From: Butyricimonas sp. Marseille-P3923
Lineage (GTDB): Bacteria > Bacteroidota > Bacteroidia > Bacteroidales > Marinifilaceae
Length of the DNA stretch: 64,000 nucleotides
NCBI RefSeq assembly: GCF_900184685.1
Contig: NZ_FXXL01000007.1
Coordinates: 992,001 to 1,056,000 of the forward strand
Reading direction: 5' to 3'
The translations under genes and the position numbers were made by a program. Positions 1-64,000 of the stretch are shown here, one piece after another (positions within the stretch are counted from its first letter, which is position 1; the number at the start of each line of letters is the position of its first letter). Under the pieces are notes generated by a model. It was not told the DNA's origin. It worked only from the letters and a program-made list of their open reading frames with translations, and did no database searches.

Positions 1-921
1 GGATGGTACGACTCCAACTTGGGGCATGCCGAGTTGTATAAAAATAACCGCCTCACCCACCTCACTTACACGGGATACGGCGACACCATGATAATTGACA
101 GTATCAGCGGCATGGCAAACCTGTACCGGAACATCACTTTGATAGACTCGGTCAACGACGTGATCGTGAAAGGACATTACGCCCAGATGAACCGGGAAAC
201 CAACCAGTCATTCGTCACCGACAGTGCCCTACTTATCCTTTGCAGCAAACAGGATTCCCTGTTCCTGCACGGCGATACCCTGTATATGGAACAAGATTCC
301 GCCAAAAATCAAATACTACGCGCGTTTCATAAGGTCAGATTCTTTAGCCAAGATATACAAGGCGTATGTGACTCTATGGTATACCTGACCGCAGATTCAA
401 CCGTAACCTTGTACAATGAACCCGTTACATGGGCATCCGGTTACCAGATGACTGCCGAAAAAATATCACTGCTCACGGGTAACGGGCAAATCAAACAATT
501 CTATTTGAACAACAAAGCCTTCATGGTCGGACGACGATGGGATACCGAAATGTTCGACCAGATCAAAGGAAGAAATATGACCGGGTATTTCAAGGATAAC
601 GAGTTATACATGGTATACGTGGACGGGAGTGGCGAAACCATTTACTACCCGGATGACCAAGGTGCTATTATCGGTGTCAATCGTGCCACCAGTTCCAACA
701 TCCGTATCATGATAGAGAAACGACGGGTGACAGATATCATTTTCATAAACAAACCCGACGGTGACCTGACTCCCCTCTTCCTTGTCGACCCGAGAGAAGA
801 ACGTCTGAAAGATTTCCGCTGGTTGAAATACCTGCAACCCCTCGATAAATACGACATCTTCAACACCCCTCAACCACCTAAACAAGAAGAGGAAGAAGAC
901 GAAGCAAGCGATAATTCTTAG
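1..921 (+). CDS. OstA/LptA-like outer-membrane biogenesis protein, 5' truncated by the window edge
   Basis: The reading frame is open from base 1 to the TAG at 919-921, so the gene starts outside the window; 306 C-terminal residues are visible. The sequence is made of repeated short beta-strand units (for example GHAELY, DSISGMANLY, DSALLILCSKQDSLFLHGDTLYM) of the kind found in OstA-like proteins of Bacteroidetes, where they form a periplasmic beta-jellyroll that carries lipopolysaccharide to the outer membrane. The tail is acidic and low in complexity (QEEEEDEASD). A TTG at 19 could be read as a start, but the homologous pattern continues upstream of it, so it is not the true start. The next gene, 66 bases on, is an O-antigen-ligase-like protein, which fits envelope glycan assembly. 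The family call rests on repeat pattern and overall look; the exact role is inferred. Confidence 0.72.
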   Translation, partial: GWYDSNLGHAELYKNNRLTHLTYTGYGDTMIIDSISGMANLYRNITLIDSVNDVIVKGHYAQMNRETNQSFVTDSALLILCSKQDSLFLHGDTLYMEQDSAKNQILRAFHKVRFFSQDIQGVCDSMVYLTADSTVTLYNEPVTWASGYQMTAEKISLLTGNGQIKQFYLNNKAFMVGRRWDTEMFDQIKGRNMTGYFKDNELYMVYVDGSGETIYYPDDQGAIIGVNRATSSNIRIMIEKRRVTDIIFINKPDGDLTPLFLVDPREERLKDFRWLKYLQPLDKYDIFNTPQPPKQEEEEDEASDNS

Positions 922-963
922 AATATTATCAACTTTCCATTATACATATTATATATATTTTCC

Positions 964-971
964 TACTTTTG
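964..971 (+). promoter_or_regulatory. Candidate Bacteroidetes -7 box (TACTTTTG)
   Basis: TACTTTTG fits the Bacteroidetes -7 consensus TAnnTTTG and lies 17 bases before the ATG of the O-antigen-ligase-like gene. No clear -33 TTTG is seen at the usual distance, so this is only a candidate. Confidence 0.4.
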
Positions 972-987
972 CATAAAACGACGTAAA

Positions 988-2751
988 ATGCTATTGAAGG
1001 AGAATATTAAGACTTACACGCTAGGAACAATTGTTTTCATCATATCACTATTATTGTTGTCCTCTACATTCATCACGGGAGGGGAACTGGAAAACCGTAT
1101 AGCGAAAATCTTTTGGTTCTACTCGATACTTCCTTGGGTTGCAATACCCTGTGTATTGTTGGCATTGATCCGTCCTTTCCGTTTCACGCTCACGGATCTA
1201 CTTGTATTTCTCTATATAGCGTACAGCCTGCTGAACCTGCACTACTTCGGGCAAGGAATACACGCCCGGGCGGGAATCCTCGTGCTCGTTGGGGTTACCT
1301 ATTTCCTTTTCAGGATACTCACCTCCTTCTCCTCCGGAAACTTCGTCAATGTCGCCCTTCTGGCTGTCGGATTTATCGAGGCGATGTGGGGCGCGGCACA
1401 GCTATACGGGCTCACTCCTTCATTTCACAACCAGTTCGACCTGACAGGTTCATTCTTTAACCCGGGGCCCTATTCCGGCTTTCTGGTCGCTATCTTTCCT
1501 CTGGCCTTACACTATGCCCTTACGACACACAAATGGCCTCATATCATTTCTATCGGCGTGGTAATCGCCCTCCTTCTCGTCCTGCCCGCTACCATGAGCC
1601 GGAGTGCATGGGTGGCAGCCATCGTCGGGTGTGCAATTGTAGTGGGATACCATTATCACCTGCGTCAGCAATGCATCGCGTTCTATCGGGCGCATCCCAT
1701 TATTACCCCTGTCGCCACGATTGTCATCTTTCTGGTCATTGGCATTTTAATGATCGGTACATACATGATGAAAAAAAGCTCCGCTGATGGACGCCTTTTG
1801 ATTTGGAAAGTATCCACAACCATCATAGCTTCACACCCGGTAACAGGAACCGGTTTCGGGAACTTCGCAGGACCTTACGGGAAAGCGCAGGAAGCCTATT
1901 TCACGCAGGACAACTACACGCCACAAGAAGAACTCGTTGCCGATGCCCCGGAATCCGCGTTCAACGAGTTTATTCAAATCACCGTGGAAAACGGCCTTAT
2001 CGGGCTATTGCTTTTTCTCGGCATCATCGCCTCCGCCATCCGGAATGCCTATCGAGCCCAAATACACAAACAAGCGGGACACGTGGGAGCGTTAATCGCT
2101 TTTCTCATCTTCTCCTGTTTCTCCTACCCGTTCAACGTGTTGCCGTTAGCCATCCTGTTCTCGCTACTCACGGCACAATGTACGGCATCGTCTTCCGCCC
2201 CGTCCCCCCGGATAGTGGGAATATTCTACCTGTTTTTACTTGTTCCCGTGTGGTACTTCACCTCGGGAAAAACAGAACGCATAGAAGCATTCAAACGCTG
2301 GAGAAGCGAACAAATCTATTTTAACATGCAGATATTCAAACGAACCGTGGACAATTACAGGGCGATATACCCCATTCTGAAAGATCATCCCGCCTTTCTG
2401 TTCGAGTACGGGCAATGCCTCTCCCGCACGGACAACCCGGACCAAAGTAACCGGGTACTTCGTGAAGCTGCCGTTCTTTCCTCCGACCCGATGATCTACA
2501 ATATCATGGGAAAAAACTATCAGGCAATGCAACAATACGACTTGGCAGAAGCCACCTTCCTCACGGCATCCCGCATGGTTCCCAACCGAATCTACCCCCT
2601 CTACCTTCTCGCTAAAATGTACGCCGAAAGCGGACAAATCGATAAAGCCATCGTCACCGCCAACCTCGTCATCAACAAAAAACCGAAAGTATTCTCCTCC
2701 GCCGTCGAGGAAATGCAAAGAGATATGCGTTTACTTATCCGGAACTACTAA
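988..2751 (+). CDS. O-antigen ligase/polymerase-like (Wzy_C family) membrane protein with C-terminal TPR
   Basis: The 587-residue protein has about ten hydrophobic membrane segments in residues 1-430. The central region shows the Wzy_C pattern: SRSAW around residue 205, then a periplasmic loop with GRLLIW, HPVTGTGFGNF and a conserved NEF before the next membrane helix. Residues about 440-587 form soluble TPR-like helices (YNIMGKNYQAMQQYDLAEATF and a following repeat). This layout is that of Bacteroidetes O-antigen ligase/polymerase proteins, which join or polymerise undecaprenyl-linked glycan on the periplasmic face of the inner membrane. The substrate cannot be told from sequence. Its 3' end overlaps the convergent response-regulator gene by 21 bases. 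The family is fairly sure; ligase versus polymerase is open. Confidence 0.75.
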   Translation: MLLKENIKTYTLGTIVFIISLLLLSSTFITGGELENRIAKIFWFYSILPWVAIPCVLLALIRPFRFTLTDLLVFLYIAYSLLNLHYFGQGIHARAGILVLVGVTYFLFRILTSFSSGNFVNVALLAVGFIEAMWGAAQLYGLTPSFHNQFDLTGSFFNPGPYSGFLVAIFPLALHYALTTHKWPHIISIGVVIALLLVLPATMSRSAWVAAIVGCAIVVGYHYHLRQQCIAFYRAHPIITPVATIVIFLVIGILMIGTYMMKKSSADGRLLIWKVSTTIIASHPVTGTGFGNFAGPYGKAQEAYFTQDNYTPQEELVADAPESAFNEFIQITVENGLIGLLLFLGIIASAIRNAYRAQIHKQAGHVGALIAFLIFSCFSYPFNVLPLAILFSLLTAQCTASSSAPSPRIVGIFYLFLLVPVWYFTSGKTERIEAFKRWRSEQIYFNMQIFKRTVDNYRAIYPILKDHPAFLFEYGQCLSRTDNPDQSNRVLREAAVLSSDPMIYNIMGKNYQAMQQYDLAEATFLTASRMVPNRIYPLYLLAKMYAESGQIDKAIVTANLVINKKPKVFSSAVEEMQRDMRLLIRNY

Positions 2752-3429
2752 GAGGTAACAACCGTTATTATTGACTATTTCAACAGAGGGATCGGCTTTC
2801 AATATCTTTCGCAATTGTGATATATATGTTGATAATTCCCCTTTCTTGAGGTCATCGTCGAAATTCCATAATTCCTTGCATAATTCCGTACTCTTGATCT
2901 CTTCGTTTCTGCGTGTACAAAATATCAACATGATTTTCCCCTGCATTCCTTTTAATTTTGTCGCCTTACCGTCTATCGTCAAAATATTGGTAACCTTGTC
3001 ATAAGTCATACGCGAAGACAGACGGAATACCCGTTGTTCACCTCTTTCCGCCCTTCTCATCGCATCTTTCAAACGCTTGCCCAAACGATCAACCAAAACC
3101 TTGACAGACCAATCCTTGCTCACGTAATCATCCGCACCCCCGTCCGCTTCCATAACAGACAATCCCTCTTGGTCGTATCCGGTAAATACCACGATAGGCA
3201 CCTGAGTATCATTCTCCCGAATCAACCGGATTACTTCCTCCCCGGTTTTTTCCGGCATTTCGATATCCAATAACAATATATCCCATTCATCCTTTTGGTA
3301 AGCCTCCCATGCCTCATCCCCATTCGTCACGGCATAAACGTCAAATCCTTGCTCCAATAATATTTCCGTGTACGTAATCCGCATCTCCTTCTCGTCCTCG
3401 GCATACAAAAGTTTTATCTTTCTTTCCAT
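2731..3429 (-). CDS. OmpR/PhoB-type response regulator
   Basis: This 232-residue protein has an N-terminal receiver domain (acidic pair E11-D12, phospho-acceptor D55 in LLLDIEMP, conserved Lys in VSKD near residue 107) and a C-terminal winged-helix domain (residues about 140-230, with STYISQLRKIL as the recognition region). It is a DNA-binding transcription factor controlled by phosphorylation. Its partner is the histidine kinase directly upstream, whose reading frame runs 89 bases into this gene. The kinase gene is divergent from the NVEALA/propeller genes with a very short gap, so control of that island by this pair is a natural inference, but no binding site is recognised. Confidence 0.93.
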   Translation of the reverse strand: MERKIKLLYAEDEKEMRITYTEILLEQGFDVYAVTNGDEAWEAYQKDEWDILLLDIEMPEKTGEEVIRLIRENDTQVPIVVFTGYDQEGLSVMEADGGADDYVSKDWSVKVLVDRLGKRLKDAMRRAERGEQRVFRLSSRMTYDKVTNILTIDGKATKLKGMQGKIMLIFCTRRNEEIKSTELCKELWNFDDDLKKGELSTYISQLRKILKADPSVEIVNNNGCYLLVVPDK

Positions 3430-4843
3430 AGTTATCTAATTTTATAGTGAACGTGGAACCTTTTCCCAATTCGCTTTCCACGTGAACTTTCCCTTTATGC
3501 CTTTTCACAATTTTCTGAACGGATGCCAATCCCAACCCGAAGCCTTTTGCTTTCTCATCCCTACCAACTCGCCAATACTCTTCAAAAATATAAGGTAAAT
3601 CTTTTTTAGCAATACCTTTCCCCTCGTCCGTCACTGATACGACAAGGGCTTTCCCCTCCCGGTAACAAGCTACTTTTATAAAAACCGTTTCCCCGGAATA
3701 CTTCACCGCGTTATCCATCAGATTCCGCAACGCGTACACGAACTGTTCCGAGAGCAACAACACGTTCGGCAACCTGTAATCCAACTCTACCCGAATATCC
3801 TTTTCCGGGTTAGCAAACTGCTCTTCCGCTGCCAACGCTACCAATTCCTCTTTCAATGAAATATCCACCCATTCCACTCGTTTGCGGTACATCAACATCG
3901 CCAACTGCAACACGTTACTCATTTCCCTTTTCAGCATGGCTGCTTTTTCCAACCCGATATCACACATCTCCTCGCCTTTCTCCCTATCCGAAACCTTCTG
4001 AATCTGCCGCTGCAATCGAAGAAATAGTCCTTCGACCGCTCCCACGGGTCTTTTCAAATCATGCATTCTTTGTCTTAAACACGCTTCCTGCAATTGTCGC
4101 AACTTCCTTTGTTTCCAAATCCTACAGGCAAAAGATACAATCAACACCACGAGTACCGACCCGACCAAAATAATCCCAGTAAACTGCCACCAGAACCTGT
4201 ATAGAAAATCCTTCCACGTGAAATCAAAAAGCACTCCCACCTTCTCCCCGCTAATATATCCCAATCGCACGTATCCCGCTTCCTCCATATCCATATACCT
4301 CGTGTTACCCGGCGGATATACCTCTTTCGTGTTGCCCAATGAATCTACGCGACGGAAAGCGATTGAGAGATTACCGATTACTTCTTTCGCCCTATGCTTA
4401 ACCAACGAATCCAAACAAGCCAAGGTAATCGGGTTCCGCAAGTTCACGTCGTAAGCCACGATAGCCTCTCTTTCAAAAGCCTTTTCTGAAGAATCCACTT
4501 TTACACGATATTCCTTCTCTCCAATACTTATCAACAACTCTCCTGTTTGAGCATCATTACTAATAGACCTAACAATACTATCAGGTTTCATTGCCTCTCT
4601 TTGACTCAATTCGCCAATATTCCAAAGAGTAGATTCTTTTAACTCTTTTTTTATTCTTCCCTCCTCTCCTGCATACAACAAATAAACAAGCCAGTATTGC
4701 AATAAAATAACAAAAACAATAGCTATTATCGCCATTACTACCTCCTTCAGCAATGGGACACCTCCTTTCGGTTTCAATTTTATGAAGATTTTATGAACTT
4801 GCATCTGTCTTTCTCCTATTTTTTCTCCATATTTTTGTTGCAT
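3341..4843 (-). CDS. Membrane sensor histidine kinase
   Basis: The protein is about 500 residues from the ATG at 4843; the frame also allows a TTG at 4861 and an ATG at 4804. A first membrane helix (VVMAIIAIVFVILLQYW) and a second (FTGIILVGSVLVVLIVSF) enclose a periplasmic sensor region of about 160 residues with no family I recognise. The cytoplasmic part has the phospho-acceptor H-box MHDLKRP, the N-box NLMDNAVKYS, and G boxes DEGKGIA and GFGLGLASV. It should phosphorylate the response regulator encoded next. The C-terminus extends about 30 residues past the usual end of the ATPase domain and overlaps the regulator gene by 89 bases, which is unusually long. The gap to the divergent NVEALA gene at 4888 is only about 44 bases. 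Confidence 0.9.
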   Translation of the reverse strand: MQQKYGEKIGERQMQVHKIFIKLKPKGGVPLLKEVVMAIIAIVFVILLQYWLVYLLYAGEEGRIKKELKESTLWNIGELSQREAMKPDSIVRSISNDAQTGELLISIGEKEYRVKVDSSEKAFEREAIVAYDVNLRNPITLACLDSLVKHRAKEVIGNLSIAFRRVDSLGNTKEVYPPGNTRYMDMEEAGYVRLGYISGEKVGVLFDFTWKDFLYRFWWQFTGIILVGSVLVVLIVSFACRIWKQRKLRQLQEACLRQRMHDLKRPVGAVEGLFLRLQRQIQKVSDREKGEEMCDIGLEKAAMLKREMSNVLQLAMLMYRKRVEWVDISLKEELVALAAEEQFANPEKDIRVELDYRLPNVLLLSEQFVYALRNLMDNAVKYSGETVFIKVACYREGKALVVSVTDEGKGIAKKDLPYIFEEYWRVGRDEKAKGFGLGLASVQKIVKRHKGKVHVESELGKGSTFTIKLDNYGKKDKTFVCRGREGDADYVHGNIIGARI

Positions 4844-4887
4844 ACAACGAAAATAAAACAATGCAATATAAAAACAAATTTTGAAAA

Positions 4888-5109
4888 ATGAAACAATTGA
4901 ATCTAAAAAACACGATTATCGTTGCAGCAATACTGTTAGAAGTATTATTTACAAGTTTTTCACCTATTCATGAAAAAGAAGAAACTACACTACGCAATAT
5001 CGAAGCTCTTTCAAGAGGTGAAAATTCAGTTTCTTCTTCGTGTATTAATGGCGAAGGCAGATGTATCATTAACGGTGAAATCTTATATGGCATGAGAAAG
5101 AAAGACTAA
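4888..5109 (+). CDS. NVEALA-type small exported peptide, divergent short member
   Basis: This 73-residue peptide has a positively charged start, a hydrophobic export segment (TIIVAAILLEVLFTSF) and the family motif NIEALSRGE at residues 37-45. The region after the motif is short and has only two cysteines (C52, C59), unlike the four-cysteine core of the other three peptides in the window. It could be a degenerate copy or a variant. It is the first gene after the divergent two-component system, and the propeller lipoprotein gene begins 5 bases after its stop, without the hairpin that follows the other peptide genes. NVEALA peptides are known as a family in Bacteroidales; I know of no established function. 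Confidence 0.8.
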   Translation: MKQLNLKNTIIVAAILLEVLFTSFSPIHEKEETTLRNIEALSRGENSVSSSCINGEGRCIINGEILYGMRKKD

Positions 5110-5114
5110 CTATC

Positions 5115-6152
5115 ATGAAAAAGCACCTTATCCCACTAATCATCCTCCCGCTATTTTTATCCTGTTCCACGGATAACAGCTATTTGGAGATCCCGGCATC
5201 CATCCAGACCTCGGGTAATGAAATCACCTCAACCCTCGTGACAAACCTTCACGAGTTTGGGATCACGACACCGCTAAAAATCACTAAACACGGGGATTTA
5301 CTCGCAGTGGAACGACGTTATGAAGAAAATAACCTCAGCCTCATCGATCTTTCCAACCGCACCACTCGCGACTGGTTACCTTTCGGCAAAGGGGAAAATG
5401 AAGCATACACAATTGACAATCTATCGGTAAACGAACAAGGGGAACTATCCGTTTTCGATTTTGAAACCGGTAAACTCCATCGCCACAACCCGAAGGCATT
5501 AAGCCGCTCCGCGGCTCATCCCCTCGTGCTGGCAGAAGGCACCAACACTCACCTCTCGGCTATCCAAGGTGACGGATTCGTGATTTCCACCGGGCTTTAC
5601 GAGCAAGGCCGCTACCGTTTTTATTCACTGGACGACGGCAGCGAATCATACGCCGTCCCCTACCCCGTGCATCCCGCTTATCCCGAGTTATCCGATTACG
5701 GGAAAAGCATCCTTTGGGCAAGCACCGTGCTACGCCTACGCCCGGACAACAAGGCTTTCGTCTGCACCGACATCCGTAGCGGTCAACTCGATATCTGTCG
5801 CATCAACGGCAACACGATCTCGCTCGTCTGCCGTCACACGTACTACTATCCCCACGTGGACATCAATGACGGTAAATACCCCGACGTGGCTTATTACTCG
5901 GATAACGTCACGGGCTTCCGGGAAGTGGCAGTGTCTAACGAACGAATTTACGTACTTTATTCCGGCAAGACTTACAAAGAATATGGGCAAAAAATCATCA
6001 ACAGTTCCACCCTCCTCGTCTTCGACTGGAACGGAACCTTATTAAATAATTACACCCTGCCGGAAGCCGCCAATTACCTCGCGTTCGACACGGAAGAAAA
6101 CCTACTCTACGGGACTACTCCCGACGCGAAACTTGTCCAATTCAACTTGTAA
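5115..6152 (+). CDS. BF3164/TolB-like six-bladed beta-propeller lipoprotein (first)
   Basis: This 345-residue protein begins with a lipoprotein signal (lipobox LFLSC near residue 17), so it is probably anchored to a membrane and may be surface exposed. The rest is beta-rich with repeated blade-like segments and ends with the family hallmark VFDWNGTLL followed by a last blade containing LLYGTTPDAK. Two similar proteins follow in the island at 7128 and 13370, each just after an NVEALA peptide gene. Binding the peptide, or a ligand shared with it, is an inference from this fixed pairing. Codon and base use here is ordinary for the window, whereas the other two propellers are AT-rich. Confidence 0.82.
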   Translation: MKKHLIPLIILPLFLSCSTDNSYLEIPASIQTSGNEITSTLVTNLHEFGITTPLKITKHGDLLAVERRYEENNLSLIDLSNRTTRDWLPFGKGENEAYTIDNLSVNEQGELSVFDFETGKLHRHNPKALSRSAAHPLVLAEGTNTHLSAIQGDGFVISTGLYEQGRYRFYSLDDGSESYAVPYPVHPAYPELSDYGKSILWASTVLRLRPDNKAFVCTDIRSGQLDICRINGNTISLVCRHTYYYPHVDINDGKYPDVAYYSDNVTGFREVAVSNERIYVLYSGKTYKEYGQKIINSSTLLVFDWNGTLLNNYTLPEAANYLAFDTEENLLYGTTPDAKLVQFNL

Positions 6153-6163
6153 CCACCATCATC

Positions 6164-6583
6164 ATGAAAAAAACACACCTTATATATATAGGTATACTTG
6201 CCACATGTTCGGCAGCCATCATCATATGTTGGCTTGCCTTTACCGCTCCCGTTCAAGAATGGACAAACGCCCCGCTCACCACGGTGGAGATATTGCAAGA
6301 TTCCGTCAATTTGCAAACCCTGCATTACGACGATCACCCCGATATAATCTTCATCATCAAGAACACGGGTAAACATCCCCTCATCATCCGGGATGTCGTC
6401 ACCACTTGCGGCTGTACCGCCCCCCAATGGGACAAACGTCCCGTTCTACCGGGCAAGACAAAAGATATAAAAGTAACCTTCAAGCCCAACTCGCTTGGAC
6501 GTTTCAACAAAACGATACAAGTGTTATGTAACACTTCATCCAAAATACACGAGCTGAAGCTAGACGGCAACGTGATTGAATAG
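6164..6583 (+). CDS. DUF1573 exported protein
   Basis: The 139-residue protein has an N-terminal membrane/signal segment (residues about 6-27) and one DUF1573 domain, an immunoglobulin-like fold, with the hallmark TTCGCTAP (C82, C84) and a C-terminal strand LKLDGNV. Such proteins are common and exported in Bacteroidetes, and their molecular role is not established. The start is 11 bases after the first propeller gene, so it is probably co-transcribed with the peptide and propeller. The C-x-C pair might bind metal or form a disulfide; this is a guess from the motif alone. Confidence 0.85.
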   Translation: MKKTHLIYIGILATCSAAIIICWLAFTAPVQEWTNAPLTTVEILQDSVNLQTLHYDDHPDIIFIIKNTGKHPLIIRDVVTTCGCTAPQWDKRPVLPGKTKDIKVTFKPNSLGRFNKTIQVLCNTSSKIHELKLDGNVIE

Positions 6584-6611
6584 AAGTCAAACAAACCATT
6601 AAACATCATCA

Positions 6612-6690
6612 GAGGGGAGAAAAGCGGTGCCGGAACAATCCTAGCAAGACCCCGACACCGCCGACTTCCTCAAAAAAGAAGAAAGTATAA
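6612..6690 (+). ncRNA. Candidate structured leader RNA before an NVEALA peptide gene (copy A)
   Basis: A stem GCGGTG (6624-6629) / CACCGC (6656-6661) encloses a loop that starts GGAAC (6632-6636) and closes with CCCCGAC (6650-6656). The same ordered elements, with a different but still pairing outer stem, occur at 12534-12632 before the next NVEALA gene pair. Both copies share the 9-mer ACGTCATCT further down (6713-6721 here) and lie about 170-180 bases before the peptide ATG. Stem bases differ between copies while pairing is kept, which suggests a real RNA. I could not match it to a named riboswitch class. Here it sits inside the gene cluster with no obvious promoter directly before it. Confidence 0.5.
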
Positions 6691-6787
6691 AGGTATAAAA
6701 AATCCGAGACAAACGTCATCTCTCCTGTTGAAAGGATATACACGGGTAAAAGACGGAAAGAAATTATTATAAAAAAAAATAACAAGC

Positions 6788-7069
6788 ATGAAAAAGAAAA
6801 CATTAAATATTTTGTTCATATTCATTATCGCAATAATAACAAGCATTAGCATAAATATTAATTTATCAAAAAAAGAAAGTTTTGGAAATCTTGCTCTTAA
6901 AAATATTGAGGCATTAGCAAGAGGTGAGGGCGGCTCAGGCTCTGAATCAGGAAAAGCGACTTGTTACACAAGAGCTTCCGTAAATGTTAACGACGAATAT
7001 TTACGATGTGTTGAATGCAAATATTATTCAGGTACAGGTGTTACAACTGGGGGATATTGCAAATGGTAA
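6788..7069 (+). CDS. NVEALA-type small exported cysteine-rich peptide (second)
   Basis: The 93-residue peptide has a strongly hydrophobic export segment (LNILFIFIIAIITSI), the motif NIEALARGE at residues 39-47, a Gly/Ser-rich linker, and then a core with C59, C74, C77 and C91, that is Cys-x14-Cys-x2-Cys-x13-Cys, ending in Lys-Trp. The spacing matches the peptides at 12712 and 13045 almost exactly although the residues between differ. This looks like a precursor: an export leader, a conserved recognition motif, and a folded core held by disulfides or a metal. The gene is preceded by a leader RNA and followed by a strong hairpin. No function is established. Confidence 0.85.
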   Translation: MKKKTLNILFIFIIAIITSISININLSKKESFGNLALKNIEALARGEGGSGSESGKATCYTRASVNVNDEYLRCVECKYYSGTGVTTGGYCKW

Positions 7070-7075
7070 ATTTAA

Positions 7076-7104
7076 AATCCAAGGGTTTAATATACCCTTG
7101 GATT
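7076..7104 (+). terminator. Hairpin between peptide gene and propeller gene
   Basis: ATCCAAGGGT (7077-7086) and ACCCTTGGAT (7094-7103) form a perfect 10-bp stem with a 7-base loop, 7 bases after the peptide stop. A run of seven T lies later, at 7121-7127, directly before the next ATG. It may act as a partial terminator or RNA-stabilising stem, leaving more peptide than propeller message. Confidence 0.7.
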
Positions 7105-7127
7105 CATAAACAAATAACTCTTTTTTT

Positions 7128-8144
7128 ATGAAACTCTACATATTATCTATTTTTCTCGTATTCTGTTCATGCACAGAAAAAAGCATATTGAATCACAGCT
7201 CAATAAGATTCATTGAAGACTTTCCCAAAACACTTGAAATCACGGGAGAAAAAGTACCGTTAGACCTCGTGGGACCGTCAGCCTTCTTTATTATAGATTC
7301 TTTGCTCGTGATTCAAAATTACAACCAATCGAATTACCTTTCCGTCTATAATTTATGCCATTTGAATAAAATAAATGATTTCATTCCACAAGGAAGAGGG
7401 GCTAATGAATTTTTAGGGTTCACTTACTGTGATTATTATGATATTGATTCAAATCAAATACACATATATTTTACAGACATCAATCAAAGAAGTATGTTTT
7501 CTTTTAATCTTACACGTTCTATCATAGAAAACAATACTATCACGACACCACTGACCAGTTTCCGTGAAATTCCTTTCAAAACAAAATTCAAAAAAAACAT
7601 GCCATTATTCACTCGCATTTACAAGCACGAGAAAAAACAAATAGCATACACGCAACATAATCTCCAAAATGAAATATCTCGTGAATACATCTTATATGAT
7701 AAAATTACCGACATCGAGAGAAATCAAGTCGGTTCCGCAGATAAAATCAAACCGGACTTTAAAAAACTAGCCCAAGCAATGCTTCAATTTGACCAAATAA
7801 ATATTCTCGACCTCGAGCAAGAAGAACACCTTTCACTTACAACCTCCAGAAATTTCATGCATTTACCTTTGGATGATAGCAAAGAACCGAACATGTACTA
7901 CTCGGACCTATGCGTAACAGACAAACAAATATATGCCTTATACGCGAATCAACCAATAACACGCTGGGGATTAGACTCAAAAAAATCAGAAATTCAAGTA
8001 TACGACTGGAACGGAAACCCTGTATGCAAAATAATTGTTCCCGAGTATCTTTTATATATTAATATCGACGAGAAAAACAAACAACTTTACGGTATTACTG
8101 CAGACGAAGAATTGTATCGATTTAATATACAAAATATCGAATAG
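7128..8144 (+). CDS. BF3164/TolB-like six-bladed beta-propeller lipoprotein (second)
   Basis: The 338-residue protein has a lipoprotein signal ending VFCSC and the same blade pattern as the first propeller, with the closing hallmark VYDWNGNPV and KQLYGITADEELYRFN at the C-terminus. The early segment IPQGRGANEFLGF corresponds to LPFGKGENEAY and CKKGRGSNEFIAP in the other two copies, a shared position that may mark the ligand side. The gene is visibly AT-rich compared with the transglutaminase-like gene downstream. It follows the peptide gene and its hairpin and precedes a thioredoxin-fold lipoprotein by 32 bases, so the three are likely one unit. The function is unknown. Confidence 0.82.
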   Translation: MKLYILSIFLVFCSCTEKSILNHSSIRFIEDFPKTLEITGEKVPLDLVGPSAFFIIDSLLVIQNYNQSNYLSVYNLCHLNKINDFIPQGRGANEFLGFTYCDYYDIDSNQIHIYFTDINQRSMFSFNLTRSIIENNTITTPLTSFREIPFKTKFKKNMPLFTRIYKHEKKQIAYTQHNLQNEISREYILYDKITDIERNQVGSADKIKPDFKKLAQAMLQFDQINILDLEQEEHLSLTTSRNFMHLPLDDSKEPNMYYSDLCVTDKQIYALYANQPITRWGLDSKKSEIQVYDWNGNPVCKIIVPEYLLYINIDEKNKQLYGITADEELYRFNIQNIE

Positions 8145-8176
8145 ACATAATAATAAATAAATTTTCAACCTATACC

Positions 8177-8719
8177 ATGAAGTTCATTTGTATTTTATAC
8201 ATTTTCATTTTTTGTATTTCATGCAATCCAAATAAAGAAAGAGCTGAAATCATAGTGAAACAATGGCTTGAAAAGGAAATCAAATTCCCTAATACGATAA
8301 ACATTAAACAAGATTCATTATGGAAATCATTAACAAGCAAAGAATTTAAAATTCTAACCATCGTGGACTCCAATAGTTGTACTGAATGCAGGTTAAAATT
8401 ACACGAATGGGGAAAATACATAAAAGAGAGTGATTCTATTAACACAAGTATCGCATTCATTTTTATTGTTAACACGAAAGACTACGCTATCGTTGAAACG
8501 CTAAAAAAGAAGAATAAATTCAGTTTACCAATTTTTCATGATTATGAAAATAAAATGGGTAAACTCAACCTATTCCCTAAAGACCCAAATTATCAAACCT
8601 TCTTGTTAAACAAGGAAAATAAAGTAATTCTAATTGGCAACCCTATAGGAAACCTCCCTTTATGGAAATTATACAAAAAAGTATTATCAGAAGCATTATC
8701 AACAAAAAAATCCTCATGA
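8177..8719 (+). CDS. Thioredoxin-fold lipoprotein with CxxC motif
   Basis: The 180-residue protein has a lipobox CISC (lipidated C16) and, after about 50 residues, a thioredoxin/TlpA-like segment: a strand KILTIVDS followed at once by SCTEC (C68, C71) and an alpha helix, then a later strand FIFIVN and a stretch YQTFLLNKENKVILIGNP like the cis-Pro and beta-hairpin part of redoxins. I infer a membrane-anchored thiol-disulfide protein of the periplasm or cell surface. Its position beside exported four-cysteine peptides makes it a candidate for forming or reshuffling their disulfides. The stop codon overlaps the next start (ATGA at 8716-8719), so translation is probably coupled. No cis-proline is certain, so the enzymatic role is open. 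Confidence 0.68.
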   Translation: MKFICILYIFIFCISCNPNKERAEIIVKQWLEKEIKFPNTINIKQDSLWKSLTSKEFKILTIVDSNSCTECRLKLHEWGKYIKESDSINTSIAFIFIVNTKDYAIVETLKKKNKFSLPIFHDYENKMGKLNLFPKDPNYQTFLLNKENKVILIGNPIGNLPLWKLYKKVLSEALSTKKSS

Positions 8720-10836
8720 TAAAAATCATTCCATTGTTGACCCTCCTCCTCCCCTTTGCCTGTACCCGCTATCCCGCCGGAGTGGAAGAAACCCTCTCCC
8801 TCGCCGGGAGCAATCGTGGAGAACTGGAAAAAGTCTTACGCCACTATCGAGAAGCTCCTGCCGACTCCCTGAAATACAAAGCCGCCTGTTTCTTGATCGA
8901 CAACATGAAATGGCATCTTTCCACGGAACAAGCTATATTCCCGGATTCTTCCATTTATAAATGGCATACCAGAATAGACAGCTTATACAAATACGCCACG
9001 GGTAACATACGGGACACCATGCTAAATTCAAGATATTACGAGGAAAGAAATTATTATTTCCAAATCGCGATAAAAAAATTAATCAACGCTATGCCCGTTG
9101 ACACCCCGACAATCAAAAAAGGGACATTTCCCGATCCGAAATACATATCTTCCGTTTTTCTCGTGTCACATATAGAAAATGCTTTCCAAGCATGGCAAAC
9201 CTTTCCGCACGCCTCCTATCTCACCTTTGAACAATTCAAAGAATTGATTCTCCCCTACCGGGCTATCGCAGGCTACCCGTTCTTCGAGAACGGGAAAAGA
9301 CTAAACGACATGTTCAAAGGCTGGCTGGATCGTTCCACCATGAAAGATATACACGGTTTCATCTTACGTTACAATCATTACACTCGATTTATACGTTCGT
9401 CATTAGCTATCAATCAAGGGCAACACGTGGGTGTATATGACCTTTTCCTTGGATATAAAGGGGATTGTATTTGCATGGCAAACAACGCTTGCAACATATT
9501 CCGGGCTTACGGGATCCCCGTGGTCGTGGACTACAACGTGTCTTTTCGGGAGAAAACAAACAGACATTTCCACTGTAAATTTATTGACAGCACGACAAAT
9601 CAAAATTTTTATAACAAAACTTTCAATTTCGACACCCTCAGCCCCTACTCCAGCGCTTCCCCCAGTTTTTTCAGGAACACGTTCGGCGCACAAACAAACA
9701 GTCCCTACATGTTAAAAGCCGAAGGGGAATACTTACCGGACTATTTTGATACCCCTTGCCTCAAAGAGGTAACCGGAGAATATTACCGGGTTACACGAGT
9801 GTCCCTTCCCTTCGACAAAGATACACCCAATCACTTGGCATTCCTTTACACGTTCGACAACACGCCAACAGGTACAGCTCCCGCGACATGGGGAAAAATC
9901 GACAAAGCACGAAAACAGGTCGTGTTCGAGAACGCGGTGTACCACACGCTTTATTTTCCCTCTTATTTCCGGGGGGACACGCTCGTGTCATTCGCTTCTC
10001 CGTTTTACATCGTTCCTGTTGATTCGCTCCCCGGATCATATCGAATTGTGGAAATAGTCCCGGAACATTCAACCCGTAAAGACACTCTTGTTCTTCTCCG
10101 TAAATTTCCGGAAAAACCTTACTTGAAAGAACAAGCAAAAAGAATGATAGGCGGTCGATTCGAGGGGGCTAACCGCGAGGATTTTTCAGACTCGACACTG
10201 CTTTACACCATCCGGGAAGCCCCCATCCTCAATCTCCAGGAATACACCCCGGAAATATGCCATCCGTTCCGTTTCTATCGATACGTCGCCCCGGGTGAGT
10301 TTCCCCGAAGCAACATGAGCATCATTGAATTTCTCACGGACGAATATACCCCTGAAGATTCTCTAAAACGAGCCACTCCCTTACCCGTTTTTTCTCCCGA
10401 GGTTACCCGGAAGCAAAAGGGGCAAGAAACATACATGAAATTACACCCGGATATCGCAAAATATCCCAATCAACGTTGGGGTCCTTTATATAACACGAGT
10501 ATGCAGTATCCTTCTTATGAAAGCACCAACGAAATGTCATTAAAACGTCCCATGAAAGTGAAAAAAATTCGCGTAGCCCCCGGTAACGCAGAAAACCATA
10601 TCATGCTCGGACATCGCTATCAACTCTTGTACTGGGACAACGAATGGAAAAACGCCGGGACTAAAATTGCCCGCCACAACTACCTTCTATTCAACAACGT
10701 ACCTAGCGACCGCATATACTGGCTACGCGATCTCACGACAGGCAAAGAGGAACTCCCGTTCCTTTATCACGATAACAAACAATTATTCATATACCACGAT
10801 ACCATTATCCCGTTAAAAACAAATCTCCTTTACTGA
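8716..10836 (+). CDS. Transglutaminase-fold lipoprotein, large
   Basis: I use the ATG at 8716, which gives 706 residues with a lipobox (LLPFAC, Cys about 16), rather than the upstream ATG at 8662 that would bury the signal. Residues about 215-300 hold a transglutaminase-like core: GYKGDCICMANNACN (catalytic-type C251), then HFH (H284/H286) and D291, in the order Cys-His-Asp expected of the fold. The C-terminal half, about 400 residues, is beta-rich and unrecognised. Transglutaminase-like proteins of bacteria may be proteases, crosslinkers or inactive binding proteins; the activity is not evident. It is translationally coupled to the thioredoxin-like lipoprotein, so a shared job on envelope or secreted proteins is likely. 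Base use is higher in GC than the two genes before it. Confidence 0.75.
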   Translation: MIKIIPLLTLLLPFACTRYPAGVEETLSLAGSNRGELEKVLRHYREAPADSLKYKAACFLIDNMKWHLSTEQAIFPDSSIYKWHTRIDSLYKYATGNIRDTMLNSRYYEERNYYFQIAIKKLINAMPVDTPTIKKGTFPDPKYISSVFLVSHIENAFQAWQTFPHASYLTFEQFKELILPYRAIAGYPFFENGKRLNDMFKGWLDRSTMKDIHGFILRYNHYTRFIRSSLAINQGQHVGVYDLFLGYKGDCICMANNACNIFRAYGIPVVVDYNVSFREKTNRHFHCKFIDSTTNQNFYNKTFNFDTLSPYSSASPSFFRNTFGAQTNSPYMLKAEGEYLPDYFDTPCLKEVTGEYYRVTRVSLPFDKDTPNHLAFLYTFDNTPTGTAPATWGKIDKARKQVVFENAVYHTLYFPSYFRGDTLVSFASPFYIVPVDSLPGSYRIVEIVPEHSTRKDTLVLLRKFPEKPYLKEQAKRMIGGRFEGANREDFSDSTLLYTIREAPILNLQEYTPEICHPFRFYRYVAPGEFPRSNMSIIEFLTDEYTPEDSLKRATPLPVFSPEVTRKQKGQETYMKLHPDIAKYPNQRWGPLYNTSMQYPSYESTNEMSLKRPMKVKKIRVAPGNAENHIMLGHRYQLLYWDNEWKNAGTKIARHNYLLFNNVPSDRIYWLRDLTTGKEELPFLYHDNKQLFIYHDTIIPLKTNLLY

Positions 10837-10851
10837 CAAGGAGATTTGTTT
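10817..10851. terminator. Bidirectional terminator overlapping the transglutaminase-like stop codon
   Basis: AAACAAATCTCCTT (10817-10830) and AAGGAGATTTGTTT (10838-10851) form a perfect 14-bp stem with a 7-base loop. It contains the TGA stop and lies 7 bases before the end of the convergent DUF6266 gene, so it can serve both directions. Confidence 0.8.
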
Positions 10852-10857
10852 ATAACA

Positions 10858-11484
10858 TTATCCCAGTATTCCCAGCGTCCCGGAAGCCCTCTTCCCGTTA
10901 GCGCTAGTGGCGAAACCGTAAACAACCAGTTGCCCCGCATCCCACCCCTCGGGCAGCATCCATGCCAACTCGCCACACTCTCCCCTTGTCCCCAACTCCA
11001 CGAGCCGACTTCTCCGTAACACTCGCTCGAACACCGCACCAAACAGGAGATCGTCCTTCGCCATCCGGGGCATTAACGGCTGGCTTCCCCAGCGGAACAC
11101 GACTTGCCGCTCGCCCGCCTCCACTTCCGCCCGGATCTGGGGCATCCCGAGTTCTCCGCCCGAGAGGGACAGCGACAACAAATCCACGGTAGTGTTCAAC
11201 TCGTCGTCCACCTCGACTTTCCCGATATTATCCCTCACGAAACAATTCGAGCATACTTTTCGTGAAGCCGAGCAATACCCGGCTTCCAGCACGACGATAA
11301 AACCACGACGAAGCGCCGTGACCACCCGCATACGCTCCCGCTGCTTCAATTGTGCCAAGGTCTTGGCGTCCTTTATCACGATCGCTTTTCCCCGCGCCAC
11401 GTGTTTGTCGCCCAATTTGTACGCCGTCACGTTCCCCACGGAACCTGAAAGCCCCTGAAATATAGTAGGATCAAATATAGCCAT
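10858..11484 (-). CDS. DUF6266 family protein (first)
   Basis: From the ATG at 11484 the protein has 208 residues and begins MAIFDPTIFQGLSGSVGN, matching the family-type start MAIL..-G.SGK of the next gene; an ATG three codons earlier is less likely. No signal peptide, membrane helix or enzyme motif is seen. Basic residues cluster in the first third (QLKQRERMRV) and the rest looks beta-rich. The gene is distinctly GC-rich beside the AT-rich peptide genes. It lies 12 bases after the sister gene at 11497-12138 and is probably co-transcribed. DUF6266 proteins occur in multiple copies in Bacteroidetes; I know of no function. Confidence 0.72.
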   Translation of the reverse strand: MAIFDPTIFQGLSGSVGNVTAYKLGDKHVARGKAIVIKDAKTLAQLKQRERMRVVTALRRGFIVVLEAGYCSASRKVCSNCFVRDNIGKVEVDDELNTTVDLLSLSLSGGELGMPQIRAEVEAGERQVVFRWGSQPLMPRMAKDDLLFGAVFERVLRRSRLVELGTRGECGELAWMLPEGWDAGQLVVYGFATSANGKRASGTLGILG

Positions 11485-11496
11485 AACTACCACCCG

Positions 11497-12138
11497 TTAA
11501 GATTTACGAATAGAAAAATACATACACGGAGAATAGCGTTTCCCATCCACCGTCCCGAAGAAACAATACAAGTGCGCCTCCGTCCATTCGCCTTCCGGCA
11601 AATACACGCACCCTTTCCCGTCGGCGCGGCATCCCCGCACATTTTCCAACACGACGGGCTGATAGGGTTCGCTATCGAAAATGGCAGCCACCATCAACCG
11701 GTCGGTCGATTGAGCCGTCACCGTCGACGAGTTATCTTGCCACGCCACCTCCAGCTGCCCCGCGTCAGCCGCCACCTGCCGCATCCCGAAGGGTAATTGC
11801 AAACTACCCGCCGTCAGCATTAAACGGGGATAGTCAACGTAATCGTCCGCCCCGAACACGTTCATATTCGCGTGTAAAAACCAATGGTACCCCGAAAGTC
11901 TTTCTTCCTCTCGTGCCACGATCGTGTAAACTTGTTCCAGCACGCTTCCCCGTGCAGCCCGGTGCATCGTCTGCGCACCCGGTAATTTCGACCGTTGCGC
12001 CGTTTGTCCTCCCGTGCGGGGATTCGCTATCGTTCTCGGCGATTTCCGCGCGTAAGTCTTTTTGCCTACCTTGTAGACCACGTAGCCATCGATTTTTCCC
12101 GAAGCTCCCACTAACATAGATTCATCTAAAATTGCCAT
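11497..12138 (-). CDS. DUF6266 family protein (second)
   Basis: The 213-residue protein starts MAILDESMLVGASGKIDGYVVYKVGKK-, the characteristic N-terminus of the family, followed by a basic stretch with a conserved NPRT. The C-terminal AHLYCFFGTVDGKRYSP resembles YHLYPFFGTADNDGFSP in the third copy at 63130, which ties the three genes together. It is cytoplasmic by sequence, with no signal. It has its own AT-rich leader of about 90 bases with a two-tier hairpin and a candidate promoter at 12236-12266. The two DUF6266 genes split the NVEALA island in two and are transcribed against it, as if inserted. Confidence 0.75.
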   Translation of the reverse strand: MAILDESMLVGASGKIDGYVVYKVGKKTYARKSPRTIANPRTGGQTAQRSKLPGAQTMHRAARGSVLEQVYTIVAREEERLSGYHWFLHANMNVFGADDYVDYPRLMLTAGSLQLPFGMRQVAADAGQLEVAWQDNSSTVTAQSTDRLMVAAIFDSEPYQPVVLENVRGCRADGKGCVYLPEGEWTEAHLYCFFGTVDGKRYSPCMYFSIRKS

Positions 12139-12235
12139 TCTTTAAATTTTTTAATTAAACATTTAGCCGTTTTCCTTGAAAATTTTTGCCCTATTCAAGG
12201 TTGTTACGGCTTTTTCTCGTTAAAATAATAGTATA

Positions 12236-12266
12236 TAAATATACAACATTTTTTTTCTAAATGCAA
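12236..12266 (-). promoter_or_regulatory. Candidate promoter of the DUF6266 pair
   Basis: On the minus strand TATATTTA (12236-12243) is one base off the TAnnTTTG -7 box, and TTG (12264-12266) lies 20 bases upstream of it. It would start a leader of roughly 90 bases before the ATG at 12138. Confidence 0.35.
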
Positions 12267-12302
12267 GTAATTTTCTATATATTTTTTATCAAAATAGAGC
12301 AC

Positions 12303-12335
12303 GAGTGGGACTTGAATGGGAAATGAGTGGGAAAT
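12303..12335. repeat. Three 11-bp tandem repeats (GARTGGGAMWT)
   Basis: GAGTGGGACTT, GAATGGGAAAT and GAGTGGGAAAT follow one another without a gap. A similar 11-bp array with a different unit occurs at 30818-30861. No gene covers it. Confidence 0.75.
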
Positions 12336-12466
12336 CATATCAACAGGATTTCTATAAAATAAATCTAAAACGTCCATTATATTCTGGAAATCACCTTAAG
12401 CATCCCTGAAACCGGGCAGAAATCCTCCATCCCATGAAAAATTATGAGGATTCTCTTAACTTGTTA

Positions 12467-12499
12467 TTGACTATTTCCCGAATTTTCGCTATATATTTG
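12467..12499 (+). promoter_or_regulatory. Candidate promoter of the second NVEALA block
   Basis: TATATTTG (12492-12499) fits the -7 consensus; TTG at 12467-12469 is a possible -33 element, with a rather long 22-base spacer. Transcription would begin near 12506 and give a leader of about 205 bases that includes the structured element. Confidence 0.42.
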
Positions 12500-12533
12500 A
12501 AACGTTGTTACAGACAGAAAACAAAAATATGAA

Positions 12534-12632
12534 CCGAGAGTAAAGGCGACGTCAGGAACTACCTTGAGAAACCGTCCCCGACTATCGCCTGCCCTCTCCT
12601 AAAAAAAGTAAGGAGGTGAAGCGAAGATAGTG
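12534..12632 (+). ncRNA. Candidate structured leader RNA before an NVEALA gene pair (copy B)
   Basis: Outer stem GGCGA (12545-12549) / TCGCC (12585-12589); inner pairing GTC with GAC; loop starting GGAAC (12554-12558) and closing with CCCCGAC (12576-12582). A second hairpin CTCCT (12596-12600) / AGGAG (12611-12615) has an A-rich loop, and ACTATC (12581-12586) could instead pair with GATAGT (12626-12631), so two alternative folds are possible. The order of elements matches copy A at 6612-6690, and the 9-mer ACGTCATCT recurs (12653-12661). The class is unassigned. Confidence 0.55.
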
Positions 12633-12711
12633 TTTTTATGGGAAAAAGATGTACGTCATCTATATTTAGAAGTGTTTTAAAAAGAAAAGAATACATTCAA
12701 AAAGATGAATT

Positions 12712-12975
12712 ATGAAGAATAAAATTTTAATGACAATTACAATCTTTAGTGTTGTACTAGTAGCTTGTATAAGTATAAACTTCACGACTTCAACGCAAGC
12801 TAATATGTATTTAGCAAAAAACATCGAAGCTCTAGCAAGAGGTGAAGGAAGCGGTGGTTTTGTTGTTTGTTACTCTGAATCAGTTGTAAGAACAGGTTAT
12901 ACTTATTACGATTGTGGAACTTGCACTAAGATTTACAACGAAAAAGGTAGAGGAAATCAAAGTAAATGTTTCTAA
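12712..12975 (+). CDS. NVEALA-type small exported cysteine-rich peptide (third)
   Basis: The 87-residue peptide has a hydrophobic export segment (residues about 5-22), the motif NIEALARGE at 37-45, then Gly-Ser-Gly-Gly and a core with C53, C68, C71 and C86 (Cys-x14-Cys-x2-Cys-x14-Cys), ending in Phe. Its sister at 13045 has the same cysteine positions to the residue and shares GYTYYDCG-C and NEKG-GN, so the pair arose by duplication followed by change mainly in the export segment and linker. The gene follows the structured leader and is followed by a hairpin. It is part of the second peptide/propeller block. Function unknown. Confidence 0.86.
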   Translation: MKNKILMTITIFSVVLVACISINFTTSTQANMYLAKNIEALARGEGSGGFVVCYSESVVRTGYTYYDCGTCTKIYNEKGRGNQSKCF

Positions 12976-12978
12976 GAA

Positions 12979-13012
12979 AATAATATGACATGCATTTTCA
13001 TGAAATATTATT
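12979..13012 (+). terminator. Hairpin between the third and fourth peptide genes
   Basis: AATAATAT (12979-12986) pairs with ATATTATT (13005-13012), with a further inner CATG/CATG pairing (12989-12992, 12999-13002). It begins 3 bases after the peptide stop. AT-rich, so more likely an RNA-processing or attenuating stem than a strong terminator. Confidence 0.55.
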
Positions 13013-13044
13013 AAAAGAACATAGAACGAAATATCAAATATATA

Positions 13045-13311
13045 ATGAAAAAAATAATCATTACAATCCTGACCTTAAATGCGGCAATAATTGTATGTAT
13101 TGGAATAAATTTCAATATATCAAAACACGCAACAAATCTAGCATTGAAAAACATTGAAGCTTTAGCAAGTGGTGAAGGAAGCAGTAGTAGTTATAACATT
13201 TGTTATTATTCATCTGTTGTAAAAGTTGGATATACCTATTATGATTGTGGAAGTTGTACGCAAGTCCAAAATGAAAAAGGTAAAGGGAATTACACTAAAT
13301 GCTTTCATTAA
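13045..13311 (+). CDS. NVEALA-type small exported cysteine-rich peptide (fourth)
   Basis: The 88-residue peptide is a close relative of the one at 12712: export segment IITILTLNAAIIVCIGI, motif NIEALASGE (36-44), a serine-rich linker, and a core with C53, C68, C71 and C86 ending in Phe-His. The aromatic run GYTYYDCG before the central Cys-x2-Cys and the basic NEKGKGN after it are kept. Two peptides under one leader suggest the products may act together or differ in target. A hairpin follows 9 bases after the stop, then a propeller lipoprotein gene. Confidence 0.86.
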   Translation: MKKIIITILTLNAAIIVCIGINFNISKHATNLALKNIEALASGEGSSSSYNICYYSSVVKVGYTYYDCGSCTQVQNEKGKGNYTKCFH

Positions 13312-13320
13312 ATAAAACAA

Positions 13321-13348
13321 GCATGGCAAGATAATTATTTTGCCATGC
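13321..13348 (+). terminator. Hairpin between the fourth peptide gene and the third propeller gene
   Basis: GCATGGCAA (13321-13329) and TTGCCATGC (13340-13348) form a perfect 9-bp stem with a 10-base loop, again placed just after a peptide stop codon and before a propeller gene. Confidence 0.68.
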
Positions 13349-13369
13349 ATTACCATTAATTCTATAAAG

Positions 13370-14395
13370 ATGAAACAGATTATCTACTTACTAGTTTCTA
13401 TTATATATAGTAGTTGTCAATCACTTCCGAATAATACAATAATTATCAACGACTTTCCATCGTCTATACATTTAAAAGGAAATGAAAATCAATATTTTGA
13501 TAAAGAATTGGGTATTATCAGTTTACAAACTACTAACCGCTATTTTATATGTAATACACATAGAACAGACTACCATTTTTCAATTTACTCTAAAGATACT
13601 ATAATTAAACGTATTAATTTGTGCAAAAAAGGACGAGGTTCAAATGAATTTATCGCACCTGCATTTTTTTCCCAATTTGAAAATCAAAATAATCAAACAA
13701 AGATATGGGTTTTAGATCGAGCAGTATCACAATTAGTGAAAATTAATATAGACCTAAGTATAAAAGAAGATAAAACTTATATAGAAGAATCATTATCATT
13801 ACTTGATTATATTAGATTTCCCCTAAAAGATATATTTTTCATTAACGACACATTACTCTTTGGAACAGAAGACAATGATGAATGTAGACACTTTCTTTTA
13901 AATTTGAATGATTCTTCTATTCATTATGTCCCACAAAAAATCAAATTTTCTAAAAGCTATAATCCTTTCCCTATTTCACAAGTAATGTCCACTTACAATT
14001 CTGATAAAAAATACGTTGCATCAGCTTATTTCAATTTTCCCCGAATAGATTTAATAAATAATAAAGGAGAATTATTAAAAACAATTTTCTATAAAGAATT
14101 CATTAATCCCACGAAAGTCACCATATCACAAGAAAATGAAGAGTATTTTTCAGCTATTTGCAGTGACCAGAAATACATATATGCTTTATATAATAGAGAA
14201 AATATAGAAATAGATGAAATAAAAACAAAATCTTCAATATTCGTATTCACATGGGAGGGAGAACCTATCCGAGAATATATAATTCCTTATGCAACTTATA
14301 TTAACGTGGACAATCAAAACAAAACCTTATATGCCATTGATATTAATAAAGAAAGTTCTATTGTCACCACTTATTCTTTACCTTATCAACAATAA
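13370..14395 (+). CDS. BF3164/TolB-like six-bladed beta-propeller lipoprotein (third)
   Basis: I place the start at the ATG 13370, giving 341 residues with a lipoprotein signal (IIYSSC, Cys 15); an in-frame TTG at 13340 lies inside the preceding hairpin and is unlikely. The blade pattern and the closing hallmark VFTWEGEPI followed by NKTLYAIDIN match the propellers at 5115 and 7128. The gene is strongly AT-rich. It ends 15 bases before the RND efflux adaptor without a hairpin between, so read-through into the efflux genes is possible. As with its relatives, binding of the neighbouring peptide is inferred only from constant pairing. Confidence 0.8.
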   Translation: MKQIIYLLVSIIYSSCQSLPNNTIIINDFPSSIHLKGNENQYFDKELGIISLQTTNRYFICNTHRTDYHFSIYSKDTIIKRINLCKKGRGSNEFIAPAFFSQFENQNNQTKIWVLDRAVSQLVKINIDLSIKEDKTYIEESLSLLDYIRFPLKDIFFINDTLLFGTEDNDECRHFLLNLNDSSIHYVPQKIKFSKSYNPFPISQVMSTYNSDKKYVASAYFNFPRIDLINNKGELLKTIFYKEFINPTKVTISQENEEYFSAICSDQKYIYALYNRENIEIDEIKTKSSIFVFTWEGEPIREYIIPYATYINVDNQNKTLYAIDINKESSIVTTYSLPYQQ

Positions 14396-14410
14396 TGTAT
14401 AGTTTGTTAT

Positions 14411-15478
14411 ATGAATTACAAGTTTATACTACCCATCGTAGCCTCTCTCCTTTTGCTTGCTTGTAATGGTAAGAGTAAAAAAACAGAGGAAGAGGAACTA
14501 GCCAAGATGGAACAGCAGGAGGAAAACCACGTGGTGAAAGTGCAAGTGGCACGAGTGGCGCCGTTTAATCTGGAATTGATCAGTAACGGGAAGGCGGAAG
14601 CGACACGGAAAGCAACCGTCAATTTCGAGGTGGCGGACATGATCAGAGAGGTGAGGGTGAAAAATGGCGACCGAGTGAGAAAAGGGGACGTACTTGCCAT
14701 CGTGGATGATTACAAGGCACAACAGACGCTGGAAGACGCACGCCTTACCATGGAAAAAGCGAATCTCGACTTGAAACTGGCCGTGATATCGGAAGGATTG
14801 CAGTCGTTGGAGGACACGGTGAAGATTCCTCCCAAGAGAATGGAGGCAATATACCTGCAAAGCGGTTATCAAAACAGCATTAACGCCTACAAGAAAGCGC
14901 AACGGGAGTATTCACTCGTGAGGACAACCGCACCTTTCGATGGCATCGTGGCAGACTTGGAAGCTAAACCGTATAACCAGACGGCAGCATATAAATCGCT
15001 CTGCACCTTGATAGACGATTCAAAAATGGAAGTCGTGTTCAACGTGCTGGAAACAGAAATATCCAACCTCCAAGCGGGTATGGAAGTGGAAATCACACCA
15101 TACGCCAATCATGAACACACGCTGAAAGGAGAAATCACGGAAGTGAATCCCCGGATTGACGAGAACGGAATGGTGAAAGTGAAAGCCGTTACCGGGAACC
15201 GGGGAGCTTTGCTCGTGGACGGGATGAACGTGAGTATTCTCGTGAAACGGCAGATAGATAATAAAATCATTGTCCCGAAGTCGGCAGTATTGCCCCGCCA
15301 AGGGAAGAAAGTCGTGTTCGTCTATCAAAAGGGGAAAGCCATCTGGCGATACGTCACCACGGGTTACGAGAACAGTTCGGAAGTCAGCGTGGAAGAAGGT
15401 ATCGTACCCGGAGACACGGTAATTCACGAGAATAATCTTGGGTTGTCGCACATGAACAACGTGACAATTGACAATTGA
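14411..15478 (+). CDS. RND efflux periplasmic adaptor (HlyD/AcrA-like membrane fusion protein), lipoprotein
   Basis: The 355-residue protein has a lipobox LLLAC at residue 18, then a lipoyl-type half (VADMIREVRVKNGDRVRKGDVLAIVDD), an alpha-helical hairpin (about 100-165), the second lipoyl half (YSLVRTTAPFDGIVADL) and beta-barrel and membrane-proximal parts. It links an inner-membrane RND pump to an outer-membrane channel. Two RND permease genes follow, so this is the adaptor of that pump; no TolC-like channel gene is present here and one must come from elsewhere. The last codons (NVTIDN) are already part of a CAATTGACAATTG-type repeat that fills the gap to the next gene. Confidence 0.92.
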   Translation: MNYKFILPIVASLLLLACNGKSKKTEEEELAKMEQQEENHVVKVQVARVAPFNLELISNGKAEATRKATVNFEVADMIREVRVKNGDRVRKGDVLAIVDDYKAQQTLEDARLTMEKANLDLKLAVISEGLQSLEDTVKIPPKRMEAIYLQSGYQNSINAYKKAQREYSLVRTTAPFDGIVADLEAKPYNQTAAYKSLCTLIDDSKMEVVFNVLETEISNLQAGMEVEITPYANHEHTLKGEITEVNPRIDENGMVKVKAVTGNRGALLVDGMNVSILVKRQIDNKIIVPKSAVLPRQGKKVVFVYQKGKAIWRYVTTGYENSSEVSVEEGIVPGDTVIHENNLGLSHMNNVTIDN

Positions 15479-15560
15479 AAGTTGAAAATTGAAAATTGAA
15501 AATTTAAAGAAGCGGTGGCAAGCGGAGAGAAATCTAAAATCTAAAATCATTAAATCTAAA
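15463..15560. repeat. Low-complexity dispersed repeats (CAATTGAAAATT and AATCTAAAATC types)
   Basis: The end of the adaptor gene and the following gap consist of repeated CAATTGACAATTGAAAGTTG-like units, then a short GC-richer stretch, then AATCTAAAATCT-like units. The same pair of units, in the same order, appears at 18709-18800. Confidence 0.75.
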
Positions 15561-15568
15561 ATTAATCC

Positions 15569-18500
15569 ATGCGTTTGTCAGCTTTTTCGATAAATACCCT
15601 GTTCGTGGTAATGATGCTACTGGGAATCAGCTTGATCCCGAGGCTATCGCTGCAACTGGAACCGTCGTCCCGGTCGAACAAGCTGAACGTGTCGTTCTCG
15701 TGGAGCAATGCCAACCCGGAATTGCTGGAAACGGAGGTAACCACGAAACTGGAGGGTGCTCTGGCACGTATCCGAGGACTGAAAGAGCTGCATTCTTCCA
15801 CGGGTAACGGGTTCGGAACAATTGAACTGACAATCGATGAAAAAGAAAATATAGATGCCGTCAAATTATACGTGTCCTCTATCATCCGGTCGGTGGCACC
15901 GGGACTGCCGGAGGGTGTTTCAGTGAGTGCTGTCGGCGGCGGAGAATTTCATGACGGGAAAGCGACAGAATCGGAACGGCGTTTATTGATGAATTACGTG
16001 CTCACGGGACCGGGTAACTCGAAGGAAGTCGCCACTTTCGCGGAAGATCATATCTCCCCTCTCGTCTCGACCATGCCGGGCGTGGAGAGCATGAGCGTAA
16101 CGGGGGCTGTCCCGTTCGAATGGGTGATGCATTATGACCGGGAATTATTCGCCGACATTGGAATTACCGCATCAGATATATCAAGTGCCATTTCTCGCTA
16201 CTATTACAGGAATGATGCCGGGAAAGTATTGACTGAAATCACGCCGGAAAAAAAATACTCTTACCTCGTGTTCAAGGGAAACTCGGACGAGGATAAAACC
16301 GATATCATGAATCTCCCGATAAAAGTGATCAACGGGAAAATCATCTACCTGAAAAATATCGTGAGTCTGGATTACCGGGAAAGGGACCCTTCAGCGTATT
16401 ATAGAATCAACGGGCTGAACCGGATCAACTTGAACGTATATGCGGAAAAGAACACCAACATGATAGAACTCGCCGGAAGAATCAAAGATGAAATGAAACG
16501 GCTCGCCGAAAGTTTCCCGACAAACTATTCCGTGCAACTTATCCGGGACAACAGCACGGAGATCAAGGACGAATTGGCTCAGATTCTGTACCGGACAGGA
16601 TTCACGATTCTGATATTACTGCTCTTCGTGTACCTCGTGAGCAGAGATTTCCGTTACCTTGGAATTATCACGATCTGTCTGGCGGCAAACTTACTAATCG
16701 CTCTCGTGTTTTACTATTTTTTCAAAATAGAAATCCACCTGTACACGTTGGCAGGAATCACGGTTTCATTCGGTATCGTCATTGACAGCGTGATCGTGAT
16801 GACCGACCATTACCGTCACCACAGGAACCGAAAAGCATTCCTTGCCGTGCTTGCCGCCACGCTGACCACCGTGGGAGCGTTGAGCGTGATTTTTAACATG
16901 GACAGTTCAATCATGAGAAGCATGTGGGACTTTTCTGCCGTGATTATTATTAATTTGGGGGTATCGCTTGCCGTGGCACTCTTTTTCGTCCCCGCGCTGA
17001 TGGAAAAAATACCGTTAAAACAAAAAAATCAACAACGACGCATCCGCCGCCTAAAACGCATCGTCCGTTTCAACCGGAGATACAGCTGTTTCAGCCGTTT
17101 CACGCGGAGATACAGGAAAGTAGCGGTGATACTCGCCGTGCTAGGATTCGGGCTCCCCGTGTTCCTGTTGCCATCGAGTGTAGACCGGGAAAAATGGTAT
17201 AGCAACACGTACAATACTGTTTTCGGTAGCGAAACCTACTTGACGCTCAAACCTTACACGGACAAAATCCTGGGCGGTTCTCTCCGCCTGTTCATGGAAG
17301 GCGGGGGTGACGCGTGGACACGAAGCCGGAAAGAAATGGAAAACCGCAAGACACGACTCACGCTCGACATGACGATGCCCCACGGTGCCACGCTCAAACA
17401 GATGAACGAGGCTTTCGGGAAACTGGAAAACTTCTTATCCGGCTTTGAATCCATCGCCGCGTTTACCTCGGACGTGTCATCGGCAAACAAAGCCGAGATG
17501 GTCATCACGTTCAAACCGGAACACGAGAAAGACGGTTCGCCGGAACAAGTGAAGAACGAACTGATACGCTTTGCCAACACGATCGGAAACGGGGACTCGG
17601 AAGTGAACGGCGTGGGCAAAGGATTCTCGAACAAAACGTCAGAAGATATCCGGAGCGAACGCCTGAAAGTGATCGGATATAATTACCGCAAAGTACTGCA
17701 ATACGCCCAACAACTGAAAAAAAGACTGGAAAATAATATCCGGGTGAAGAAACTATATATCGGCAGCGACCGCTCTCCAAAAGCAAAAGCGTTTGCCGTG
17801 GAAGTGGATAAAGAAAAACTCGCCCGCAACAACGCCGACATCTCTAATCTTCTGGGTAACTTGAACCAATTGACTTACTCCGGTTCGTCCTCCACGCGGG
17901 CATACATCAACGGGGAATACTCGAACATTGATATCCGACCGGACAAAAAAGTGGAAGCGAGCGTGTGGGACGTGCGTAACCAACCGTTGCGAGGGGACAA
18001 ATCGGTGTATCGCCTACAAGATATAGGCACCATCACGGAAGAGAAAGATTTCGAAAACATTACCAAAAGGAACCAAGAGTACGAAGTCGAGATACAATAC
18101 GATTTTATCGGGGCTTACCGCTTGTCACAAAAGGTGAAAGAGCGAGAAATAAAAGCCATGAACCGCACTATGCCCGTGGGGTTCCGAGTAAAAGAATCGG
18201 ACGAATGGAGAAATTACTGGCAACAAGATATCGGGGGTATCGATGCCCGCATCCTGTATATCCTGTTGGTTATCGGGATCATTTACTTCATTTGCGCCAT
18301 TTTACTGGAATCGTTACGTCAAGCCCTTCTCGTGATCTGTATCACCCCGATTTCCTTTATTGGCTGCTTCTTGGGGGGGTATTTCTTCGGGGTAGGATTC
18401 GACGAAGGATGCCTCGCTGCCTTTATCCTGTTGAGCGGTCTGTCGGTAAACGCCGTACTCTATATACTAAACGATTATAACAACAAGATAAGGCAAGGGG

Positions 18501-18799
18501 CTCCGAGAGGGATACGGACTTACCTGAAAGCGTACAACGCCAAGATTGTCCCGATATTCCTCACCATCGCCTCTACCCTGCTGGGATTTATCCCTTTCCT
18601 CATCGGAGAGATCAATCCTTTCTGGAAAAACATGGCAATCGGCACCATGAGTGGTCTTGCATTCTCGCTTCCGGTACTGATTATATATTTACCAATGACG
18701 TTTACAATTGAAAATGGAAAATTAAAAGTTGAAAATGAAAAGGAGGGGCAGAACGAGCAAGGAAATCTAAAATCTAAAATCATCAAATCTAAAATTTAA
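15569..18799 (+). CDS. RND efflux permease subunit (first)
   Basis: The 1076-residue protein has the RND layout: a membrane helix at the N-terminus, a large periplasmic loop, a six-helix bundle with GITVSFGIVIDSVIV in TM4, a second periplasmic loop and a final bundle containing LLSGLSVNAVLY. It exports small molecules using the proton gradient; substrate unknown. TM4 has a single Asp (VIDS) where classical AcrB has Asp-Asp. The last roughly 30 residues (from TIENGKLKVENEKEG) are basic, low in complexity and encoded by the dispersed repeat family, after the natural end of the membrane domain, so the gene seems to have run into a repeat. It forms a probable heteromeric pump with the permease that begins 3 bases later. 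Confidence 0.92.
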   Translation: MRLSAFSINTLFVVMMLLGISLIPRLSLQLEPSSRSNKLNVSFSWSNANPELLETEVTTKLEGALARIRGLKELHSSTGNGFGTIELTIDEKENIDAVKLYVSSIIRSVAPGLPEGVSVSAVGGGEFHDGKATESERRLLMNYVLTGPGNSKEVATFAEDHISPLVSTMPGVESMSVTGAVPFEWVMHYDRELFADIGITASDISSAISRYYYRNDAGKVLTEITPEKKYSYLVFKGNSDEDKTDIMNLPIKVINGKIIYLKNIVSLDYRERDPSAYYRINGLNRINLNVYAEKNTNMIELAGRIKDEMKRLAESFPTNYSVQLIRDNSTEIKDELAQILYRTGFTILILLLFVYLVSRDFRYLGIITICLAANLLIALVFYYFFKIEIHLYTLAGITVSFGIVIDSVIVMTDHYRHHRNRKAFLAVLAATLTTVGALSVIFNMDSSIMRSMWDFSAVIIINLGVSLAVALFFVPALMEKIPLKQKNQQRRIRRLKRIVRFNRRYSCFSRFTRRYRKVAVILAVLGFGLPVFLLPSSVDREKWYSNTYNTVFGSETYLTLKPYTDKILGGSLRLFMEGGGDAWTRSRKEMENRKTRLTLDMTMPHGATLKQMNEAFGKLENFLSGFESIAAFTSDVSSANKAEMVITFKPEHEKDGSPEQVKNELIRFANTIGNGDSEVNGVGKGFSNKTSEDIRSERLKVIGYNYRKVLQYAQQLKKRLENNIRVKKLYIGSDRSPKAKAFAVEVDKEKLARNNADISNLLGNLNQLTYSGSSSTRAYINGEYSNIDIRPDKKVEASVWDVRNQPLRGDKSVYRLQDIGTITEEKDFENITKRNQEYEVEIQYDFIGAYRLSQKVKEREIKAMNRTMPVGFRVKESDEWRNYWQQDIGGIDARILYILLVIGIIYFICAILLESLRQALLVICITPISFIGCFLGGYFFGVGFDEGCLAAFILLSGLSVNAVLYILNDYNNKIRQGAPRGIRTYLKAYNAKIVPIFLTIASTLLGFIPFLIGEINPFWKNMAIGTMSGLAFSLPVLIIYLPMTFTIENGKLKVENEKEGQNEQGNLKSKIIKSKI

Positions 18800-18800
18800 A
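18709..18800. repeat. Dispersed low-complexity repeats inside the 3' end of an RND gene
   Basis: Units of the form AATTGAAAATGG, AAGTTGAAAATG and AATCTAAAATCATC fill the last codons of the first RND permease. The same unit types are intergenic elsewhere (15463-15560, 42687-42722, 62086-62140, 63112-63145). Confidence 0.75.
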
Positions 18801-18802
18801 AT

Positions 18803-21800
18803 ATGGTTCGCTTTCTAATACAACGCCCGGTAGCAGTCATTATGAGCACGATAGCCTTTATCGTGCTGGGAATCGTGGCATCGTTCCGGTTACCGGTGTC
18901 GTTGATGCCCGATATCGAGATCCCGGAGATTACCATTCATTACACGTGGGACAACGCTTCTATCAGCGAGATCGAGAACACCATCACGGCGGGGTTGAGA
19001 AACCAATTGCAGCAAATCCCCAAGTTAACGGAAATTCAGACGGAATCGAAAGAAGGAAGCGGGTTGATCACCATGAAATTCGAGTACGGCACCTCACTCG
19101 ATTACGCTTTCATCGAGGTAAATCAAAAAGTGGACGCCAGCGTGAACAGTCTTCCCAAGGAAGTACAACGTCCCACTATCATCAAAGCGTCGACGTCCGA
19201 CCTCCCGGTATTCTATATAAACATCAACCTGAAGGAATACGAATCGGAAGAAAAATTCTTGGAATTCTGCGAGTTCACGGATGCCGTGTTGAAAAAAAGA
19301 CTGGAACAACTGACAGACATCGCCATGGTAGATATCAGCGGGATGTATTCCCCGGAACTCTATATCCTGCCTGACGAAACAAAATTGAGAAGTTTGAAAA
19401 TAACCCAAGACCAACTGAAAACGGCAATAGACAACAACAATCAAGTATCCGGGAATCTCTCCGTGAAAGACGGGTATTACCAGTACAGCATCAGTTTTGC
19501 CTCGCAAATCATGTCGCCGGAAGAACTGCAAGAAGTATACTTGAACATCAACGGACGACTGTTACAAATAAAAGACGTGGCACAAATAGGCATACGTCCC
19601 CGGGAAAAAAGAGGTATATTCTTCAACGGCGACCGCCAGTCACTATGCCTTGCCGTTATCAAGCAATCAAACGCCCGGATGTCGGAAATGAAAGAAAAAG
19701 TAACCGGCTTGCTCGAACAATTCCGTGAAGAATACCCGGACGTGGAGTTTACCGTTTCAAGGGATCAAGCCCAGTTGTTGAATTACTCGATTGACAATCT
19801 CATCCAAAGTCTCTGGCAAGGAATTTTGCTCGCCGTGGTAGCCATGTTGTTTTTTCTAAGGGATGCCCGCTCACCACTTATCATCGCCATCAGCATACCC
19901 GTATCCGTGGTTATCACGATGTTCTTCTTCCAAATCATCGGGATATCCATAAACACGATCTCTCTATCGGGACTTATCTTGGGCGTGGGCATGATGGTCG
20001 ACAACTCGATCATCACCATTGACAACATCAATCAACACCGGAACCGGGGTAAATCACTACTCCAGTCTTGCGTGGACGGAACGAACGAGATCATCACTCC
20101 CCTCCTCTCGTCGGTTCTGACTACCTGTGCCATTTTCGTACCTTTGATTTTCATGAGCGGTATCGCCGGGGCTCTATTCTACGATCAGGCTATGGCTGTC
20201 GCCATCGGATTGTTTGTTTCATTCTTCGTGTCTATCACGATAGTCCCCGTGGTATTCCACCTTTTGTTCCGGAATGCCGGAGAGGGGAAAATCACTCGTT
20301 TTATACAACGCATCAGTTTCAAACACCTTGAAGACTATTACACGACTATTTTTCACGTCGTTTTCCACCACAAGAGATGGATCGTTGTCGGATGTTTTAT
20401 CACGTTAATCGCGGGAACAATGATTGCCATGCAGTTAAAAGTGGAACGAATGCCCGTTATTGAAACAAACGAAATGATCCTCCGCACGGACTGGAACGCA
20501 AGTATTCACATGGAAGAAAACGAATCCCGGGTAAAGGATATTATCAAACGCTTTGAAGGAGAATGTGAAGAGATCAGTTGCCACGCCGGAGAAAAATTAT
20601 TTTTCTTGAACCGGGAAAAGAACCAAAACACGAACGAGGCAGAATTTTACATCCGCACGGGAAACGCCCACGAATTGGACAAAACAGTGAAAAACATCAG
20701 AAACTATATCAAATCCACTTACCCGGCAGCCAAAGTGGATATCGAGGAAGTGGATAACCTTTTCGAGCAGTTGTTTAAAGACAGTGATGTCCCCTTGATT
20801 GTCTACCTTAGCGGGGAATCCCGGAGAGGAATCGTCGAACTCGACACGATCAACGCTTTTATCGAGCATATCGATTCCCTGATGCCGGGCTTAAAACTAG
20901 ACAAACCGAGTACTTCCGAACGAATCGTGGTGGAAATTTTACCCGACCGTCTGGCACTCTACAAAGTGAACCAATCTTCACTGATTAATGTACTCGAAAA
21001 GAATATCAGCAAAATGAATATCGGGAAGCTCAACACGGGCAATCGTTATGTCCCGATCGTCATATCGGGAGAAGAAAAAACGATACTGGACATCATTCGC
21101 TCCTCGTTCGTGAGCAATGGTGACCAACTGGATATTCCCGTTGCCGCCTTGACTCGCATGAAAAAAGAACTCGATTACAAGAGTATTATCGGTCGCAAAG
21201 AAGGTGTGGTCGTTCCCGTGAATATCTATAATGTCGGTGACTCCACAGCCCGGATCATCAATCAAATACGTGAAGAAGCAGGCAAAAAGAAATTGAACAC
21301 CCTATTCGACGGGCAATATTTTTCCGGACAAGAAACATTGTGGGAAATGGTGATGGTCATCATCGTCGCCATACTGATGCTCTATTTTATTCTGGCGGCA
21401 CAATTCGAGTCCTTGTCCTTACCCTTGATCCTGTTGATCGAAATACCGTTGGATATCGCTTTCACCATGCTGGTATTATGGATATGCGGTATATCACTGA
21501 ATCTTATGTCCATGATCGGTATCGTGGTGATGAGCGGTATCGTTATCAATGATTCCATTCTGAAAATAGACACGATCAACCGGTTGCAACGTTCGGGTGT
21601 CCCTTTAGAAGAAGCCATTCACGAGGGCGGGGTACGACGCTTGAAACCTATTCTCATGACCAGCCTCACGACTATACTGGCCATTGTTCCCATGCTATGG
21701 GGAAATGATATCGGTTCACAATTACAACGCTCCATGTCCGTTACCCTGATCGCGGGTATGACGATCGGGACTTTAGTCAGTTTGTACGTGATTCCCTTGT

Positions 21801-21844
21801 TTTATTACTATTTAGAACGTATTTTTATCTCCATAAAGAAATGA
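18803..21844 (+). CDS. RND efflux permease subunit (second)
   Basis: The 1013-residue protein begins MVRFLIQRPVAVIMS, typical of RND permeases, with the first periplasmic loop (SLMPDIEIPEI), TM4 segment LGVGMMVDNSIITIDN and C-terminal VVMSGIVINDSILKI. It differs clearly from the first permease, so the trimer may be mixed, as in MdtBC. The start lies 3 bases after the repeat-derived stop of the first permease. Its stop codon overlaps the lepB start (ATGA at 21841-21844), so the signal peptidase gene is translationally coupled to the pump. Proton-powered export is known for the family; the substrate is not visible. Confidence 0.93.
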   Translation: MVRFLIQRPVAVIMSTIAFIVLGIVASFRLPVSLMPDIEIPEITIHYTWDNASISEIENTITAGLRNQLQQIPKLTEIQTESKEGSGLITMKFEYGTSLDYAFIEVNQKVDASVNSLPKEVQRPTIIKASTSDLPVFYININLKEYESEEKFLEFCEFTDAVLKKRLEQLTDIAMVDISGMYSPELYILPDETKLRSLKITQDQLKTAIDNNNQVSGNLSVKDGYYQYSISFASQIMSPEELQEVYLNINGRLLQIKDVAQIGIRPREKRGIFFNGDRQSLCLAVIKQSNARMSEMKEKVTGLLEQFREEYPDVEFTVSRDQAQLLNYSIDNLIQSLWQGILLAVVAMLFFLRDARSPLIIAISIPVSVVITMFFFQIIGISINTISLSGLILGVGMMVDNSIITIDNINQHRNRGKSLLQSCVDGTNEIITPLLSSVLTTCAIFVPLIFMSGIAGALFYDQAMAVAIGLFVSFFVSITIVPVVFHLLFRNAGEGKITRFIQRISFKHLEDYYTTIFHVVFHHKRWIVVGCFITLIAGTMIAMQLKVERMPVIETNEMILRTDWNASIHMEENESRVKDIIKRFEGECEEISCHAGEKLFFLNREKNQNTNEAEFYIRTGNAHELDKTVKNIRNYIKSTYPAAKVDIEEVDNLFEQLFKDSDVPLIVYLSGESRRGIVELDTINAFIEHIDSLMPGLKLDKPSTSERIVVEILPDRLALYKVNQSSLINVLEKNISKMNIGKLNTGNRYVPIVISGEEKTILDIIRSSFVSNGDQLDIPVAALTRMKKELDYKSIIGRKEGVVVPVNIYNVGDSTARIINQIREEAGKKKLNTLFDGQYFSGQETLWEMVMVIIVAILMLYFILAAQFESLSLPLILLIEIPLDIAFTMLVLWICGISLNLMSMIGIVVMSGIVINDSILKIDTINRLQRSGVPLEEAIHEGGVRRLKPILMTSLTTILAIVPMLWGNDIGSQLQRSMSVTLIAGMTIGTLVSLYVIPLFYYYLERIFISIKK

Positions 21845-22698
21845 AAAAAGTTGTCAAGAACATATTGCAATACGTCGGGGCATTCCTGTTAGCTATCGTG
21901 ATTGCCGCTATCATGAGGTTTTTTATCGTGGATTTTTACAGTATTCCTTCCGACTCGATGTACCCGACCATCGAGCCGGGTGACTTTATTGTCGTGAATA
22001 AGCTGTACATGGGAGCACGCTTCTATAAAAACTTTGATTTTCTGGAAGGGGCACGACCGGAAACGGTAAGGGTTCCGGGATACGGTTCTCTGGAAAGAAA
22101 CGACGTGATCGTCTTCAACTTTCCCAAGTATAATCAACACGGGGAATGGGAAATGGACCCGCAAACTTTTTACGTGAAACGTTGTATCGGCTTGCCGGGC
22201 GACACGCTGTCTATCCGGGAAGGCATCAATTTCGTGAACGGCAAAAGCGGTTACGGCAATATGCAGGATCAACAACGCTTGCACCGCTACCGGGGAGATT
22301 ATGCCGACGGAATTTACCGCGCTTTCCCTTTCGATACCCGTCACGGTTGGAACATTCAAAATTTCGGTCCCTTTTACATCCCTGCCGCGGGAAGTACCAT
22401 CCCGATCGACACGTCCAATTACTCCCTGTATCAAAGAATAATCACCCACGAAACCCAAACCCCTCTCTACATCAGAAGAGGACAAATCTATCTTGATGAC
22501 AGCCTTATCCGACAATACACTTTCCGGAAAAACTGGTATTTTATCGCCGGTGATAAAGTTTTCGACTCCCGTGATTCCCGCTACATCGGTCCCATCCCCG
22601 AAGATTTCATCGTGGGCAAAGCCTCTTTCATTCTCACCTCGAAAGACCCGTACACGAAAGATTACGTGTGGCGGCGTTTTTTCAAGAAGATAAAATGA
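21841..22698 (+). CDS. lepB: Signal peptidase I
   Basis: The 285-residue protein has an N-terminal membrane helix (AFLLAIVIAAIMRFFIV), the catalytic serine in PSDSMYPT (S39) and the general-base lysine in YVKRCIGLPGD (K113), followed by the late box GDKVFDSRDSRYIGPI. It cleaves signal peptides of exported proteins on the outer face of the inner membrane. A long insert between the Lys box and the last box is common in Bacteroidetes enzymes. The ATGA overlap with the RND permease indicates coupling. The gene ends one base before the convergent uvrA gene ends. Confidence 0.95.
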   Translation: MKKVVKNILQYVGAFLLAIVIAAIMRFFIVDFYSIPSDSMYPTIEPGDFIVVNKLYMGARFYKNFDFLEGARPETVRVPGYGSLERNDVIVFNFPKYNQHGEWEMDPQTFYVKRCIGLPGDTLSIREGINFVNGKSGYGNMQDQQRLHRYRGDYADGIYRAFPFDTRHGWNIQNFGPFYIPAAGSTIPIDTSNYSLYQRIITHETQTPLYIRRGQIYLDDSLIRQYTFRKNWYFIAGDKVFDSRDSRYIGPIPEDFIVGKASFILTSKDPYTKDYVWRRFFKKIK

Positions 22699-22699
22699 A

Positions 22700-25534
22700 T
22701 CACGAACCGAATTCTTCCCGCAAGAAAGGAGCGGTTTCCGATTTTTTATTCTTGGCAACTTCCTCCGGGGTTCCGGTACACACGATTGTACCACCTGCTT
22801 TACCTCCACCGGGACCCATATCGATAATATAATCCGCTACTTTTATCACGTCGAGATTATGCTCTATCACGATAACGGTATTCCCTTTATCCACCAACTT
22901 TTGCAGTACCCCTAAAAGGATATTGATATCCTCGAAGTGTAATCCGGTCGTGGGTTCATCCAGTATATACAAGGTTCTTCCCGTATCCTTCTTGGATAAT
23001 TCCGTGGCCAGTTTTATACGTTGCGACTCTCCCCCGCTCAACGTCGTGCAAGGCTGTCCGATCTTGATATATCCCAAACCTACATCCTGCAACATTTTCA
23101 ACTTCAATTGCAAATGAGGCAGATTCTCGAAAAATTCGACAGCCTGATTGATCGTTAAATTCAGCACATCACCTATCGACTTTCCCTTGTAACGGACTTC
23201 CAAAGTTTCTTTATTGTAACGTTTACCGTCACAGGCTTCACAATGCACGTACACGTCCGGCAAGAAGTTCATCTCGATCGTTTTCACCCCCGCCCCTTTA
23301 CATTCTTCACATCGCCCGCCACTCACGTTAAACGAGAAACGCCCTGCCGTGTATCCCCGAATCTGTGATTCCGGCAACTTCTCGAATATCTTACGAATAT
23401 CAGTAAAAAGTCCCGTGTAAGTGGCAGGATTCGAACGGGGACTCTTCCCCAACGGGCTCTGGTCTACCACGACCACTTTATCTATATTGGTTATCCCCTC
23501 GATCGACTCGTAAGGTAACGGCGTCGTCAACGAATTATAAAAATGAGCACTCAATATCGGATGCAACGTACCGTTTACCAAAGATGATTTACCGCTACCG
23601 CTCACACCCGTGATACAGATAAACTTACCTAACGGGAAATCGGCACTCACGTTTTTCAAGTTATTCCCGGTACAACCTTTCAAGGTAATCTTCTTCCCGT
23701 TCCCCTCGCGCCGAACCGCCGGCACGGCAATCACCTTCTCCCCGTTCAAGTATTGCGCCGTCAGGCTATCGCTTTTCAGCACATCGGAATAAGTTCCGAT
23801 AGCCGTAATCTCTCCCCCTTTCCGTCCTGCCTTGGGACCTAAATCCACGATATAATCGGCATTCTCCATCATCTCCTTGTCATGTTCCACGACAATCACG
23901 GAATTACCGTTATCTCTCAATTCCTGCAAGGAATGAATCAATTTCCGGTTATCCTTCTGGTGTAACCCGATACTCGGCTCATCCAGAATATAAAGCACGT
24001 TCACCAACTGCGAACCGATTTGCGTTGCCAGACGGATACGTTGGGATTCTCCCCCCGAAAGCGTCATCGACTGCCGATTCAGAGAAAGGTATTCCAATCC
24101 CACGTCCAACATGAATTTCAAGCGGGTACGAATCTCTTTCAAAATCTCCCCGGCGATCTGTTTCTGTTTCTCTTCCAAATGTACCTCTACGTCACAAATC
24201 CACTCGTACAAGTCGGATAATTCCATATTTGCCAATTCGGCAATGTTCTTCCCGTTTATCCGAAAATGCAAAGCCTCCTGATTCAACCGTTGCCCGTTAC
24301 AAACATCGCAAGTCGCCACGGAGATAAACTGTTCCGCCCATTTGTTGGCTTTCTTGGAAGTGGAATTCTCTTCCTGCATGGTCACGTACTTCAAAATTCC
24401 CTCGTAAGTCGTCAGGAAATTGGATGATACCCCGATCTCGGCATTCTCTAACCGGAACTGTCCCGGATAACCGTACAAAATATCTGTCAGAGCCTCCTCC
24501 GGTAAATCCCGAATCGGTTGCTTGATATCCGCACCATGCTTCCGTAATATCGTCTCAATCTGGTAAAATATAAGAGATCCTTTATATTTCCCCAAGGGCA
24601 GGATACCCCCGGCATAAATAGAAAGCGAATCATCCGGTATGATTTTATCCATCGCCACTTGATTGACGTATCCCAATCCCTTACACTTTTTACACGCCCC
24701 GTGAGGAGAGTTAAAAGAAAAAGTATGTGGCGCCGGATCTTTATAAGAGATACCCGTGTCCGGGCACATCAAATGGCGGCTGTAATATTTTATCTCGTCG
24801 CTCTCGTAATCTTTTACCGTCATCACCCCTTTACCGTGCTTCATCGCTGTCGCCACGGAGTTTTTCAAGCGCTTCTGGTCAACTTGCTCCATCACGATTT
24901 TATCCACCACGATTTCAATATCGTGCATCTTGTAACGATCCACGCTCATCCCGATCGTGATTTCCCGTATCTCTCCATCCACGCGGGCTGAAATAAACCC
25001 GTTCTTCCGCATATTCTCGAACAACTCCCGGTAATGTCCTTTACGTCCCTTCACCACGGGAGCCAATATAAGAATACGCTTCCCCTCGAAATCTTTCTGT
25101 AATAACTCCTGAATCTGCTCGTCGGTATATTTCACCATCTTGCTTCCCGTGGCATAAGAATAAGCCACTCCTGCGCGGGCATACAGCAAACGCAAGAAGT
25201 CGTAAATTTCAGTGGTTGTACCCACGGTAGAACGGGGATTCTTGTTCGTCGTCTTCTGTTCGATAGAGATCACCGGGCTTAATCCCGTGATCTTATCCAC
25301 GTCAGGACGCTCCATTCCACCCAAAAAACGACGGGCATAAGCGGAAAAGGTTTCCAGATACCTACGTTGTCCCTCGGCATAAATCGTGTCGAATGCCAAC
25401 GACGATTTACCACTACCGCTTAACCCGGTAATTACCGTCAACTTATCGCGAGGTATCGTTAAATCTATATTTTTCAAATTGTGCTCTCTGGCACCATATA
25501 TGGCTATATTGCTATCTTCTTCTCTGTAATCCAT
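22700..25534 (-). CDS. uvrA: Excinuclease ABC subunit A
   Basis: The 944-residue protein has two ABC ATPase units with Walker A boxes GLSGSGKSSL (near residue 37) and GVSGSGKSSL (near 645), two LSGGESQRI signatures, and two zinc modules (CDVCNGQR region and CEECKGAG with CEACDGKRY). It recognises DNA damage and loads UvrB in nucleotide excision repair. The length is normal for the family. It stands alone on the minus strand with a long repeat-bearing upstream region and is convergent with lepB, with no room for a terminator between them. Confidence 0.98.
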   Translation of the reverse strand: MDYREEDSNIAIYGAREHNLKNIDLTIPRDKLTVITGLSGSGKSSLAFDTIYAEGQRRYLETFSAYARRFLGGMERPDVDKITGLSPVISIEQKTTNKNPRSTVGTTTEIYDFLRLLYARAGVAYSYATGSKMVKYTDEQIQELLQKDFEGKRILILAPVVKGRKGHYRELFENMRKNGFISARVDGEIREITIGMSVDRYKMHDIEIVVDKIVMEQVDQKRLKNSVATAMKHGKGVMTVKDYESDEIKYYSRHLMCPDTGISYKDPAPHTFSFNSPHGACKKCKGLGYVNQVAMDKIIPDDSLSIYAGGILPLGKYKGSLIFYQIETILRKHGADIKQPIRDLPEEALTDILYGYPGQFRLENAEIGVSSNFLTTYEGILKYVTMQEENSTSKKANKWAEQFISVATCDVCNGQRLNQEALHFRINGKNIAELANMELSDLYEWICDVEVHLEEKQKQIAGEILKEIRTRLKFMLDVGLEYLSLNRQSMTLSGGESQRIRLATQIGSQLVNVLYILDEPSIGLHQKDNRKLIHSLQELRDNGNSVIVVEHDKEMMENADYIVDLGPKAGRKGGEITAIGTYSDVLKSDSLTAQYLNGEKVIAVPAVRREGNGKKITLKGCTGNNLKNVSADFPLGKFICITGVSGSGKSSLVNGTLHPILSAHFYNSLTTPLPYESIEGITNIDKVVVVDQSPLGKSPRSNPATYTGLFTDIRKIFEKLPESQIRGYTAGRFSFNVSGGRCEECKGAGVKTIEMNFLPDVYVHCEACDGKRYNKETLEVRYKGKSIGDVLNLTINQAVEFFENLPHLQLKLKMLQDVGLGYIKIGQPCTTLSGGESQRIKLATELSKKDTGRTLYILDEPTTGLHFEDINILLGVLQKLVDKGNTVIVIEHNLDVIKVADYIIDMGPGGGKAGGTIVCTGTPEEVAKNKKSETAPFLREEFGS

Positions 25535-25741
25535 GAATTTTCCTTGGCCTTAAAAACTGACTTACAAAGATACTAAAAATTGACATTGGAAATACCGAAA
25601 ACTGGAAATGAAAAGGTTAAAAATTCTATGAATCCAAAAGGGTTATATACACACTAAATCATAAATCTAAAATCATAAATAAAAAAGGAGGGATTCCCTG
25701 TAAGTCTTAAATGGAATATATTGGGACTGACGAAAAGATGT

Positions 25742-25791
25742 TGTATGTGTGTGTGTGCGTGCGTCTGTGTGTGTGGTGTGTGTGCGTGGTG
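25742..25791. repeat. GT/GC-alternating microsatellite
   Basis: About 50 bases are almost entirely TG steps with some CG (TGTGTGTGTGCGTGCG and similar). Such alternating purine-pyrimidine tracts can slip in length and favour Z-DNA. It occupies the loop of an inverted repeat with arms carrying TGGAATAT/ATATTCCA and GGGAC/GTCCC. Confidence 0.85.
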
Positions 25792-26154
25792 TCCCGTAGA
25801 ACATATTCCAGTACCATTAAGAACTCTCTCAGAAAATCAGCTTAAACCATAGTCAAAGCTATCCCCTCTCTTTTATGCTAGATGATTCAATCTAATAACA
25901 GCTAAAAATAAATCATAAGTTCATCATCTAATATACTCTCTTTAACGTCGCCGAAAAAGAAAGGTTTCATTATTTCCCGAAAAAAAATCGAGGAAATTTA
26001 TTTTTTCAATCTTTCAAACTAACTCTTTCAATTTTAGCAATCATTTCTTGTGTCTTGATCGCTAATATGTGTTCTTTTACGGGGAGATTTCAAATAGGTT
26101 ACTCTTTTACCGAATTTTTTTTCCAACGGGAACAAATATTTTATCTATATACAG

Positions 26155-26182
26155 AAAAAGGAGCATCTCACGACGCTCCTTT
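26155..26182 (-). terminator. Terminator of the L28-L33-DUF4295 cluster
   Basis: On the minus strand AAAGGAGC pairs with GCTCCTTT around a 10-base loop and is followed by a T run, 21 bases after the DUF4295 stop. A typical intrinsic terminator. Confidence 0.8.
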
Positions 26183-26203
26183 CATATATGAAGATTTAAA
26201 ATC

Positions 26204-26356
26204 TTACTTTTTCAAGGCATCTTTTACCTGTTCGTTGGGAACCATTTGTTCCTTAAAAGTATAGGCACCGGTTTTCGGAGATTTTACCATTTTGATCACT
26301 TTCGCGAATCCCCTACCATCTGCTGTTTTTAATGTTGCAACAACTTTCTTTGCCAT
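26204..26356 (-). CDS. DUF4295 small ribosome-associated-cluster protein
   Basis: A 50-residue basic protein, MAKKVVATLK...VKDALKK, is encoded from the ATG at 26356 to the TAA at 26204-26206. It is too short for many gene callers. DUF4295 is a Bacteroidetes family almost always found after rpmB and rpmG, as here, and is presumed to work with the ribosome; its exact role is not known to me. The protein is rich in Lys and Val with no cysteine. It follows rpmG by 7 bases and precedes an intrinsic terminator. Confidence 0.9.
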   Translation of the reverse strand: MAKKVVATLKTADGRGFAKVIKMVKSPKTGAYTFKEQMVPNEQVKDALKK

Positions 26357-26363
26357 AGCTTAA

Positions 26364-26552
26364 TTATTTAATTTCTCTGTGTAAAGTTACTCTTCTCAGA
26401 ATCGGGTTGTATTTACGCAACTCCATTCTCTCGGGTGTGTTCTTTCTGTTTTTGGTAGTGATATAACGAGAAGTTCCCGGCATACCGGATTCTTTATGCT
26501 CCGTGCACTCCAAAATCACCTGTACTCTATTTCCTTTGCTCTTCTTTGCCAT
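26364..26552 (-). CDS. rpmG: 50S ribosomal protein L33
   Basis: The 62-residue basic protein ([20 protein letters not shown]...[16 protein letters not shown]) matches L33, with the family-typical [24 protein letters not shown]. Only one cysteine (C16) remains, so it is the zinc-free form. It lies between rpmB and the DUF4295 gene with short gaps, forming one unit. Confidence 0.97.
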
Positions 26553-26563
26553 CTCTTCTTACT

Positions 26564-26806
26564 TTATACGTTCTTAACTAAACCATTGGCAGTAGCTTCT
26601 CTCAAGCAAGCATTGATACCTTTCTTGTTGATAAGGCGCAATCCGGCAGCTGATACATTCAAACGTACCCATCTTTCTTCTTCCGGCCAATAAAAATTTC
26701 TCTTAAACAAGTTGATCTCGAATGTTCTCTTTACTCTTCTCTTAGAGTGAGAAACATGGTTACCAACCATCGCTTTCTTTCCAGTTATTTGACAAATTCT
26801 TGACAT
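26564..26806 (-). CDS. rpmB: 50S ribosomal protein L28
   Basis: I take the ATG at 26806 ([16 protein letters not shown]), giving 80 residues; an upstream ATG at 26836 adds ten residues foreign to the family. The L28 signature [17 protein letters not shown] and the C-terminal [13 protein letters not shown] are present. It is the first gene of the L28-L33-DUF4295 cluster, 100 bases downstream of the NosR-like gene and probably driven by its own promoter; TAATTTGC in the gap is a weak -7 candidate. Confidence 0.97.
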
Positions 26807-26905
26807 CTCTCTCAATATTTTATAAACGCTTTCCAAACAGGATGCAAATTACGCACTTTTAATTCAAACAATCAAGTGTTTTGATAAAAAAGTTTCAATA
26901 TTTTT

Positions 26906-28159
26906 TTACTGTAAGATAAAATACAATACTCCCAAGAAAATCACCAACACCAAGCATTCCCGAAACACCTTCTTCCATCTCTCCGGGTTTGCCTTTATAT
27001 CGCCCTTTCTCAAAATATCCAACAACTCTCCCGTGGGACAAAAATAATTACACCACGGGCGAGAAAAAAATATTGACAAGATTAAAAATACCACGGCAAG
27101 CGCGATCACCCAACTCGATGCCGCCGTCAACAGAAACGCGGAAAAAGGTTCCAAAGACGCCAATTCCAGCGGGATTCCCCACAATAACAAAGCGATGATC
27201 GCCATAAAATAGGTAACCCGGGTATATTTGAAAATATTTTTCCAAATACCCTTCGGGACGATTTTTTTCTTGCGGATTTTTCCCATCACTTCTTGAGCCG
27301 CCCCGAACGGACAGAGATAAGCACAATAATACGCCTTGTTCAGAAACAAAGGACATACTATCGCCAACACGGCGATCACGGGCAATAAAACACGCGCCCC
27401 CCAAGGAATCCCGTTCAACAACCAGTTGAACAACAACTCGAACGAAACGAAATACCCGCTCCAAAAACCAAGAACCAGAATGGAAGCCACCTGTAACGGC
27501 AATCGCCACTTCTTCATCCGGCTTCCCCAGAACATACTGGCCAGAGCCAACAGCACTACCAATCCCCCCAAAGCATGACGAACCAGTTTCAACCAATCCG
27601 TATGCCGTCCGCCCCCGTCACGCTCGAAATAAAAATTCAACGCTTTCTTCACGCTTCCCCGAACGGCATCCGTGGTCATCGTGGCACCACTAACGGCTTC
27701 CACGTCCATCTCTGCCGCTTCCTCCAATGTCTTACCGTCCCATGACGAGAAGAAATTTTTCCTCGTTATCTGACGGATAAAACCGGGTGACTCACTATGA
27801 TTTAATAAAGTAAGTCCTAAAATCACGTCTTCCCCGGACACGGCCAGAAATAAAGGTACATTCCCGGAATAACCGATCAGATCGTCGGCTATCGGCGTCG
27901 TCACGATCAATTTACCTATCACGTCCCCACTATTCTTCACGTCATAACGCACCTCACTGACTTTCTCGATACCCGTGCAAGCGGGAAAATATTTCTTCAC
28001 TTCATCCAAGGGAACAACCTCTGTTTCCGTCTTCACATCTTCTCCCTTGTTCTCCTCCGCGCTCTTGAAATTCAACGAAATCAAATAAACAATCACGCAC
28101 AATAATATAACCTTAGGCAACTTCGTGACAAATGTTGCTACATTCTCTTTTACACTCAT
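26906..28159 (-). CDS. NosR/RnfG-like FMN-binding and polyferredoxin-type membrane protein
   Basis: The 417-residue protein has an N-terminal membrane helix, an exported FMN-binding domain (residues about 60-195) with SGATMTTDAV, the site where flavin is bound covalently through Thr, then five or six membrane helices with two cysteine clusters, CAYLCPFGAAQE and CNYFCP. The second part resembles the NosR/NapH integral iron-sulfur proteins. It probably passes electrons between the membrane pool and an exported acceptor. No matching reductase gene is nearby, so the partner is unknown. A -7-like box (minus strand TATTTTTG, 28184-28191) lies 25 bases upstream of the start. Confidence 0.85.
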   Translation of the reverse strand: MSVKENVATFVTKLPKVILLCVIVYLISLNFKSAEENKGEDVKTETEVVPLDEVKKYFPACTGIEKVSEVRYDVKNSGDVIGKLIVTTPIADDLIGYSGNVPLFLAVSGEDVILGLTLLNHSESPGFIRQITRKNFFSSWDGKTLEEAAEMDVEAVSGATMTTDAVRGSVKKALNFYFERDGGGRHTDWLKLVRHALGGLVVLLALASMFWGSRMKKWRLPLQVASILVLGFWSGYFVSFELLFNWLLNGIPWGARVLLPVIAVLAIVCPLFLNKAYYCAYLCPFGAAQEVMGKIRKKKIVPKGIWKNIFKYTRVTYFMAIIALLLWGIPLELASLEPFSAFLLTAASSWVIALAVVFLILSIFFSRPWCNYFCPTGELLDILRKGDIKANPERWKKVFRECLVLVIFLGVLYFILQ

Positions 28160-28487
28160 AACATCAAAATCTTATTAAGCACACAAAAATAGCGAGAAAA
28201 TCATTTACTTGTATATTTTGTCACGCATAAATGCGTGACGTTACAAGTTACAGGTTTGCAGGTTACAAGTTAATAAAAGGTATTCCATAATACTTGTAAC
28301 CTATAACCCGCAAATGATAATTTGCAAACTTTTCGTATATTTGTCGCATGCAAACGCGTGACGTTACAATTTGTAAGTAGCAAGTCAATTCAAGTCACAC
28401 CATAACTTGTAACCTGCCAACCTGCAACCTGTAACTTGCAAATGACAATTTGCAAACCTTAATCAATAACCAATTAAAATTTCACGA
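28160..28487. other. Intergenic region built of facing TGTAACCTGCAACC-type repeats
   Basis: A palindrome GTCACGCATAAATGCGTGAC (about 28219-28238) is followed by repeated units related to TTACAAGTTACAGGTTTGCA in one direction and ATAACTTGTAACCTGCCAAC in the other, so the arms can pair. GCGTGACGTTACAA recurs at 28233 and 28363. TATATTTG at 28336-28343 could be a -7 box for the M3 peptidase, with no good -33 box. Confidence 0.6.
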
Positions 28488-30596
28488 ATGAAGAAAATCA
28501 CTTACTTAGTTTGTTGCGTGGGATTGGCTATGCAATCCTGCCAATCAGGGCAAGTGAAGAATGAAAATCCATTTTTCAACGCGTACGAAACCCCTCACGA
28601 GGTTCCGCCCTTCCATTTAATTAAAAACAAACACTACATTCCGGCTTACGAGGAAGGGATGAAACAGCAACAAGCTGAAATCAATGCGATTATCAACAAC
28701 CCGGAAGCACCCACTTTCAAAAACACGATTGACGCCCTCGAGGCATCCGGGGAGATGCTCGACAAGGTAGCTTCCGTCTTCGGGAACCTGCAAGGTGCCA
28801 ACACGAATGATTCGATCAAAGCCATCGCCAAGGAAATCACCCCGAAACTAACCGCCCACAGGGATGCCATTAACTTAAATGACAAGCTATTCGCACGCAT
28901 CAAGACCGTGTACGAGAACCGGAACAAAGAAAATCTCACCCCGGAACAGTTGACTGTATTAGATAAATACTACAAAGACTTCGTGCGAGGTGGTGCAAAC
29001 CTCTCCCCCGAAGACAAAGAGACATACAAACGCTTGAACAGCGAGTTATCCGTGTTGAGCCTGCAGTTCGGCGAAAATCTTCTGAACGAAACCAACGCCT
29101 TCAAACTGGTTATCGACAACGAGAAAGACCTGTCCGGTCTTCCCGCCAACGTGATAGCCACGGCAGCGGCAACAGCGAAAAATACCGGACTGGAAGGCAA
29201 ATGGGTTTTCACGCTCCACAACCCGAGCATGATCCCGTTCTTGCAATATGCCGACAACCGTGATTTGAGAGAAAAAATCTACAAGGCATACATTAATCGC
29301 TGCAACAACGACAACGAGTACGATAACAAGGAAATCATCGCCAAAATGACCTCTTTGCGGGTACAAAAAGCGCAATTGCTGGGTTACGACACCCACGCCG
29401 CCTTTATCCTTGACAATAACATGGCACAAAACCCGGAGAACGTTTACAACTTGTGCAACCAAATCTGGGAAGCGGCTCTACCGATTGCCAAAAAAGAGGC
29501 AGCCGAACTTCAACGTATGATTCGTAAAGAAGGTAAAAACTTCAAATTACAACCTTGGGACTGGCGTTATTACGCGGAGAAAGTGAAAAAGAGCAAGTAC
29601 GGGTTGGATGAAAACGAACTCCGCCAATACTTCCCGCTGGAAAGCGTGAGAGAAGGAGCCTTCTACACCGCCAACAAGCTATTCGGTATCACCTTCACGC
29701 AACGAGCGGAAATTCCCGTCCCCCACCCCGACGCACTGGCGTTCGAGGTAAAAGAAGCCAACGGCGATCATATCGGTATCCTATACATGGACTTCCACCC
29801 GAGAGAAAGCAAACGTTCTGGAGCTTGGATGAACTCCTACCGAAAACAGTCTGCGCTGGGTAAAAAAGTATCCCCTGTCATCACGAACGTGTGCAACTTC
29901 ACCAAACCTGCCGGGGAAGGCGTACCCGCCCTACTCAGTTTCGACGAGGCACAAACCCTCTTCCACGAGTTCGGGCACGCGCTTCACGGGTTGTTATCTC
30001 AATGTACATATAATAAGGTATCCGGAACATCCGTTCCCCGCGATTTCGTGGAACTCCCCTCGCAAATCATGGAAAACTGGGCTTCCGATCCCGAAGTGAT
30101 GAAAATATACGCCCGCCATTATCAAACCGGTGAGGCAATCCCGCAATCCTTGATTGACAAACTGGAAGCGAGCGGACATTTCAACCAAGGTTTCGTCACC
30201 ACCGAGTTTATGGCTGCCGCCCTGTTGGATATGGCTTACCATACACGTACCACGACAGACCTCGTGAACCCGAATGAATTCGAGAAAACCACGCTGGATA
30301 AAATCGGACTGATTCCCGAAATCACGGTACGTTACCGCAGTCCCTACTTCCAGCACATATTCGCGGGCGGGTACTCCTCCGGCTACTACGCCTACACATG
30401 GGCAGAAGTACTGGACGCCGACGCTTTCGAGGCTTTCAAGGAAACCGGAAACATCTTCAATCCCGAAAAAGCAAAATCATTCCGGGAAAATATTCTGGCA
30501 AAAGGCGGATCGGAAGACGCCATGACACTATACAAACGCTTCCGGGGACAAGAACCGTCCATCGAGCCTTTATTGAAAAGAAAAGGGTTGAAATAA
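28488..30596 (+). CDS. dcp: M3-family metallopeptidase, lipoprotein (peptidyl-dipeptidase Dcp-like)
   Basis: The 702-residue protein has a lipobox (LAMQSC, Cys 18) and the zinc site HEFGHALHG followed by the second-shell Glu region (VELPSQIMENW), the M3 hallmark. The C-terminal YRSPYFQHIFAGGYSSGYYAY forms the substrate pocket. Such enzymes remove dipeptides from the C-terminus of short peptides. The lipidation signal places it in the envelope, as for many Bacteroidetes Dcp proteins. A strong terminator follows. Confidence 0.93.
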   Translation: MKKITYLVCCVGLAMQSCQSGQVKNENPFFNAYETPHEVPPFHLIKNKHYIPAYEEGMKQQQAEINAIINNPEAPTFKNTIDALEASGEMLDKVASVFGNLQGANTNDSIKAIAKEITPKLTAHRDAINLNDKLFARIKTVYENRNKENLTPEQLTVLDKYYKDFVRGGANLSPEDKETYKRLNSELSVLSLQFGENLLNETNAFKLVIDNEKDLSGLPANVIATAAATAKNTGLEGKWVFTLHNPSMIPFLQYADNRDLREKIYKAYINRCNNDNEYDNKEIIAKMTSLRVQKAQLLGYDTHAAFILDNNMAQNPENVYNLCNQIWEAALPIAKKEAAELQRMIRKEGKNFKLQPWDWRYYAEKVKKSKYGLDENELRQYFPLESVREGAFYTANKLFGITFTQRAEIPVPHPDALAFEVKEANGDHIGILYMDFHPRESKRSGAWMNSYRKQSALGKKVSPVITNVCNFTKPAGEGVPALLSFDEAQTLFHEFGHALHGLLSQCTYNKVSGTSVPRDFVELPSQIMENWASDPEVMKIYARHYQTGEAIPQSLIDKLEASGHFNQGFVTTEFMAAALLDMAYHTRTTTDLVNPNEFEKTTLDKIGLIPEITVRYRSPYFQHIFAGGYSSGYYAYTWAEVLDADAFEAFKETGNIFNPEKAKSFRENILAKGGSEDAMTLYKRFRGQEPSIEPLLKRKGLK

Positions 30597-30620
30597 CACC
30601 TTCATATATATAAGCAGTAC

Positions 30621-30659
30621 AAAGGGAATGACCTCTCGACAAATCGGTCATTCCCTTTT
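30621..30659. terminator. Intrinsic terminator after the M3 peptidase gene
   Basis: AAAGGGAATGACC (30621-30633) and GGTCATTCCCTTT (30646-30658) form a 13-bp stem with a 12-base loop and a T run. Confidence 0.88.
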
Positions 30660-30817
30660 CCATACCTTGAAAAACCCGGGGACAGGCAACCCCACAATTA
30701 TACATTTCCTACAATCAACCCCTCGCGTAACCTGCAAACTGACATCTCCTTGCTCTTCTGTTTCGCGGGAAACATTACCACCCGTGAATGTTAAAAAAGC
30801 GTATTGTTTACTAAAAC

Positions 30818-30861
30818 GTGGGCGAAGCGCAGGCGAAGTGTGGGCAAAGTGTAGGCGATGC
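30818..30861. repeat. Four 11-bp tandem repeats (GTRGGCGAAGT)
   Basis: GTGGGCGAAGC, GCAGGCGAAGT, GTGGGCAAAGT and GTAGGCGATGC lie end to end in the gap between convergent genes. The unit length equals that of the array at 12303-12335, though the unit differs. Confidence 0.8.
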
Positions 30862-30954
30862 CGCCTAAAAGCCACCTAACAGTCACCTTAAACCCACCCC
30901 TAAATATAGACTTCCCCTAGTTCAAGGGCAGGCTAGCCATTGTATCCCGGCTGA

Positions 30955-32232
30955 TTATTTCACGACACTTCGAAACACCTCTCCACCAATCTTGCAATGC
31001 AAACACCGGTGAGCGTCACAATATTCCCGCTTGATTTGAAGCAACGCTTGCGATTGTAAAGCGGACTTCAACTCGACACCCTGTTTCGTCCACGCCTCAG
31101 TCACGTGATTGCGTTCCGCTTCCAACTCTTCCAACCATTGAATAGCCTTGTCGCAATATCGCTCTTCTTTTCTCTCCCTGCCATAAATAAAAAGGAAAGG
31201 GATAATCACGTTGATCACGATAACGGTCTTCATGCTATTTCCCAATCGTTTTACTTGCCTCGCGGCGGGTACACCCGGTTTATAATGCGAGTCCCAATAG
31301 TCGGAAGCCTGCACGTCCAGCAATTTATACACCTCCGGCAAATGCTCCGCTTCCAGCACGGCGGAAAGCAAAAAATTGAAGCGCATCATTAAAGACGCCA
31401 GAAGAGCCAACCGTACCGTCGGGAAAGAAGTCGGACGAATCCGCATATACTTCCATCGTGCCCGTTCCATCGCGGTCAGATGAAACTTAGCCGCTTGATA
31501 CTCGTATTCCTCCCGCAAAGCTATCGTGTAATCGTCTTCTTGTTCCAATCCCGTCAATAACCCGGAATACCCCAGTAACAAGGCTTCTACCCGAAACAAA
31601 TTATCACTGCAACGAATTATCTTCTTGTAGGATAAATCCCGTGCCAACTGGGCAAACGCCTCCGCATTCACGTTACCAGACCAGTAACGAACCAACATCC
31701 GGTAAAAACAATCTTCCCAATCATTCCGTGTTTCATCCAGCATCAGTTTAATATCCCCGCATTTCCGTTCCAGCCGCTCGATCGCATATCCCGTGAAAAG
31801 CATATCCATACGCACCGGATCAACACGACGCAAATTCCGGTAACAACGAGGTTCCACGGGAACACCCTGCATAAAGATGTACTCATCCCATAACCGCACG
31901 TCATACCGAAGGGTAATCGCATCTATTTCCCTGCCTTTAGAATCACGCACTTCCATGTCGGCATCCGCCACGACGGAAAGAATCACGTTATCGTACGCCG
32001 TGTCTTTCTCGTGCCCGTGCCGAAACCAGTCACTCGCTTTTTGATGAATTTCCACGTTTCCCGCTTGCACGACATCGCCAATCCGCACCTTCGCGTTGAA
32101 AAAGTCTGGTCCTGCATCCCGGTTTTGTAAACCGACATTCAAAATCTCCACCTCTTTTCCTTTCGTTGAAAGGCATCTCGTGCTCGTGAAAAGAGAATTC
32201 GCCCACACGTATTGCAAAAATTCTTCCGTCAT
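30955..32232 (-). CDS. DUF2851 family protein
   Basis: The 425-residue soluble protein begins MTEEFLQYVWANSLF and carries the early conserved segment NAGPDFFNAKVRIGD (here RDAGPDFFNAKVRIGD) and GNVEIH-KASDW, typical of DUF2851. The C-terminus has a cysteine cluster (C-DAHRCLHCKIG), perhaps a metal site. No signal or membrane helix is seen. The function of the family is not established; the N-terminal acidic and basic residues in a nuclease-like order have made me consider a DNA-acting role, but I cannot support it from sequence. Confidence 0.85.
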   Translation of the reverse strand: MTEEFLQYVWANSLFTSTRCLSTKGKEVEILNVGLQNRDAGPDFFNAKVRIGDVVQAGNVEIHQKASDWFRHGHEKDTAYDNVILSVVADADMEVRDSKGREIDAITLRYDVRLWDEYIFMQGVPVEPRCYRNLRRVDPVRMDMLFTGYAIERLERKCGDIKLMLDETRNDWEDCFYRMLVRYWSGNVNAEAFAQLARDLSYKKIIRCSDNLFRVEALLLGYSGLLTGLEQEDDYTIALREEYEYQAAKFHLTAMERARWKYMRIRPTSFPTVRLALLASLMMRFNFLLSAVLEAEHLPEVYKLLDVQASDYWDSHYKPGVPAARQVKRLGNSMKTVIVINVIIPFLFIYGRERKEERYCDKAIQWLEELEAERNHVTEAWTKQGVELKSALQSQALLQIKREYCDAHRCLHCKIGGEVFRSVVK

Positions 32233-32384
32233 AGTAACTCCCTGTTTAAAATTATAGCTTTGTCAAGGGTTTAAAATATAATATTCAAAACGCCGATTAC
32301 AATATTAGAAAAATTTAATCAAAAAAACAAGTGCTAAATTTTTATAAAATCTAATCCTTTCTCCGTTCTATAACGTTTTATATC

Positions 32385-32392
32385 TATATTTG
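32385..32392 (+). promoter_or_regulatory. Candidate -7 box (TATATTTG)
   Basis: TATATTTG fits the -7 consensus and lies 49 bases before the ATG of the coiled-coil membrane protein; a -33 box is not clear. Confidence 0.38.
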
Positions 32393-32441
32393 TTGAAATG
32401 AATAACCAAGCTTTTGTTATAACATAAAACCGAATATAAAT

Positions 32442-33329
32442 ATGGAAGAAAAACAACTCATTAAAAGCAAGAAAGATAAGACGTTACTCATCGTCATCGG
32501 CGTTCTGTCCGCTATACTGATCGTCCTTTTTGTCTTTTTCATGATCGAGAAAAAAGAAAACCGGGAAAATATGGTTGCCATCACGGCCGAAAAGGAAGAA
32601 CTTCAACAAGAATTGACGGATTTGAGTCATCACTACGACAATTTAAAAACAGATAACGATACACTGAACAACAAATTGGCACACGAGCAGGAGAAAATAG
32701 CCTCGCTCATGGAGAAAATGAAAGAATTTCGTAATAATTCTTACGCCGAGATCAACCGGTACAAGAAAGAAATCGGGACATTGAAAACAGTTCTGAGAAG
32801 TTACGTGGTGCAAATCGACTCGCTGAACCAACTGAACCGGAAATTGGTAGCGGAAAACACCGAGGTGAAAAAACAAATGGACTGGGTTCGGGACAGGAAT
32901 AAAACACTGGAACAGAAAACCGAACAATTGGCGGAAACCCTCGAAAAAGCAAGTACGCTATCCGTTGAAAACTTCAAAGTGTACTGCGTCAATAAAAACG
33001 ACAAAGAAACCAACTTGAGAAGATGTTTCCAACTGAAAGCAGACTTCTCGCTTGCCCGAAATATCACGGCCAAACGAGGTCCCCGGATGATATACTTGCG
33101 GATTACCCGCCCGGACGGACAAGTATTGGCAGCATCCAGTAAATCATTTTTCAAATACCAAAACGCCACGCTGACCTATTCCGCTAGACGCGAAATAGAG
33201 TACGAGGGCGAAAAACTGGAAATCGCCATATTCTGGCCGAATGACGGCAGTCTGGAAAAAGGAGAATACATTGCCGATTTGTTCTCGGACAACCAACAGA
33301 TCGGGACAACAAAATTCATATTAAAATAA
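32442..33329 (+). CDS. Membrane-anchored coiled-coil protein, Bacteroidetes-conserved type
   Basis: The 295-residue protein has a charged N-terminus, one membrane helix ([21 protein letters not shown], residues about 15-35), a long coiled coil (about 40-170, rich in Glu, Leu and Lys heptads) and a beta-rich C-terminal domain (about 175-295, with [15 protein letters not shown]). It is probably anchored in the inner membrane with the coiled coil in the periplasm. The gene lies 16 bases before the formate-tetrahydrofolate ligase gene and may be co-transcribed, but no functional link is evident. I do not recognise a named family. Confidence 0.72.
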
Positions 33330-33345
33330 CATTAACTACACGCAT

Positions 33346-35016
33346 ATGAAAACAGATATTGAAATTGCCAATTCCATACAGATAAAGCCGATCTACGAGA
33401 TCGCCGATAAGTTAGGAATCGATAGGGATCTACTGGAACCCTACGGAAGATATAAAGCGAAACTACCGTTAAGCCTGATCGATAAATCAAAGATCGACGG
33501 GAAAAAACTGGTACTGGTTTCCGCTATCTCCCCCACCCCCGCGGGTGAAGGAAAAACGACCATCTCCATCGGTCTGACGGAAGGATTGAACCGCATCGGC
33601 AAGCAAGCCACCGTGGTGTTGCGCGAGCCCTCGCTAGGTCCGGTATTCGGTATCAAGGGAGGTGCCACCGGGGGCGGATATTCACAAGTCGTTCCCATGG
33701 AAGACATTAACCTGCACTTCACGGGTGATTTCGGGGCTATCGAGAAAGCCCACAACTTACTGTCCGCTTTAATTGATAATAACATACAGAGCAAAACCCA
33801 CTCGTTGAACATCGACCCGCGCACGGTGACATGGAAACGGGTAATGGATATGAACGACCGTTCGCTACGCCACATCATCGTGGGATTGGGCGGTACATCT
33901 GCCGGTATTCCCCGTGAAACCGGATTCGACATCACTGCCGCTTCCGAGGTAATGGCGATCCTCTGCCTGTCGGACGACTTTGAAGACTTGAAGAACAGAC
34001 TCGGGAACATCTTCATCGGTTACACGTTTGACAAGAAACCGATTTACGCCCGTGATTTAAACGCGCACGGGGCTATGGCAGCCTTGTTGAAAGATGCCAT
34101 CAAACCCAATCTCGTGCAGACTCTGGAAGGCAACCCCGCCATTATACACGGTGGTCCTTTTGCCAATATCGCGCAAGGAACGAACTCTATCATCGCCACC
34201 CGCATGGGCTTGACTCTTTCCGATTACGTGGTCACGGAAGCTGGATTCGGTTTTGACTTGGGCGCTGAGAAATTCTTCGACATCAAATGCGTGAAAGCAG
34301 GATTGAAACCCAGTGCCGTGGTCATGGTGGCTACCGTGAGAGCTTTGAAATATCACGGGGGAATGAAACTCGACCAATTGAAAGAACCGAACCTCGAAGC
34401 CTTGAAGAAAGGTATCGGCAACTTGGAAAAACAAGTCGAGAACATGAAGAAATTCAACATCTGCCCCGTTGTTGCGATCAATAAATTCGTGACAGACACA
34501 GACGAAGAGATTGCATTCCTTGCCGAAACGTGTAAAGCACTGGACGTACCCATGGAAGTCGCCGAAGTCTGGGCAAAAGGCGGTGAAGGAGCCGAAAACC
34601 TTGCCCGACTGGTATCCAAGGTGGCAGAGCAATGCACTTGCAGCATGAAACCTCTCTACGACTGGAACTGGAGTGTGGAGAAAAAGATTGAAACCATTGC
34701 CAAAGAACTATACGGTGCCGCCGCGATAGACTACTCGGCAGAGGCCAAAGCCGACCTGAAGAAAGTAATGGATCTCGGGCTGGACAAACTTCCGGTGTGT
34801 ATCGCCAAAACACAAAAATCACTCTCGGACAACCCGAAATTACTGGGACGCCCGAAAGATTTCGTGGTTACCGTACGCCAGATCGAGATAGCATCCGGAG
34901 CAGGATTTATCATACCGATCACGGGTAGTATCATGCGAATGCCCGGTTTACCGGATATTCCCGCCGCGGAAAAAATAGATATTGACAACAACGGTAAAAT
35001 TACCGGCCTGTTCTAA
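33346..35016 (+). CDS. fhs: Formate-tetrahydrofolate ligase
   Basis: The 556-residue enzyme has the P-loop [14 protein letters not shown] near residue 66, the segment [24 protein letters not shown], and the C-terminal [16 protein letters not shown], all typical of the family. It makes 10-formyl-tetrahydrofolate from formate, THF and ATP, feeding purine synthesis and one-carbon metabolism, in the cytoplasm. Length is normal. A strong terminator follows at once. Confidence 0.98.
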
Positions 35017-35028
35017 AACATTATACCG

Positions 35029-35057
35029 ACGTGTCAGGTGAAAATTGCCTGACACGT
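35029..35057 (+). terminator. Intrinsic terminator after fhs
   Basis: ACGTGTCAGG (35029-35038) and CCTGACACGT (35048-35057) form a perfect 10-bp stem with a 9-base loop, followed by a T-rich stretch. Confidence 0.85.
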
Positions 35058-35075
35058 CTTATTTTCTCTCATATC

Positions 35076-35732
35076 ATGGATATCATTGAAATAAAAAAGT
35101 TTCCGGAAGTAGCGAGTAGTGAAACATTACAGGCTCTAAGCTATCACCTAGACCGAGAATGTAACCGAATAAACTTGAAGGAAATCAATTGGCCGGATGT
35201 ATATCCATACAAGCCGGAAGTTTATTTCCGGATTGCCTACAATGAACACCATCTTTTCTTGAAATTCGACGTGCAGGAATATGAATTTCGTGCCACGGCG
35301 CTCACGCCTTGCTCTCCCGTGTGGGAAGACTCATGCGTCGAATTTTTCATACAACCGGAAAAATGCACGGGATATTACAACATCGAGCTCAACGCTATCG
35401 GCACGGTACTGGGAGCCTTCGGCACCAGCCGGGAGAAACGAAGACCCATACCCCGCAGACTGGATAGCGATATTCTCCGTGACTCCACGATAAAGTTCAA
35501 CAACGAGAACCCGGACGAAGCCTACTATCAATGGTCGCTCATGGTGAAAATACCATACACCGTTTTTTTCAGACATAAATTCCAACCCAAACCGGGTACT
35601 ACCATCCGAGGTAATATCCACAAATGCGGTAACAAATTGCCACACCCGCATTTCGTGACATGGCACCCCGTGAAAACACCCAAACCGGACTTTCACCAAC
35701 CGGAACATTTCGGTACACTCATTTTTAAATAA
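35076..35732 (+). CDS. Carbohydrate-binding family 9-like (CBM9/DOMON-like) protein
   Basis: The ATG at 35076 gives 218 residues (MDIIEIKKFP...); the frame opens 45 bases earlier, inside the fhs terminator. The beta-sandwich pattern includes YFRIAYNEHHLFLKFDVQE, the hallmark PVWEDSCVEFFIQP and YNIELNAIGTVLGAFG, as in CBM9-like domains. There is no signal peptide, so it seems to be cytoplasmic, as in many Bacteroidetes single-domain homologs. Sugar binding is a family-level guess. The metallophosphoesterase gene starts 6 bases later, so the two form a unit. Confidence 0.82.
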   Translation: MDIIEIKKFPEVASSETLQALSYHLDRECNRINLKEINWPDVYPYKPEVYFRIAYNEHHLFLKFDVQEYEFRATALTPCSPVWEDSCVEFFIQPEKCTGYYNIELNAIGTVLGAFGTSREKRRPIPRRLDSDILRDSTIKFNNENPDEAYYQWSLMVKIPYTVFFRHKFQPKPGTTIRGNIHKCGNKLPHPHFVTWHPVKTPKPDFHQPEHFGTLIFK

Positions 35733-35738
35733 ACTGAC

Positions 35739-36929
35739 ATGAAAACAGGACTGTTCATACTCGTCGCCGGACTTCTCTGCGTGTTACTGAATGACTCGCT
35801 ACTCTATTTGCAAATCAGACGTTACTTGAGAAAACGAATTTACACTTGTCTATTCTGGGCACACTCCTTGTTTTTCATGGCCTGTATTGTCGTGTACCAT
35901 TTTTTTATTCCCACGTTGAAAGGACCGGAAGCCTATTTTTGGGTAGGCAAAGGCGTTTCCGTGATTTTACTTTTTTATACCCCGAAAACACTATATATCA
36001 TTATCAACGCGTTTGCAATCCTGTTACGACAATTTAAATGCATTCCGGCTGCCCATATTATAAGCAGAACAGCTTTAGGCATCGCCCTATTCTCCTTTTT
36101 AGTCATTTTTTACGGTATCACGTGGGGACGCTGCAACTACAAAATAGAACGCCAGCAAGTATGCATTAAAGAACTTCCCGACAATTTCAACGGGTATCGT
36201 ATCGTGCAACTAACCGACCTGCACTTGGGAAGTTACGGGGAGCATTATCCCGGTATAAAAAAACTCGTGGAAGAAGTCAACGCACTGAACCCCGACCTTA
36301 TCGTGTTTACCGGGGATATGGTCAATAGCTTTGCCTCGGAAATGAACCCGTGGATTGACCAATTGAAAGAACTGAAAGCTAAATACGGCGTCTACTCCTC
36401 CACGGGTAATCACGACTACGGTACATACGTGAGATGGGCTACCCGGGAAGAACAGGCGGATAACCTGAAACAATTCTTCAAGAACATGGAAGCGGCAGGC
36501 TTCCACATGCTAAACAACACCAATGTTCCCCTCGTTATCGGTACCGATACGATTTATCTTGCCGGAGTCGAGAATTGCGGACGTCCACCTTTCCCCTGCT
36601 TCGGGAACCTTCCACAAGCCCTGCAAGGCACGGAAGGACACACGGTGATACTCCTCTCCCACGACCCGTCACACTGGCGGGACGAGGTAATCCGCTATCC
36701 CGTGGCTCTCATGCTGGCAGGCCATACCCATGCCATGCAAATCGGGATACAAATCGGTAGCTTCCGGTGGAGTCCTTCAAAATACATCTACCCCGAATAC
36801 AACGGATTGTACGAAACGAATGGACGCCAATTATACGTTTCCCGCGGCGAAGGCTACCTCGGCTTTGCCGGACGCATCGGTCAACGACCGGAAATCACGC
36901 TGATAGAATTAACGAACAATTGTAAATAA
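35739..36929 (+). CDS. Membrane metallophosphoesterase (YaeI-like)
   Basis: The 396-residue protein has three or four N-terminal membrane helices (residues 1-130) and a calcineurin-like phosphoesterase domain with metal-binding motifs TDLHLG, FTGDMV, GNHDYG, LLSHDP and AGHTHAMQ, all intact. It should hydrolyse phosphoester substrates with two metal ions, with the domain near the membrane surface. Related enzymes act on phospholipids or nucleotides such as UDP-diacylglucosamine, so the substrate is open. It follows the CBM9-like gene closely. Confidence 0.92.
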   Translation: MKTGLFILVAGLLCVLLNDSLLYLQIRRYLRKRIYTCLFWAHSLFFMACIVVYHFFIPTLKGPEAYFWVGKGVSVILLFYTPKTLYIIINAFAILLRQFKCIPAAHIISRTALGIALFSFLVIFYGITWGRCNYKIERQQVCIKELPDNFNGYRIVQLTDLHLGSYGEHYPGIKKLVEEVNALNPDLIVFTGDMVNSFASEMNPWIDQLKELKAKYGVYSSTGNHDYGTYVRWATREEQADNLKQFFKNMEAAGFHMLNNTNVPLVIGTDTIYLAGVENCGRPPFPCFGNLPQALQGTEGHTVILLSHDPSHWRDEVIRYPVALMLAGHTHAMQIGIQIGSFRWSPSKYIYPEYNGLYETNGRQLYVSRGEGYLGFAGRIGQRPEITLIELTNNCK

Positions 36930-36987
36930 AATAAGTTTTATGAGATAAGAATATTCAAGTATTTATTAAAATGTGTACTAATAAAAA

Positions 36988-39900
36988 ATGTTGTGTATGG
37001 CAGGATGGCAAATTACTACTACTTACGAGAGTAAGTTAGTAAGGAGGAACTGGTTGTTCCGTCTTTTTATCTTGGGTGTATTGGGTTACACTCTGGCGTT
37101 TCTAATCCCATGGGACATTCATCAGGAGGCGTGGGCGAACATCGTGTTCGCGTCCTCTATCCCAGTGAGAGGAGTCTATTTTTTGAATTTGTTCCAATCT
37201 TTAGTCGTGGTATTTTTGGCTTGCGACAGGTCGAGGGCTCGGAAGAAAGCGGATAGCCGGGAAGTGCTCTCTATTCGGTCACTAAGTAATAGCCAGATTT
37301 TCGGGGCGGAATTAGCGGGGCTGGTCATTCCTTTTTTGGTCGTGGATGTTATTTTCATGGCATTCTGGCTATTTATTAATTTGATTATTCCGGATTCGCC
37401 GGTAAACCCGTGGGTGTATCTGTCCTTCTTGTTGAGAGATGTGTTGCCGACGTTCGTGTTCGTGGCGGGGATGTCGTTACTGGTGAACAGGATATTGCGA
37501 CATCCTTTCGTGAGCTGGTTCGTGCTGACCGGGTTTCTTTGCATATCGTATCTTTACCTGACGAAGCCACTTCACGGGATTCTGGATTTCCGGGGAAGCC
37601 TGCTGCCGGAAGCTTTTTCCTCGATCGTGGGATTTATGCATTCCGGCGTGTGCCTGTTGCAACGGGGGACCTTCTTGTTACTGGGGCTGGGATTACTATG
37701 TCTGGCAGTTCCTTTCACGAGGCGGTTACCCAACGTGCCGGGACGGAAAGCGTTTTATCACGCGACAGGTGATCTGTTACTGGTATTAGCCGTGGGGATG
37801 GGATATATTTACATCGATAAGTTCCAGACCCGCAGGGAGAACCGGGAGGCGTACCGAGATACATTCTCGCGGTACGAGGCGTATCCCAAGGCAAGAATCT
37901 TGACGCATGACATCACCTATATGCCCGAGGGTAAGAATTTCTCGGCGGTGAGCCGGATGGCGGTGGTGAATCGGAAAGCAAAGAACATGGAAAAGTTGCT
38001 CCTGTTCCTGAATCCCGGACTGAAAATCAGCCGGCTGGAGTCGGAGGGACGGGAAATACCTTTTCAGAGGGACAAACAAGTGGTTGTCGTAGAGCGGTCA
38101 TTGACTCCCGGAGATAGCGTGGTGTTGGAAATGGAGTACGCCGGGTATATTGATGAGGATATTTACCAGATGAATATTGATGATGATGAGTATTTCGCTC
38201 CCGTACGGCAATCGGGGAAGATAGAGCGATACGGCAAACGTTCCGCATTCGTGTCAGGGGATTACACGCTGCTTATACCGGAGGTACTATGGTACCCGGC
38301 GGCAGTGGCACCGGTAGCCTTGCAACCGTCGAAAGAAACAAATTTCACGGATTACACGTTGCACGTGAAGAATCCCGACGGGCAGATGGTGTTATCGCAA
38401 GGCGTTCCGGAGGAAAAACAGGACGAAGTAACGTTCCGCAATTTACAAGCTCTAACCGGATTGTCGCTTTGCATGGGCAATTACGTGAAGCGGTCGGTGG
38501 TGGCGGATTCCATCACGTTGGAGTTCTACACGTACCCGGGAAATGATTTTTACTTGAAGCCGTTTGACGGTTGGATGGATGAAATAGCGGGGTATCCGAA
38601 CGCGGAGGAGTATTGGGAGGAATTGGTAAACAAGTGCCGTAACCTTATAGAAGGAACTATGCCTAACCCGTATCCTTTCAAGCTTCTAAAATTCGTGGAG
38701 GCACCTTCTTCTTTCCTTAATGATTATTATTTCCATAATCATATCCAGCCGGAAATGGCATTTTTCGGGGAACGGATAATAGATAAATACAATAAACCAG
38801 GCGACATTTCTCCTGATAAACTGAGAGAAAAGAATGTACAGGAATATATGTTATTCAATGATTTTCTTTATTTCCTTAAGGATATACACGTGGAACGATT
38901 TTTCTCGGATTTCCACTGGAGTGTTGCTTCCGAGAGGTACGCGGGGATAGACATGTTGTTCGGTAAAATAGCAAACCCGACGCTTGACAAGTTTATTTTA
39001 TTCCCACCGATGCTGGATAGCATTGCGGCAAAGGGATTGGAAAGAATAATCCGGGGAGAGTATCCGAATGGATACAATAAGTTGATCAGCATAAAAGTTT
39101 CGCAGTTACTCGCCTACCTGACTACAATTACCAGTTGGAATTCGGTGTGCGCTTACACACGGGAGTTCTACGAGAATGCCCGTTTCCGAGAGGTGGATTT
39201 TGACGTGTTCATGGAGGGATTCTGCGAGCGTTTCGGGCAGGACATCAAACCATTCGTGGATGATTGGTACACGACGCATGATGTACCGAGGTTGGCGATA
39301 AGGGATTTGACATTCCGGCAGACGGAGGATATGCAGTCGGTTGATTTCAAGGTTGGCAATATCGGTAAAGTGGATGGCTTGGTTTCGGTAATCAGGGGTT
39401 ATGAAGATGATTACGGGAAATGGGTTATTGACAATTGGCGGAGCTACTTGGTCAAACCAGGAGAATACAAGCGGATTATTGCCAACGAGGCTGATAGACT
39501 GTATTTTTTTGTATCTACCAATTTCGCAAGGAGCGTACCGGAACGAGTTATGTTGGGCGGTCATGGCACCCCATTGTGGAAGGGGGATATTCCAGCAGAG
39601 TGTGTCGAATCCCTTGACAAAAATCAGTTTTATCCTCTCGGGGAGATTATAGTTGATAACGAGGACGAAGGTTTTCATTTAATCGATTCGTCGGGAAACA
39701 GGTTTAAGCGATTGGCAGATCGATTGACGAAAGAAGAGGAGGACGCATATAGGATTGGTTCGGATTTCAAGAAGAGCACGTGGGGAAGACCGTTTATTGG
39801 GCAAGATAAGTTTTACGGGGAGGAGATTCAAAGTGCCTTTATCAAGATTGCCGGAAATGGAAGTTGTAAGGCGGAGTGGATAGCGAATCTTCCGGAAGCG

Positions 39901-40224
39901 GGGGTATACGAGATTCTTGTTTACCAATCTCATATTAAAGAAGGAGCTTGGGAATATAGCTATGAATCAAATTATCCGGGAATGAAGAATTACTATACAG
40001 TCTATACCCCGAAGGGAAGCGAAGAAATCGTGATCGAGAGAACTGGGGACAATACTGATAAGTGGATTTCATTGGGAAAATTTGATTTACCGGCAGGAGA
40101 ATCCCGTGTCGTTTTGGATGATCGGGGTATTCCCCCGTTTGAGGTGACAGAGAAATGGGGTGAAGAAAAGTACTCTCAGTTGGTAGTGGCAGATGCCATG
40201 AAATGGGTGAAAGTGAGTAGGTAA
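36988..40224 (+). CDS. ABC-2-type permease fused to an M1-like peptidase domain and a golvesin-like C-terminal domain
   Basis: The 1078-residue protein has three parts. Residues 1-270 hold six or so membrane helices like those of ABC-2 permeases. Residues about 275-850 resemble the exported part of permease/M1-aminopeptidase proteins of Bacteroidetes: a first beta domain, then a helical region with QPEMAFFGE and FGQDIKPFVDDWYTTHDVP. I find no HExxH zinc motif, so peptidase activity is doubtful. Residues about 950-1078 look like a golvesin/Xly-type beta domain (SCKAEWIANLPEAGVYEILVYQ, WISLGKFDLPAGESRVVLDD, VVADAMKWVKV), a fold often on secreted proteins. No ABC ATPase gene is adjacent. A bidirectional terminator follows. 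Confidence 0.7.
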   Translation: MLCMAGWQITTTYESKLVRRNWLFRLFILGVLGYTLAFLIPWDIHQEAWANIVFASSIPVRGVYFLNLFQSLVVVFLACDRSRARKKADSREVLSIRSLSNSQIFGAELAGLVIPFLVVDVIFMAFWLFINLIIPDSPVNPWVYLSFLLRDVLPTFVFVAGMSLLVNRILRHPFVSWFVLTGFLCISYLYLTKPLHGILDFRGSLLPEAFSSIVGFMHSGVCLLQRGTFLLLGLGLLCLAVPFTRRLPNVPGRKAFYHATGDLLLVLAVGMGYIYIDKFQTRRENREAYRDTFSRYEAYPKARILTHDITYMPEGKNFSAVSRMAVVNRKAKNMEKLLLFLNPGLKISRLESEGREIPFQRDKQVVVVERSLTPGDSVVLEMEYAGYIDEDIYQMNIDDDEYFAPVRQSGKIERYGKRSAFVSGDYTLLIPEVLWYPAAVAPVALQPSKETNFTDYTLHVKNPDGQMVLSQGVPEEKQDEVTFRNLQALTGLSLCMGNYVKRSVVADSITLEFYTYPGNDFYLKPFDGWMDEIAGYPNAEEYWEELVNKCRNLIEGTMPNPYPFKLLKFVEAPSSFLNDYYFHNHIQPEMAFFGERIIDKYNKPGDISPDKLREKNVQEYMLFNDFLYFLKDIHVERFFSDFHWSVASERYAGIDMLFGKIANPTLDKFILFPPMLDSIAAKGLERIIRGEYPNGYNKLISIKVSQLLAYLTTITSWNSVCAYTREFYENARFREVDFDVFMEGFCERFGQDIKPFVDDWYTTHDVPRLAIRDLTFRQTEDMQSVDFKVGNIGKVDGLVSVIRGYEDDYGKWVIDNWRSYLVKPGEYKRIIANEADRLYFFVSTNFARSVPERVMLGGHGTPLWKGDIPAECVESLDKNQFYPLGEIIVDNEDEGFHLIDSSGNRFKRLADRLTKEEEDAYRIGSDFKKSTWGRPFIGQDKFYGEEIQSAFIKIAGNGSCKAEWIANLPEAGVYEILVYQSHIKEGAWEYSYESNYPGMKNYYTVYTPKGSEEIVIERTGDNTDKWISLGKFDLPAGESRVVLDDRGIPPFEVTEKWGEEKYSQLVVADAMKWVKVSR

Positions 40225-40247
40225 GTTTAAGCGGAAGATTATAATAT

Positions 40248-40278
40248 AAAAAGCCAACTATGAATTAGTTGGCTTTTT
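40248..40278. terminator. Bidirectional terminator
   Basis: AAAAAGCCAACTA (40248-40260) and TAGTTGGCTTTTT (40266-40278) form a 13-bp stem with a 5-base loop and T runs on both strands, between convergent genes. Confidence 0.88.
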
Positions 40279-40308
40279 ATAGGTGATGTTTTTTTGAAAT
40301 AGTATCAT

Positions 40309-40701
40309 CTAATCTTTGATATAGAAGAATCCACTCGCATCGGATGGAGGACCTTCTCCGGCTTTATTTACGGCACTAACACGAAATTCAACTTCACTGC
40401 CTTCTGTAAGACCAGTAATCGTTACTTTGTAGCCAGGTAGTAATTTATCAGCAGGTGTCGTATTCCATGTTCCTCCTTTGTATCTCCAACCAATACGATA
40501 CCCCTGGATAGGAGAACCCCCGTCACTTGCTGGGGGAGTAAATTTAATTGTACACCAATTATTCCCAACGTCGACCATTTCGGGTTTTCCGGGTGCTCCA
40601 GGAGTATCATACGGGTCTGCCGCACTCATAAGCATTACAGCCATTAAGCCCATGCAAATAAACATGAATGGCTTAAAAAAGTTTCGATTAATTTTCTTCA
40701 T
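40309..40701 (-). CDS. Small exported single-domain fibronectin type III protein
   Basis: The 130-residue protein has a signal peptide (FMFICMGLMAVMLMSAADP) and one fibronectin type III domain: PGAPGKPEMVDVGNNWCTIKFTPPASDGGSPIQGYRIGWR, then ITGLTEGSEVEFRVSAVNKAGEGPPS, the classical strand pattern. No other domain, anchor or sorting tail is seen, so it should be free in the periplasm or released. A secreted lone FN3 domain is unusual. It stands alone between terminator and a 180-base AT-rich gap. Role unknown. Confidence 0.82.
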   Translation of the reverse strand: MKKINRNFFKPFMFICMGLMAVMLMSAADPYDTPGAPGKPEMVDVGNNWCTIKFTPPASDGGSPIQGYRIGWRYKGGTWNTTPADKLLPGYKVTITGLTEGSEVEFRVSAVNKAGEGPPSDASGFFYIKD

Positions 40702-40883
40702 AACTTAACGATTCAATAGTTAGTATTTCTTTGTTACGAAGATATAAAATTTATTGCAAATTCGCAAATTTTACAATTAAAATATTTTGATACAAGAACA
40801 AAACTCAATTCACATTACTTTTATTTGCAACAATCAGCATATTAATTTCATATTTTGTCAAACTCACGAATAAACCTATATTC

Positions 40884-42686
40884 TTACTGCCTTCCCTTGA
40901 AGTCTTGGTCAACGATTTGTAAATAGGCCTTCAACAAGGCTTCATCTCTAGGATTAGTATTCACCCCGATATCTTTTTTAGACTTCAAATCATAAATATA
41001 GGCTCCATTGCTTGTCACCACGGCTGCCGCGTTGGTAAAGGCATAGAAAGCAAAAGGTACGGCACTCGGGTCAAGCAGATTCTTGCTGTAATGATAAGCC
41101 GAAGCATCTATTCCCAACTGTGCCAACATAGTAGCTACCATATCTGTTTGCGAACCCAAGGTATTCACCACCGAATCCTGCACACTCATAGCCCCCCCGG
41201 TAAATATCATCGGTATACGATAAGTTTCCGGCGCATGAGGTTGCAGGTTTCCCACGTGTCGAGTCCCGTGGTCGGCAATCAACACGAACAACGTGTTATC
41301 CCAAATCCCGGACTTTTTACACTTTTCAAAAAATTCACCCAAACACTGGTCCGTGTAAGCAATGGCATTTTTAAACTTCGAACCGGTATCACTTCCCGGA
41401 ATTTTTGTTTCCATGGGTACGACAAACGGTTCGTGACTACTCATGGTAAATGCCATATACATGAAAGGAGTTTTCGCCACACGCAAATCTTCATACAACC
41501 GCTCCAGCATATAACCGTCATGTACCCCCCATTTGAAGCGGTTCTCGATAGCTTCCCCGGAAAAATCATTCTCCGTCACGCTACCTTGAAAACTCATCGT
41601 CACGTAGGAACGAAATCCCCCGAAATTCAAATCCCCCGCGTAATAAAACCGAGTACTATACCCGTTAGCCTCAAAATCCAACGGGAAACGAGGATGAAGA
41701 TACGTTTTATTCGGGTACTTCAGCATGGACACCTGCGGGTGGGCGGGAAAACCACTGATAACCCCCAGTACTCCCCGGTCGGAACGATTTCCCGTGGCGT
41801 ATATATTCGAGAAGAAAATGCCTTCTTTCGCCACCGCCTGCAAATTAGGCATGGCGTCCCAAGCGTTCAGTGTAAAACTTTCCAGTAAAAGCACCACCAC
41901 GTTCGGTTTATCCGTTTTCAACACACTCGGGAAAGTACCCGTTTCCGTGTACACGCTGTCCACCAGCTGTCTTGCCTTATCTTCCGGCATAAAAACGAAG
42001 TCGCTTTTAATCTTGTTGACGTGTGCCACCTCGTACAAGAAATTCCATACCGGATTCACTGCCGCTTGATTGGCATACATATTTTTGTTATTAAAAAACA
42101 CGAAACTCACGTTCATCGGAGCCACGTTGAAACCGCCCCTCACCGGAATAATCATCAATCCACCCAAAAGGAGATAAACGACGCTCTTCCAAGCAGCTTC
42201 CCGGACCGGCTTCAAGGAATTTGCCACCCAACGGCGATAAAAGCTATAAAATACCCCTACCATAACCGCACAAAGCAAGACCAATGCCAATATCAACCAC
42301 GTGGGAGTCGAAGCCATTGCCTCTCCCGGCGTTTTCAAATAGAATAGCGGGGTCGCATCCATATGATAGCCCCAGTTTTTAAACAACTCCAAATCTCCGA
42401 CAACAATCAGACTGGATATAGCCAAAAGTATCAAGGTTATTACCGAATACACGCGTTTCAACCATTTGGGCGGCAGGAACACACCTATCGCCATAATCAC
42501 GCAAGCCAATACCATCACGTATCCCCCGAAAGAGAGATCCATACGCAACCCTTTCGTGAACAACATCACGTAATCGTACCCGGTGAGTGTCGCCGTTTCT
42601 TTCCACTGGTAAACCAGAAAGATCACCTTTGCCGCGATCGAGAACACGACCCAAAACACGTAATACTTCAATAAAAACCTGACCAT
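40884..42686 (-). CDS. LtaS-like sulfatase-fold membrane phosphotransferase
   Basis: The 600-residue protein has five membrane helices (residues 1-190) and an exported alkaline-phosphatase-fold domain. Motifs include VVLLLESFTLNAWD (first metal ligand Glu), a Ser/Thr nucleophile region near YATGNRSDRG, LIADHGTRHVG with the Asp-His metal pair, and a later His in the SSHEPF segment. Proteins of this form transfer phosphoglycerol or phosphoethanolamine groups to glycans or lipids in the envelope. In a Gram-negative Bacteroidetes the substrate is unlikely to be lipoteichoic acid; a phosphoethanolamine- or glycerophosphate-type change of a glycolipid is more plausible. Confidence 0.87.
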   Translation of the reverse strand: MVRFLLKYYVFWVVFSIAAKVIFLVYQWKETATLTGYDYVMLFTKGLRMDLSFGGYVMVLACVIMAIGVFLPPKWLKRVYSVITLILLAISSLIVVGDLELFKNWGYHMDATPLFYLKTPGEAMASTPTWLILALVLLCAVMVGVFYSFYRRWVANSLKPVREAAWKSVVYLLLGGLMIIPVRGGFNVAPMNVSFVFFNNKNMYANQAAVNPVWNFLYEVAHVNKIKSDFVFMPEDKARQLVDSVYTETGTFPSVLKTDKPNVVVLLLESFTLNAWDAMPNLQAVAKEGIFFSNIYATGNRSDRGVLGVISGFPAHPQVSMLKYPNKTYLHPRFPLDFEANGYSTRFYYAGDLNFGGFRSYVTMSFQGSVTENDFSGEAIENRFKWGVHDGYMLERLYEDLRVAKTPFMYMAFTMSSHEPFVVPMETKIPGSDTGSKFKNAIAYTDQCLGEFFEKCKKSGIWDNTLFVLIADHGTRHVGNLQPHAPETYRIPMIFTGGAMSVQDSVVNTLGSQTDMVATMLAQLGIDASAYHYSKNLLDPSAVPFAFYAFTNAAAVVTSNGAYIYDLKSKKDIGVNTNPRDEALLKAYLQIVDQDFKGRQ

Positions 42687-42936
42687 TTATGATTTTAGAT
42701 TTATGATTTATGATTTTAGATTGAACTCCCTCCCCCCTTCGGGGTATTGAGCTATCGCTCGAACTGGCTCTCGCTCGGTAACGTGGAAACAAGTTTCCCC
42801 GCTACTCTCGCTTACTCGCCAGTTTCCCTCTATAAACAGAGGGAGAGCTGAAATACTCACTATTTTTGGCTAGTGGCAGCGCAGCTGACAGAGGAGTTCT
42901 TTTCATTTTCAATTTTCAATTCTCCATTTTCAATTA
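42687..42936. repeat. MITE-like element flanked by low-complexity repeats
   Basis: ATTTATGATTTTAG-type units (42687-42722) lead into an element with ends GAACTCC (42723-42729) and GGAGTTC (42893-42899). Inside are the hairpins GGAAAC/GTTTCC (about 42785-42798) and CCCTCT-ATAAAC-AGAGGG (42826-42844). CAATTTTCAATT-type units follow (42900-42935). A related element in the other orientation lies at 63005-63115. Confidence 0.6.
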
Positions 42937-44478
42937 TTAGAAAGGTGCAGCCCCACTGTTACCACCGCTCTCGAAACTCTTTCCCCCGTCCCGGAAATCC
43001 GTATCGAGGGGCGGCATTTGCGGAGCGGCATCCTCGTTCATACGGGAACCGAAAGTAACGGTTTTTACCGTTGAACCACCGGATGCAAAAGGAGAAACCT
43101 CTTCCAGATCGCAGAACTGAGCCAACTCGTTACGGAAGCGCAATTGAATCTCCCCCACGGCACCGTTACGATGCTTGGCGATAATGATATCGGCAATCCC
43201 TTTCAAGCTGTTTCCCATACTGTCTTCCATGATCCCGTAACGTTCGGGGCGATGGATAAAAAGCACCATATCAGCATCCTGCTCGATAGCTCCCGACTCA
43301 CGTAAGTCGGACAACATCGGTTTCTTGGCATCTCCCGTACGTTGCTCCACGCCGCGGTTCAACTGCGACAAGGCAATCACGGGTATATTCAACTCCTTGG
43401 CGATAATCTTCAACTGCCGGGAAATCATACTTACCTCCTGCTCCCGGTTTCCTCGCATATCGGCTCCCGCCGTCATCAACTGCAAGTAGTCGATAATCAA
43501 CACCTTGATACCATAACGCTGCTGCAAACGACGGCATTTTGCCCGTAACTCGAAAATAGAAAGAGCCGGAGTATCGTCTACATATATAGGAGCCTTTATC
43601 AACGCTTTGATTTTCGCGTGTAACTGTTGCCACTCGTCTTCGGACAAACGCCCGTTCCGAATCTTTTCGGAGCCCAACTCGGTTTCACTGGCAATCAAAC
43701 GATTGACCAACTGCACCGAAGACATCTCCAAAGAGAACAAGGCGATAGGCTGGTTATGGTTTACCGCCATATTCCGGGTCATAGACAACACGAATGCCGT
43801 CTTACCCATAGAAGGACGTGCGGCAATAATCACGAGGTCGGAAGGTTGCCAGCCGGAAGTAACTTCATCCAATGCCGTGAAACCGGAAGGCACACCGCTC
43901 AATCCGTCGGGACGATTCCCGGCAATCTCGATTCCCTTGATGGCTTCATCAATCAAAGCGTTAATAGCCGTCGTCTCCTTCTTGATGTTTCCCTCGGCAA
44001 TCTCGAATACCTGCTTTTGTGCCATATCCACCAAGTCGGCAACATCCGTGGCATCGTCATAAGCCTTATTCTGGATATCCGTGCATACGCGAATCAACTC
44101 CCGCTGGATATACTTTTGCACGATAATACGAGCGTGAAACTCAATGTGGGCGGCAGAAGCCACCTTGGAAGTCAACTGTGCCAGATAATAATAACCGCCA
44201 ATCTCCTCCAGTTCTCCCAACCGCTTCATCTCCTCGCTCACGGTCAGAATATCCACCGGCTCGTTATTCAAGGACAGATTCTGGATTCCGCGATATATCT
44301 TCTGGTGCGCCTCTTTATAGAAACAATCCGGCTTCAAAAAGTCGCTCACGGTAATAAAAGCATCTTTTTCCAACATCAGAGAACCCAGTATCGCCTCTTC
44401 CAAATCAACCGCTTGCGGCGGCATCTTCCCGTAATCCGATTGTAATGATTTATAATTATATTCCTGCTTTTTAGCCAT
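42937..44478 (-). CDS. dnaB: Replicative DNA helicase
   Basis: The 513-residue protein has the N-terminal primase-binding domain (PQAVDLEEAILGSLML) and the RecA-type helicase domain with Walker A ARPSMGKTAF and the H4-like region DLRESGAIEQDADMVLFIHRPERYG. The C-terminal tail (after residue 460) is Gly/Pro-rich and variable. It unwinds DNA at the replication fork as a hexamer. It follows a 3'-5' exonuclease gene by 21 bases. No intein is present: length is normal. Confidence 0.97.
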   Translation of the reverse strand: MAKKQEYNYKSLQSDYGKMPPQAVDLEEAILGSLMLEKDAFITVSDFLKPDCFYKEAHQKIYRGIQNLSLNNEPVDILTVSEEMKRLGELEEIGGYYYLAQLTSKVASAAHIEFHARIIVQKYIQRELIRVCTDIQNKAYDDATDVADLVDMAQKQVFEIAEGNIKKETTAINALIDEAIKGIEIAGNRPDGLSGVPSGFTALDEVTSGWQPSDLVIIAARPSMGKTAFVLSMTRNMAVNHNQPIALFSLEMSSVQLVNRLIASETELGSEKIRNGRLSEDEWQQLHAKIKALIKAPIYVDDTPALSIFELRAKCRRLQQRYGIKVLIIDYLQLMTAGADMRGNREQEVSMISRQLKIIAKELNIPVIALSQLNRGVEQRTGDAKKPMLSDLRESGAIEQDADMVLFIHRPERYGIMEDSMGNSLKGIADIIIAKHRNGAVGEIQLRFRNELAQFCDLEEVSPFASGGSTVKTVTFGSRMNEDAAPQMPPLDTDFRDGGKSFESGGNSGAAPF

Positions 44479-44499
44479 ACGTTTTTTTATTTATTTTCC

Positions 44500-45072
44500 T
44501 CACATCACCTTGAGTTCCTTCAACTTCCAGAAACACCGCACGGTAGCCCTCACGTCCGCCAACGCGTCATGAGCGTTCTCGAATCCCTCGCCGAACAACA
44601 CTTGATGCAACTCGGACAACTTCGGGGACTTGAATCCTTGTTTCCCACCCGGCAACTTGCAATATTTCGTGGACGATTTCATCGTGCAATACTTCGGCTT
44701 CAAAAACATCGAACTCATGATTCGTTTACGCTCAAACTCCGCGCCCACGATACACTCGTCGAAACTGATGTTATGACCGACCATCGCGTACGCCTCGTCT
44801 ATTTTATCTGAAAAAACTTCCAGAACAGACAGCAGTTCTTTACCTTCGGCCTGCGCTTTCGCCGTCGTTATCCCGTGCACCCGGGACGCTTCCGCCGGAA
44901 TCAAAAATCCTTCCGGCTTCACTATGTCACTCCGTTCTTCAATAATATTCCCTTTCTCATCGCACATAATCCACGCCAACTGCACCATACGAGGCCAATT
45001 ATCCAAGTCGGTTATGGGAGCATTCCACCGTTGTGGAAGTCCCGTCGTTTCCGTGTCAAAAAATAAAAACAT
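44500..45072 (-). CDS. DnaQ-family 3'-5' exonuclease
   Basis: The 190-residue protein has the DEDDh exonuclease motifs: FFDTETTGLPQ (Exo I), VGHNISFDECIV (Exo II) and AHDALADVRATVRCFW (Exo III). It should remove nucleotides from 3' ends, as in DNA polymerase proofreading or RNA processing. As a free single-domain protein next to dnaB its exact role (epsilon-like or RNase T-like) cannot be fixed. It lies downstream of fabI, separated by a 67-base repeat-bearing gap. Confidence 0.92.
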   Translation of the reverse strand: MFLFFDTETTGLPQRWNAPITDLDNWPRMVQLAWIMCDEKGNIIEERSDIVKPEGFLIPAEASRVHGITTAKAQAEGKELLSVLEVFSDKIDEAYAMVGHNISFDECIVGAEFERKRIMSSMFLKPKYCTMKSSTKYCKLPGGKQGFKSPKLSELHQVLFGEGFENAHDALADVRATVRCFWKLKELKVM

Positions 45073-45139
45073 CTTTTCTATATCCGATTTATGATTTCCG
45101 ATTTATGATTTTCTACTATCACAAACCGGAAATCCGATT

Positions 45140-45976
45140 TCATTTTGAATTATCGTTTTCAAAACTCTTGTTGTACTGGTGCATTGCCCGATAACTCATA
45201 CCCATACTGGAGAATCCGCCGTCATGGAAAAGATTCTGCATGGTAACCTTGCGGGTAAGGTCCGAAAACAAGGTAATACAATAATTGGCACATTCGTCCG
45301 CATCGGCATTCCCTAACGGGGACATACGCTCGGCAAAATCAATCAACGAATCGAAACCTTTGATACCGCTACCTGCCGTGGTCATCGTCGGGGATTGGGA
45401 AATCGTGTTCACGCGTACCCGCTTTTCCCGCCCGTAAATATACCCGAAACTGCGGGCAATAGACTCCAGCATCGCTTTGGCATCCGCCATATCGTTGTAC
45501 TCGAACATGGTTCTTTGCGCGGCCACGTACGAGAGCGCTACCACTGAACCCCACTCGTTCATGGCATCCAACTTCTTCGCGGTCTGTAACACCTTATGAA
45601 ACGATATGGCTGAAATATCCAACGTCTTCTGCAAAAAGTCGTAATCCAAATTATCGTAAGAGCGTTTCTTTCTCACGTTCAAAGACATTGCCACGGAGTG
45701 CAGGATAAAATCAATCTTTCCACCCAACAAATCCATCGACGCTTGAAACAATTGTTCCAAATCCTGCTCGCTAGTAGCATCTGCCGGAATCAAAGGAATA
45801 TTATTCTGTTCCGCGAACTCCTTCACCTTTCCCATACGAATAGATAATTCCGTGTTCGTCAAAACGATTTGCGCCCCCTCTTCCAAACATTTCTCCGCTA
45901 CTTTCCAAGCGATAGACATCTCGTTCAACGCGCCGAAAATAATTCCTTTCTTTCCTTTCAATAAATTGTAACTCAT
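45140..45976 (-). CDS. fabI: Enoyl-[acyl-carrier-protein] reductase (NADH)
   Basis: With the ATG at 45976 the protein has 278 residues (MSYNLLKGKKGIIFGALNEMSIAW); an upstream in-frame ATG would overlap recN. It is an atypical short-chain dehydrogenase with the glycine-rich GALNEMSIAW, the segment LHSVAMS and the catalytic YNDMADAK (Tyr-x6-Lys). It performs the last reduction in each fatty-acid elongation cycle. It starts 10 bases after recN ends, so the two are co-transcribed. Confidence 0.96.
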   Translation of the reverse strand: MSYNLLKGKKGIIFGALNEMSIAWKVAEKCLEEGAQIVLTNTELSIRMGKVKEFAEQNNIPLIPADATSEQDLEQLFQASMDLLGGKIDFILHSVAMSLNVRKKRSYDNLDYDFLQKTLDISAISFHKVLQTAKKLDAMNEWGSVVALSYVAAQRTMFEYNDMADAKAMLESIARSFGYIYGREKRVRVNTISQSPTMTTAGSGIKGFDSLIDFAERMSPLGNADADECANYCITLFSDLTRKVTMQNLFHDGGFSSMGMSYRAMHQYNKSFENDNSK

Positions 45977-45986
45977 AAATATTAAA

Positions 45987-47645
45987 TTAAAATTGTTCCC
46001 GTAATAACCGGGCATTTTCCAAAGCTGCCTCACTCACCACGCTTCCGCTAATCATCCCGGCTATTTCGGTCACCCGTTCTTCCTCTGTTAAACGGCGAAT
46101 CCGCGAAATAGTTCCCGCGTGGTCATCTTCCTTGTACACTTTAAAATGACTATCTCCCGCCGCCGCTATCTGGGGCAAGTGCGAGATACTGATTACCTGC
46201 ATACGGGCAGCCATTTCCTTCATCATGGCAGCCATCCGGTGGGCAATCTCGCCGGACACACCCGTGTCTATCTCGTCAAAAATAATAACAGGCAACTGTT
46301 TCGTCCGGGACAATATATACTTCAAAGACAACATCAAGCGTGAAATCTCTCCCCCGGAAGCGACTTTTGACAATTCACCCGGCTCTTGATTCTTGTTCGC
46401 CGAGAACAGGAAAGTAACCTCATCTTTCCCCGTCGGGGTAAAATGCCCCACGGGAACAATCCCGACTTTAAACGAGGCGTGCTTGATACCCAACCCCACT
46501 AACAACCCCTGCATCTCCTCCCGCAATTTCCCTTCCGAATCCACCCGGGCAGCGTGAATCCTCCGAGCCAGAACCTCCATTTCCGCTTCCAACGCGGCAA
46601 TTCGCGTATCCAACTCTTCGATGCGGGTAGAAAAAGATTGTATACCTTTCAATCTCTCCCGCAAAGTGTCTTTCAAAGCGATTAAATCCTCCGTCCGTTC
46701 CACTTTATGCTTGTGCAGAAGGTCATACATCACCCCGAGCCTGTCATTTATCACGTCCACGCGTCCGGGATTATATTCCACCCGTTCGGCAACCCGTTCC
46801 GCCTCATCAGCGATATCCTCCAACTCGACAATCACCGAATGTAATCGCTGACCGTAATCCGTTGCCTCCTTCACCACTTCATCCAAAGCGGCTATTCTAT
46901 TCCGTATACCTTTCAATGTTTGAATAACAGGTGCGTCCGACTCCGTCAACGCGTAAGTTGCCTCGGAAAAGACACTTTTTATAGTTTCGGCATGATTCAA
47001 AACGGCCAATTCGTCCTCCAACTCCTGTTGCTCCCCTTCCCTCAAATTCGCCTCATCCAACTGGTTAAACTGGAATTTCAAATAATCCTCCTCCTGCTCG
47101 GCTTCCCGAGCCTGCCGCTTCACCTGTTCCAACTCCGAGAGCAACGACTGACGGGATACATATTTCATCCTGTACTCTTTCAACAAAGACTGATTGCCGC
47201 AAAAAGCATCCAGAATCTCCAATTGATATTCCGGCTGCCCAATCAACAAAGACTGGTGCTGGGAATGCACGTCAATCAGGAAACTCCCGAATTCCTTCAA
47301 AACCTTATTATTCACGGGCGTATCATTGATAAACGAACGGGACTTTCCGTCCGCGTTCAATTCCCGGCGTACCACCACCTCGTCATCATAATCCAAGTCA
47401 TTATCCTCGAACCACTGCCGCAAATGGTACCCCGCGACATCATACGTGATTTCCACGATACATTTCTTGTCCTTATCCATGATAGCCGAAGCATCGGCTC
47501 GCTGTCCCAGAGTCAACCCGATAGCCCCCAATAAAATAGATTTCCCGGCACCTGTTTCCCCCGTGATAATCGTAAACCCTTTCTCCAACTCCAAATCCGT
47601 CTTGTCAATCAGAGCATAATTTACTATATGTATATGTCGTATCAT
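45987..47645 (-). CDS. recN: DNA repair protein RecN
   Basis: From the ATG at 47645 the protein has 552 residues (MIRHIHIVNYALIDK); the frame opens 57 bases earlier. It has an SMC-like layout: Walker A TGETGAGKSILLG near residue 30, two long coiled-coil arms (about 160-380), signature SGGEISRLML and Walker B VIIFDEIDTG. It helps repair double-strand breaks. The divergent nusB gene begins 117 bases away across a repeat-bearing promoter region. The fabI gene follows closely. Confidence 0.97.
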   Translation of the reverse strand: MIRHIHIVNYALIDKTDLELEKGFTIITGETGAGKSILLGAIGLTLGQRADASAIMDKDKKCIVEITYDVAGYHLRQWFEDNDLDYDDEVVVRRELNADGKSRSFINDTPVNNKVLKEFGSFLIDVHSQHQSLLIGQPEYQLEILDAFCGNQSLLKEYRMKYVSRQSLLSELEQVKRQAREAEQEEDYLKFQFNQLDEANLREGEQQELEDELAVLNHAETIKSVFSEATYALTESDAPVIQTLKGIRNRIAALDEVVKEATDYGQRLHSVIVELEDIADEAERVAERVEYNPGRVDVINDRLGVMYDLLHKHKVERTEDLIALKDTLRERLKGIQSFSTRIEELDTRIAALEAEMEVLARRIHAARVDSEGKLREEMQGLLVGLGIKHASFKVGIVPVGHFTPTGKDEVTFLFSANKNQEPGELSKVASGGEISRLMLSLKYILSRTKQLPVIIFDEIDTGVSGEIAHRMAAMMKEMAARMQVISISHLPQIAAAGDSHFKVYKEDDHAGTISRIRRLTEEERVTEIAGMISGSVVSEAALENARLLREQF

Positions 47646-47672
47646 CTTTAATCCTTTACTGCATAATCCGTG

Positions 47673-47703
47673 CGAAAGTAACGAATAATTTTCAATTATC
47701 AAT
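47673..47703 (-). promoter_or_regulatory. Candidate recN promoter
   Basis: On the minus strand TACTTTCG (47673-47680) is one base off the -7 consensus, and ATTG (47700-47703) lies 19 bases upstream of it. Its -33 half falls in a CAATTATCAATTTCC-type repeat. Confidence 0.42.
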
Positions 47704-47733
47704 TTCCAATTTTCAATTAAATTCGTACTTTTG
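47703..47733 (+). promoter_or_regulatory. Candidate nusB promoter
   Basis: TTTC (47703-47706), 19 bases, then TACTTTTG (47726-47733), close to the Bacteroidetes consensus. It overlaps the facing recN promoter within the same dispersed repeat. Confidence 0.6.
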
Positions 47734-47762
47734 TGCCCGATATAACAATAGTTCTTTATAAA

Positions 47763-48710
47763 ATGACAAGCAGAAGATTAATTAGAATTAAAGTTTTACA
47801 GCTTTTATATTCTTACACGAAGAAAGAGGGAGTGACAATCACGGAAGTGGAACGAGATTTGTTCAAGAGTATTACAAAGAGTACAGACCTGTATTACCAC
47901 GTCTTCCTTCTGATTACAGAGATCCAACGTCACGCGTTTCTAAAAATAGATGCCGCCCGCAATCGAAAGCTTGCATCCCACAAGGACTTAAACCCGAACA
48001 CCCGGTTCATCGATAACCCGGTAATCAACCAAATAGCCGAAAACCGGAAATTCAAAACATACGTTTCAACCAATCTCGTTTCATTAAACGAGTGTCAAGA
48101 CGTGGTAGTTTCCTTACACAACAAGCTGGTAGAAACCGACTTCTTTAACCTGTACATGAACAAACCGACCGTTACTTATGACGACCACAAGCAACTCGTG
48201 TTGGACATGATTTCAGAACTTATCGCCGTTGACGAAGACTTCGAGCAGGCAATGGAAGAGAAAAACATCTTTTGGAACGACGATTTCGAACTGGTGTTAA
48301 GCATCGTCTACAAGACAGTTAAAAACATGAAAGAAAACTACTCGGAAAACACCGTTTTCTTCATCTCCCTATACAATGAAGACGAAGACTTGGATTTTGC
48401 CAAAACCCTGTTCCGGAAATCCATCCTCGACATGAAAGAGAACATGGAAATCATCGATCAGTTTACCGCCAACTGGGAATTAGACCGTATTTCCGAAATG
48501 GATAAATTAATCATGGACATCGCCATCGCCGAGTTAAAATATTTCCCGTCTATCCCGGTAAAAGTTACTCTGGACGAGTTTATCGAAATATCCAAAAACT
48601 ACTGTTCGCCCAAAAGTAGCAGTTTCATCAACGGGGTACTGGATAAAGTGGTTATCTTGCTCAAAGAGAAAAATCAAATCAAAAAGATTGGTAGAGGATT
48701 AATGGAATAA
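47763..48710 (+). CDS. nusB: Transcription antitermination factor NusB, long Bacteroidetes form
   Basis: The ATG at 47763 (MTSRRLIRIKVLQLLYSYTK) gives 315 residues; an upstream start would lie within the promoter. The C-terminal 140 residues are NusB-like helices (FTANWELDRISEMDKLIMDIAIAELKYF, then PVKVTLDEFIEISKNYCSPKSSSFINGVLD). The N-terminal half is an extra segment usual for this phylum. It takes part in rRNA antitermination complexes. The gene faces recN. Confidence 0.95.
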   Translation: MTSRRLIRIKVLQLLYSYTKKEGVTITEVERDLFKSITKSTDLYYHVFLLITEIQRHAFLKIDAARNRKLASHKDLNPNTRFIDNPVINQIAENRKFKTYVSTNLVSLNECQDVVVSLHNKLVETDFFNLYMNKPTVTYDDHKQLVLDMISELIAVDEDFEQAMEEKNIFWNDDFELVLSIVYKTVKNMKENYSENTVFFISLYNEDEDLDFAKTLFRKSILDMKENMEIIDQFTANWELDRISEMDKLIMDIAIAELKYFPSIPVKVTLDEFIEISKNYCSPKSSSFINGVLDKVVILLKEKNQIKKIGRGLME

Positions 48711-48741
48711 ACAAGAAGCTATCCGGATAATACCACGACTA

Positions 48742-48842
48742 GGGCAAACGCGTCAAAACGCTTTTTGCCCTTAGGTTTATTAAATTACGGGTACGCATAT
48801 ATTTATACGTACCGCATACAAGAGGCATTTTTCTATGCCTTT
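48742..48842. terminator. Cluster of hairpins between convergent nusB and HU genes
   Basis: Three stems follow one another: AGGGCAAA...TTTTTGCCCT (about 48742-48775), GGTACG...CGTACC (about 48790-48812), and AGGCAT...ATGCCT (about 48825-48841). The first serves nusB; the last may serve the minus-strand HU gene. Confidence 0.6.
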
Positions 48843-48868
48843 CATTATTCTACCGGGCTAAAATTGTT

Positions 48869-49135
48869 TTATTTTAAACCAGTGCCTTTCGCTATTTTAA
48901 AGCGGACAACTTTTTTCTCCGGAATCGTCATAATTTTCTTTGTTGCAACATTATAGCCATTGCGAGCATCATATTTTTTTATGGAAAACTTTCCAAAATT
49001 CAACATGGATACAGCCTCATCATTTCTAAGACTCTCTAAAATTGTTTCAAGAATTGACGATACAACTTTTTCTGCTGTTTTCTGTGACACTCCGCTCTTT
49101 TTAGCCGCAATCCTAATTAATTCATGTTTGTTCAT
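48869..49135 (-). CDS. HU-family DNA-binding protein
   Basis: From the ATG at 49135 (MNKHELIRIAAKKSGVSQKTAEK) the protein has 88 residues; an upstream frame extension of 11 residues is unlikely because it overlaps the promoter leader. The HU/IHF pattern is clear: two N-terminal helices, then VSMLNFGKFSIKKYDARNGYN and the arm region. It bends and compacts DNA. The usual RNPQTGE of the arm is replaced by DARNGYNVATKK, so it is a divergent member. A near-perfect promoter lies upstream. Confidence 0.93.
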   Translation of the reverse strand: MNKHELIRIAAKKSGVSQKTAEKVVSSILETILESLRNDEAVSMLNFGKFSIKKYDARNGYNVATKKIMTIPEKKVVRFKIAKGTGLK

Positions 49136-49165
49136 ATTATCCTCACTTTTTATTATTTCATTTTG

Positions 49166-49196
49166 CAAACTTAAATATTAAAAAAGAAAAAACAAA
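49166..49196 (-). promoter_or_regulatory. Promoter of the HU gene
   Basis: On the minus strand TTTG (49193-49196), a 19-base spacer and TAAGTTTG (49166-49173) match the Bacteroidetes consensus; the ATG at 49135 would follow a leader of about 20 bases. Confidence 0.7.
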
Positions 49197-49294
49197 CAGT
49201 TTTGTTCAATATGCCCCTAAATAGGGGGACAATACTAAAACCAACCACGTGTTCATACCGAAAATCTAAATCATATTATTTCACACCAAATTAA

Positions 49295-49320
49295 TAAAGG
49301 GTGACCAAAATCACCCTTTA
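49295..49320 (-). terminator. Hairpin in the gap between LOG and HU genes
   Basis: TAAAGGGTGA (49295-49304) and TCACCCTTTA (49311-49320) form a perfect 10-bp stem with a 6-base loop. It lies over 100 bases past the LOG gene's stop, so which transcript it ends is not certain. Confidence 0.6.
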
Positions 49321-49427
49321 CATTCTAAACTAAACTAACCAAACTTTTGTATCACTACAATAGTCAACTCATACGCTATATTAGCACTGTAAATATAGTC
49401 CATAAATATTAAAAAAACAACTATTTC

Positions 49428-49991
49428 CTAATATTTACTTGAAAATTCTTTCGCCTTGTATTTTTTAATATAAGCCAGGGCTTCTTCAACATCATTCACG
49501 ACCGTGTACAAACCATCGTAAGCATTTGATACAAAACCTTCTTTTCGAATATTATTGATAAACAAAAAAAAGTATTCATAGAAATCATTCGTGTTGATAA
49601 AGACAATCGGCTTGTTGTGAACACCTAATTGTTTCAAGGTAATTACCTCCGTGATTTCTTCCAAAGTACCCCATCCGCCGGGCAAAGCGACAAACGCGTC
49701 GGCTTGCTCCCGCATCATACTTTTCCGTTCTTTCATATCGGGAGCAACTATCAATTCCATTATCCCTTGAGCCGACACGCCGCGGTCAACGATACATCGC
49801 GGAATAATTCCCGTTACCTTCCCTCCTGCTTTCTTCGCCGCGTCCGAAACCTCCCGCATCAACCCGCAATTCGTCCCGCCATACAGCAACTCCCAGCCAT
49901 TCTTCACGATCTCCTCCCCCAATTCGGCCGCCGCCTCGAAATACACGCTCTCCATCTTTTCAGAAGAAGCACAAAACACACAAACTCTCAT
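49428..49991 (-). CDS. LOG-family protein (cytokinin riboside 5'-monophosphate phosphoribohydrolase-like)
   Basis: The start at 49991 (MRVCVFCASSEKMES) gives 187 residues; the longer frame includes repeat sequence. The Rossmann fold carries the LOG motifs LLYGGTNCGLMREV and PGGWGTLEEITEV (PGGxGTxxE). Characterised members split nucleoside monophosphates into base and ribose phosphate. It lies downstream of gyrB across a 96-base gap made of TGTAACCTGCAACC-type repeats. Confidence 0.93.
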   Translation of the reverse strand: MRVCVFCASSEKMESVYFEAAAELGEEIVKNGWELLYGGTNCGLMREVSDAAKKAGGKVTGIIPRCIVDRGVSAQGIMELIVAPDMKERKSMMREQADAFVALPGGWGTLEEITEVITLKQLGVHNKPIVFINTNDFYEYFFLFINNIRKEGFVSNAYDGLYTVVNDVEEALAYIKKYKAKEFSSKY

Positions 49992-50026
49992 AAAACCAGA
50001 TATATAGAAATCAAATACTAAAATTA

Positions 50027-50080
50027 CAGGTTGCAGGACAGTCACAAACCTGTAACCTGTCAACCTGCAACCTGTAACAT
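50027..50080. repeat. Inverted TGTAACCTGCAACC-type repeats
   Basis: TTACAGGTTGCAGG near 50027 faces CCTGCAACCTGTAA near 50067, with further copies of CCTGTAACCTG between them. The same unit forms the array at 28240-28445. Confidence 0.75.
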
Positions 50081-50087
50081 TGACACC

Positions 50088-52070
50088 CTAGGCGTCAATA
50101 TTCGCGTACGTGGCGTTCTGCTCGATAAATTGTCTACGAGGCGGCACGTCATCTCCCATAAGCATGGAGAAAATACGGTCCGCTTCAGCAGCATTCTCTA
50201 TCGTCACCTGACGCAATATACGCCCTTCGGGCGACATAGTCGTATCCCATAGCTGCTCCGCGGTCATCTCACCCAAACCTTTGTAGCGCTGGATATGCAA
50301 ACTGCTCTCCTTTCCGCCTCCCATTTCTTGAATCAACTGCAAACGTTGCTCGTCCGTCCAGCAATAACGTTGCTCTTTTCCTTTCTTCACGGAGAAAAGA
50401 GGTGGGGTAGCGATATATAGATAACCACTTTCGATCACGGGTTTCATATAGCGGAAGAACAAAGTCATAATCAAAGTAGCGATATGCGCCCCGTCGACGT
50501 CGGCATCCGCCATGATCACGATCTTGTGGTAACGCAATTTCTCGAGATTCACGGCCTTGCTGTCCTCTGCCGTACCGATAGTGATGCCCAACGCTTGGAA
50601 TATAATCTTAATTTCTTCACTCTCCCATACCCGGTGAGCCAACGCTTTCTCCACGTTCAGAATCTTACCGCGCAAAGGCAGGATAGCTTGAAATTTACGG
50701 TCACGTCCTTGTTTTGCCGTACCCCCTGCAGAATCTCCCTCGACGAGGAATATCTCGCAGTTCTCCGGGTTATTATCCGAACAGTCCGCCAGTTTACCGG
50801 GAAGCCCGGAACCGGAAAGTACCGTTTTCCGCTGTACCAGCTCACGTGCCTTGCGAGCCGCGTGACGGGCTTGTGCAGCGAGAATCACCTTATCCACGAT
50901 TGAACGGGCATCCTTCGGGTGCTCTTCCAGATAATTCGCCAAAGCCGTACTCACCGCTTGCGACACCGCGCTTCCCACCTCCGTGTTACCCAACTTGGTT
51001 TTCGTCTGTCCCTCGAATTGCGGTTCAGCCACCTTCACGGAAATAATGGCAGTCAGACCTTCACGGAAGTCATCCCCGTTAATATCAAACTTCAATTTAC
51101 TCAACGCACCGGAATTGTCGGCATACGTCTTCAACGTCTGCATGATTCCCCTGCGGAAACCGGCAAGGTGAGTACCACCTTCCATCGTGTTGATATTATT
51201 CACGTAAGAGAACACGTTCTCCTTGAACTCCGTGTTATAATGCATAGCCACCTCGATCGGGATACCGTTTTTCTCGGTCGTGATATGAATGGTTTCGTCA
51301 ATCAGTTTTTCACGATTGGCATCCAGATATTCCACGAACTCGCTCAACCCTTTTTCGGAATAGAAAACTTCGGATTTAAACTCGTTCGTGTCGGGATCAA
51401 CCACCCGTTTATCCGTCAAAGACAAACGAATACCCCGGTTCAAATAAGCCAATTCCCGCAAACGGGCGGCCAATATATCATATTTATATTCCGTTACATA
51501 AAAGATCGAATCATCCGGCTTGAAAGTAATCGTCGTACCGGTACGATCGGTTTCACCGATAATCTTCACGTCTTCCAAAGGCACACCTTTGGAATATTCT
51601 TGAAACCAGATACTCCCTTCCCGGTAAATCGTGGCGGTTAATTTGATAGAAAGAGCGTTCACACAAGACACACCCACACCATGCAAACCACCGGAAACCT
51701 TGTAAGAGCCTTTATCGAACTTACCCCCGGCGTGCAAAATCGTCAACACCACCTCCAGTGCGGAACGATTCTCTTTCTGGTTCATTCCCGTGGGAATACC
51801 GCGACCGTCATCACTAACCGTTATCGAATCATCCTCGTTAATCGTTACTTCAATATTTTTACAATAACCGGCTAACGCCTCGTCTATCGAGTTGTCGACC
51901 ACCTCATACACCAAATGATGCAACCCCTTCGTGTTCACATCACCAATATACATGGAAGGACGCATACGCACGGCCTCCAACCCCTCCAACACCTGAATAC
52001 TGTCAGCCGAATACTCATTATTCATCGGCTCTAATTCTTCATTCATGTTCTGCTCTATTTCTTCACTCAT
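50088..52070 (-). CDS. gyrB: DNA gyrase subunit B
   Basis: The 660-residue protein has the GHKL ATPase domain ([37 protein letters not shown]), the transducer domain, and the Toprim domain with [17 protein letters not shown] and [11 protein letters not shown], ending in the C-terminal tail with RYKGLGEM. With GyrA it introduces negative supercoils. Length fits GyrB better than ParE, as does the [31 protein letters not shown] block. A single gene with its own promoter at 52149. Confidence 0.95.
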   Translation of the reverse strand: [660 protein letters not shown]

Positions 52071-52451
52071 ATTTAATGGTTTTCTATATTTTCAAATATC
52101 TCTAAATCCCTCTCCGTCAAGATTTCCATTGTGTTTCCACAAAACGTACAAATATAGTAAAAATATGCCGGAATATCGAACTTTTAACGAGATATTTTCA
52201 CCCTCTAAAACAACTTTCCCAAACTCGTGGCTCCCTTTTTTTTCGAGCGAGGATATCATCGCGCAATTACGTCCCGATTCCCATGCGTTAACTGTATTTA
52301 ACTACAAGATAATATAATACATATAAACATATTATATTAATGTGATGTAAATATTTCACAGGTAATCGAGAGATAATGATACAACAAGACCATCACAGGC
52401 TAGCCATGATGGTCAAAAATACTTCACGAAACGACCACACCTAGACATTCG
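52071..52451. other. Intergenic region upstream of gyrB
   Basis: It holds a candidate gyrB -7 box, an AT-only inverted repeat TAATATAAT (52310-52318) / ATTATATTA (52331-52339), and a hairpin GACCATCA (52388-52395) / TGATGGTC (52407-52414) that may end the transcript of the upstream minus-strand gene. No gene is seen. Confidence 0.6.
52149..52156 (-). promoter_or_regulatory. Candidate gyrB -7 box
   Basis: On the minus strand TATATTTG fits TAnnTTTG; TTCG about 20 bases upstream is a weak -33 element. It gives gyrB a leader of about 70 bases. Confidence 0.45.
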
Positions 52452-53135
52452 TCACAACTTCCGATTTAAACCGTCCGGTAAATTCCTGAAATATTGTTCC
52501 AAACGAATAAACTGGTCTTTTATCAACGAGTAATCCATCCCCTCGACCTTTTTCCGGTACATGGAAAAAAGTTCCAATGTCCTACGCCTGTCCCTCGTCT
52601 TGATATAATGCAGGCATATCCCGTGCAGAATGCGCTCACCTGTCCATACCGACAAAGCCGGACAACCGGACACGTTATATATATCCAGTACCTTCTCCAA
52701 CTTCTCGTAATCGTTCATCTCCTTGAAAAAAGACAAACCCACGCTCTCGAATTCAACGATCCATTTCTGCACGATAGAGTCGAGTTTGGCGATTCTCATT
52801 TCAAACCACGGCTTATCTTCCAACGGAATCCCCAGATATTTATACGCCCATCCCACGTCGAGCACACCACAAGTCGGCATACATCCCGACTCTAAAGTTG
52901 CCTCGCTAAACAAACGGGAAACTTTCTTGCTCGTCACAAAATACTCTGTTCGCAATGATACATGATCGTCACCCCAATCCGTGAAACGCAGATTGCACTC
53001 GTTTTTCCATTCCCTGTTCTCGTGAACAAACGAGTTCTTTGACCTTAAAAAATGGTAACCGTGCTTTTCCATGGTAGGAAGGATATCCTCTATAAAAAGT
53101 TCCTTAATACCCTCGATCTTAATTTTCATGTGCAT
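52452..53135 (-). CDS. Uncharacterised soluble protein
   Basis: The 227-residue protein (MHMKIKIEGIKELFIEDILP...) has no signal peptide or membrane helix. Residues 1-125 suggest an alpha/beta domain with FLRSKNSFVHENREWKNECNLRFTDWG, which recalls DUF4304-type proteins, but I cannot confirm that. The second half is helical. Some cysteines and tryptophans are present without a clear motif. It stands alone between the ATP-grasp-like gene and gyrB, all on the minus strand. No function is proposed. Confidence 0.75.
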   Translation of the reverse strand: MHMKIKIEGIKELFIEDILPTMEKHGYHFLRSKNSFVHENREWKNECNLRFTDWGDDHVSLRTEYFVTSKKVSRLFSEATLESGCMPTCGVLDVGWAYKYLGIPLEDKPWFEMRIAKLDSIVQKWIVEFESVGLSFFKEMNDYEKLEKVLDIYNVSGCPALSVWTGERILHGICLHYIKTRDRRRTLELFSMYRKKVEGMDYSLIKDQFIRLEQYFRNLPDGLNRKL

Positions 53136-53239
53136 ATGCTAACCCCTATTTATTGCCAGATCCGTAATTCATTATCAAGTACAAAGAGAATAAAATTTTC
53201 TTTATTTTACTACATAAAAGATTATAAAGTTTACAAAGT

Positions 53240-54439
53240 TTATTTTTTCTCCACGATTAATTCTGCCACGAAGCGACTTTCTTCATCAACCGGAGTCAAA
53301 TTGATATACCCTGAAACGACCTTCCCGTGATGAATTTCCAACGGAAACATTTTCCGTCGCTCTTCCGCGGAACCGCGGATTTCTCCCGCCTTGGCTGAAA
53401 AACGAATACAGAAACGCCCTTCCGCTTCCTCCGCCAAATGCCGTTGTAACTGTAAAGCGACAATCCCCATGTTGTAGCGTAAATTGATTTCCACGCATGG
53501 CTGTACCCGGTATCGTCCCTCTTCGTCTTGATAAATCATCATATCCACGCCCAAATATCCCGTGTATATCCCTCGATACTGTTCGAGCAAGGCTTCCGTC
53601 AAAAGTTCCCGGACACGTTCCAATACCTCCTCGTCCGCGTAAGCCGATATCATGCCCCGCAATCGGCTTTCCGATGCGACGACATTTCCCTCGTATTCCC
53701 CCCGCTTACCGGTTTCGAACACGGAAAATCCTAAATATTGCAATTGAAAATCATTATCCATCTTGAACTCCATGGCGAAATCAAGTATTCGATTCAAACG
53801 CTTCTCGACCATCACGAATCCTTGCTTATGCAACATTCCGGACACAATCTCTTCTTCTTTCTTCGTGAACTCTCCCCGCGGTACAAATAATATACCTTTC
53901 CCGGAAGACGACCATGGTGCCTTCACCACTACACTTTCCTCGCCGGTGATCTCCCGAATGGCATCCAAGGAAGAACATTGCCGGGGTACGATCGTCGCTT
54001 CGACCAACGGTAACCGTTGCCGGATAAACTCCAAACATTCGCGAGCCTTTTGCCTGCTATACAACACCCGTCGTTCATCGTTCCATTCCGCCATAACACC
54101 TTGCCGGAATCGCTCACCGCAACGGGTTTTCAATTCGCCCAGTAAATTATGTACCCTAGGACTCCACCCCCACGGGCGAACTTCCCGAAAAGACAATAAA
54201 CACGCTCTATCCCAAAGAATCGGCTTGCACGTCAAACCGAATACTTCCTGTCTTCTCTCCAAGAAATCACATCCCGGTAGCCGGGATACCAGAACGTAAT
54301 CCTCTTCCCCCGTCAAATACGCCATCAAAAAAGAAAGATTATCCGCCATCAAAGCGATATTCGCTTTCGGCGTGTAACCATTGGTGCCGTTGGCAACAGA
54401 AATCTCGTTATCCGGATTAAACAGGTACAGATCTTGCAT
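53240..54439 (-). CDS. ATP-grasp-like protein of unknown substrate
   Basis: The ATG at 54439 (MQDLYLFNPDNEISVANGT) gives 399 residues; one three codons earlier is also possible. The central part has ATP-grasp features: VVKAPWSSSGKGILFV (nucleotide-binding loop after a Lys strand), MVEKRL (hinge), and late metal-binding acidic and Asn residues in VQPCVEINLRYNMG. The fold joins a carboxylate to an amine or thiol using ATP. No partner biosynthetic genes are near, so the product is unknown. A tract of TTTATAAGG-type repeats lies upstream. Confidence 0.72.
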   Translation of the reverse strand: MQDLYLFNPDNEISVANGTNGYTPKANIALMADNLSFLMAYLTGEEDYVLVSRLPGCDFLERRQEVFGLTCKPILWDRACLLSFREVRPWGWSPRVHNLLGELKTRCGERFRQGVMAEWNDERRVLYSRQKARECLEFIRQRLPLVEATIVPRQCSSLDAIREITGEESVVVKAPWSSSGKGILFVPRGEFTKKEEEIVSGMLHKQGFVMVEKRLNRILDFAMEFKMDNDFQLQYLGFSVFETGKRGEYEGNVVASESRLRGMISAYADEEVLERVRELLTEALLEQYRGIYTGYLGVDMMIYQDEEGRYRVQPCVEINLRYNMGIVALQLQRHLAEEAEGRFCIRFSAKAGEIRGSAEERRKMFPLEIHHGKVVSGYINLTPVDEESRFVAELIVEKK

Positions 54440-54448
54440 ATATTCCAA

Positions 54449-54943
54449 AATTTATAGCAAAAATAATACTTTCGGATGAATATAGAAAGGACGTAGAGTT
54501 TATAAAGTTTATAAGGTTTATAAGGTTTATAAGGTTCATAAAGTTCATTGACCCTGCGGGCGCTTTGCCCACGGCAGCTCACGCTGCCGTTAAGCTTTGT
54601 CCGAAGGACACCCGTGACTTTATAAACTTTATGAACTTTATGAACTTTATAAACCTCATAGACTCTATCTATCTTTATTCTAGCTCAATACCCCCTTCCA
54701 TAAAGCCCTAAAAGCAATCATTTATTTATAAGAAATTAAAAGTTTGGCATACAAATTGACTATATGCATTTGTTAATTTTAAACATTATAATATCTATTA
54801 TCGGATTATTATTTTAACGAGAAAACCTTTTATTGTAACTAATTGTTGATAAAAATGTGAAACCTTCTTGTTAAGAAAACCGTAAAGTATGGGTGTTGAA
54901 ATTAGAATAATTGCATTATTAAACATTAAAATAAAGAAAAGAG
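54449..54943. other. Intergenic region with facing TTTATAAGG-type repeat arms
   Basis: A left arm of GTTTATAAGGTTTATAAGG-like units (about 54498-54547) and a right arm of ACTTTATGAACTTTATGAAC-like units (about 54614-54660) can pair. Between them is a GC-richer stretch with CGGCAGCTCACGCTGCCG, itself a hairpin. The remaining about 280 bases before the transporter gene are AT-rich and should hold its promoter, which I could not assign. Confidence 0.6.
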
Positions 54944-56254
54944 ATGATTTTACAATTAGCTTTCGTTTTAACAGCAATCATCATCGGAGCGCGTCTAGGC
55001 GGTGTCGGGTTGGGTGTTATGGGCGGAATCGGGCTGGGGATTTTAACATTCGTGTTCGGACTGCAACCAACAGCCCCTCCTATTGATGTCATGCTCATGA
55101 TCGTGGCGGTAATATCAGCCGCGGCCGCCATGCAAGCCGCCGGAGGACTCGACTTAATGGTTAAGGTCGCCGAACGCTTACTCAGAAAGAACCCCGCGCA
55201 CGTGACTATTTTAAGTCCGCTCGTGACTTACGCCTTTACATTCATCGCCGGAACAGGACACGTGGCTTACTCCGTGCTCCCGGTTATCGCCGAAGTCGCG
55301 ACAGAAACGAAAATCCGACCGGAACGTCCGCTCGGGATCGCGGTCATCGCATCACAACAGGCTATCACGGCAAGTCCTATCTCGGCTGCCACGGTTGCCT
55401 TACTCGGGCTATTAGCAGGTTTCGATATTACGTTGTTCGATATTCTGAAAATCACGATTCCCGCCACCTTGATCGGTGTGCTTGTAGGGGCATTCTTCTC
55501 CATGCGGGTGGGTAAAGAGCTTGTTGATGACCCGGAATATCAAAAACGTTTGAAAGAAGGTGTATTCACCGATAAGAAATACGAGTTAAAGGACGTGGCC
55601 AACCAAAAGAAGGCAAGTCTATCCGTTCTCGTGTTTATACTCGCTACCGTATTTATCGTACTTTTCGGTTCATTCGACAACTTACGCCCTTCCTTCATGA
55701 TTGACGGGAACCAAGTATTACTGGACATGCCGGCAATCATCGAGATTCTGATGCTGTCTGCCGCGGCACTTATCTTGCTGGTAACCCGCACGGACGGGTT
55801 GAAAGCCGCGCAAGGTTCCGTGTTCGGGGCAGGGATGCAAGCCGTCGTGGCAATCTTCGGTATTGCGTGGATGGGTGATACATTCCTGCAAGGCAATATG
55901 GCTGAATTGAAATCTTCCATCGAAGAAGTCGTAAGACAGATGCCGTGGTTGTTCGGTATAGCCTTGTTCGTCATGTCTATATTACTGTATAGTCAGGCAG
56001 CAACAGTCCGCGCTTTAATGCCTCTCGGGATCGCGTTGGGTATATCGCCTTATATGCTAATCGCCATGTTTCCCGCAGTAAACGGGTATTTCTTTATCCC
56101 GAACTACCCCACCGTGGTTGCCGCCATTAACTTTGACCGGACGGGTACCACCCGCATCGGGAAGTACGTGCTGAACCACTCGTTCATGATGCCCGGACTC
56201 GTTGCCACGGTTGTAGCCGTCGGGCTTGGATTGCTTTTTATTCAGATTTTCTAA
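54944..56254 (+). CDS. Anaerobic C4-dicarboxylate transporter (DcuA/DcuB family)
   Basis: The 436-residue protein has ten or more membrane helices and the Dcu hallmarks GTGHVAYSVLPVIAEVA and ASQQAITASPISAA near residues 105-150. Dcu carriers exchange aspartate, fumarate, malate and succinate across the inner membrane in anaerobic cells. Next come an exported asparaginase and an outer-membrane porin, so here it is likely to import aspartate made from asparagine and export succinate. Whether it is DcuA or DcuB cannot be decided. Confidence 0.93.
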   Translation: MILQLAFVLTAIIIGARLGGVGLGVMGGIGLGILTFVFGLQPTAPPIDVMLMIVAVISAAAAMQAAGGLDLMVKVAERLLRKNPAHVTILSPLVTYAFTFIAGTGHVAYSVLPVIAEVATETKIRPERPLGIAVIASQQAITASPISAATVALLGLLAGFDITLFDILKITIPATLIGVLVGAFFSMRVGKELVDDPEYQKRLKEGVFTDKKYELKDVANQKKASLSVLVFILATVFIVLFGSFDNLRPSFMIDGNQVLLDMPAIIEILMLSAAALILLVTRTDGLKAAQGSVFGAGMQAVVAIFGIAWMGDTFLQGNMAELKSSIEEVVRQMPWLFGIALFVMSILLYSQAATVRALMPLGIALGISPYMLIAMFPAVNGYFFIPNYPTVVAAINFDRTGTTRIGKYVLNHSFMMPGLVATVVAVGLGLLFIQIF

Positions 56255-56288
56255 TAGTCTATATTATAGTAAATTTAAAACACAAGTT

Positions 56289-57350
56289 ATGAAAATGTTT
56301 AGAAATTTAAGTTTGCTGGTAGCCTTGGTGCTATTTTCTGTTGCAACAACGTTTGCACAAAAGTTGCCTAACATACACATATTGGCAACAGGGGGTACTA
56401 TCGCCGGAACAGGTGCCTCTTCTACCGGAACAAATTACACTGCCGGACAAGTAGCTATCGGGACATTGCTTTCAGCCGTTCCCGAAATTCAAAAGATTGC
56501 TAACGTAACCGGGGAACAAATCGTGAAAATCGGTTCTCAGGATATGACGGACGACGTGTGGTTGACTCTTGCCAAGACCATCAACAAATTATTGGCTAGA
56601 AAAGATATTGACGGTATAGTCATCACTCACGGAACCGACACGATGGAAGAAACGGCTTACTTCTTGAATTTGGTAGTGAAAAGCAACAAACCCGTCGTTC
56701 TTGTCGGGGCAATGCGTCCCTCTACCGCCCTCAGCGCGGACGGACCGTTGAATCTTTACAACGCCGTAGTTGTTGCCGGAGCGAAAGAATCCATCGGTAA
56801 AGGCGTACTGGTTGCCATGAACGGACTCGTTATCGGTGCGCAAAGCGTGCTTAAAATGAACACTATCGACGTGCAAACGTTCCAAGCACCGAACTCAGGG
56901 GCTCTCGGCTACATCTACAACGGTAAAGTATTCTATAACCAAGCCACGTTGAAAAAACACACCAGCCAATCCGTGTTCGACGTGACCAACTTGAACGCGC
57001 TTCCGAAAGTAGGTATCGTTTATAGCTACTCCAACATGGAAGGTGATGTTGTTAAAATGATGGCTAACAGCGGTTACAAGGGTATCATTCATGCCGGTTT
57101 GGGTAACGGTAACATTCACAAGAATGTATTCCCGGAACTGATTAATGCGCGGAACAAAGGTATTCTTATCGTTCGTTCCACCCGTGTACCGACAGGTCCT
57201 ACCACCCTTGATGCAGAAGTGGATGACAATCAATACAAGTTCATCGCTTCTCAAGAATTGAACCCCCAAAAGTCCCGTATTTTATTAATGTTAGCGTTGA
57301 CGAAAACCAGTGACTGGAAACAAATCCAACAATACTTCAACGAATACTAA
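56289..57350 (+). CDS. ansB: Type II (exported) L-asparaginase
   Basis: I take the ATG at 56289 (MKMFRNLSLLVALVLFSVATTFAQ), giving 353 residues with a signal peptide; the frame opens upstream inside the transporter gene. The active-site motifs ILATGGTIAGTG and ITHGTDTMEETA and the conserved Lys region VVLVGAMRPS are intact. It hydrolyses asparagine to aspartate and ammonia in the periplasm. The aspartate can enter through the Dcu carrier encoded just before, a pairing also known in other bacteria. Confidence 0.95.
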   Translation: MKMFRNLSLLVALVLFSVATTFAQKLPNIHILATGGTIAGTGASSTGTNYTAGQVAIGTLLSAVPEIQKIANVTGEQIVKIGSQDMTDDVWLTLAKTINKLLARKDIDGIVITHGTDTMEETAYFLNLVVKSNKPVVLVGAMRPSTALSADGPLNLYNAVVVAGAKESIGKGVLVAMNGLVIGAQSVLKMNTIDVQTFQAPNSGALGYIYNGKVFYNQATLKKHTSQSVFDVTNLNALPKVGIVYSYSNMEGDVVKMMANSGYKGIIHAGLGNGNIHKNVFPELINARNKGILIVRSTRVPTGPTTLDAEVDDNQYKFIASQELNPQKSRILLMLALTKTSDWKQIQQYFNEY

Positions 57351-57368
57351 CCAACTGAAAACAATACA

Positions 57369-57410
57369 GGTAGAAGGTCGTAGCCGCGTATAACGACACG
57401 ACCTTCTACC
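57369..57410 (+). terminator. Intercistronic hairpin between asparaginase and porin genes
   Basis: GGTAGAAGGTCGT (57369-57381) and ACGACCTTCTACC (57398-57410) form a perfect 13-bp stem with a 16-base loop. No T run follows, so it more likely stabilises or attenuates the message than ends it. Confidence 0.65.
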
Positions 57411-57425
57411 ATAATAAAGCAGAAC

Positions 57426-58583
57426 ATGAAAAAATTAGCCATATTAATAGTCGTTATGGGGTTCGGCGCGAGTGCATTCGCGCAAAGCTCTCCCAAGGAA
57501 AAAACACTTTTTGAACGAGTAAGCAATGTCGAGAAAAAAATCGACTGGTTCAACTTCTACCTGAATATGCAAGGGTCATTCGACGCCAGCTTCAATTATG
57601 ACAGGAACGGATTGAGCGAAGCAGCTTTCAAGATGCGTCAATTCCGTATCGAGGCAAAAGGTAACATTACCCCGTGGTTGTCCTATCGCTGGCGGCAACG
57701 TTTGAACCGCGGTAATAACGGTAGCGGTACGATTGACAATATGCCGACCTCTATCGATATTGCCGGTATCGGGGTAAAACTAAACGACCAATTCTCTTTC
57801 TTCGCAGGAAAACAATGTGCCGCTTACGGAGGTATTGAATTTGACCTTAATCCTATTGAAATCTACGAGTATAGCGACATGATCGAGAACATGAGCAATT
57901 TCATGACCGGATTGAACATCGCTTACCAAGTTGATGATAATCATCAGATACAATTCCAAATTTTGGATAGCCGTAATAATTCATTTGAAGATACTTACGG
58001 AAAGAACCTTGAAGACGGAAGAGCCCCGTTACTTTATACCATAAACTGGAACGGTAGTTTATTCGACGGTTTCTACAAAACCCGTTGGTCTGCATCCATT
58101 ATGTCCGAAGCAAAAGACAAACAAATGTATTACTACGCGTTAGGTAACGATTTTACCTTCTCCAAGAAAGTAAACGCGTTCGTGGATTTCATGTATTCCG
58201 ACGAGGACATTGACCGCAAAGGTATCATGACCGGTATCGTGGGACTAGAAGATGAACACAACGCTTTCAACGCCAAATACATGTCATTGGTAGCCAAGGT
58301 AAACTATCGTTTCTTACCGAAATGGAACGTTTTCATGAAAGGAATGTATGAAACCGCGTCTATCTTCAAAGCTACCGAAAATGTAGAAAAAGGTAAATAC
58401 CGCACCTCATACGGTTACTTGGCAGGTGTTGAATTCTACCCGATGGAATCCAATTTGCACTTCTTCTGTACTTTCGTGGGACGTAGCTATAACTTCACCG
58501 ATCGCGCTAAAGTACTCGGTCAAAACAACTACAACACGCAAAGAGTAGAAGTCGGGTTTATCTATCAATTACCGATGTTCTGA
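57426..58583 (+). CDS. Outer-membrane porin (OprO/OprP-like beta-barrel)
   Basis: The 385-residue protein has a signal peptide (LAILIVVMGFGASAFAQ), a short coiled-coil start (TLFERVSNVEKKIDWF) and amphipathic strands with aromatic residues through to VGFIYQLPMF, the terminal Phe being typical of outer-membrane barrels. It resembles phosphate-selective porin-like proteins of Bacteroidetes. Given the two genes before it, passage of asparagine, aspartate or dicarboxylates is the likely job; that is an inference from position. A terminator follows. Confidence 0.82.
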   Translation: MKKLAILIVVMGFGASAFAQSSPKEKTLFERVSNVEKKIDWFNFYLNMQGSFDASFNYDRNGLSEAAFKMRQFRIEAKGNITPWLSYRWRQRLNRGNNGSGTIDNMPTSIDIAGIGVKLNDQFSFFAGKQCAAYGGIEFDLNPIEIYEYSDMIENMSNFMTGLNIAYQVDDNHQIQFQILDSRNNSFEDTYGKNLEDGRAPLLYTINWNGSLFDGFYKTRWSASIMSEAKDKQMYYYALGNDFTFSKKVNAFVDFMYSDEDIDRKGIMTGIVGLEDEHNAFNAKYMSLVAKVNYRFLPKWNVFMKGMYETASIFKATENVEKGKYRTSYGYLAGVEFYPMESNLHFFCTFVGRSYNFTDRAKVLGQNNYNTQRVEVGFIYQLPMF

Positions 58584-58606
58584 TACTTTAGTTTATAAAA
58601 AACAAG

Positions 58607-58637
58607 GAGGTGTGTCTGTAACATACCTCTTTTTTTA
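58607..58637 (+). terminator. Intrinsic terminator after the porin gene
   Basis: GAGGTGTGT (58607-58615) and ACATACCTC (58621-58629) form a 9-bp stem with one G-T pair and a 5-base loop, followed by a run of T. Confidence 0.82.
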
Positions 58638-58657
58638 TCCCCTTATCTTCACTTTAT

Positions 58658-58687
58658 TTTGAAATTATTAAAATGGTATTACTTTTG
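58658..58687 (+). promoter_or_regulatory. Promoter of the OmpA-family lipoprotein gene
   Basis: TTTG (58658-58661), an 18-base spacer and TACTTTTG (58680-58687) match the Bacteroidetes consensus. The ATG is at 58732. Confidence 0.68.
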
Positions 58688-58731
58688 CGGAGAAATTAAC
58701 GAGTGAAACCAACATTTCAAATTAAATACAT

Positions 58732-59424
58732 ATGAAAAGGACTAATTTATTCACCATTTTAGCATTGAGCGGAAGTATCATTCTTTCCGGATGCGCTTCC
58801 ATGAGTAACACGGGTAAAGGTGCGGCCATCGGTGCCGGTGGCGGTGCGGCACTTGGCGCGGGCATCGGTGCCTTGGTAGGTAAAGGCAAAGGTGCGGCTA
58901 TCGGTGCAGCCATCGGCGGTGCAGTGGGAGCCGGAACGGGAGCCTTGATCGGGAAGAAGATGGACAAGCAAAAGAAAGAACTGGAAGCTATCGAAGGAGC
59001 AAAAGTAGAAACAGTTACCGATGCCAATGACTTGCAAGCGATCAAGGTAACTTTCGACAACGGTATTCTTTTTGCCACTAATTCCAGCCAATTAAGCAAT
59101 TCATCCCGCGATGCTTTGACGAAATTCGCCAATTCACTCAAAAACTCTCCCGACACGGATGTTACAATCTACGGGCACACGGACAACACGGGTACCCGTG
59201 AAGTAAACGAAAGAGTATCCAAACAACGCGCGGACGCGGTAGCCAACTTCCTCGTGGGCAACGGTATTTCTCGCGCCCGTATCACAACCGAGGGACTTGC
59301 TTTTGACCAACCCGTCGCAGACAACAGTACAGCCGAGGGACGCGCGCAAAACCGCCGGGTGGAAATATACATCACGGCTAACGCCAACATGATTAAACAA
59401 GCAGAAGCAGGAACATTACAATAG
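58732..59424 (+). CDS. OmpA-family lipoprotein with glycine zipper
   Basis: The 230-residue protein has a lipobox (IILSGC, Cys 21), a glycine zipper (GAAIGAGGGAALGAGIGALVG and a second repeat, residues about 30-80) that may insert in the membrane, and an OmpA C-terminal peptidoglycan-binding domain with IYGHTDNTGTREVNERVSKQRADAV and GRAQNRRVEIYI. It should tie the outer membrane to peptidoglycan. It has its own strong promoter and a terminator. Confidence 0.93.
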   Translation: MKRTNLFTILALSGSIILSGCASMSNTGKGAAIGAGGGAALGAGIGALVGKGKGAAIGAAIGGAVGAGTGALIGKKMDKQKKELEAIEGAKVETVTDANDLQAIKVTFDNGILFATNSSQLSNSSRDALTKFANSLKNSPDTDVTIYGHTDNTGTREVNERVSKQRADAVANFLVGNGISRARITTEGLAFDQPVADNSTAEGRAQNRRVEIYITANANMIKQAEAGTLQ

Positions 59425-59444
59425 AAAACTAAAAGATAAAAGTT

Positions 59445-59496
59445 AAAAACTAAAAGTTTGAGATAGCTTGAGGCTACTTCCCAACTTTTAGTTTTT
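59445..59496. terminator. Bidirectional inverted repeat between OmpA and nitrilase genes
   Basis: AAAAACTAAAAGTT (59445-59458) and AACTTTTAGTTTTT (59483-59496) form a perfect 14-bp stem with a 24-base loop. It includes the nitrilase stop codon and ends in T runs on both strands. Confidence 0.75.
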
Positions 59497-60270
59497 ATAA
59501 ATCCTCACCACCTTTATCTCGTCTTTTCCTTCATCACAACGGTCTATCCACTCCCCGTCCGTGCCGACAATTCCCGAATCTCCGGCATAATACAATCCAT
59601 CCGGATCTGTACCCGCGCAATTTACTCCTATCACGTGAGCTTTATTTTCTTTAGCCCTTTCCCGCAACAGCTTCTGCCAGTCTTCCCGACGGGAAGCCGG
59701 CCAATTCGCCACGTATACCGCCACGTTGTACCCCGTCGTGTTCCGGCTCCATTCAGCGAATCGCAAGTCATAACAAATATAAGTGGCTATCTTGAATCCC
59801 TTGTAATCAAAAATAAGTTGCCCTTCTCCCGGCGAGAAAGCTCCTTTTTTAAAACAGTTGTGCTTGTCGTAATACAAACACTTCCCGTCCGGGAAAGCCA
59901 CGATCAACCGATTGTAATACCGATCGCCTTCCGCGAATATCGTCGAACCCATCACCACCGCTTTTTTACTTACCGCCCACTCTTTCAAGTTTTCACGTAT
60001 ATCCCCGTACCAGGCGGCAATCCCGGCTTTCTTATCCCCGCCTCCTTTCTTCATCTCGCAACCCGATGCAAACAACTCCGGGAACACAATTACGTCCGCC
60101 TCGCCACATCTCTCCACCCTCTCCCCGAACGCTTTCAGGTTTCCGTCCACATCACCCCATTGCAAGTGTGCTTGAATAAGGGCAACCCGTAAGGATTGCC
60201 CTCTCTTTGTTCCGGCGTACCCGGATACAACAAAAAACAACACACACATGAAAATCGTCAGTCGCATCAT
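59488..60270 (-). CDS. Exported nitrilase/omega-amidase-like hydrolase
   Basis: The 260-residue protein is a carbon-nitrogen hydrolase with the Glu-Lys-Cys triad in FPELFASG, YDKHNCFKKG and YICYDLRF. It resembles the YafV omega-amidase group. Unusually it starts with a signal peptide (MCVLFFVVSGYAG), so it should act in the periplasm or outside, while most relatives are cytoplasmic. The gene follows the aconitase-family gene by 9 bases, so the two are probably one unit, though no shared pathway is obvious. The end overlaps a bidirectional terminator. Confidence 0.86.
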   Translation of the reverse strand: MMRLTIFMCVLFFVVSGYAGTKRGQSLRVALIQAHLQWGDVDGNLKAFGERVERCGEADVIVFPELFASGCEMKKGGGDKKAGIAAWYGDIRENLKEWAVSKKAVVMGSTIFAEGDRYYNRLIVAFPDGKCLYYDKHNCFKKGAFSPGEGQLIFDYKGFKIATYICYDLRFAEWSRNTTGYNVAVYVANWPASRREDWQKLLRERAKENKAHVIGVNCAGTDPDGLYYAGDSGIVGTDGEWIDRCDEGKDEIKVVRIYKN

Positions 60271-60279
60271 ATCTTTAAA

Positions 60280-62043
60280 TCATGAAAAGGCTTTCGCGAG
60301 TCCGCCTTTTCCGATAATTTCACTAAATTCCTTGTCCATTCTCGGGAGTGGGTATTCTCTGTCATTTAAATACGCCACCCGATTCTCCCAGTCGAATTTC
60401 AATGATTCACCGGAAGTATAGGCATCCGCGATAGCCCAGTCTACCAGAATCAGCAAACCGTGATTAATCGCCATACGATAGAAATCATGGTTTACCGACT
60501 TCACGATAACCAATTTCACCCCGACAGCCACCAACCCCGTGGCGGCGTGTTTCACCAACGGTCCGCGACCGAAGTTCTCCCCGGCTATGATAATATCACC
60601 CGGTTTCGCGTCCGTGGCAAAATTCTTATCCAACCCGGCGAACAGGTAAGGCTTGATCTCCTCCACCTGTTCCAGTGTCAAACGGTACATCAATTTCTCC
60701 GCGAAAATCTGGTTACTCGAGATATTATCCACGTCCGCGTAATTCCATACCCCGTTCACCCTACGATAATCATAGCCGCCCAACATCACCGGCTCAACGG
60801 GTTTTACCTCGTATTTATAACGCGCTCCCTCGAAATGAATCACCGACGAGAGTTCCCCGCGTAAAGCGGTCATGGCAATCGTGGCGGGAGAAGCGATATA
60901 TTTTTCCACGCCGGAGGCATTCGCACCCCCGATATACATGCTGTTCGCCGTCGATATCAAACGACTGTTCCCTGCCGAGGCAACGTGTCCGACACCGAGG
61001 CACGGTCCGCAACTCGAACCCAATACCATCGCACCCGAGTGCACGATCTTGTCAATAATACCTTCCTCTACCGCTTTCAAATAAATATCCCTTGAAGCGG
61101 GTACCACGAACAACTGGAAGCCGTCAGCGATACGCCTCCCGTCAAGAATCATCGACACCAGCCTCAAATCCTCCAAACGTCCCGAGGCACAAGCCCCGAT
61201 CAATCCCTGTTGTATTTTTAAACCCTCCAATTCATCCACGCTTCGAATCTCTCCTTTTCGGGTATTGAATATCAAAGGAAAGACTTTCGCCAAATCAATT
61301 TCTATCGAATGGTCGTACACGGCTCCCTCGTCAGCCCAAACACCTCTCACGGCAGGCTCGTTGAAATAATCCGCCAACGTGTCGTCCGGCGGGAACGCGG
61401 CACTCACCACGCCCATTTCGGTAGACATATTGGCTATCGTCATACGGTCATCTATCGTCAACGACTCCACGCCCTCGCCGTGATATTCTATCGCCTGCCC
61501 GTTCACGTCAAGTTCCCCGAGGACACCTTTAATCCACAGTGCCAAGTCCTTCGCCAGAACACCTTCCGGCAGACGGTTCCTCAACACGATCTTTACCGTT
61601 TCCGGCACACGGAACCACATTTTCCCCGTCTTCCACGACACCGCGGTTTCCGTCTTGTTGATACCCAAGGCAAACGCGTTGAAAGCTCCCGCCGTCGCCG
61701 TGTGCGAATCACACCCGACCACCAGCATGCCCGGTCGCGCCAGCCCCGCCAGTATCTGGTGACCGATCCCGCTATCGCAATCGTAAAAATGTTCAATCCC
61801 CTGTTCCTCCACGAAATCCCGTATCGAGTTATACTCGAACGACAACTCGTGCATCAGCCCGGAGGCTTTCCCGTCCAGCACAATTACCACCCGCGACGGG
61901 TCGTGTACCTTCGTCCCGTGAATCCGCTCGAAAAGGAACCTGACCCTTGCCGAATTATCATGACTCATCACGAGATCCGGTTCCCGAACCACGACACTTC
62001 CTTTTTCCGCGTTTAATATTTTCTCTACAAATGTACGCAACAT
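60280..62043 (-). CDS. Aconitase/isopropylmalate-dehydratase-family hydro-lyase, fused large and small parts
   Basis: The 587-residue protein has the iron-sulfur dehydratase core with the cluster cysteines in GCDSHTATAGAF and SSCGPCLG, and a C-terminal swivel part with GDIIIAGENFGRGPLVKHAA, so large and small subunits are joined in one chain. It is shorter than bacterial AcnA/AcnB and closest in form to fused LeuCD-like or homoaconitase-like enzymes. It would move a hydroxyl group on a tri- or dicarboxylic acid. No leucine or lysine genes are near, and the substrate cannot be told. It heads a unit with the exported nitrilase. Confidence 0.85.
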   Translation of the reverse strand: MLRTFVEKILNAEKGSVVVREPDLVMSHDNSARVRFLFERIHGTKVHDPSRVVIVLDGKASGLMHELSFEYNSIRDFVEEQGIEHFYDCDSGIGHQILAGLARPGMLVVGCDSHTATAGAFNAFALGINKTETAVSWKTGKMWFRVPETVKIVLRNRLPEGVLAKDLALWIKGVLGELDVNGQAIEYHGEGVESLTIDDRMTIANMSTEMGVVSAAFPPDDTLADYFNEPAVRGVWADEGAVYDHSIEIDLAKVFPLIFNTRKGEIRSVDELEGLKIQQGLIGACASGRLEDLRLVSMILDGRRIADGFQLFVVPASRDIYLKAVEEGIIDKIVHSGAMVLGSSCGPCLGVGHVASAGNSRLISTANSMYIGGANASGVEKYIASPATIAMTALRGELSSVIHFEGARYKYEVKPVEPVMLGGYDYRRVNGVWNYADVDNISSNQIFAEKLMYRLTLEQVEEIKPYLFAGLDKNFATDAKPGDIIIAGENFGRGPLVKHAATGLVAVGVKLVIVKSVNHDFYRMAINHGLLILVDWAIADAYTSGESLKFDWENRVAYLNDREYPLPRMDKEFSEIIGKGGLAKAFS

Positions 62044-62128
62044 CGTCTTCGCTTTTAGTTTACCCTTTTATTTGATTTATGATTTCTTGATTTATGATTG
62101 AATGGTTATTTTAATCTAAAATCGTAAA

Positions 62129-62887
62129 TCATAAATCACAGAATCGATTCGCTTCTTTCACCACCGCCTCAACCTTCTTCACGTCGCTGTAATACTGCTC
62201 GTATTCCGGCAATCCCGGCACCCCGCCCATCGACACGTCCGGGTTACGGTACACCATCCGGCTATCCCTGCCGCTCTTGCCGCTCAAATGCACGGCATCC
62301 ACCCCCGCGTCCAGTAACGAACGTGTATTCGCGGCGTTCACCCCGCTTCCCGCCATGACCTGTACGCGTCCGGCTGCCCGTTTTGTTAACGCTCTTATTT
62401 GCTCCAGTCCTTCCGCCACCGTGTTACGCCCTCCCGAGGTCAGCACCCGGTAGCATCCCGCCCGAATCACGTCTTCCAGAGCCTCGTTCAAATCCCGCGT
62501 CATGTCTATCGCCCTGTGGAAAGTAACTTTCAACGGGGCGGCAAGCTCCACCAGTTCACGGGTACGTTCCACGTCCACCGTTCCGTCAGCCTTCAAAATT
62601 CCCAGCACGACACCGTCCGCGCCGCTCTCCTTCACGTGCCGTATCTCCTCTTTCATCAACTCAAATTCTTGCCCGGAATAAAGAAAGTCCCCGCCTCTCG
62701 GGCGAATCATCACGTAAAGTTCTATGGACAACAGTTTCCGTGCCATACGGATTATCCCAGCCGACGGTGTCGTCCCCCCGTCATACATCGCCGCACATAA
62801 CTCCACCCGGTCGGCACCTGCCGTTTGGGCATTCACGCACGATTCCAGTGAAAACGTGCAAACCTCAACCTCGATATTTCTCTTCAT
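62129..62887 (-). CDS. cutC: CutC family protein
   Basis: The 252-residue protein is a TIM-barrel-like CutC: IEVCTFSLESCVNAQTAGADRVELCAAMYDGGTTPS at the N-terminus (here VEVCTFSLESC), MIRPRGGDFLYS, and VTFHRAIDMTRD. It was once linked to copper handling, but its true role is not settled. Cytoplasmic by sequence. A promoter candidate lies at 62928-62959. Confidence 0.95.
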   Translation of the reverse strand: MKRNIEVEVCTFSLESCVNAQTAGADRVELCAAMYDGGTTPSAGIIRMARKLLSIELYVMIRPRGGDFLYSGQEFELMKEEIRHVKESGADGVVLGILKADGTVDVERTRELVELAAPLKVTFHRAIDMTRDLNEALEDVIRAGCYRVLTSGGRNTVAEGLEQIRALTKRAAGRVQVMAGSGVNAANTRSLLDAGVDAVHLSGKSGRDSRMVYRNPDVSMGGVPGLPEYEQYYSDVKKVEAVVKEANRFCDL

Positions 62888-62927
62888 TTCCTTACAATCT
62901 TCTTAACGCGAAATCCGTTTCATAACA

Positions 62928-62959
62928 CGAATATAAAGAAATAATCGACAACCTGCAAA
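62928..62959 (-). promoter_or_regulatory. Candidate cutC promoter
   Basis: On the minus strand TTTG (62956-62959), 20 bases, then TATATTCG (62928-62935), one base off the -7 consensus. Confidence 0.45.
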
Positions 62960-63004
62960 TAATTCAAGAAATTAGTTCTATCAATTCTGTGATTGAATGA
63001 TTAA

Positions 63005-63145
63005 AAGAGTCGCCTTCGGCGAGTTGCAGGTTGCTTTCCCCGCGTTAGGGGCTGTATCCCAGCACCTCCTCTGTTTATAGAGGAGGTGGACGCGAAGCGG
63101 ACGGAGGAGTTCAATCTAAAATCTAAAATTTAAAATCTAAAATCA
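63005..63145. repeat. MITE-like element (second copy) with AATCTAAAAT units
   Basis: CACCTCCTCT (63063-63072) and AGAGGAGGTG (63079-63088) form a perfect 10-bp stem with loop GTTTAT; the loop is the reverse complement of the loop in the element at 42723-42899. The end GGAGGAGTTC (63104-63113) matches the end of that element. AATCTAAAAT-type units follow and run into the DUF6266-like stop region. Confidence 0.6.
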
Positions 63146-63816
63146 AAATACTCGTTCGGCGAGAACCCGTCGTTATCCGCCGTGCCGAAGAAAGGGTACA
63201 AGTGGTACGCGTCACCGCCCGGCAGCGTAAACTCCGCCCAACCGCCGGCACGGATGCTCGCCAGCGGGGGATTGCCCGGCAGGAGGACGAGCGGCACGAC
63301 GCGTTGCAGCGAGGCGGGATACAGTTCCTGCACGAAAATCACGTGCAACAAATCCGTCGGGCGTGCCGTCGGGACGTTCCGGTCGTCTTTCCACCACAGA
63401 TTCACCGTCGAGCCGGAAGTCATCATCGTCATCACCGGGGGCAACGACAGTCGCCCCACGCTCGCCTTGAAATGCCGGAAATCCGTGATTTTCCCGTCCA
63501 GCCCCAAGCACCCGGCGTTCACCCGCTGGCGGAAATTATCGTACGACATCCCCGTGATCCCGAGGTCGCGGAAACCGCACTTCCACACCGGCAGCTCCTC
63601 GTACACGTCCTTCACGTGTGTCGCGTGCACGCGGTTGCCGGAAAAATTCGTCGTGCTCCTCGCCCGCCCCTCCGTCATCACCCAGTTGTCGCCCGAGCAT
63701 TCCGGACGCTTCGACAGGCAGCAACGCAACTTCCCGTTTTGCATGAAAAACGTGTAACCGCCCACCCGTATCCTGTCTACTTGCCCCGCCAAAAGGGGCG
63801 CGAATCGTGCATCCAT
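63130..63816 (-). CDS. DUF6266-like protein (third, divergent)
   Basis: The 228-residue protein (MDARFAPLLAGQVDRIRVGGYTFFMQNGK...) shares the C-terminal pattern YHLYPFFGTADNDGFSPNEYFDF with the DUF6266 gene at 11497, and the early V-GYTFF-QNGK corresponds to DGYVVYKVGKK there. The N-terminus is longer in cysteines (CCLSKRPEC). It has no signal or membrane helix. The gene is markedly GC-rich, as are the other two copies. A perfect palindrome CGCCCGCGGGCG (63834-63845) lies 18 bases upstream. Function unknown. Assignment to the family is by short matches only. Confidence 0.6.
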   Translation of the reverse strand: MDARFAPLLAGQVDRIRVGGYTFFMQNGKLRCCLSKRPECSGDNWVMTEGRARSTTNFSGNRVHATHVKDVYEELPVWKCGFRDLGITGMSYDNFRQRVNAGCLGLDGKITDFRHFKASVGRLSLPPVMTMMTSGSTVNLWWKDDRNVPTARPTDLLHVIFVQELYPASLQRVVPLVLLPGNPPLASIRAGGWAEFTLPGGDAYHLYPFFGTADNDGFSPNEYFDFRF

Positions 63817-64000
63817 GATAATAAAATTTTAGTCGCCCGCGGGCGAGTACCTGTAATCTAAACTGCCGGATAAACGTGCTGCCGACTACACCCGGGCATT
63901 GACGCACGGGTGTCCACGTGATAGGAACGGGCAAGTCAACCCGCTCGCCCCCTCCCCGTGCATCTCCTTGTTTCGGTTCGCTATCGGCGATATGTCTGAA

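Follow-up and report, generated by a model that had tools for sequence, protein, structure and literature searches.

A recurring gut Bacteroidales gene set that resembles machinery for making, cutting, exporting and sensing peptides

In the genome of Butyricimonas sp. Marseille-P3923, genes for small exported peptides alternate with genes for propeller lipoproteins next to a divergent two-component system, which raises the question what task such an arrangement might serve. The parts belong to the Pfam families NVEALA (PF14055), TolB_like (PF15869) and DUF5128 (PF17170), which are named there with no function given. Throughout, the window denotes the whole analysed stretch of 64,000 nucleotides (contig NZ_FXXL01000007.1, positions 992,001 to 1,056,000). 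Judged from sequence, the recurring gene set looks like machinery for peptide making, cutting, export and sensing, and we give the whole mechanism proposed below, a dedicated peptide secretion-and-sensing locus with a feedback loop, a probability of roughly 0.5.

Layout of the locus

The features of the locus are the following:

988..2751, plus strand: membrane protein with Wzy_C and TPR parts, possibly accessory (PF04932 73.8 bits)
2731..3429, minus strand: OmpR-type response regulator (PF00072 80 bits, PF00486 34 bits)
3341..4861, minus strand: sensor histidine kinase, periplasmic domain ~150 residues (HATPase_c 90 bits)
4778..4797, no strand: direct repeat TTTTATGAAGATTTTATGAA, putative response-regulator site of the P1 operon
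4888..5109, plus strand: P1, core (class I) peptide precursor with C-x6-C loop
5115..6152, plus strand: PropA, A-type six-bladed propeller lipoprotein (PF15869 55.8 bits)
6164..6583, plus strand: DUF1573 protein with N-terminal hydrophobic segment (PF07610 103 bits)
6788..7069, plus strand: P2, class II NVEALA peptide, 4 Cys beyond the motif (PF14055 51.9 bits)
7128..8144, plus strand: PropB propeller lipoprotein (PF15869 55.6 bits)
8177..8719, plus strand: thioredoxin-like lipoprotein with CTEC (Pfam 16.5 bits, cut-off 26)
8716..10836, plus strand: transglutaminase-like lipoprotein, family recurrent in the loci, fold suggested by motif
12712..12975, plus strand: P3, class II NVEALA peptide (PF14055 31.0 bits)
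13045..13311, plus strand: P4, class II NVEALA peptide resembling P3 (PF14055 34.8 bits)
13370..14395, plus strand: PropC propeller lipoprotein (PF15869 43.9 bits; frame 13340-14395)
14411..15478, plus strand: RND periplasmic adaptor (TIGR01730 160 bits, cut-off 94.9; PF16576)
15569..18799, plus strand: RND permease (PF00873 291 bits)
18803..21844, plus strand: RND permease (PF00873 565 bits)
21841..22698, plus strand: short S26 signal peptidase (PF10502 117 bits; TIGR02227 106.9 bits, cut-off 47)

Gene starts were adjusted by eye for PropC (more likely the ATG at 13370) and the transglutaminase-like gene (8716), and the true start of the kinase is probably downstream of 4843. The S26 gene shares 4 bases with the preceding permease. 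The four NVEALA-type peptides, the three propeller lipoproteins, the DUF1573 protein and the two-component system lie where the initial annotation had placed them. Its stretch, from P1 to PropC, was too narrow: the regulator-kinase pair (2731-4861) belongs to the unit as well, and on the same strand the second block extends past P3, P4 and PropC (14411-22698), where an RND adaptor is followed by two RND permeases and by a short S26 signal peptidase, the second S26 of the genome; signal peptidase and pump had been overlooked. Genome-wide, four PF15869 and four NVEALA matches exceed the cut-offs and are, together with P1, all contiguous, the NVEALA count leaving out two sub-threshold matches in frames of 368 and 506 codons.

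The locus appears to be built of two layers, a near-invariant core, in which regulator and kinase diverge from a C-x6-C peptide and its propeller, and a variable layer in which peptide-propeller cassettes are accompanied by S26, thioredoxin-like and RND genes. Behind a shared core, differing cassettes are found in G000 (the window), G127 (L132) and G124 (L126), and the cassettes are AT-rich (31–34% GC versus about 45%). Both features would suit a regulated antagonism, in which class II peptides are antibacterial, adjacent propellers confer immunity and the core peptide acts as inducer. This reading, which we hold to be doubtful but worth weighing, is compatible with secretion and sensing, but assigns the propellers a different main job.

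Two further candidates were rejected: an anti-phage defence system, PADLOC giving no match for 7 window proteins, and a mobile element, as PropA has no match in plasmids and PropB none in phages (only these two parts were compared).

Peptides and propellers

P2, P3 and P4 exceed the PF14055 cut-off of 27 bits, which is missed by P1 (13.8 bits) and by many other core peptides; against an HMM trained on the peptides of the window and their relatives P1 reaches 47.6 bits, but it was itself part of the seed. All precursors begin with a hydrophobic helix. A regular expression for the site matched 75 of 91 NVEALA peptides, and the site counts omit the 16 others. Alanine occupies position -3 of the proposed cut site in 72 of the 75 and glutamate +3 in 68, while the distance from helix to site has a median of 21 (10–90%: 18–24). 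The residue at -1 is not evidence for cleavage, because the expression demanded A, G, S or T there. According to the part of PMC5837995 drawn on here, the Q-rule of Bacteroidetes signal peptidases places glutamine at +1; with glutamine there in only 9 of 75 peptides, most sites depart from this rule. The motif resembles a cut site of the signal-peptidase type, placed some 21 residues past the membrane, and cleavage is predicted there.

PropA, PropB and PropC all exceed the PF15869 cut-off of 29.2 bits. The structure model of PropA (pLDDT 85.1, pTM 0.84) matches beta-propellers in the PDB; NHL, WD40 and designed six-bladed propellers were among the Foldseek matches, which indicate no function, and a search by sequence for a solved relative returned none that is convincing.

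In the fetched loci, a propeller gene starts on the same strand within 1.5 kb downstream of 85 of 88 testable non-redundant NVEALA genes, three at contig ends being excluded. Seen from the propellers and by Pfam scoring, an NVEALA match lies within 3 kb of only 32 of 78 PF15869 matches above cut-off, so that the case of propellers mostly without NVEALA genes, named beforehand as evidence against the proposal, is partly borne out in this one direction. This is eased by tandem arrays within peptide-propeller clusters, which hold some of the unpartnered propellers, and by peptides that Pfam overlooked, which precede some apparent orphans (G150, G155, G129, G060); no upstream peptide was seen at the other checked loci with peptide-less propellers. 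Seven tandem propellers in L126 and six in L145 have no intervening peptides and would, under regulated antagonism, be spare immunity.

The frequent lack of a nearby Pfam NVEALA gene is also what unrelated, merely co-located envelope genes would produce, an explanation that is highly improbable given gene order, strand, covariation and presence/absence statistics, on which chance co-location was rejected. Among order-level genomes, PF15869 is present in 5 of 5 with NVEALA above cut-off, the window's own included, versus 13 of 119 overall (hypergeometric 7e-6). Twenty 16-kb control stretches, placed arbitrarily in the genome of the window and in four related genomes, contain no NVEALA and no PF15869-like match; they hold one DUF5128-like propeller, 5 kinases, 4 regulators, 2 transglutaminase-like genes and 1 DUF1573 gene.

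Surface export of Bacteroides-type lipoproteins is, in the portion of PMC5080379 used, signalled by acidic residues after the lipid-bearing cysteine. At least three acidic residues in positions +2 to +7 occur in 4 of 149 lipobox-bearing propellers, a scarcity that is only weak evidence for a periplasmic location because the signal of the genus Butyricimonas may differ from the Bacteroides type. The earlier proposal that the propeller binds or displays the peptide at the cell surface is accordingly unsupported as regards display; that peptide and propeller form a pair is supported by the gene arrangement above and by the covariation described below.

Covariation within the core module

A C-x6-C peptide is encoded directly upstream of 29 of 29 testable distinct A-type propellers (27 by HMM, 2 by eye), and the divergent kinase is likewise present in all 29 core copies. 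The count omits L239 (contig end), L244 and L246, and L128, a complete module whose propeller end is like that of L130, was merged into L130. L244 (209 bits) and L246 (173 bits), distant A1 matches with sufficient upstream sequence, have neither peptide nor kinase. Peptide and divergent kinase are present in 12 of 12 core copies that lie outside the seed alignment and came from a context-blind search, and the A1 search of named genomes confirmed at least five loci. An OmpR-type regulator stands behind the kinase in 24 of the 29 modules; none was found there in L138 and L242. RprY is the closest NCBIfam, yet the score of 132 bits against a cut-off of 370 led us to reject an RprXY system.

Direct repeats at a spacing of 11 bases (7 or 8 of 8 matches) occur in 14 of 29 core upstream regions and are perfect in 8. 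Their enrichment was judged against other spacings only: 10 bases gave 8 regions (2 perfect), 12 bases 6 (1 perfect) and 22 further spacings 1–5 (0–2 perfect). The repeat before P1 is the sole exact match in the genome, two further sites resembling it with 2 mismatches. No second exact copy precedes P2 or P3, and a wider regulon is therefore unsupported.

The N-terminal part of the kinase was modelled as a mixed alpha/beta fold between two long helices (pLDDT 86.6). In three loci of two genomes (L156, L157, L146) a membrane one-component regulator takes the kinase position, adjoining peptides of C-x7-C type, and its sensor part is related to the kinase sensors (hhalign probability 91%, E 1.1e-6). 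This sensor part may be of a widespread Bacteroidetes type, in which case this argument would weaken.

Covariation was assessed by partial Mantel tests on 23 modules, in which the kinase catalytic half and the response regulator were held constant as shared history and no tree was used; 6 of the 29 modules were dropped (no regulator, no matched His motif, or a cut kinase). The mature core peptide covaries with the kinase sensor (r 0.39) and with the propeller (r 0.48), and the propeller with the sensor (r 0.61; p 2e-4 each). The kinase is thus tied to the unit, as proposed initially, both by position and by its sensor half. The core leader covaries neither with the sensor (r -0.23) nor with the propeller (r -0.17). 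This restriction to the mature peptide stands only because the correction was applied: uncorrected, the leader gives r 0.31 with the propeller (0.58 with the leader cut differently) and 0.23 with the sensor, and after correction r 0.42 with the kinase catalytic half.

The leader result bears on an MgrB-like connector, in which the core peptide would remain uncut in the inner membrane and tune the kinase through a periplasmic disulfide. As far as PMC10576120 was drawn on, MgrB has a cytosolic N terminus, one helix and a periplasmic tail with two essential cysteines, and acts on a kinase; the core peptide, small and with one loop, matches this layout. The helix-bearing leader should then covary with the sensor, which after correction it does not. 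Moreover, the conserved cut-like site, the short S26, the cognate propeller and the secretion genes set the locus apart from MgrB-PhoQ, and two core peptides that dropped NVEALA retain C-x6-C, that of L236 having an IFA-Q stretch resembling an ordinary cut site. We therefore consider such a connector unlikely.

For the cassettes, the class II mature peptide covaries with the adjacent PF15869 propeller (r 0.50, p 5e-4, n=18) above its leader (r 0.20, p 0.02), as regulated antagonism would have it. Against that reading, peptides and DUF5128-like propellers covary weakly (r 0.21, p 0.01, n=24), barely above leaders (0.16, p 0.05), and a kinase, to which the core propeller is linked, would be superfluous for immunity.

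Secretion and thiol genes in the proposed mechanism

The window S26 possesses SDSM and KRCIGLPG boxes and by these Ser and Lys boxes and its family score qualifies as signal peptidase I; the genome holds one other S26 gene. Short S26 genes, sorted from long ones by eye as one match piece across almost the whole model, are present in 14 of 20 NVEALA-bearing genomes of the family and in 0 of 36 others (Fisher 6.7e-9). For any S26 not of long type the tally is 15/20 versus 3/36 (5e-7), which alone counts the other S26 of G147, G167, G121 and G172. The short S26 genes of G125, G126 and G128 do not lie near a core module. By the adaptor (TIGR01730) and permease (PF00873) families the pump belongs to RND efflux systems; pumps of the window type carry annotations for drugs and metals and none for peptides. 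No outer-membrane factor was found at 14411-22698; one lies near peptide-propeller pairs in L163, L262, L266 and L271. Across 81 cluster loci (1,198 kb, window included), RND permeases were counted 21, adaptors 17, outer-membrane factors 13, S26 21 and thioredoxin-like genes 44 times, versus 0 in the 320 kb of control, with HMMs built from the same loci and overlapping loci counted separately.

The thioredoxin- and transglutaminase-fold genes named at the outset are both present, the former below its Pfam cut-off and the latter with no Pfam match. A thioredoxin-like relative in L124 (7733-8293) exceeds the cut-off with 27.4 bits, and CxxC is found in 35 of 35 such neighbours longer than 150 aa, so that handling of peptide cysteines is plausible. 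The transglutaminase fold would follow from a single pattern, Cys...GIP...His, which in strict form matches 12 of 23 family members, the window copy not among them. An envelope thiol or folding sensor, in which propeller and kinase would read the peptide as a redox-sensitive reporter and secretion would be incidental, would also fit the thioredoxin-like and DUF1573 genes nearby, the MauE proteins at the loci of some relatives and the even number of cysteines past the motif in 41 of the 51 peptides not listed among the 29 modules. Such a sensor is improbable, as it leaves S26, pump, peptide diversity and cognate propellers unexplained.

For the secretion-and-sensing reading, we infer cleavage, export, binding, regulator site and signal direction from the gene complement, conserved order, covariation, repeat enrichment and short S26 distribution computed here. 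The NVEALA precursor would be inserted through Sec, held by its N-terminal helix and cut at N-[IV]-E-A-L-A, about 21 residues past the membrane, most likely by the dedicated S26. The freed peptide would be oxidised, here by the thioredoxin-like protein and in some relatives by MauE proteins, and would leave through the linked RND pump. The core C-x6-C peptide might bind the A-type propeller in the periplasm, the pair being read by the periplasmic domain of the kinase, and the response regulator may act on the direct repeats that precede the operon of peptide and propeller, so that the circuit would feed back on itself. The remaining peptides and their propellers would form a variable output.

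Peptide-pheromone two-component systems of the pln and blp types induce bacteriocin loci in lactic acid bacteria. The present locus shares with them a small peptide beside kinase and regulator, a leader type common to its further Cys peptides and direct repeats preceding the peptide gene. It differs in being Gram-negative, in precursors whose N terminus is a membrane helix and not a double-glycine leader, and in the lipoprotein propeller, S26 and RND pump. LuxP-LuxQ, a periplasmic binding protein plus kinase, likewise pairs an extracytoplasmic binding protein with a kinase, whereas here the ligand would be a gene-encoded peptide and the binding protein a propeller lipoprotein. Bacteroidetocins and other Bacteroidales RiPP clusters, as covered by the part of PMC10352776 consulted, also group genes for small secreted peptides (here predicted) and mostly have GG leaders and PCAT exporters; here the likely machinery is S26 plus RND. 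With no GG leader and no C39 exporter or PCAT among the window genes scanned (988-22698), the GG-leader bacteriocin/RiPP class was rejected.

In the open-licence literature we found no Bacteroidales system described in which a gene-encoded peptide signal is paired with a dedicated receptor. Only tentatively do we suggest that gut Bacteroidales possess such signalling, with a Sec-inserted, S26-cut and RND-exported disulfide peptide, a readout by propeller and kinase or one-component regulator, and cassettes serving as inter-strain weapons and immunity. If the reading is true, signal, receptor, protease and exporter would be testable together, the families NVEALA and TolB_like, for which Pfam gives no function, would gain a job, an RND pump would be a peptide exporter, and Butyricimonas-type gut bacteria would have a route to sense kin or rivals. 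Among possible accessory genes, the Wzy_C/TPR family occurs 24 times in the cluster loci and 0 times in the controls.

Gene layout and the recurring core module

The locus contains two blocks, in which precursors of NVEALA-type peptides (PF14055; P1, core class; P2–P4, class II) alternate with propeller lipoproteins (PF15869; PropA, of A-type, PropB and PropC). The initial annotation had listed peptides, propellers, a DUF1573 protein, a thioredoxin-like and a transglutaminase-like protein together with a divergent kinase and regulator, and all of these are present:

988–2751, Wzy_C and TPR membrane protein
4861 to 2731, minus strand, histidine kinase and response regulator, divergent from P1
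4888–14395, plus strand, in the order P1, PropA, DUF1573, P2, PropB, thioredoxin-like, transglutaminase-like, (two minus-strand genes), P3, P4, PropC
10858–12138, minus strand, the two genes between the blocks, one DUF6266, the other clustering with it
21841–22698, S26 signal peptidase of the type termed short
22700–25534, behind the S26 gene on the opposite strand, putative UvrA-like ABC protein, named by reading the sequence

An RND adaptor starts 15 bases after PropC and is followed by two RND permeases and the S26 gene, whose first 4 bases lie within the end of the last permease. The stretches P2-PropB-thioredoxin and P3-P4-PropC are AT-rich with 34% and 31% GC (2-kb windows), respectively, against about 45% in the surroundings. 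The predicted structure of PropA (pLDDT 85.1, pTM 0.84) is a beta-propeller matching NHL, WD40 and designed six-bladed propellers, while two long helices enclose the modeled periplasmic part of the kinase, a domain of mixed alpha/beta fold (pLDDT 86.6).

L125 and L131, two of the loci fetched around NVEALA or propeller genes, likewise have relatives of the DUF6266-type genes close to propellers. Relatives of the Wzy_C/TPR gene are located downstream of a core peptide-propeller pair in L124, L128, L129, L130, L134 and L137, separated from it by one more gene in L124 and L134, and a GHL10 hydrolase comes after them in all six loci except L129.

Gene maps revealed a recurring layout, in which a regulator and a kinase gene are followed by a divergent short peptide and a propeller. 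An alignment of 17 core propellers with a mean column identity of 48%, searched against 56 genomes of the family irrespective of gene context, gave 31 matches above 340 bits, 30 of them distinct; the next-best matches stayed below 100 bits in the family and reached at most 209 bits outside it (393 order-level genomes). Upstream sequence exists for 29 of the 30, which form the core set. In each of these 29, 12 of which are absent from the alignment, a peptide is situated directly upstream and a divergent kinase beyond it (two ORFs in L140). A response regulator follows the kinase in 24 modules; in L143, L231 and L235 the fetched sequence stops short here, and none was found behind the kinase in L138 and L242. 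At the distant matches L244 and L246 the locus holds neither peptide nor kinase.

All 29 core peptides display an exact C-x6-C loop, and 28 have, in the tail, a G directly before I, L, M or V. The NVEALA profile detects 27; the peptides of L236 and L240 have lost NVEALA and are recognised by the loop. Among 51 NVEALA peptides outside the 29-module list, 38 have four to seven cysteines, and two cysteines with C-x6-C spacing occur only in L128 and L147, which are core copies themselves, L128 being merged with L130 and L147 lying beside a kinase and regulator at a contig end.

Pairing of peptides and propellers

In the window's own genome all PF15869 and NVEALA matches over the cut-offs, together with P1, are adjacent, a fourth pair being located on contig C6. 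Across the 56 family genomes, a PF15869 match lies within 3 kb of 37 of 51 NVEALA matches (E up to 0.002), invariably on the same strand and with NVEALA upstream in 29. Four genomes assembled into one or two contigs each have 2–7 NVEALA matches within 1.5 kb of a PF15869 match, compared with 0.003–0.12 expected. At loci fetched around either family, a same-strand propeller starts within 1.5 kb downstream of 85 of the 88 testable, non-redundant NVEALA genes; of the remaining three genes, two overlap a propeller. These 85 propellers are A-type (28), other PF15869-like (27), DUF5128-like, a second propeller type (25), or belong to an unnamed cluster (5) taken for a propeller as well. The reverse direction is weaker, since a Pfam NVEALA match is found within 3 kb of only 32 of 78 PF15869 matches over cut-off. 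The proposed co-occurrence holds when read from peptide to propeller, and only in part from propeller to Pfam NVEALA. Four genomes with no significant Pfam NVEALA match (G150, G155, G129, G060) contain a precursor of like build near a propeller; at most other loci checked there, no such precursor was seen near the propeller.

Locus L126 carries seven propellers in a row with no peptides between, apart from one small ORF, and L145 six in tandem without intervening peptides. An IS1595-type transposase (L139, 8986–10026) lies one gene from a peptide-propeller pair, and a degenerate A-type copy with internal stop codons is located at G128:C15:41735–42073.

Covariation and sensing

Distances between mature peptides, leaders, propellers, kinase sensor halves, catalytic halves and response regulators of 23 modules were compared by (partial) Mantel tests without a tree. 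With catalytic half and regulator held constant, the mature peptide covaries with the sensor (r = 0.39) and the propeller (r = 0.48), and the propeller with the sensor (r = 0.61; p = 2e-4 each). After the same correction the leader showed no positive covariation with sensor (−0.23) or propeller (−0.17) in these modules; it follows the catalytic half (r = 0.42). Holding the propeller constant as well lowers peptide versus sensor to r = 0.15 (p = 0.02), and peptide versus propeller is r = 0.32 (p = 2e-4) when the sensor is held constant, so that, of the two, the propeller seems to be more closely tied to the peptide. A non-redundant set of 21 modules agrees. Uncorrected, leader versus propeller gives r = 0.31, or 0.58 with another leader cut (n = 26), for which mature part versus propeller, given the leader, is 0.66. 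We estimate the probability that peptide, propeller and kinase act as one unit at about 0.75.

Outside the core, adjacent PF15869 propellers covary with the mature peptide at r = 0.50 (p = 5e-4, n = 18) and with the leader at 0.20 (p = 0.02); for DUF5128-like propellers the values are 0.21 (p = 0.01, n = 24) and 0.16 (p = 0.05). For class II, an antagonistic role of the peptides with the propellers as immunity proteins seems unlikely.

The region in front of each of the 29 core peptides, at most 180 bases long, was scored for direct repeats of 8 bases, with other spacings from 6 to 30 as comparison. At a spacing of 11 bases, 14 regions have 7 or 8 matches, perfect in 8; 10 bases give 8 regions (2 perfect), 12 bases 6 (1 perfect), and the 22 other spacings 1–5 regions each (0–2 perfect). 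An OmpR-type dimer would use repeats one helical turn apart. The repeat of the window, TTTTATGAAGATTTTATGAA at 4778–4797, has no second exact copy in the genome. It falls within the opening codons of the annotated kinase ORF; the kinase start therefore probably lies later, as relatives suggest.

In another family, a C-x7-C peptide and then a propeller face a two-helix membrane protein (L156 and L157, both in G105), and in L146 (G159, of the window's own family) a protein of this kind precedes a C-x7-C peptide and a DUF5128 propeller. The three membrane proteins align with one another, and their sensor part aligns with the kinase sensor (hhalign probability 91%, E = 1.1e-6, 111 columns). The L157 protein has a PF00486-like DNA-binding domain at 23.7 bits, below the 26.2 cut-off; a domain search of the L156 protein gave no PF00486-type match. 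Retention of the peptide layout, while kinase and regulator appear swapped for a putative one-component regulator, supports sensing; sensor halves of this kind may be widespread among the kinases of Bacteroidetes, and the argument would then be weaker. On balance we favor the core peptide as the signal of the kinase over an anchored modulator.

The locus would work like an inducing-peptide two-component system. In contrast to such systems with a GG leader, its precursors lack this leader and no C39-type exporter is found among the scanned window genes. Assignment to the known inducing-peptide systems was thus rejected, and the locus is placed in no known system. The name NVEALA is absent from the open-licence literature searched. 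In that literature, the term BF3164 occurs in one paper, the Pfam accessions match only in five papers and there, judging by titles, probably as chance strings, and peptide pheromones in Bacteroidetes yield mainly reviews and Gram-positive work; a term search of a 2025 review of gut Bacteroidales (PMC12632263) found neither quorum nor pheromone.

Maturation and export

Site counts are based on the 75 of 91 NVEALA peptides that match the motif expression. Since only A, G, S or T is allowed at −1 by this expression, that position provides no evidence. At −3, where seven residues were allowed, A is found in 72 of 75, and E occupies +3 in 68. The distance from membrane helix to site has a median of 21 residues (10–90%, 18–24). 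Signal peptidases prefer A-x-A sites, and the NVEALA site appears to be of this type, at an unusual but fixed distance from the helix. Divergent precursors, inspected by eye, agree (AKA in G150, AMA in G155, VLA-Q in G060, IFA-Q in L236). Most sites deviate from the Q-rule for +1 of the Bacteroidetes phylum (PMC5837995), because Q is found there in only 9 of 75. Cleavage of the precursor at NVEALA is predicted as likely.

Short S26 genes occur in 14 of 20 NVEALA-positive versus 0 of 36 NVEALA-negative genomes (Fisher, 6.7e-9), and counting all S26 not of the long type gives 15 of 20 versus 3 of 36 (5e-7). The short type is unlinked to the core in G125, G126 and G128. The one other S26 gene of the window genome, in a 465-codon frame, is taken for the housekeeping signal peptidase. 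The NVEALA cut would, somewhat more likely than not, be made by the dedicated S26 enzyme. In several families, genes for RND, adaptor or outer-membrane factor proteins are interspersed with the pairs or flank them (e.g. L163, L245, L262, L266, L268, L271), and export of the peptide by a linked RND pump is predicted only tentatively. For the whole chain in its main lines, from precursor cleavage through export to sensing of the core peptide, we consider the odds even.

In L266 (7428–8277), three consecutive precursors with the motif AIA or AFA lie upstream of two DUF5128-like frames, an S26 gene and an RND set. MauE/DoxX-type membrane proteins, possible disulfide partners, are encoded in L127 (5745–6776), L160 (9503–10534) and L242 (4222).
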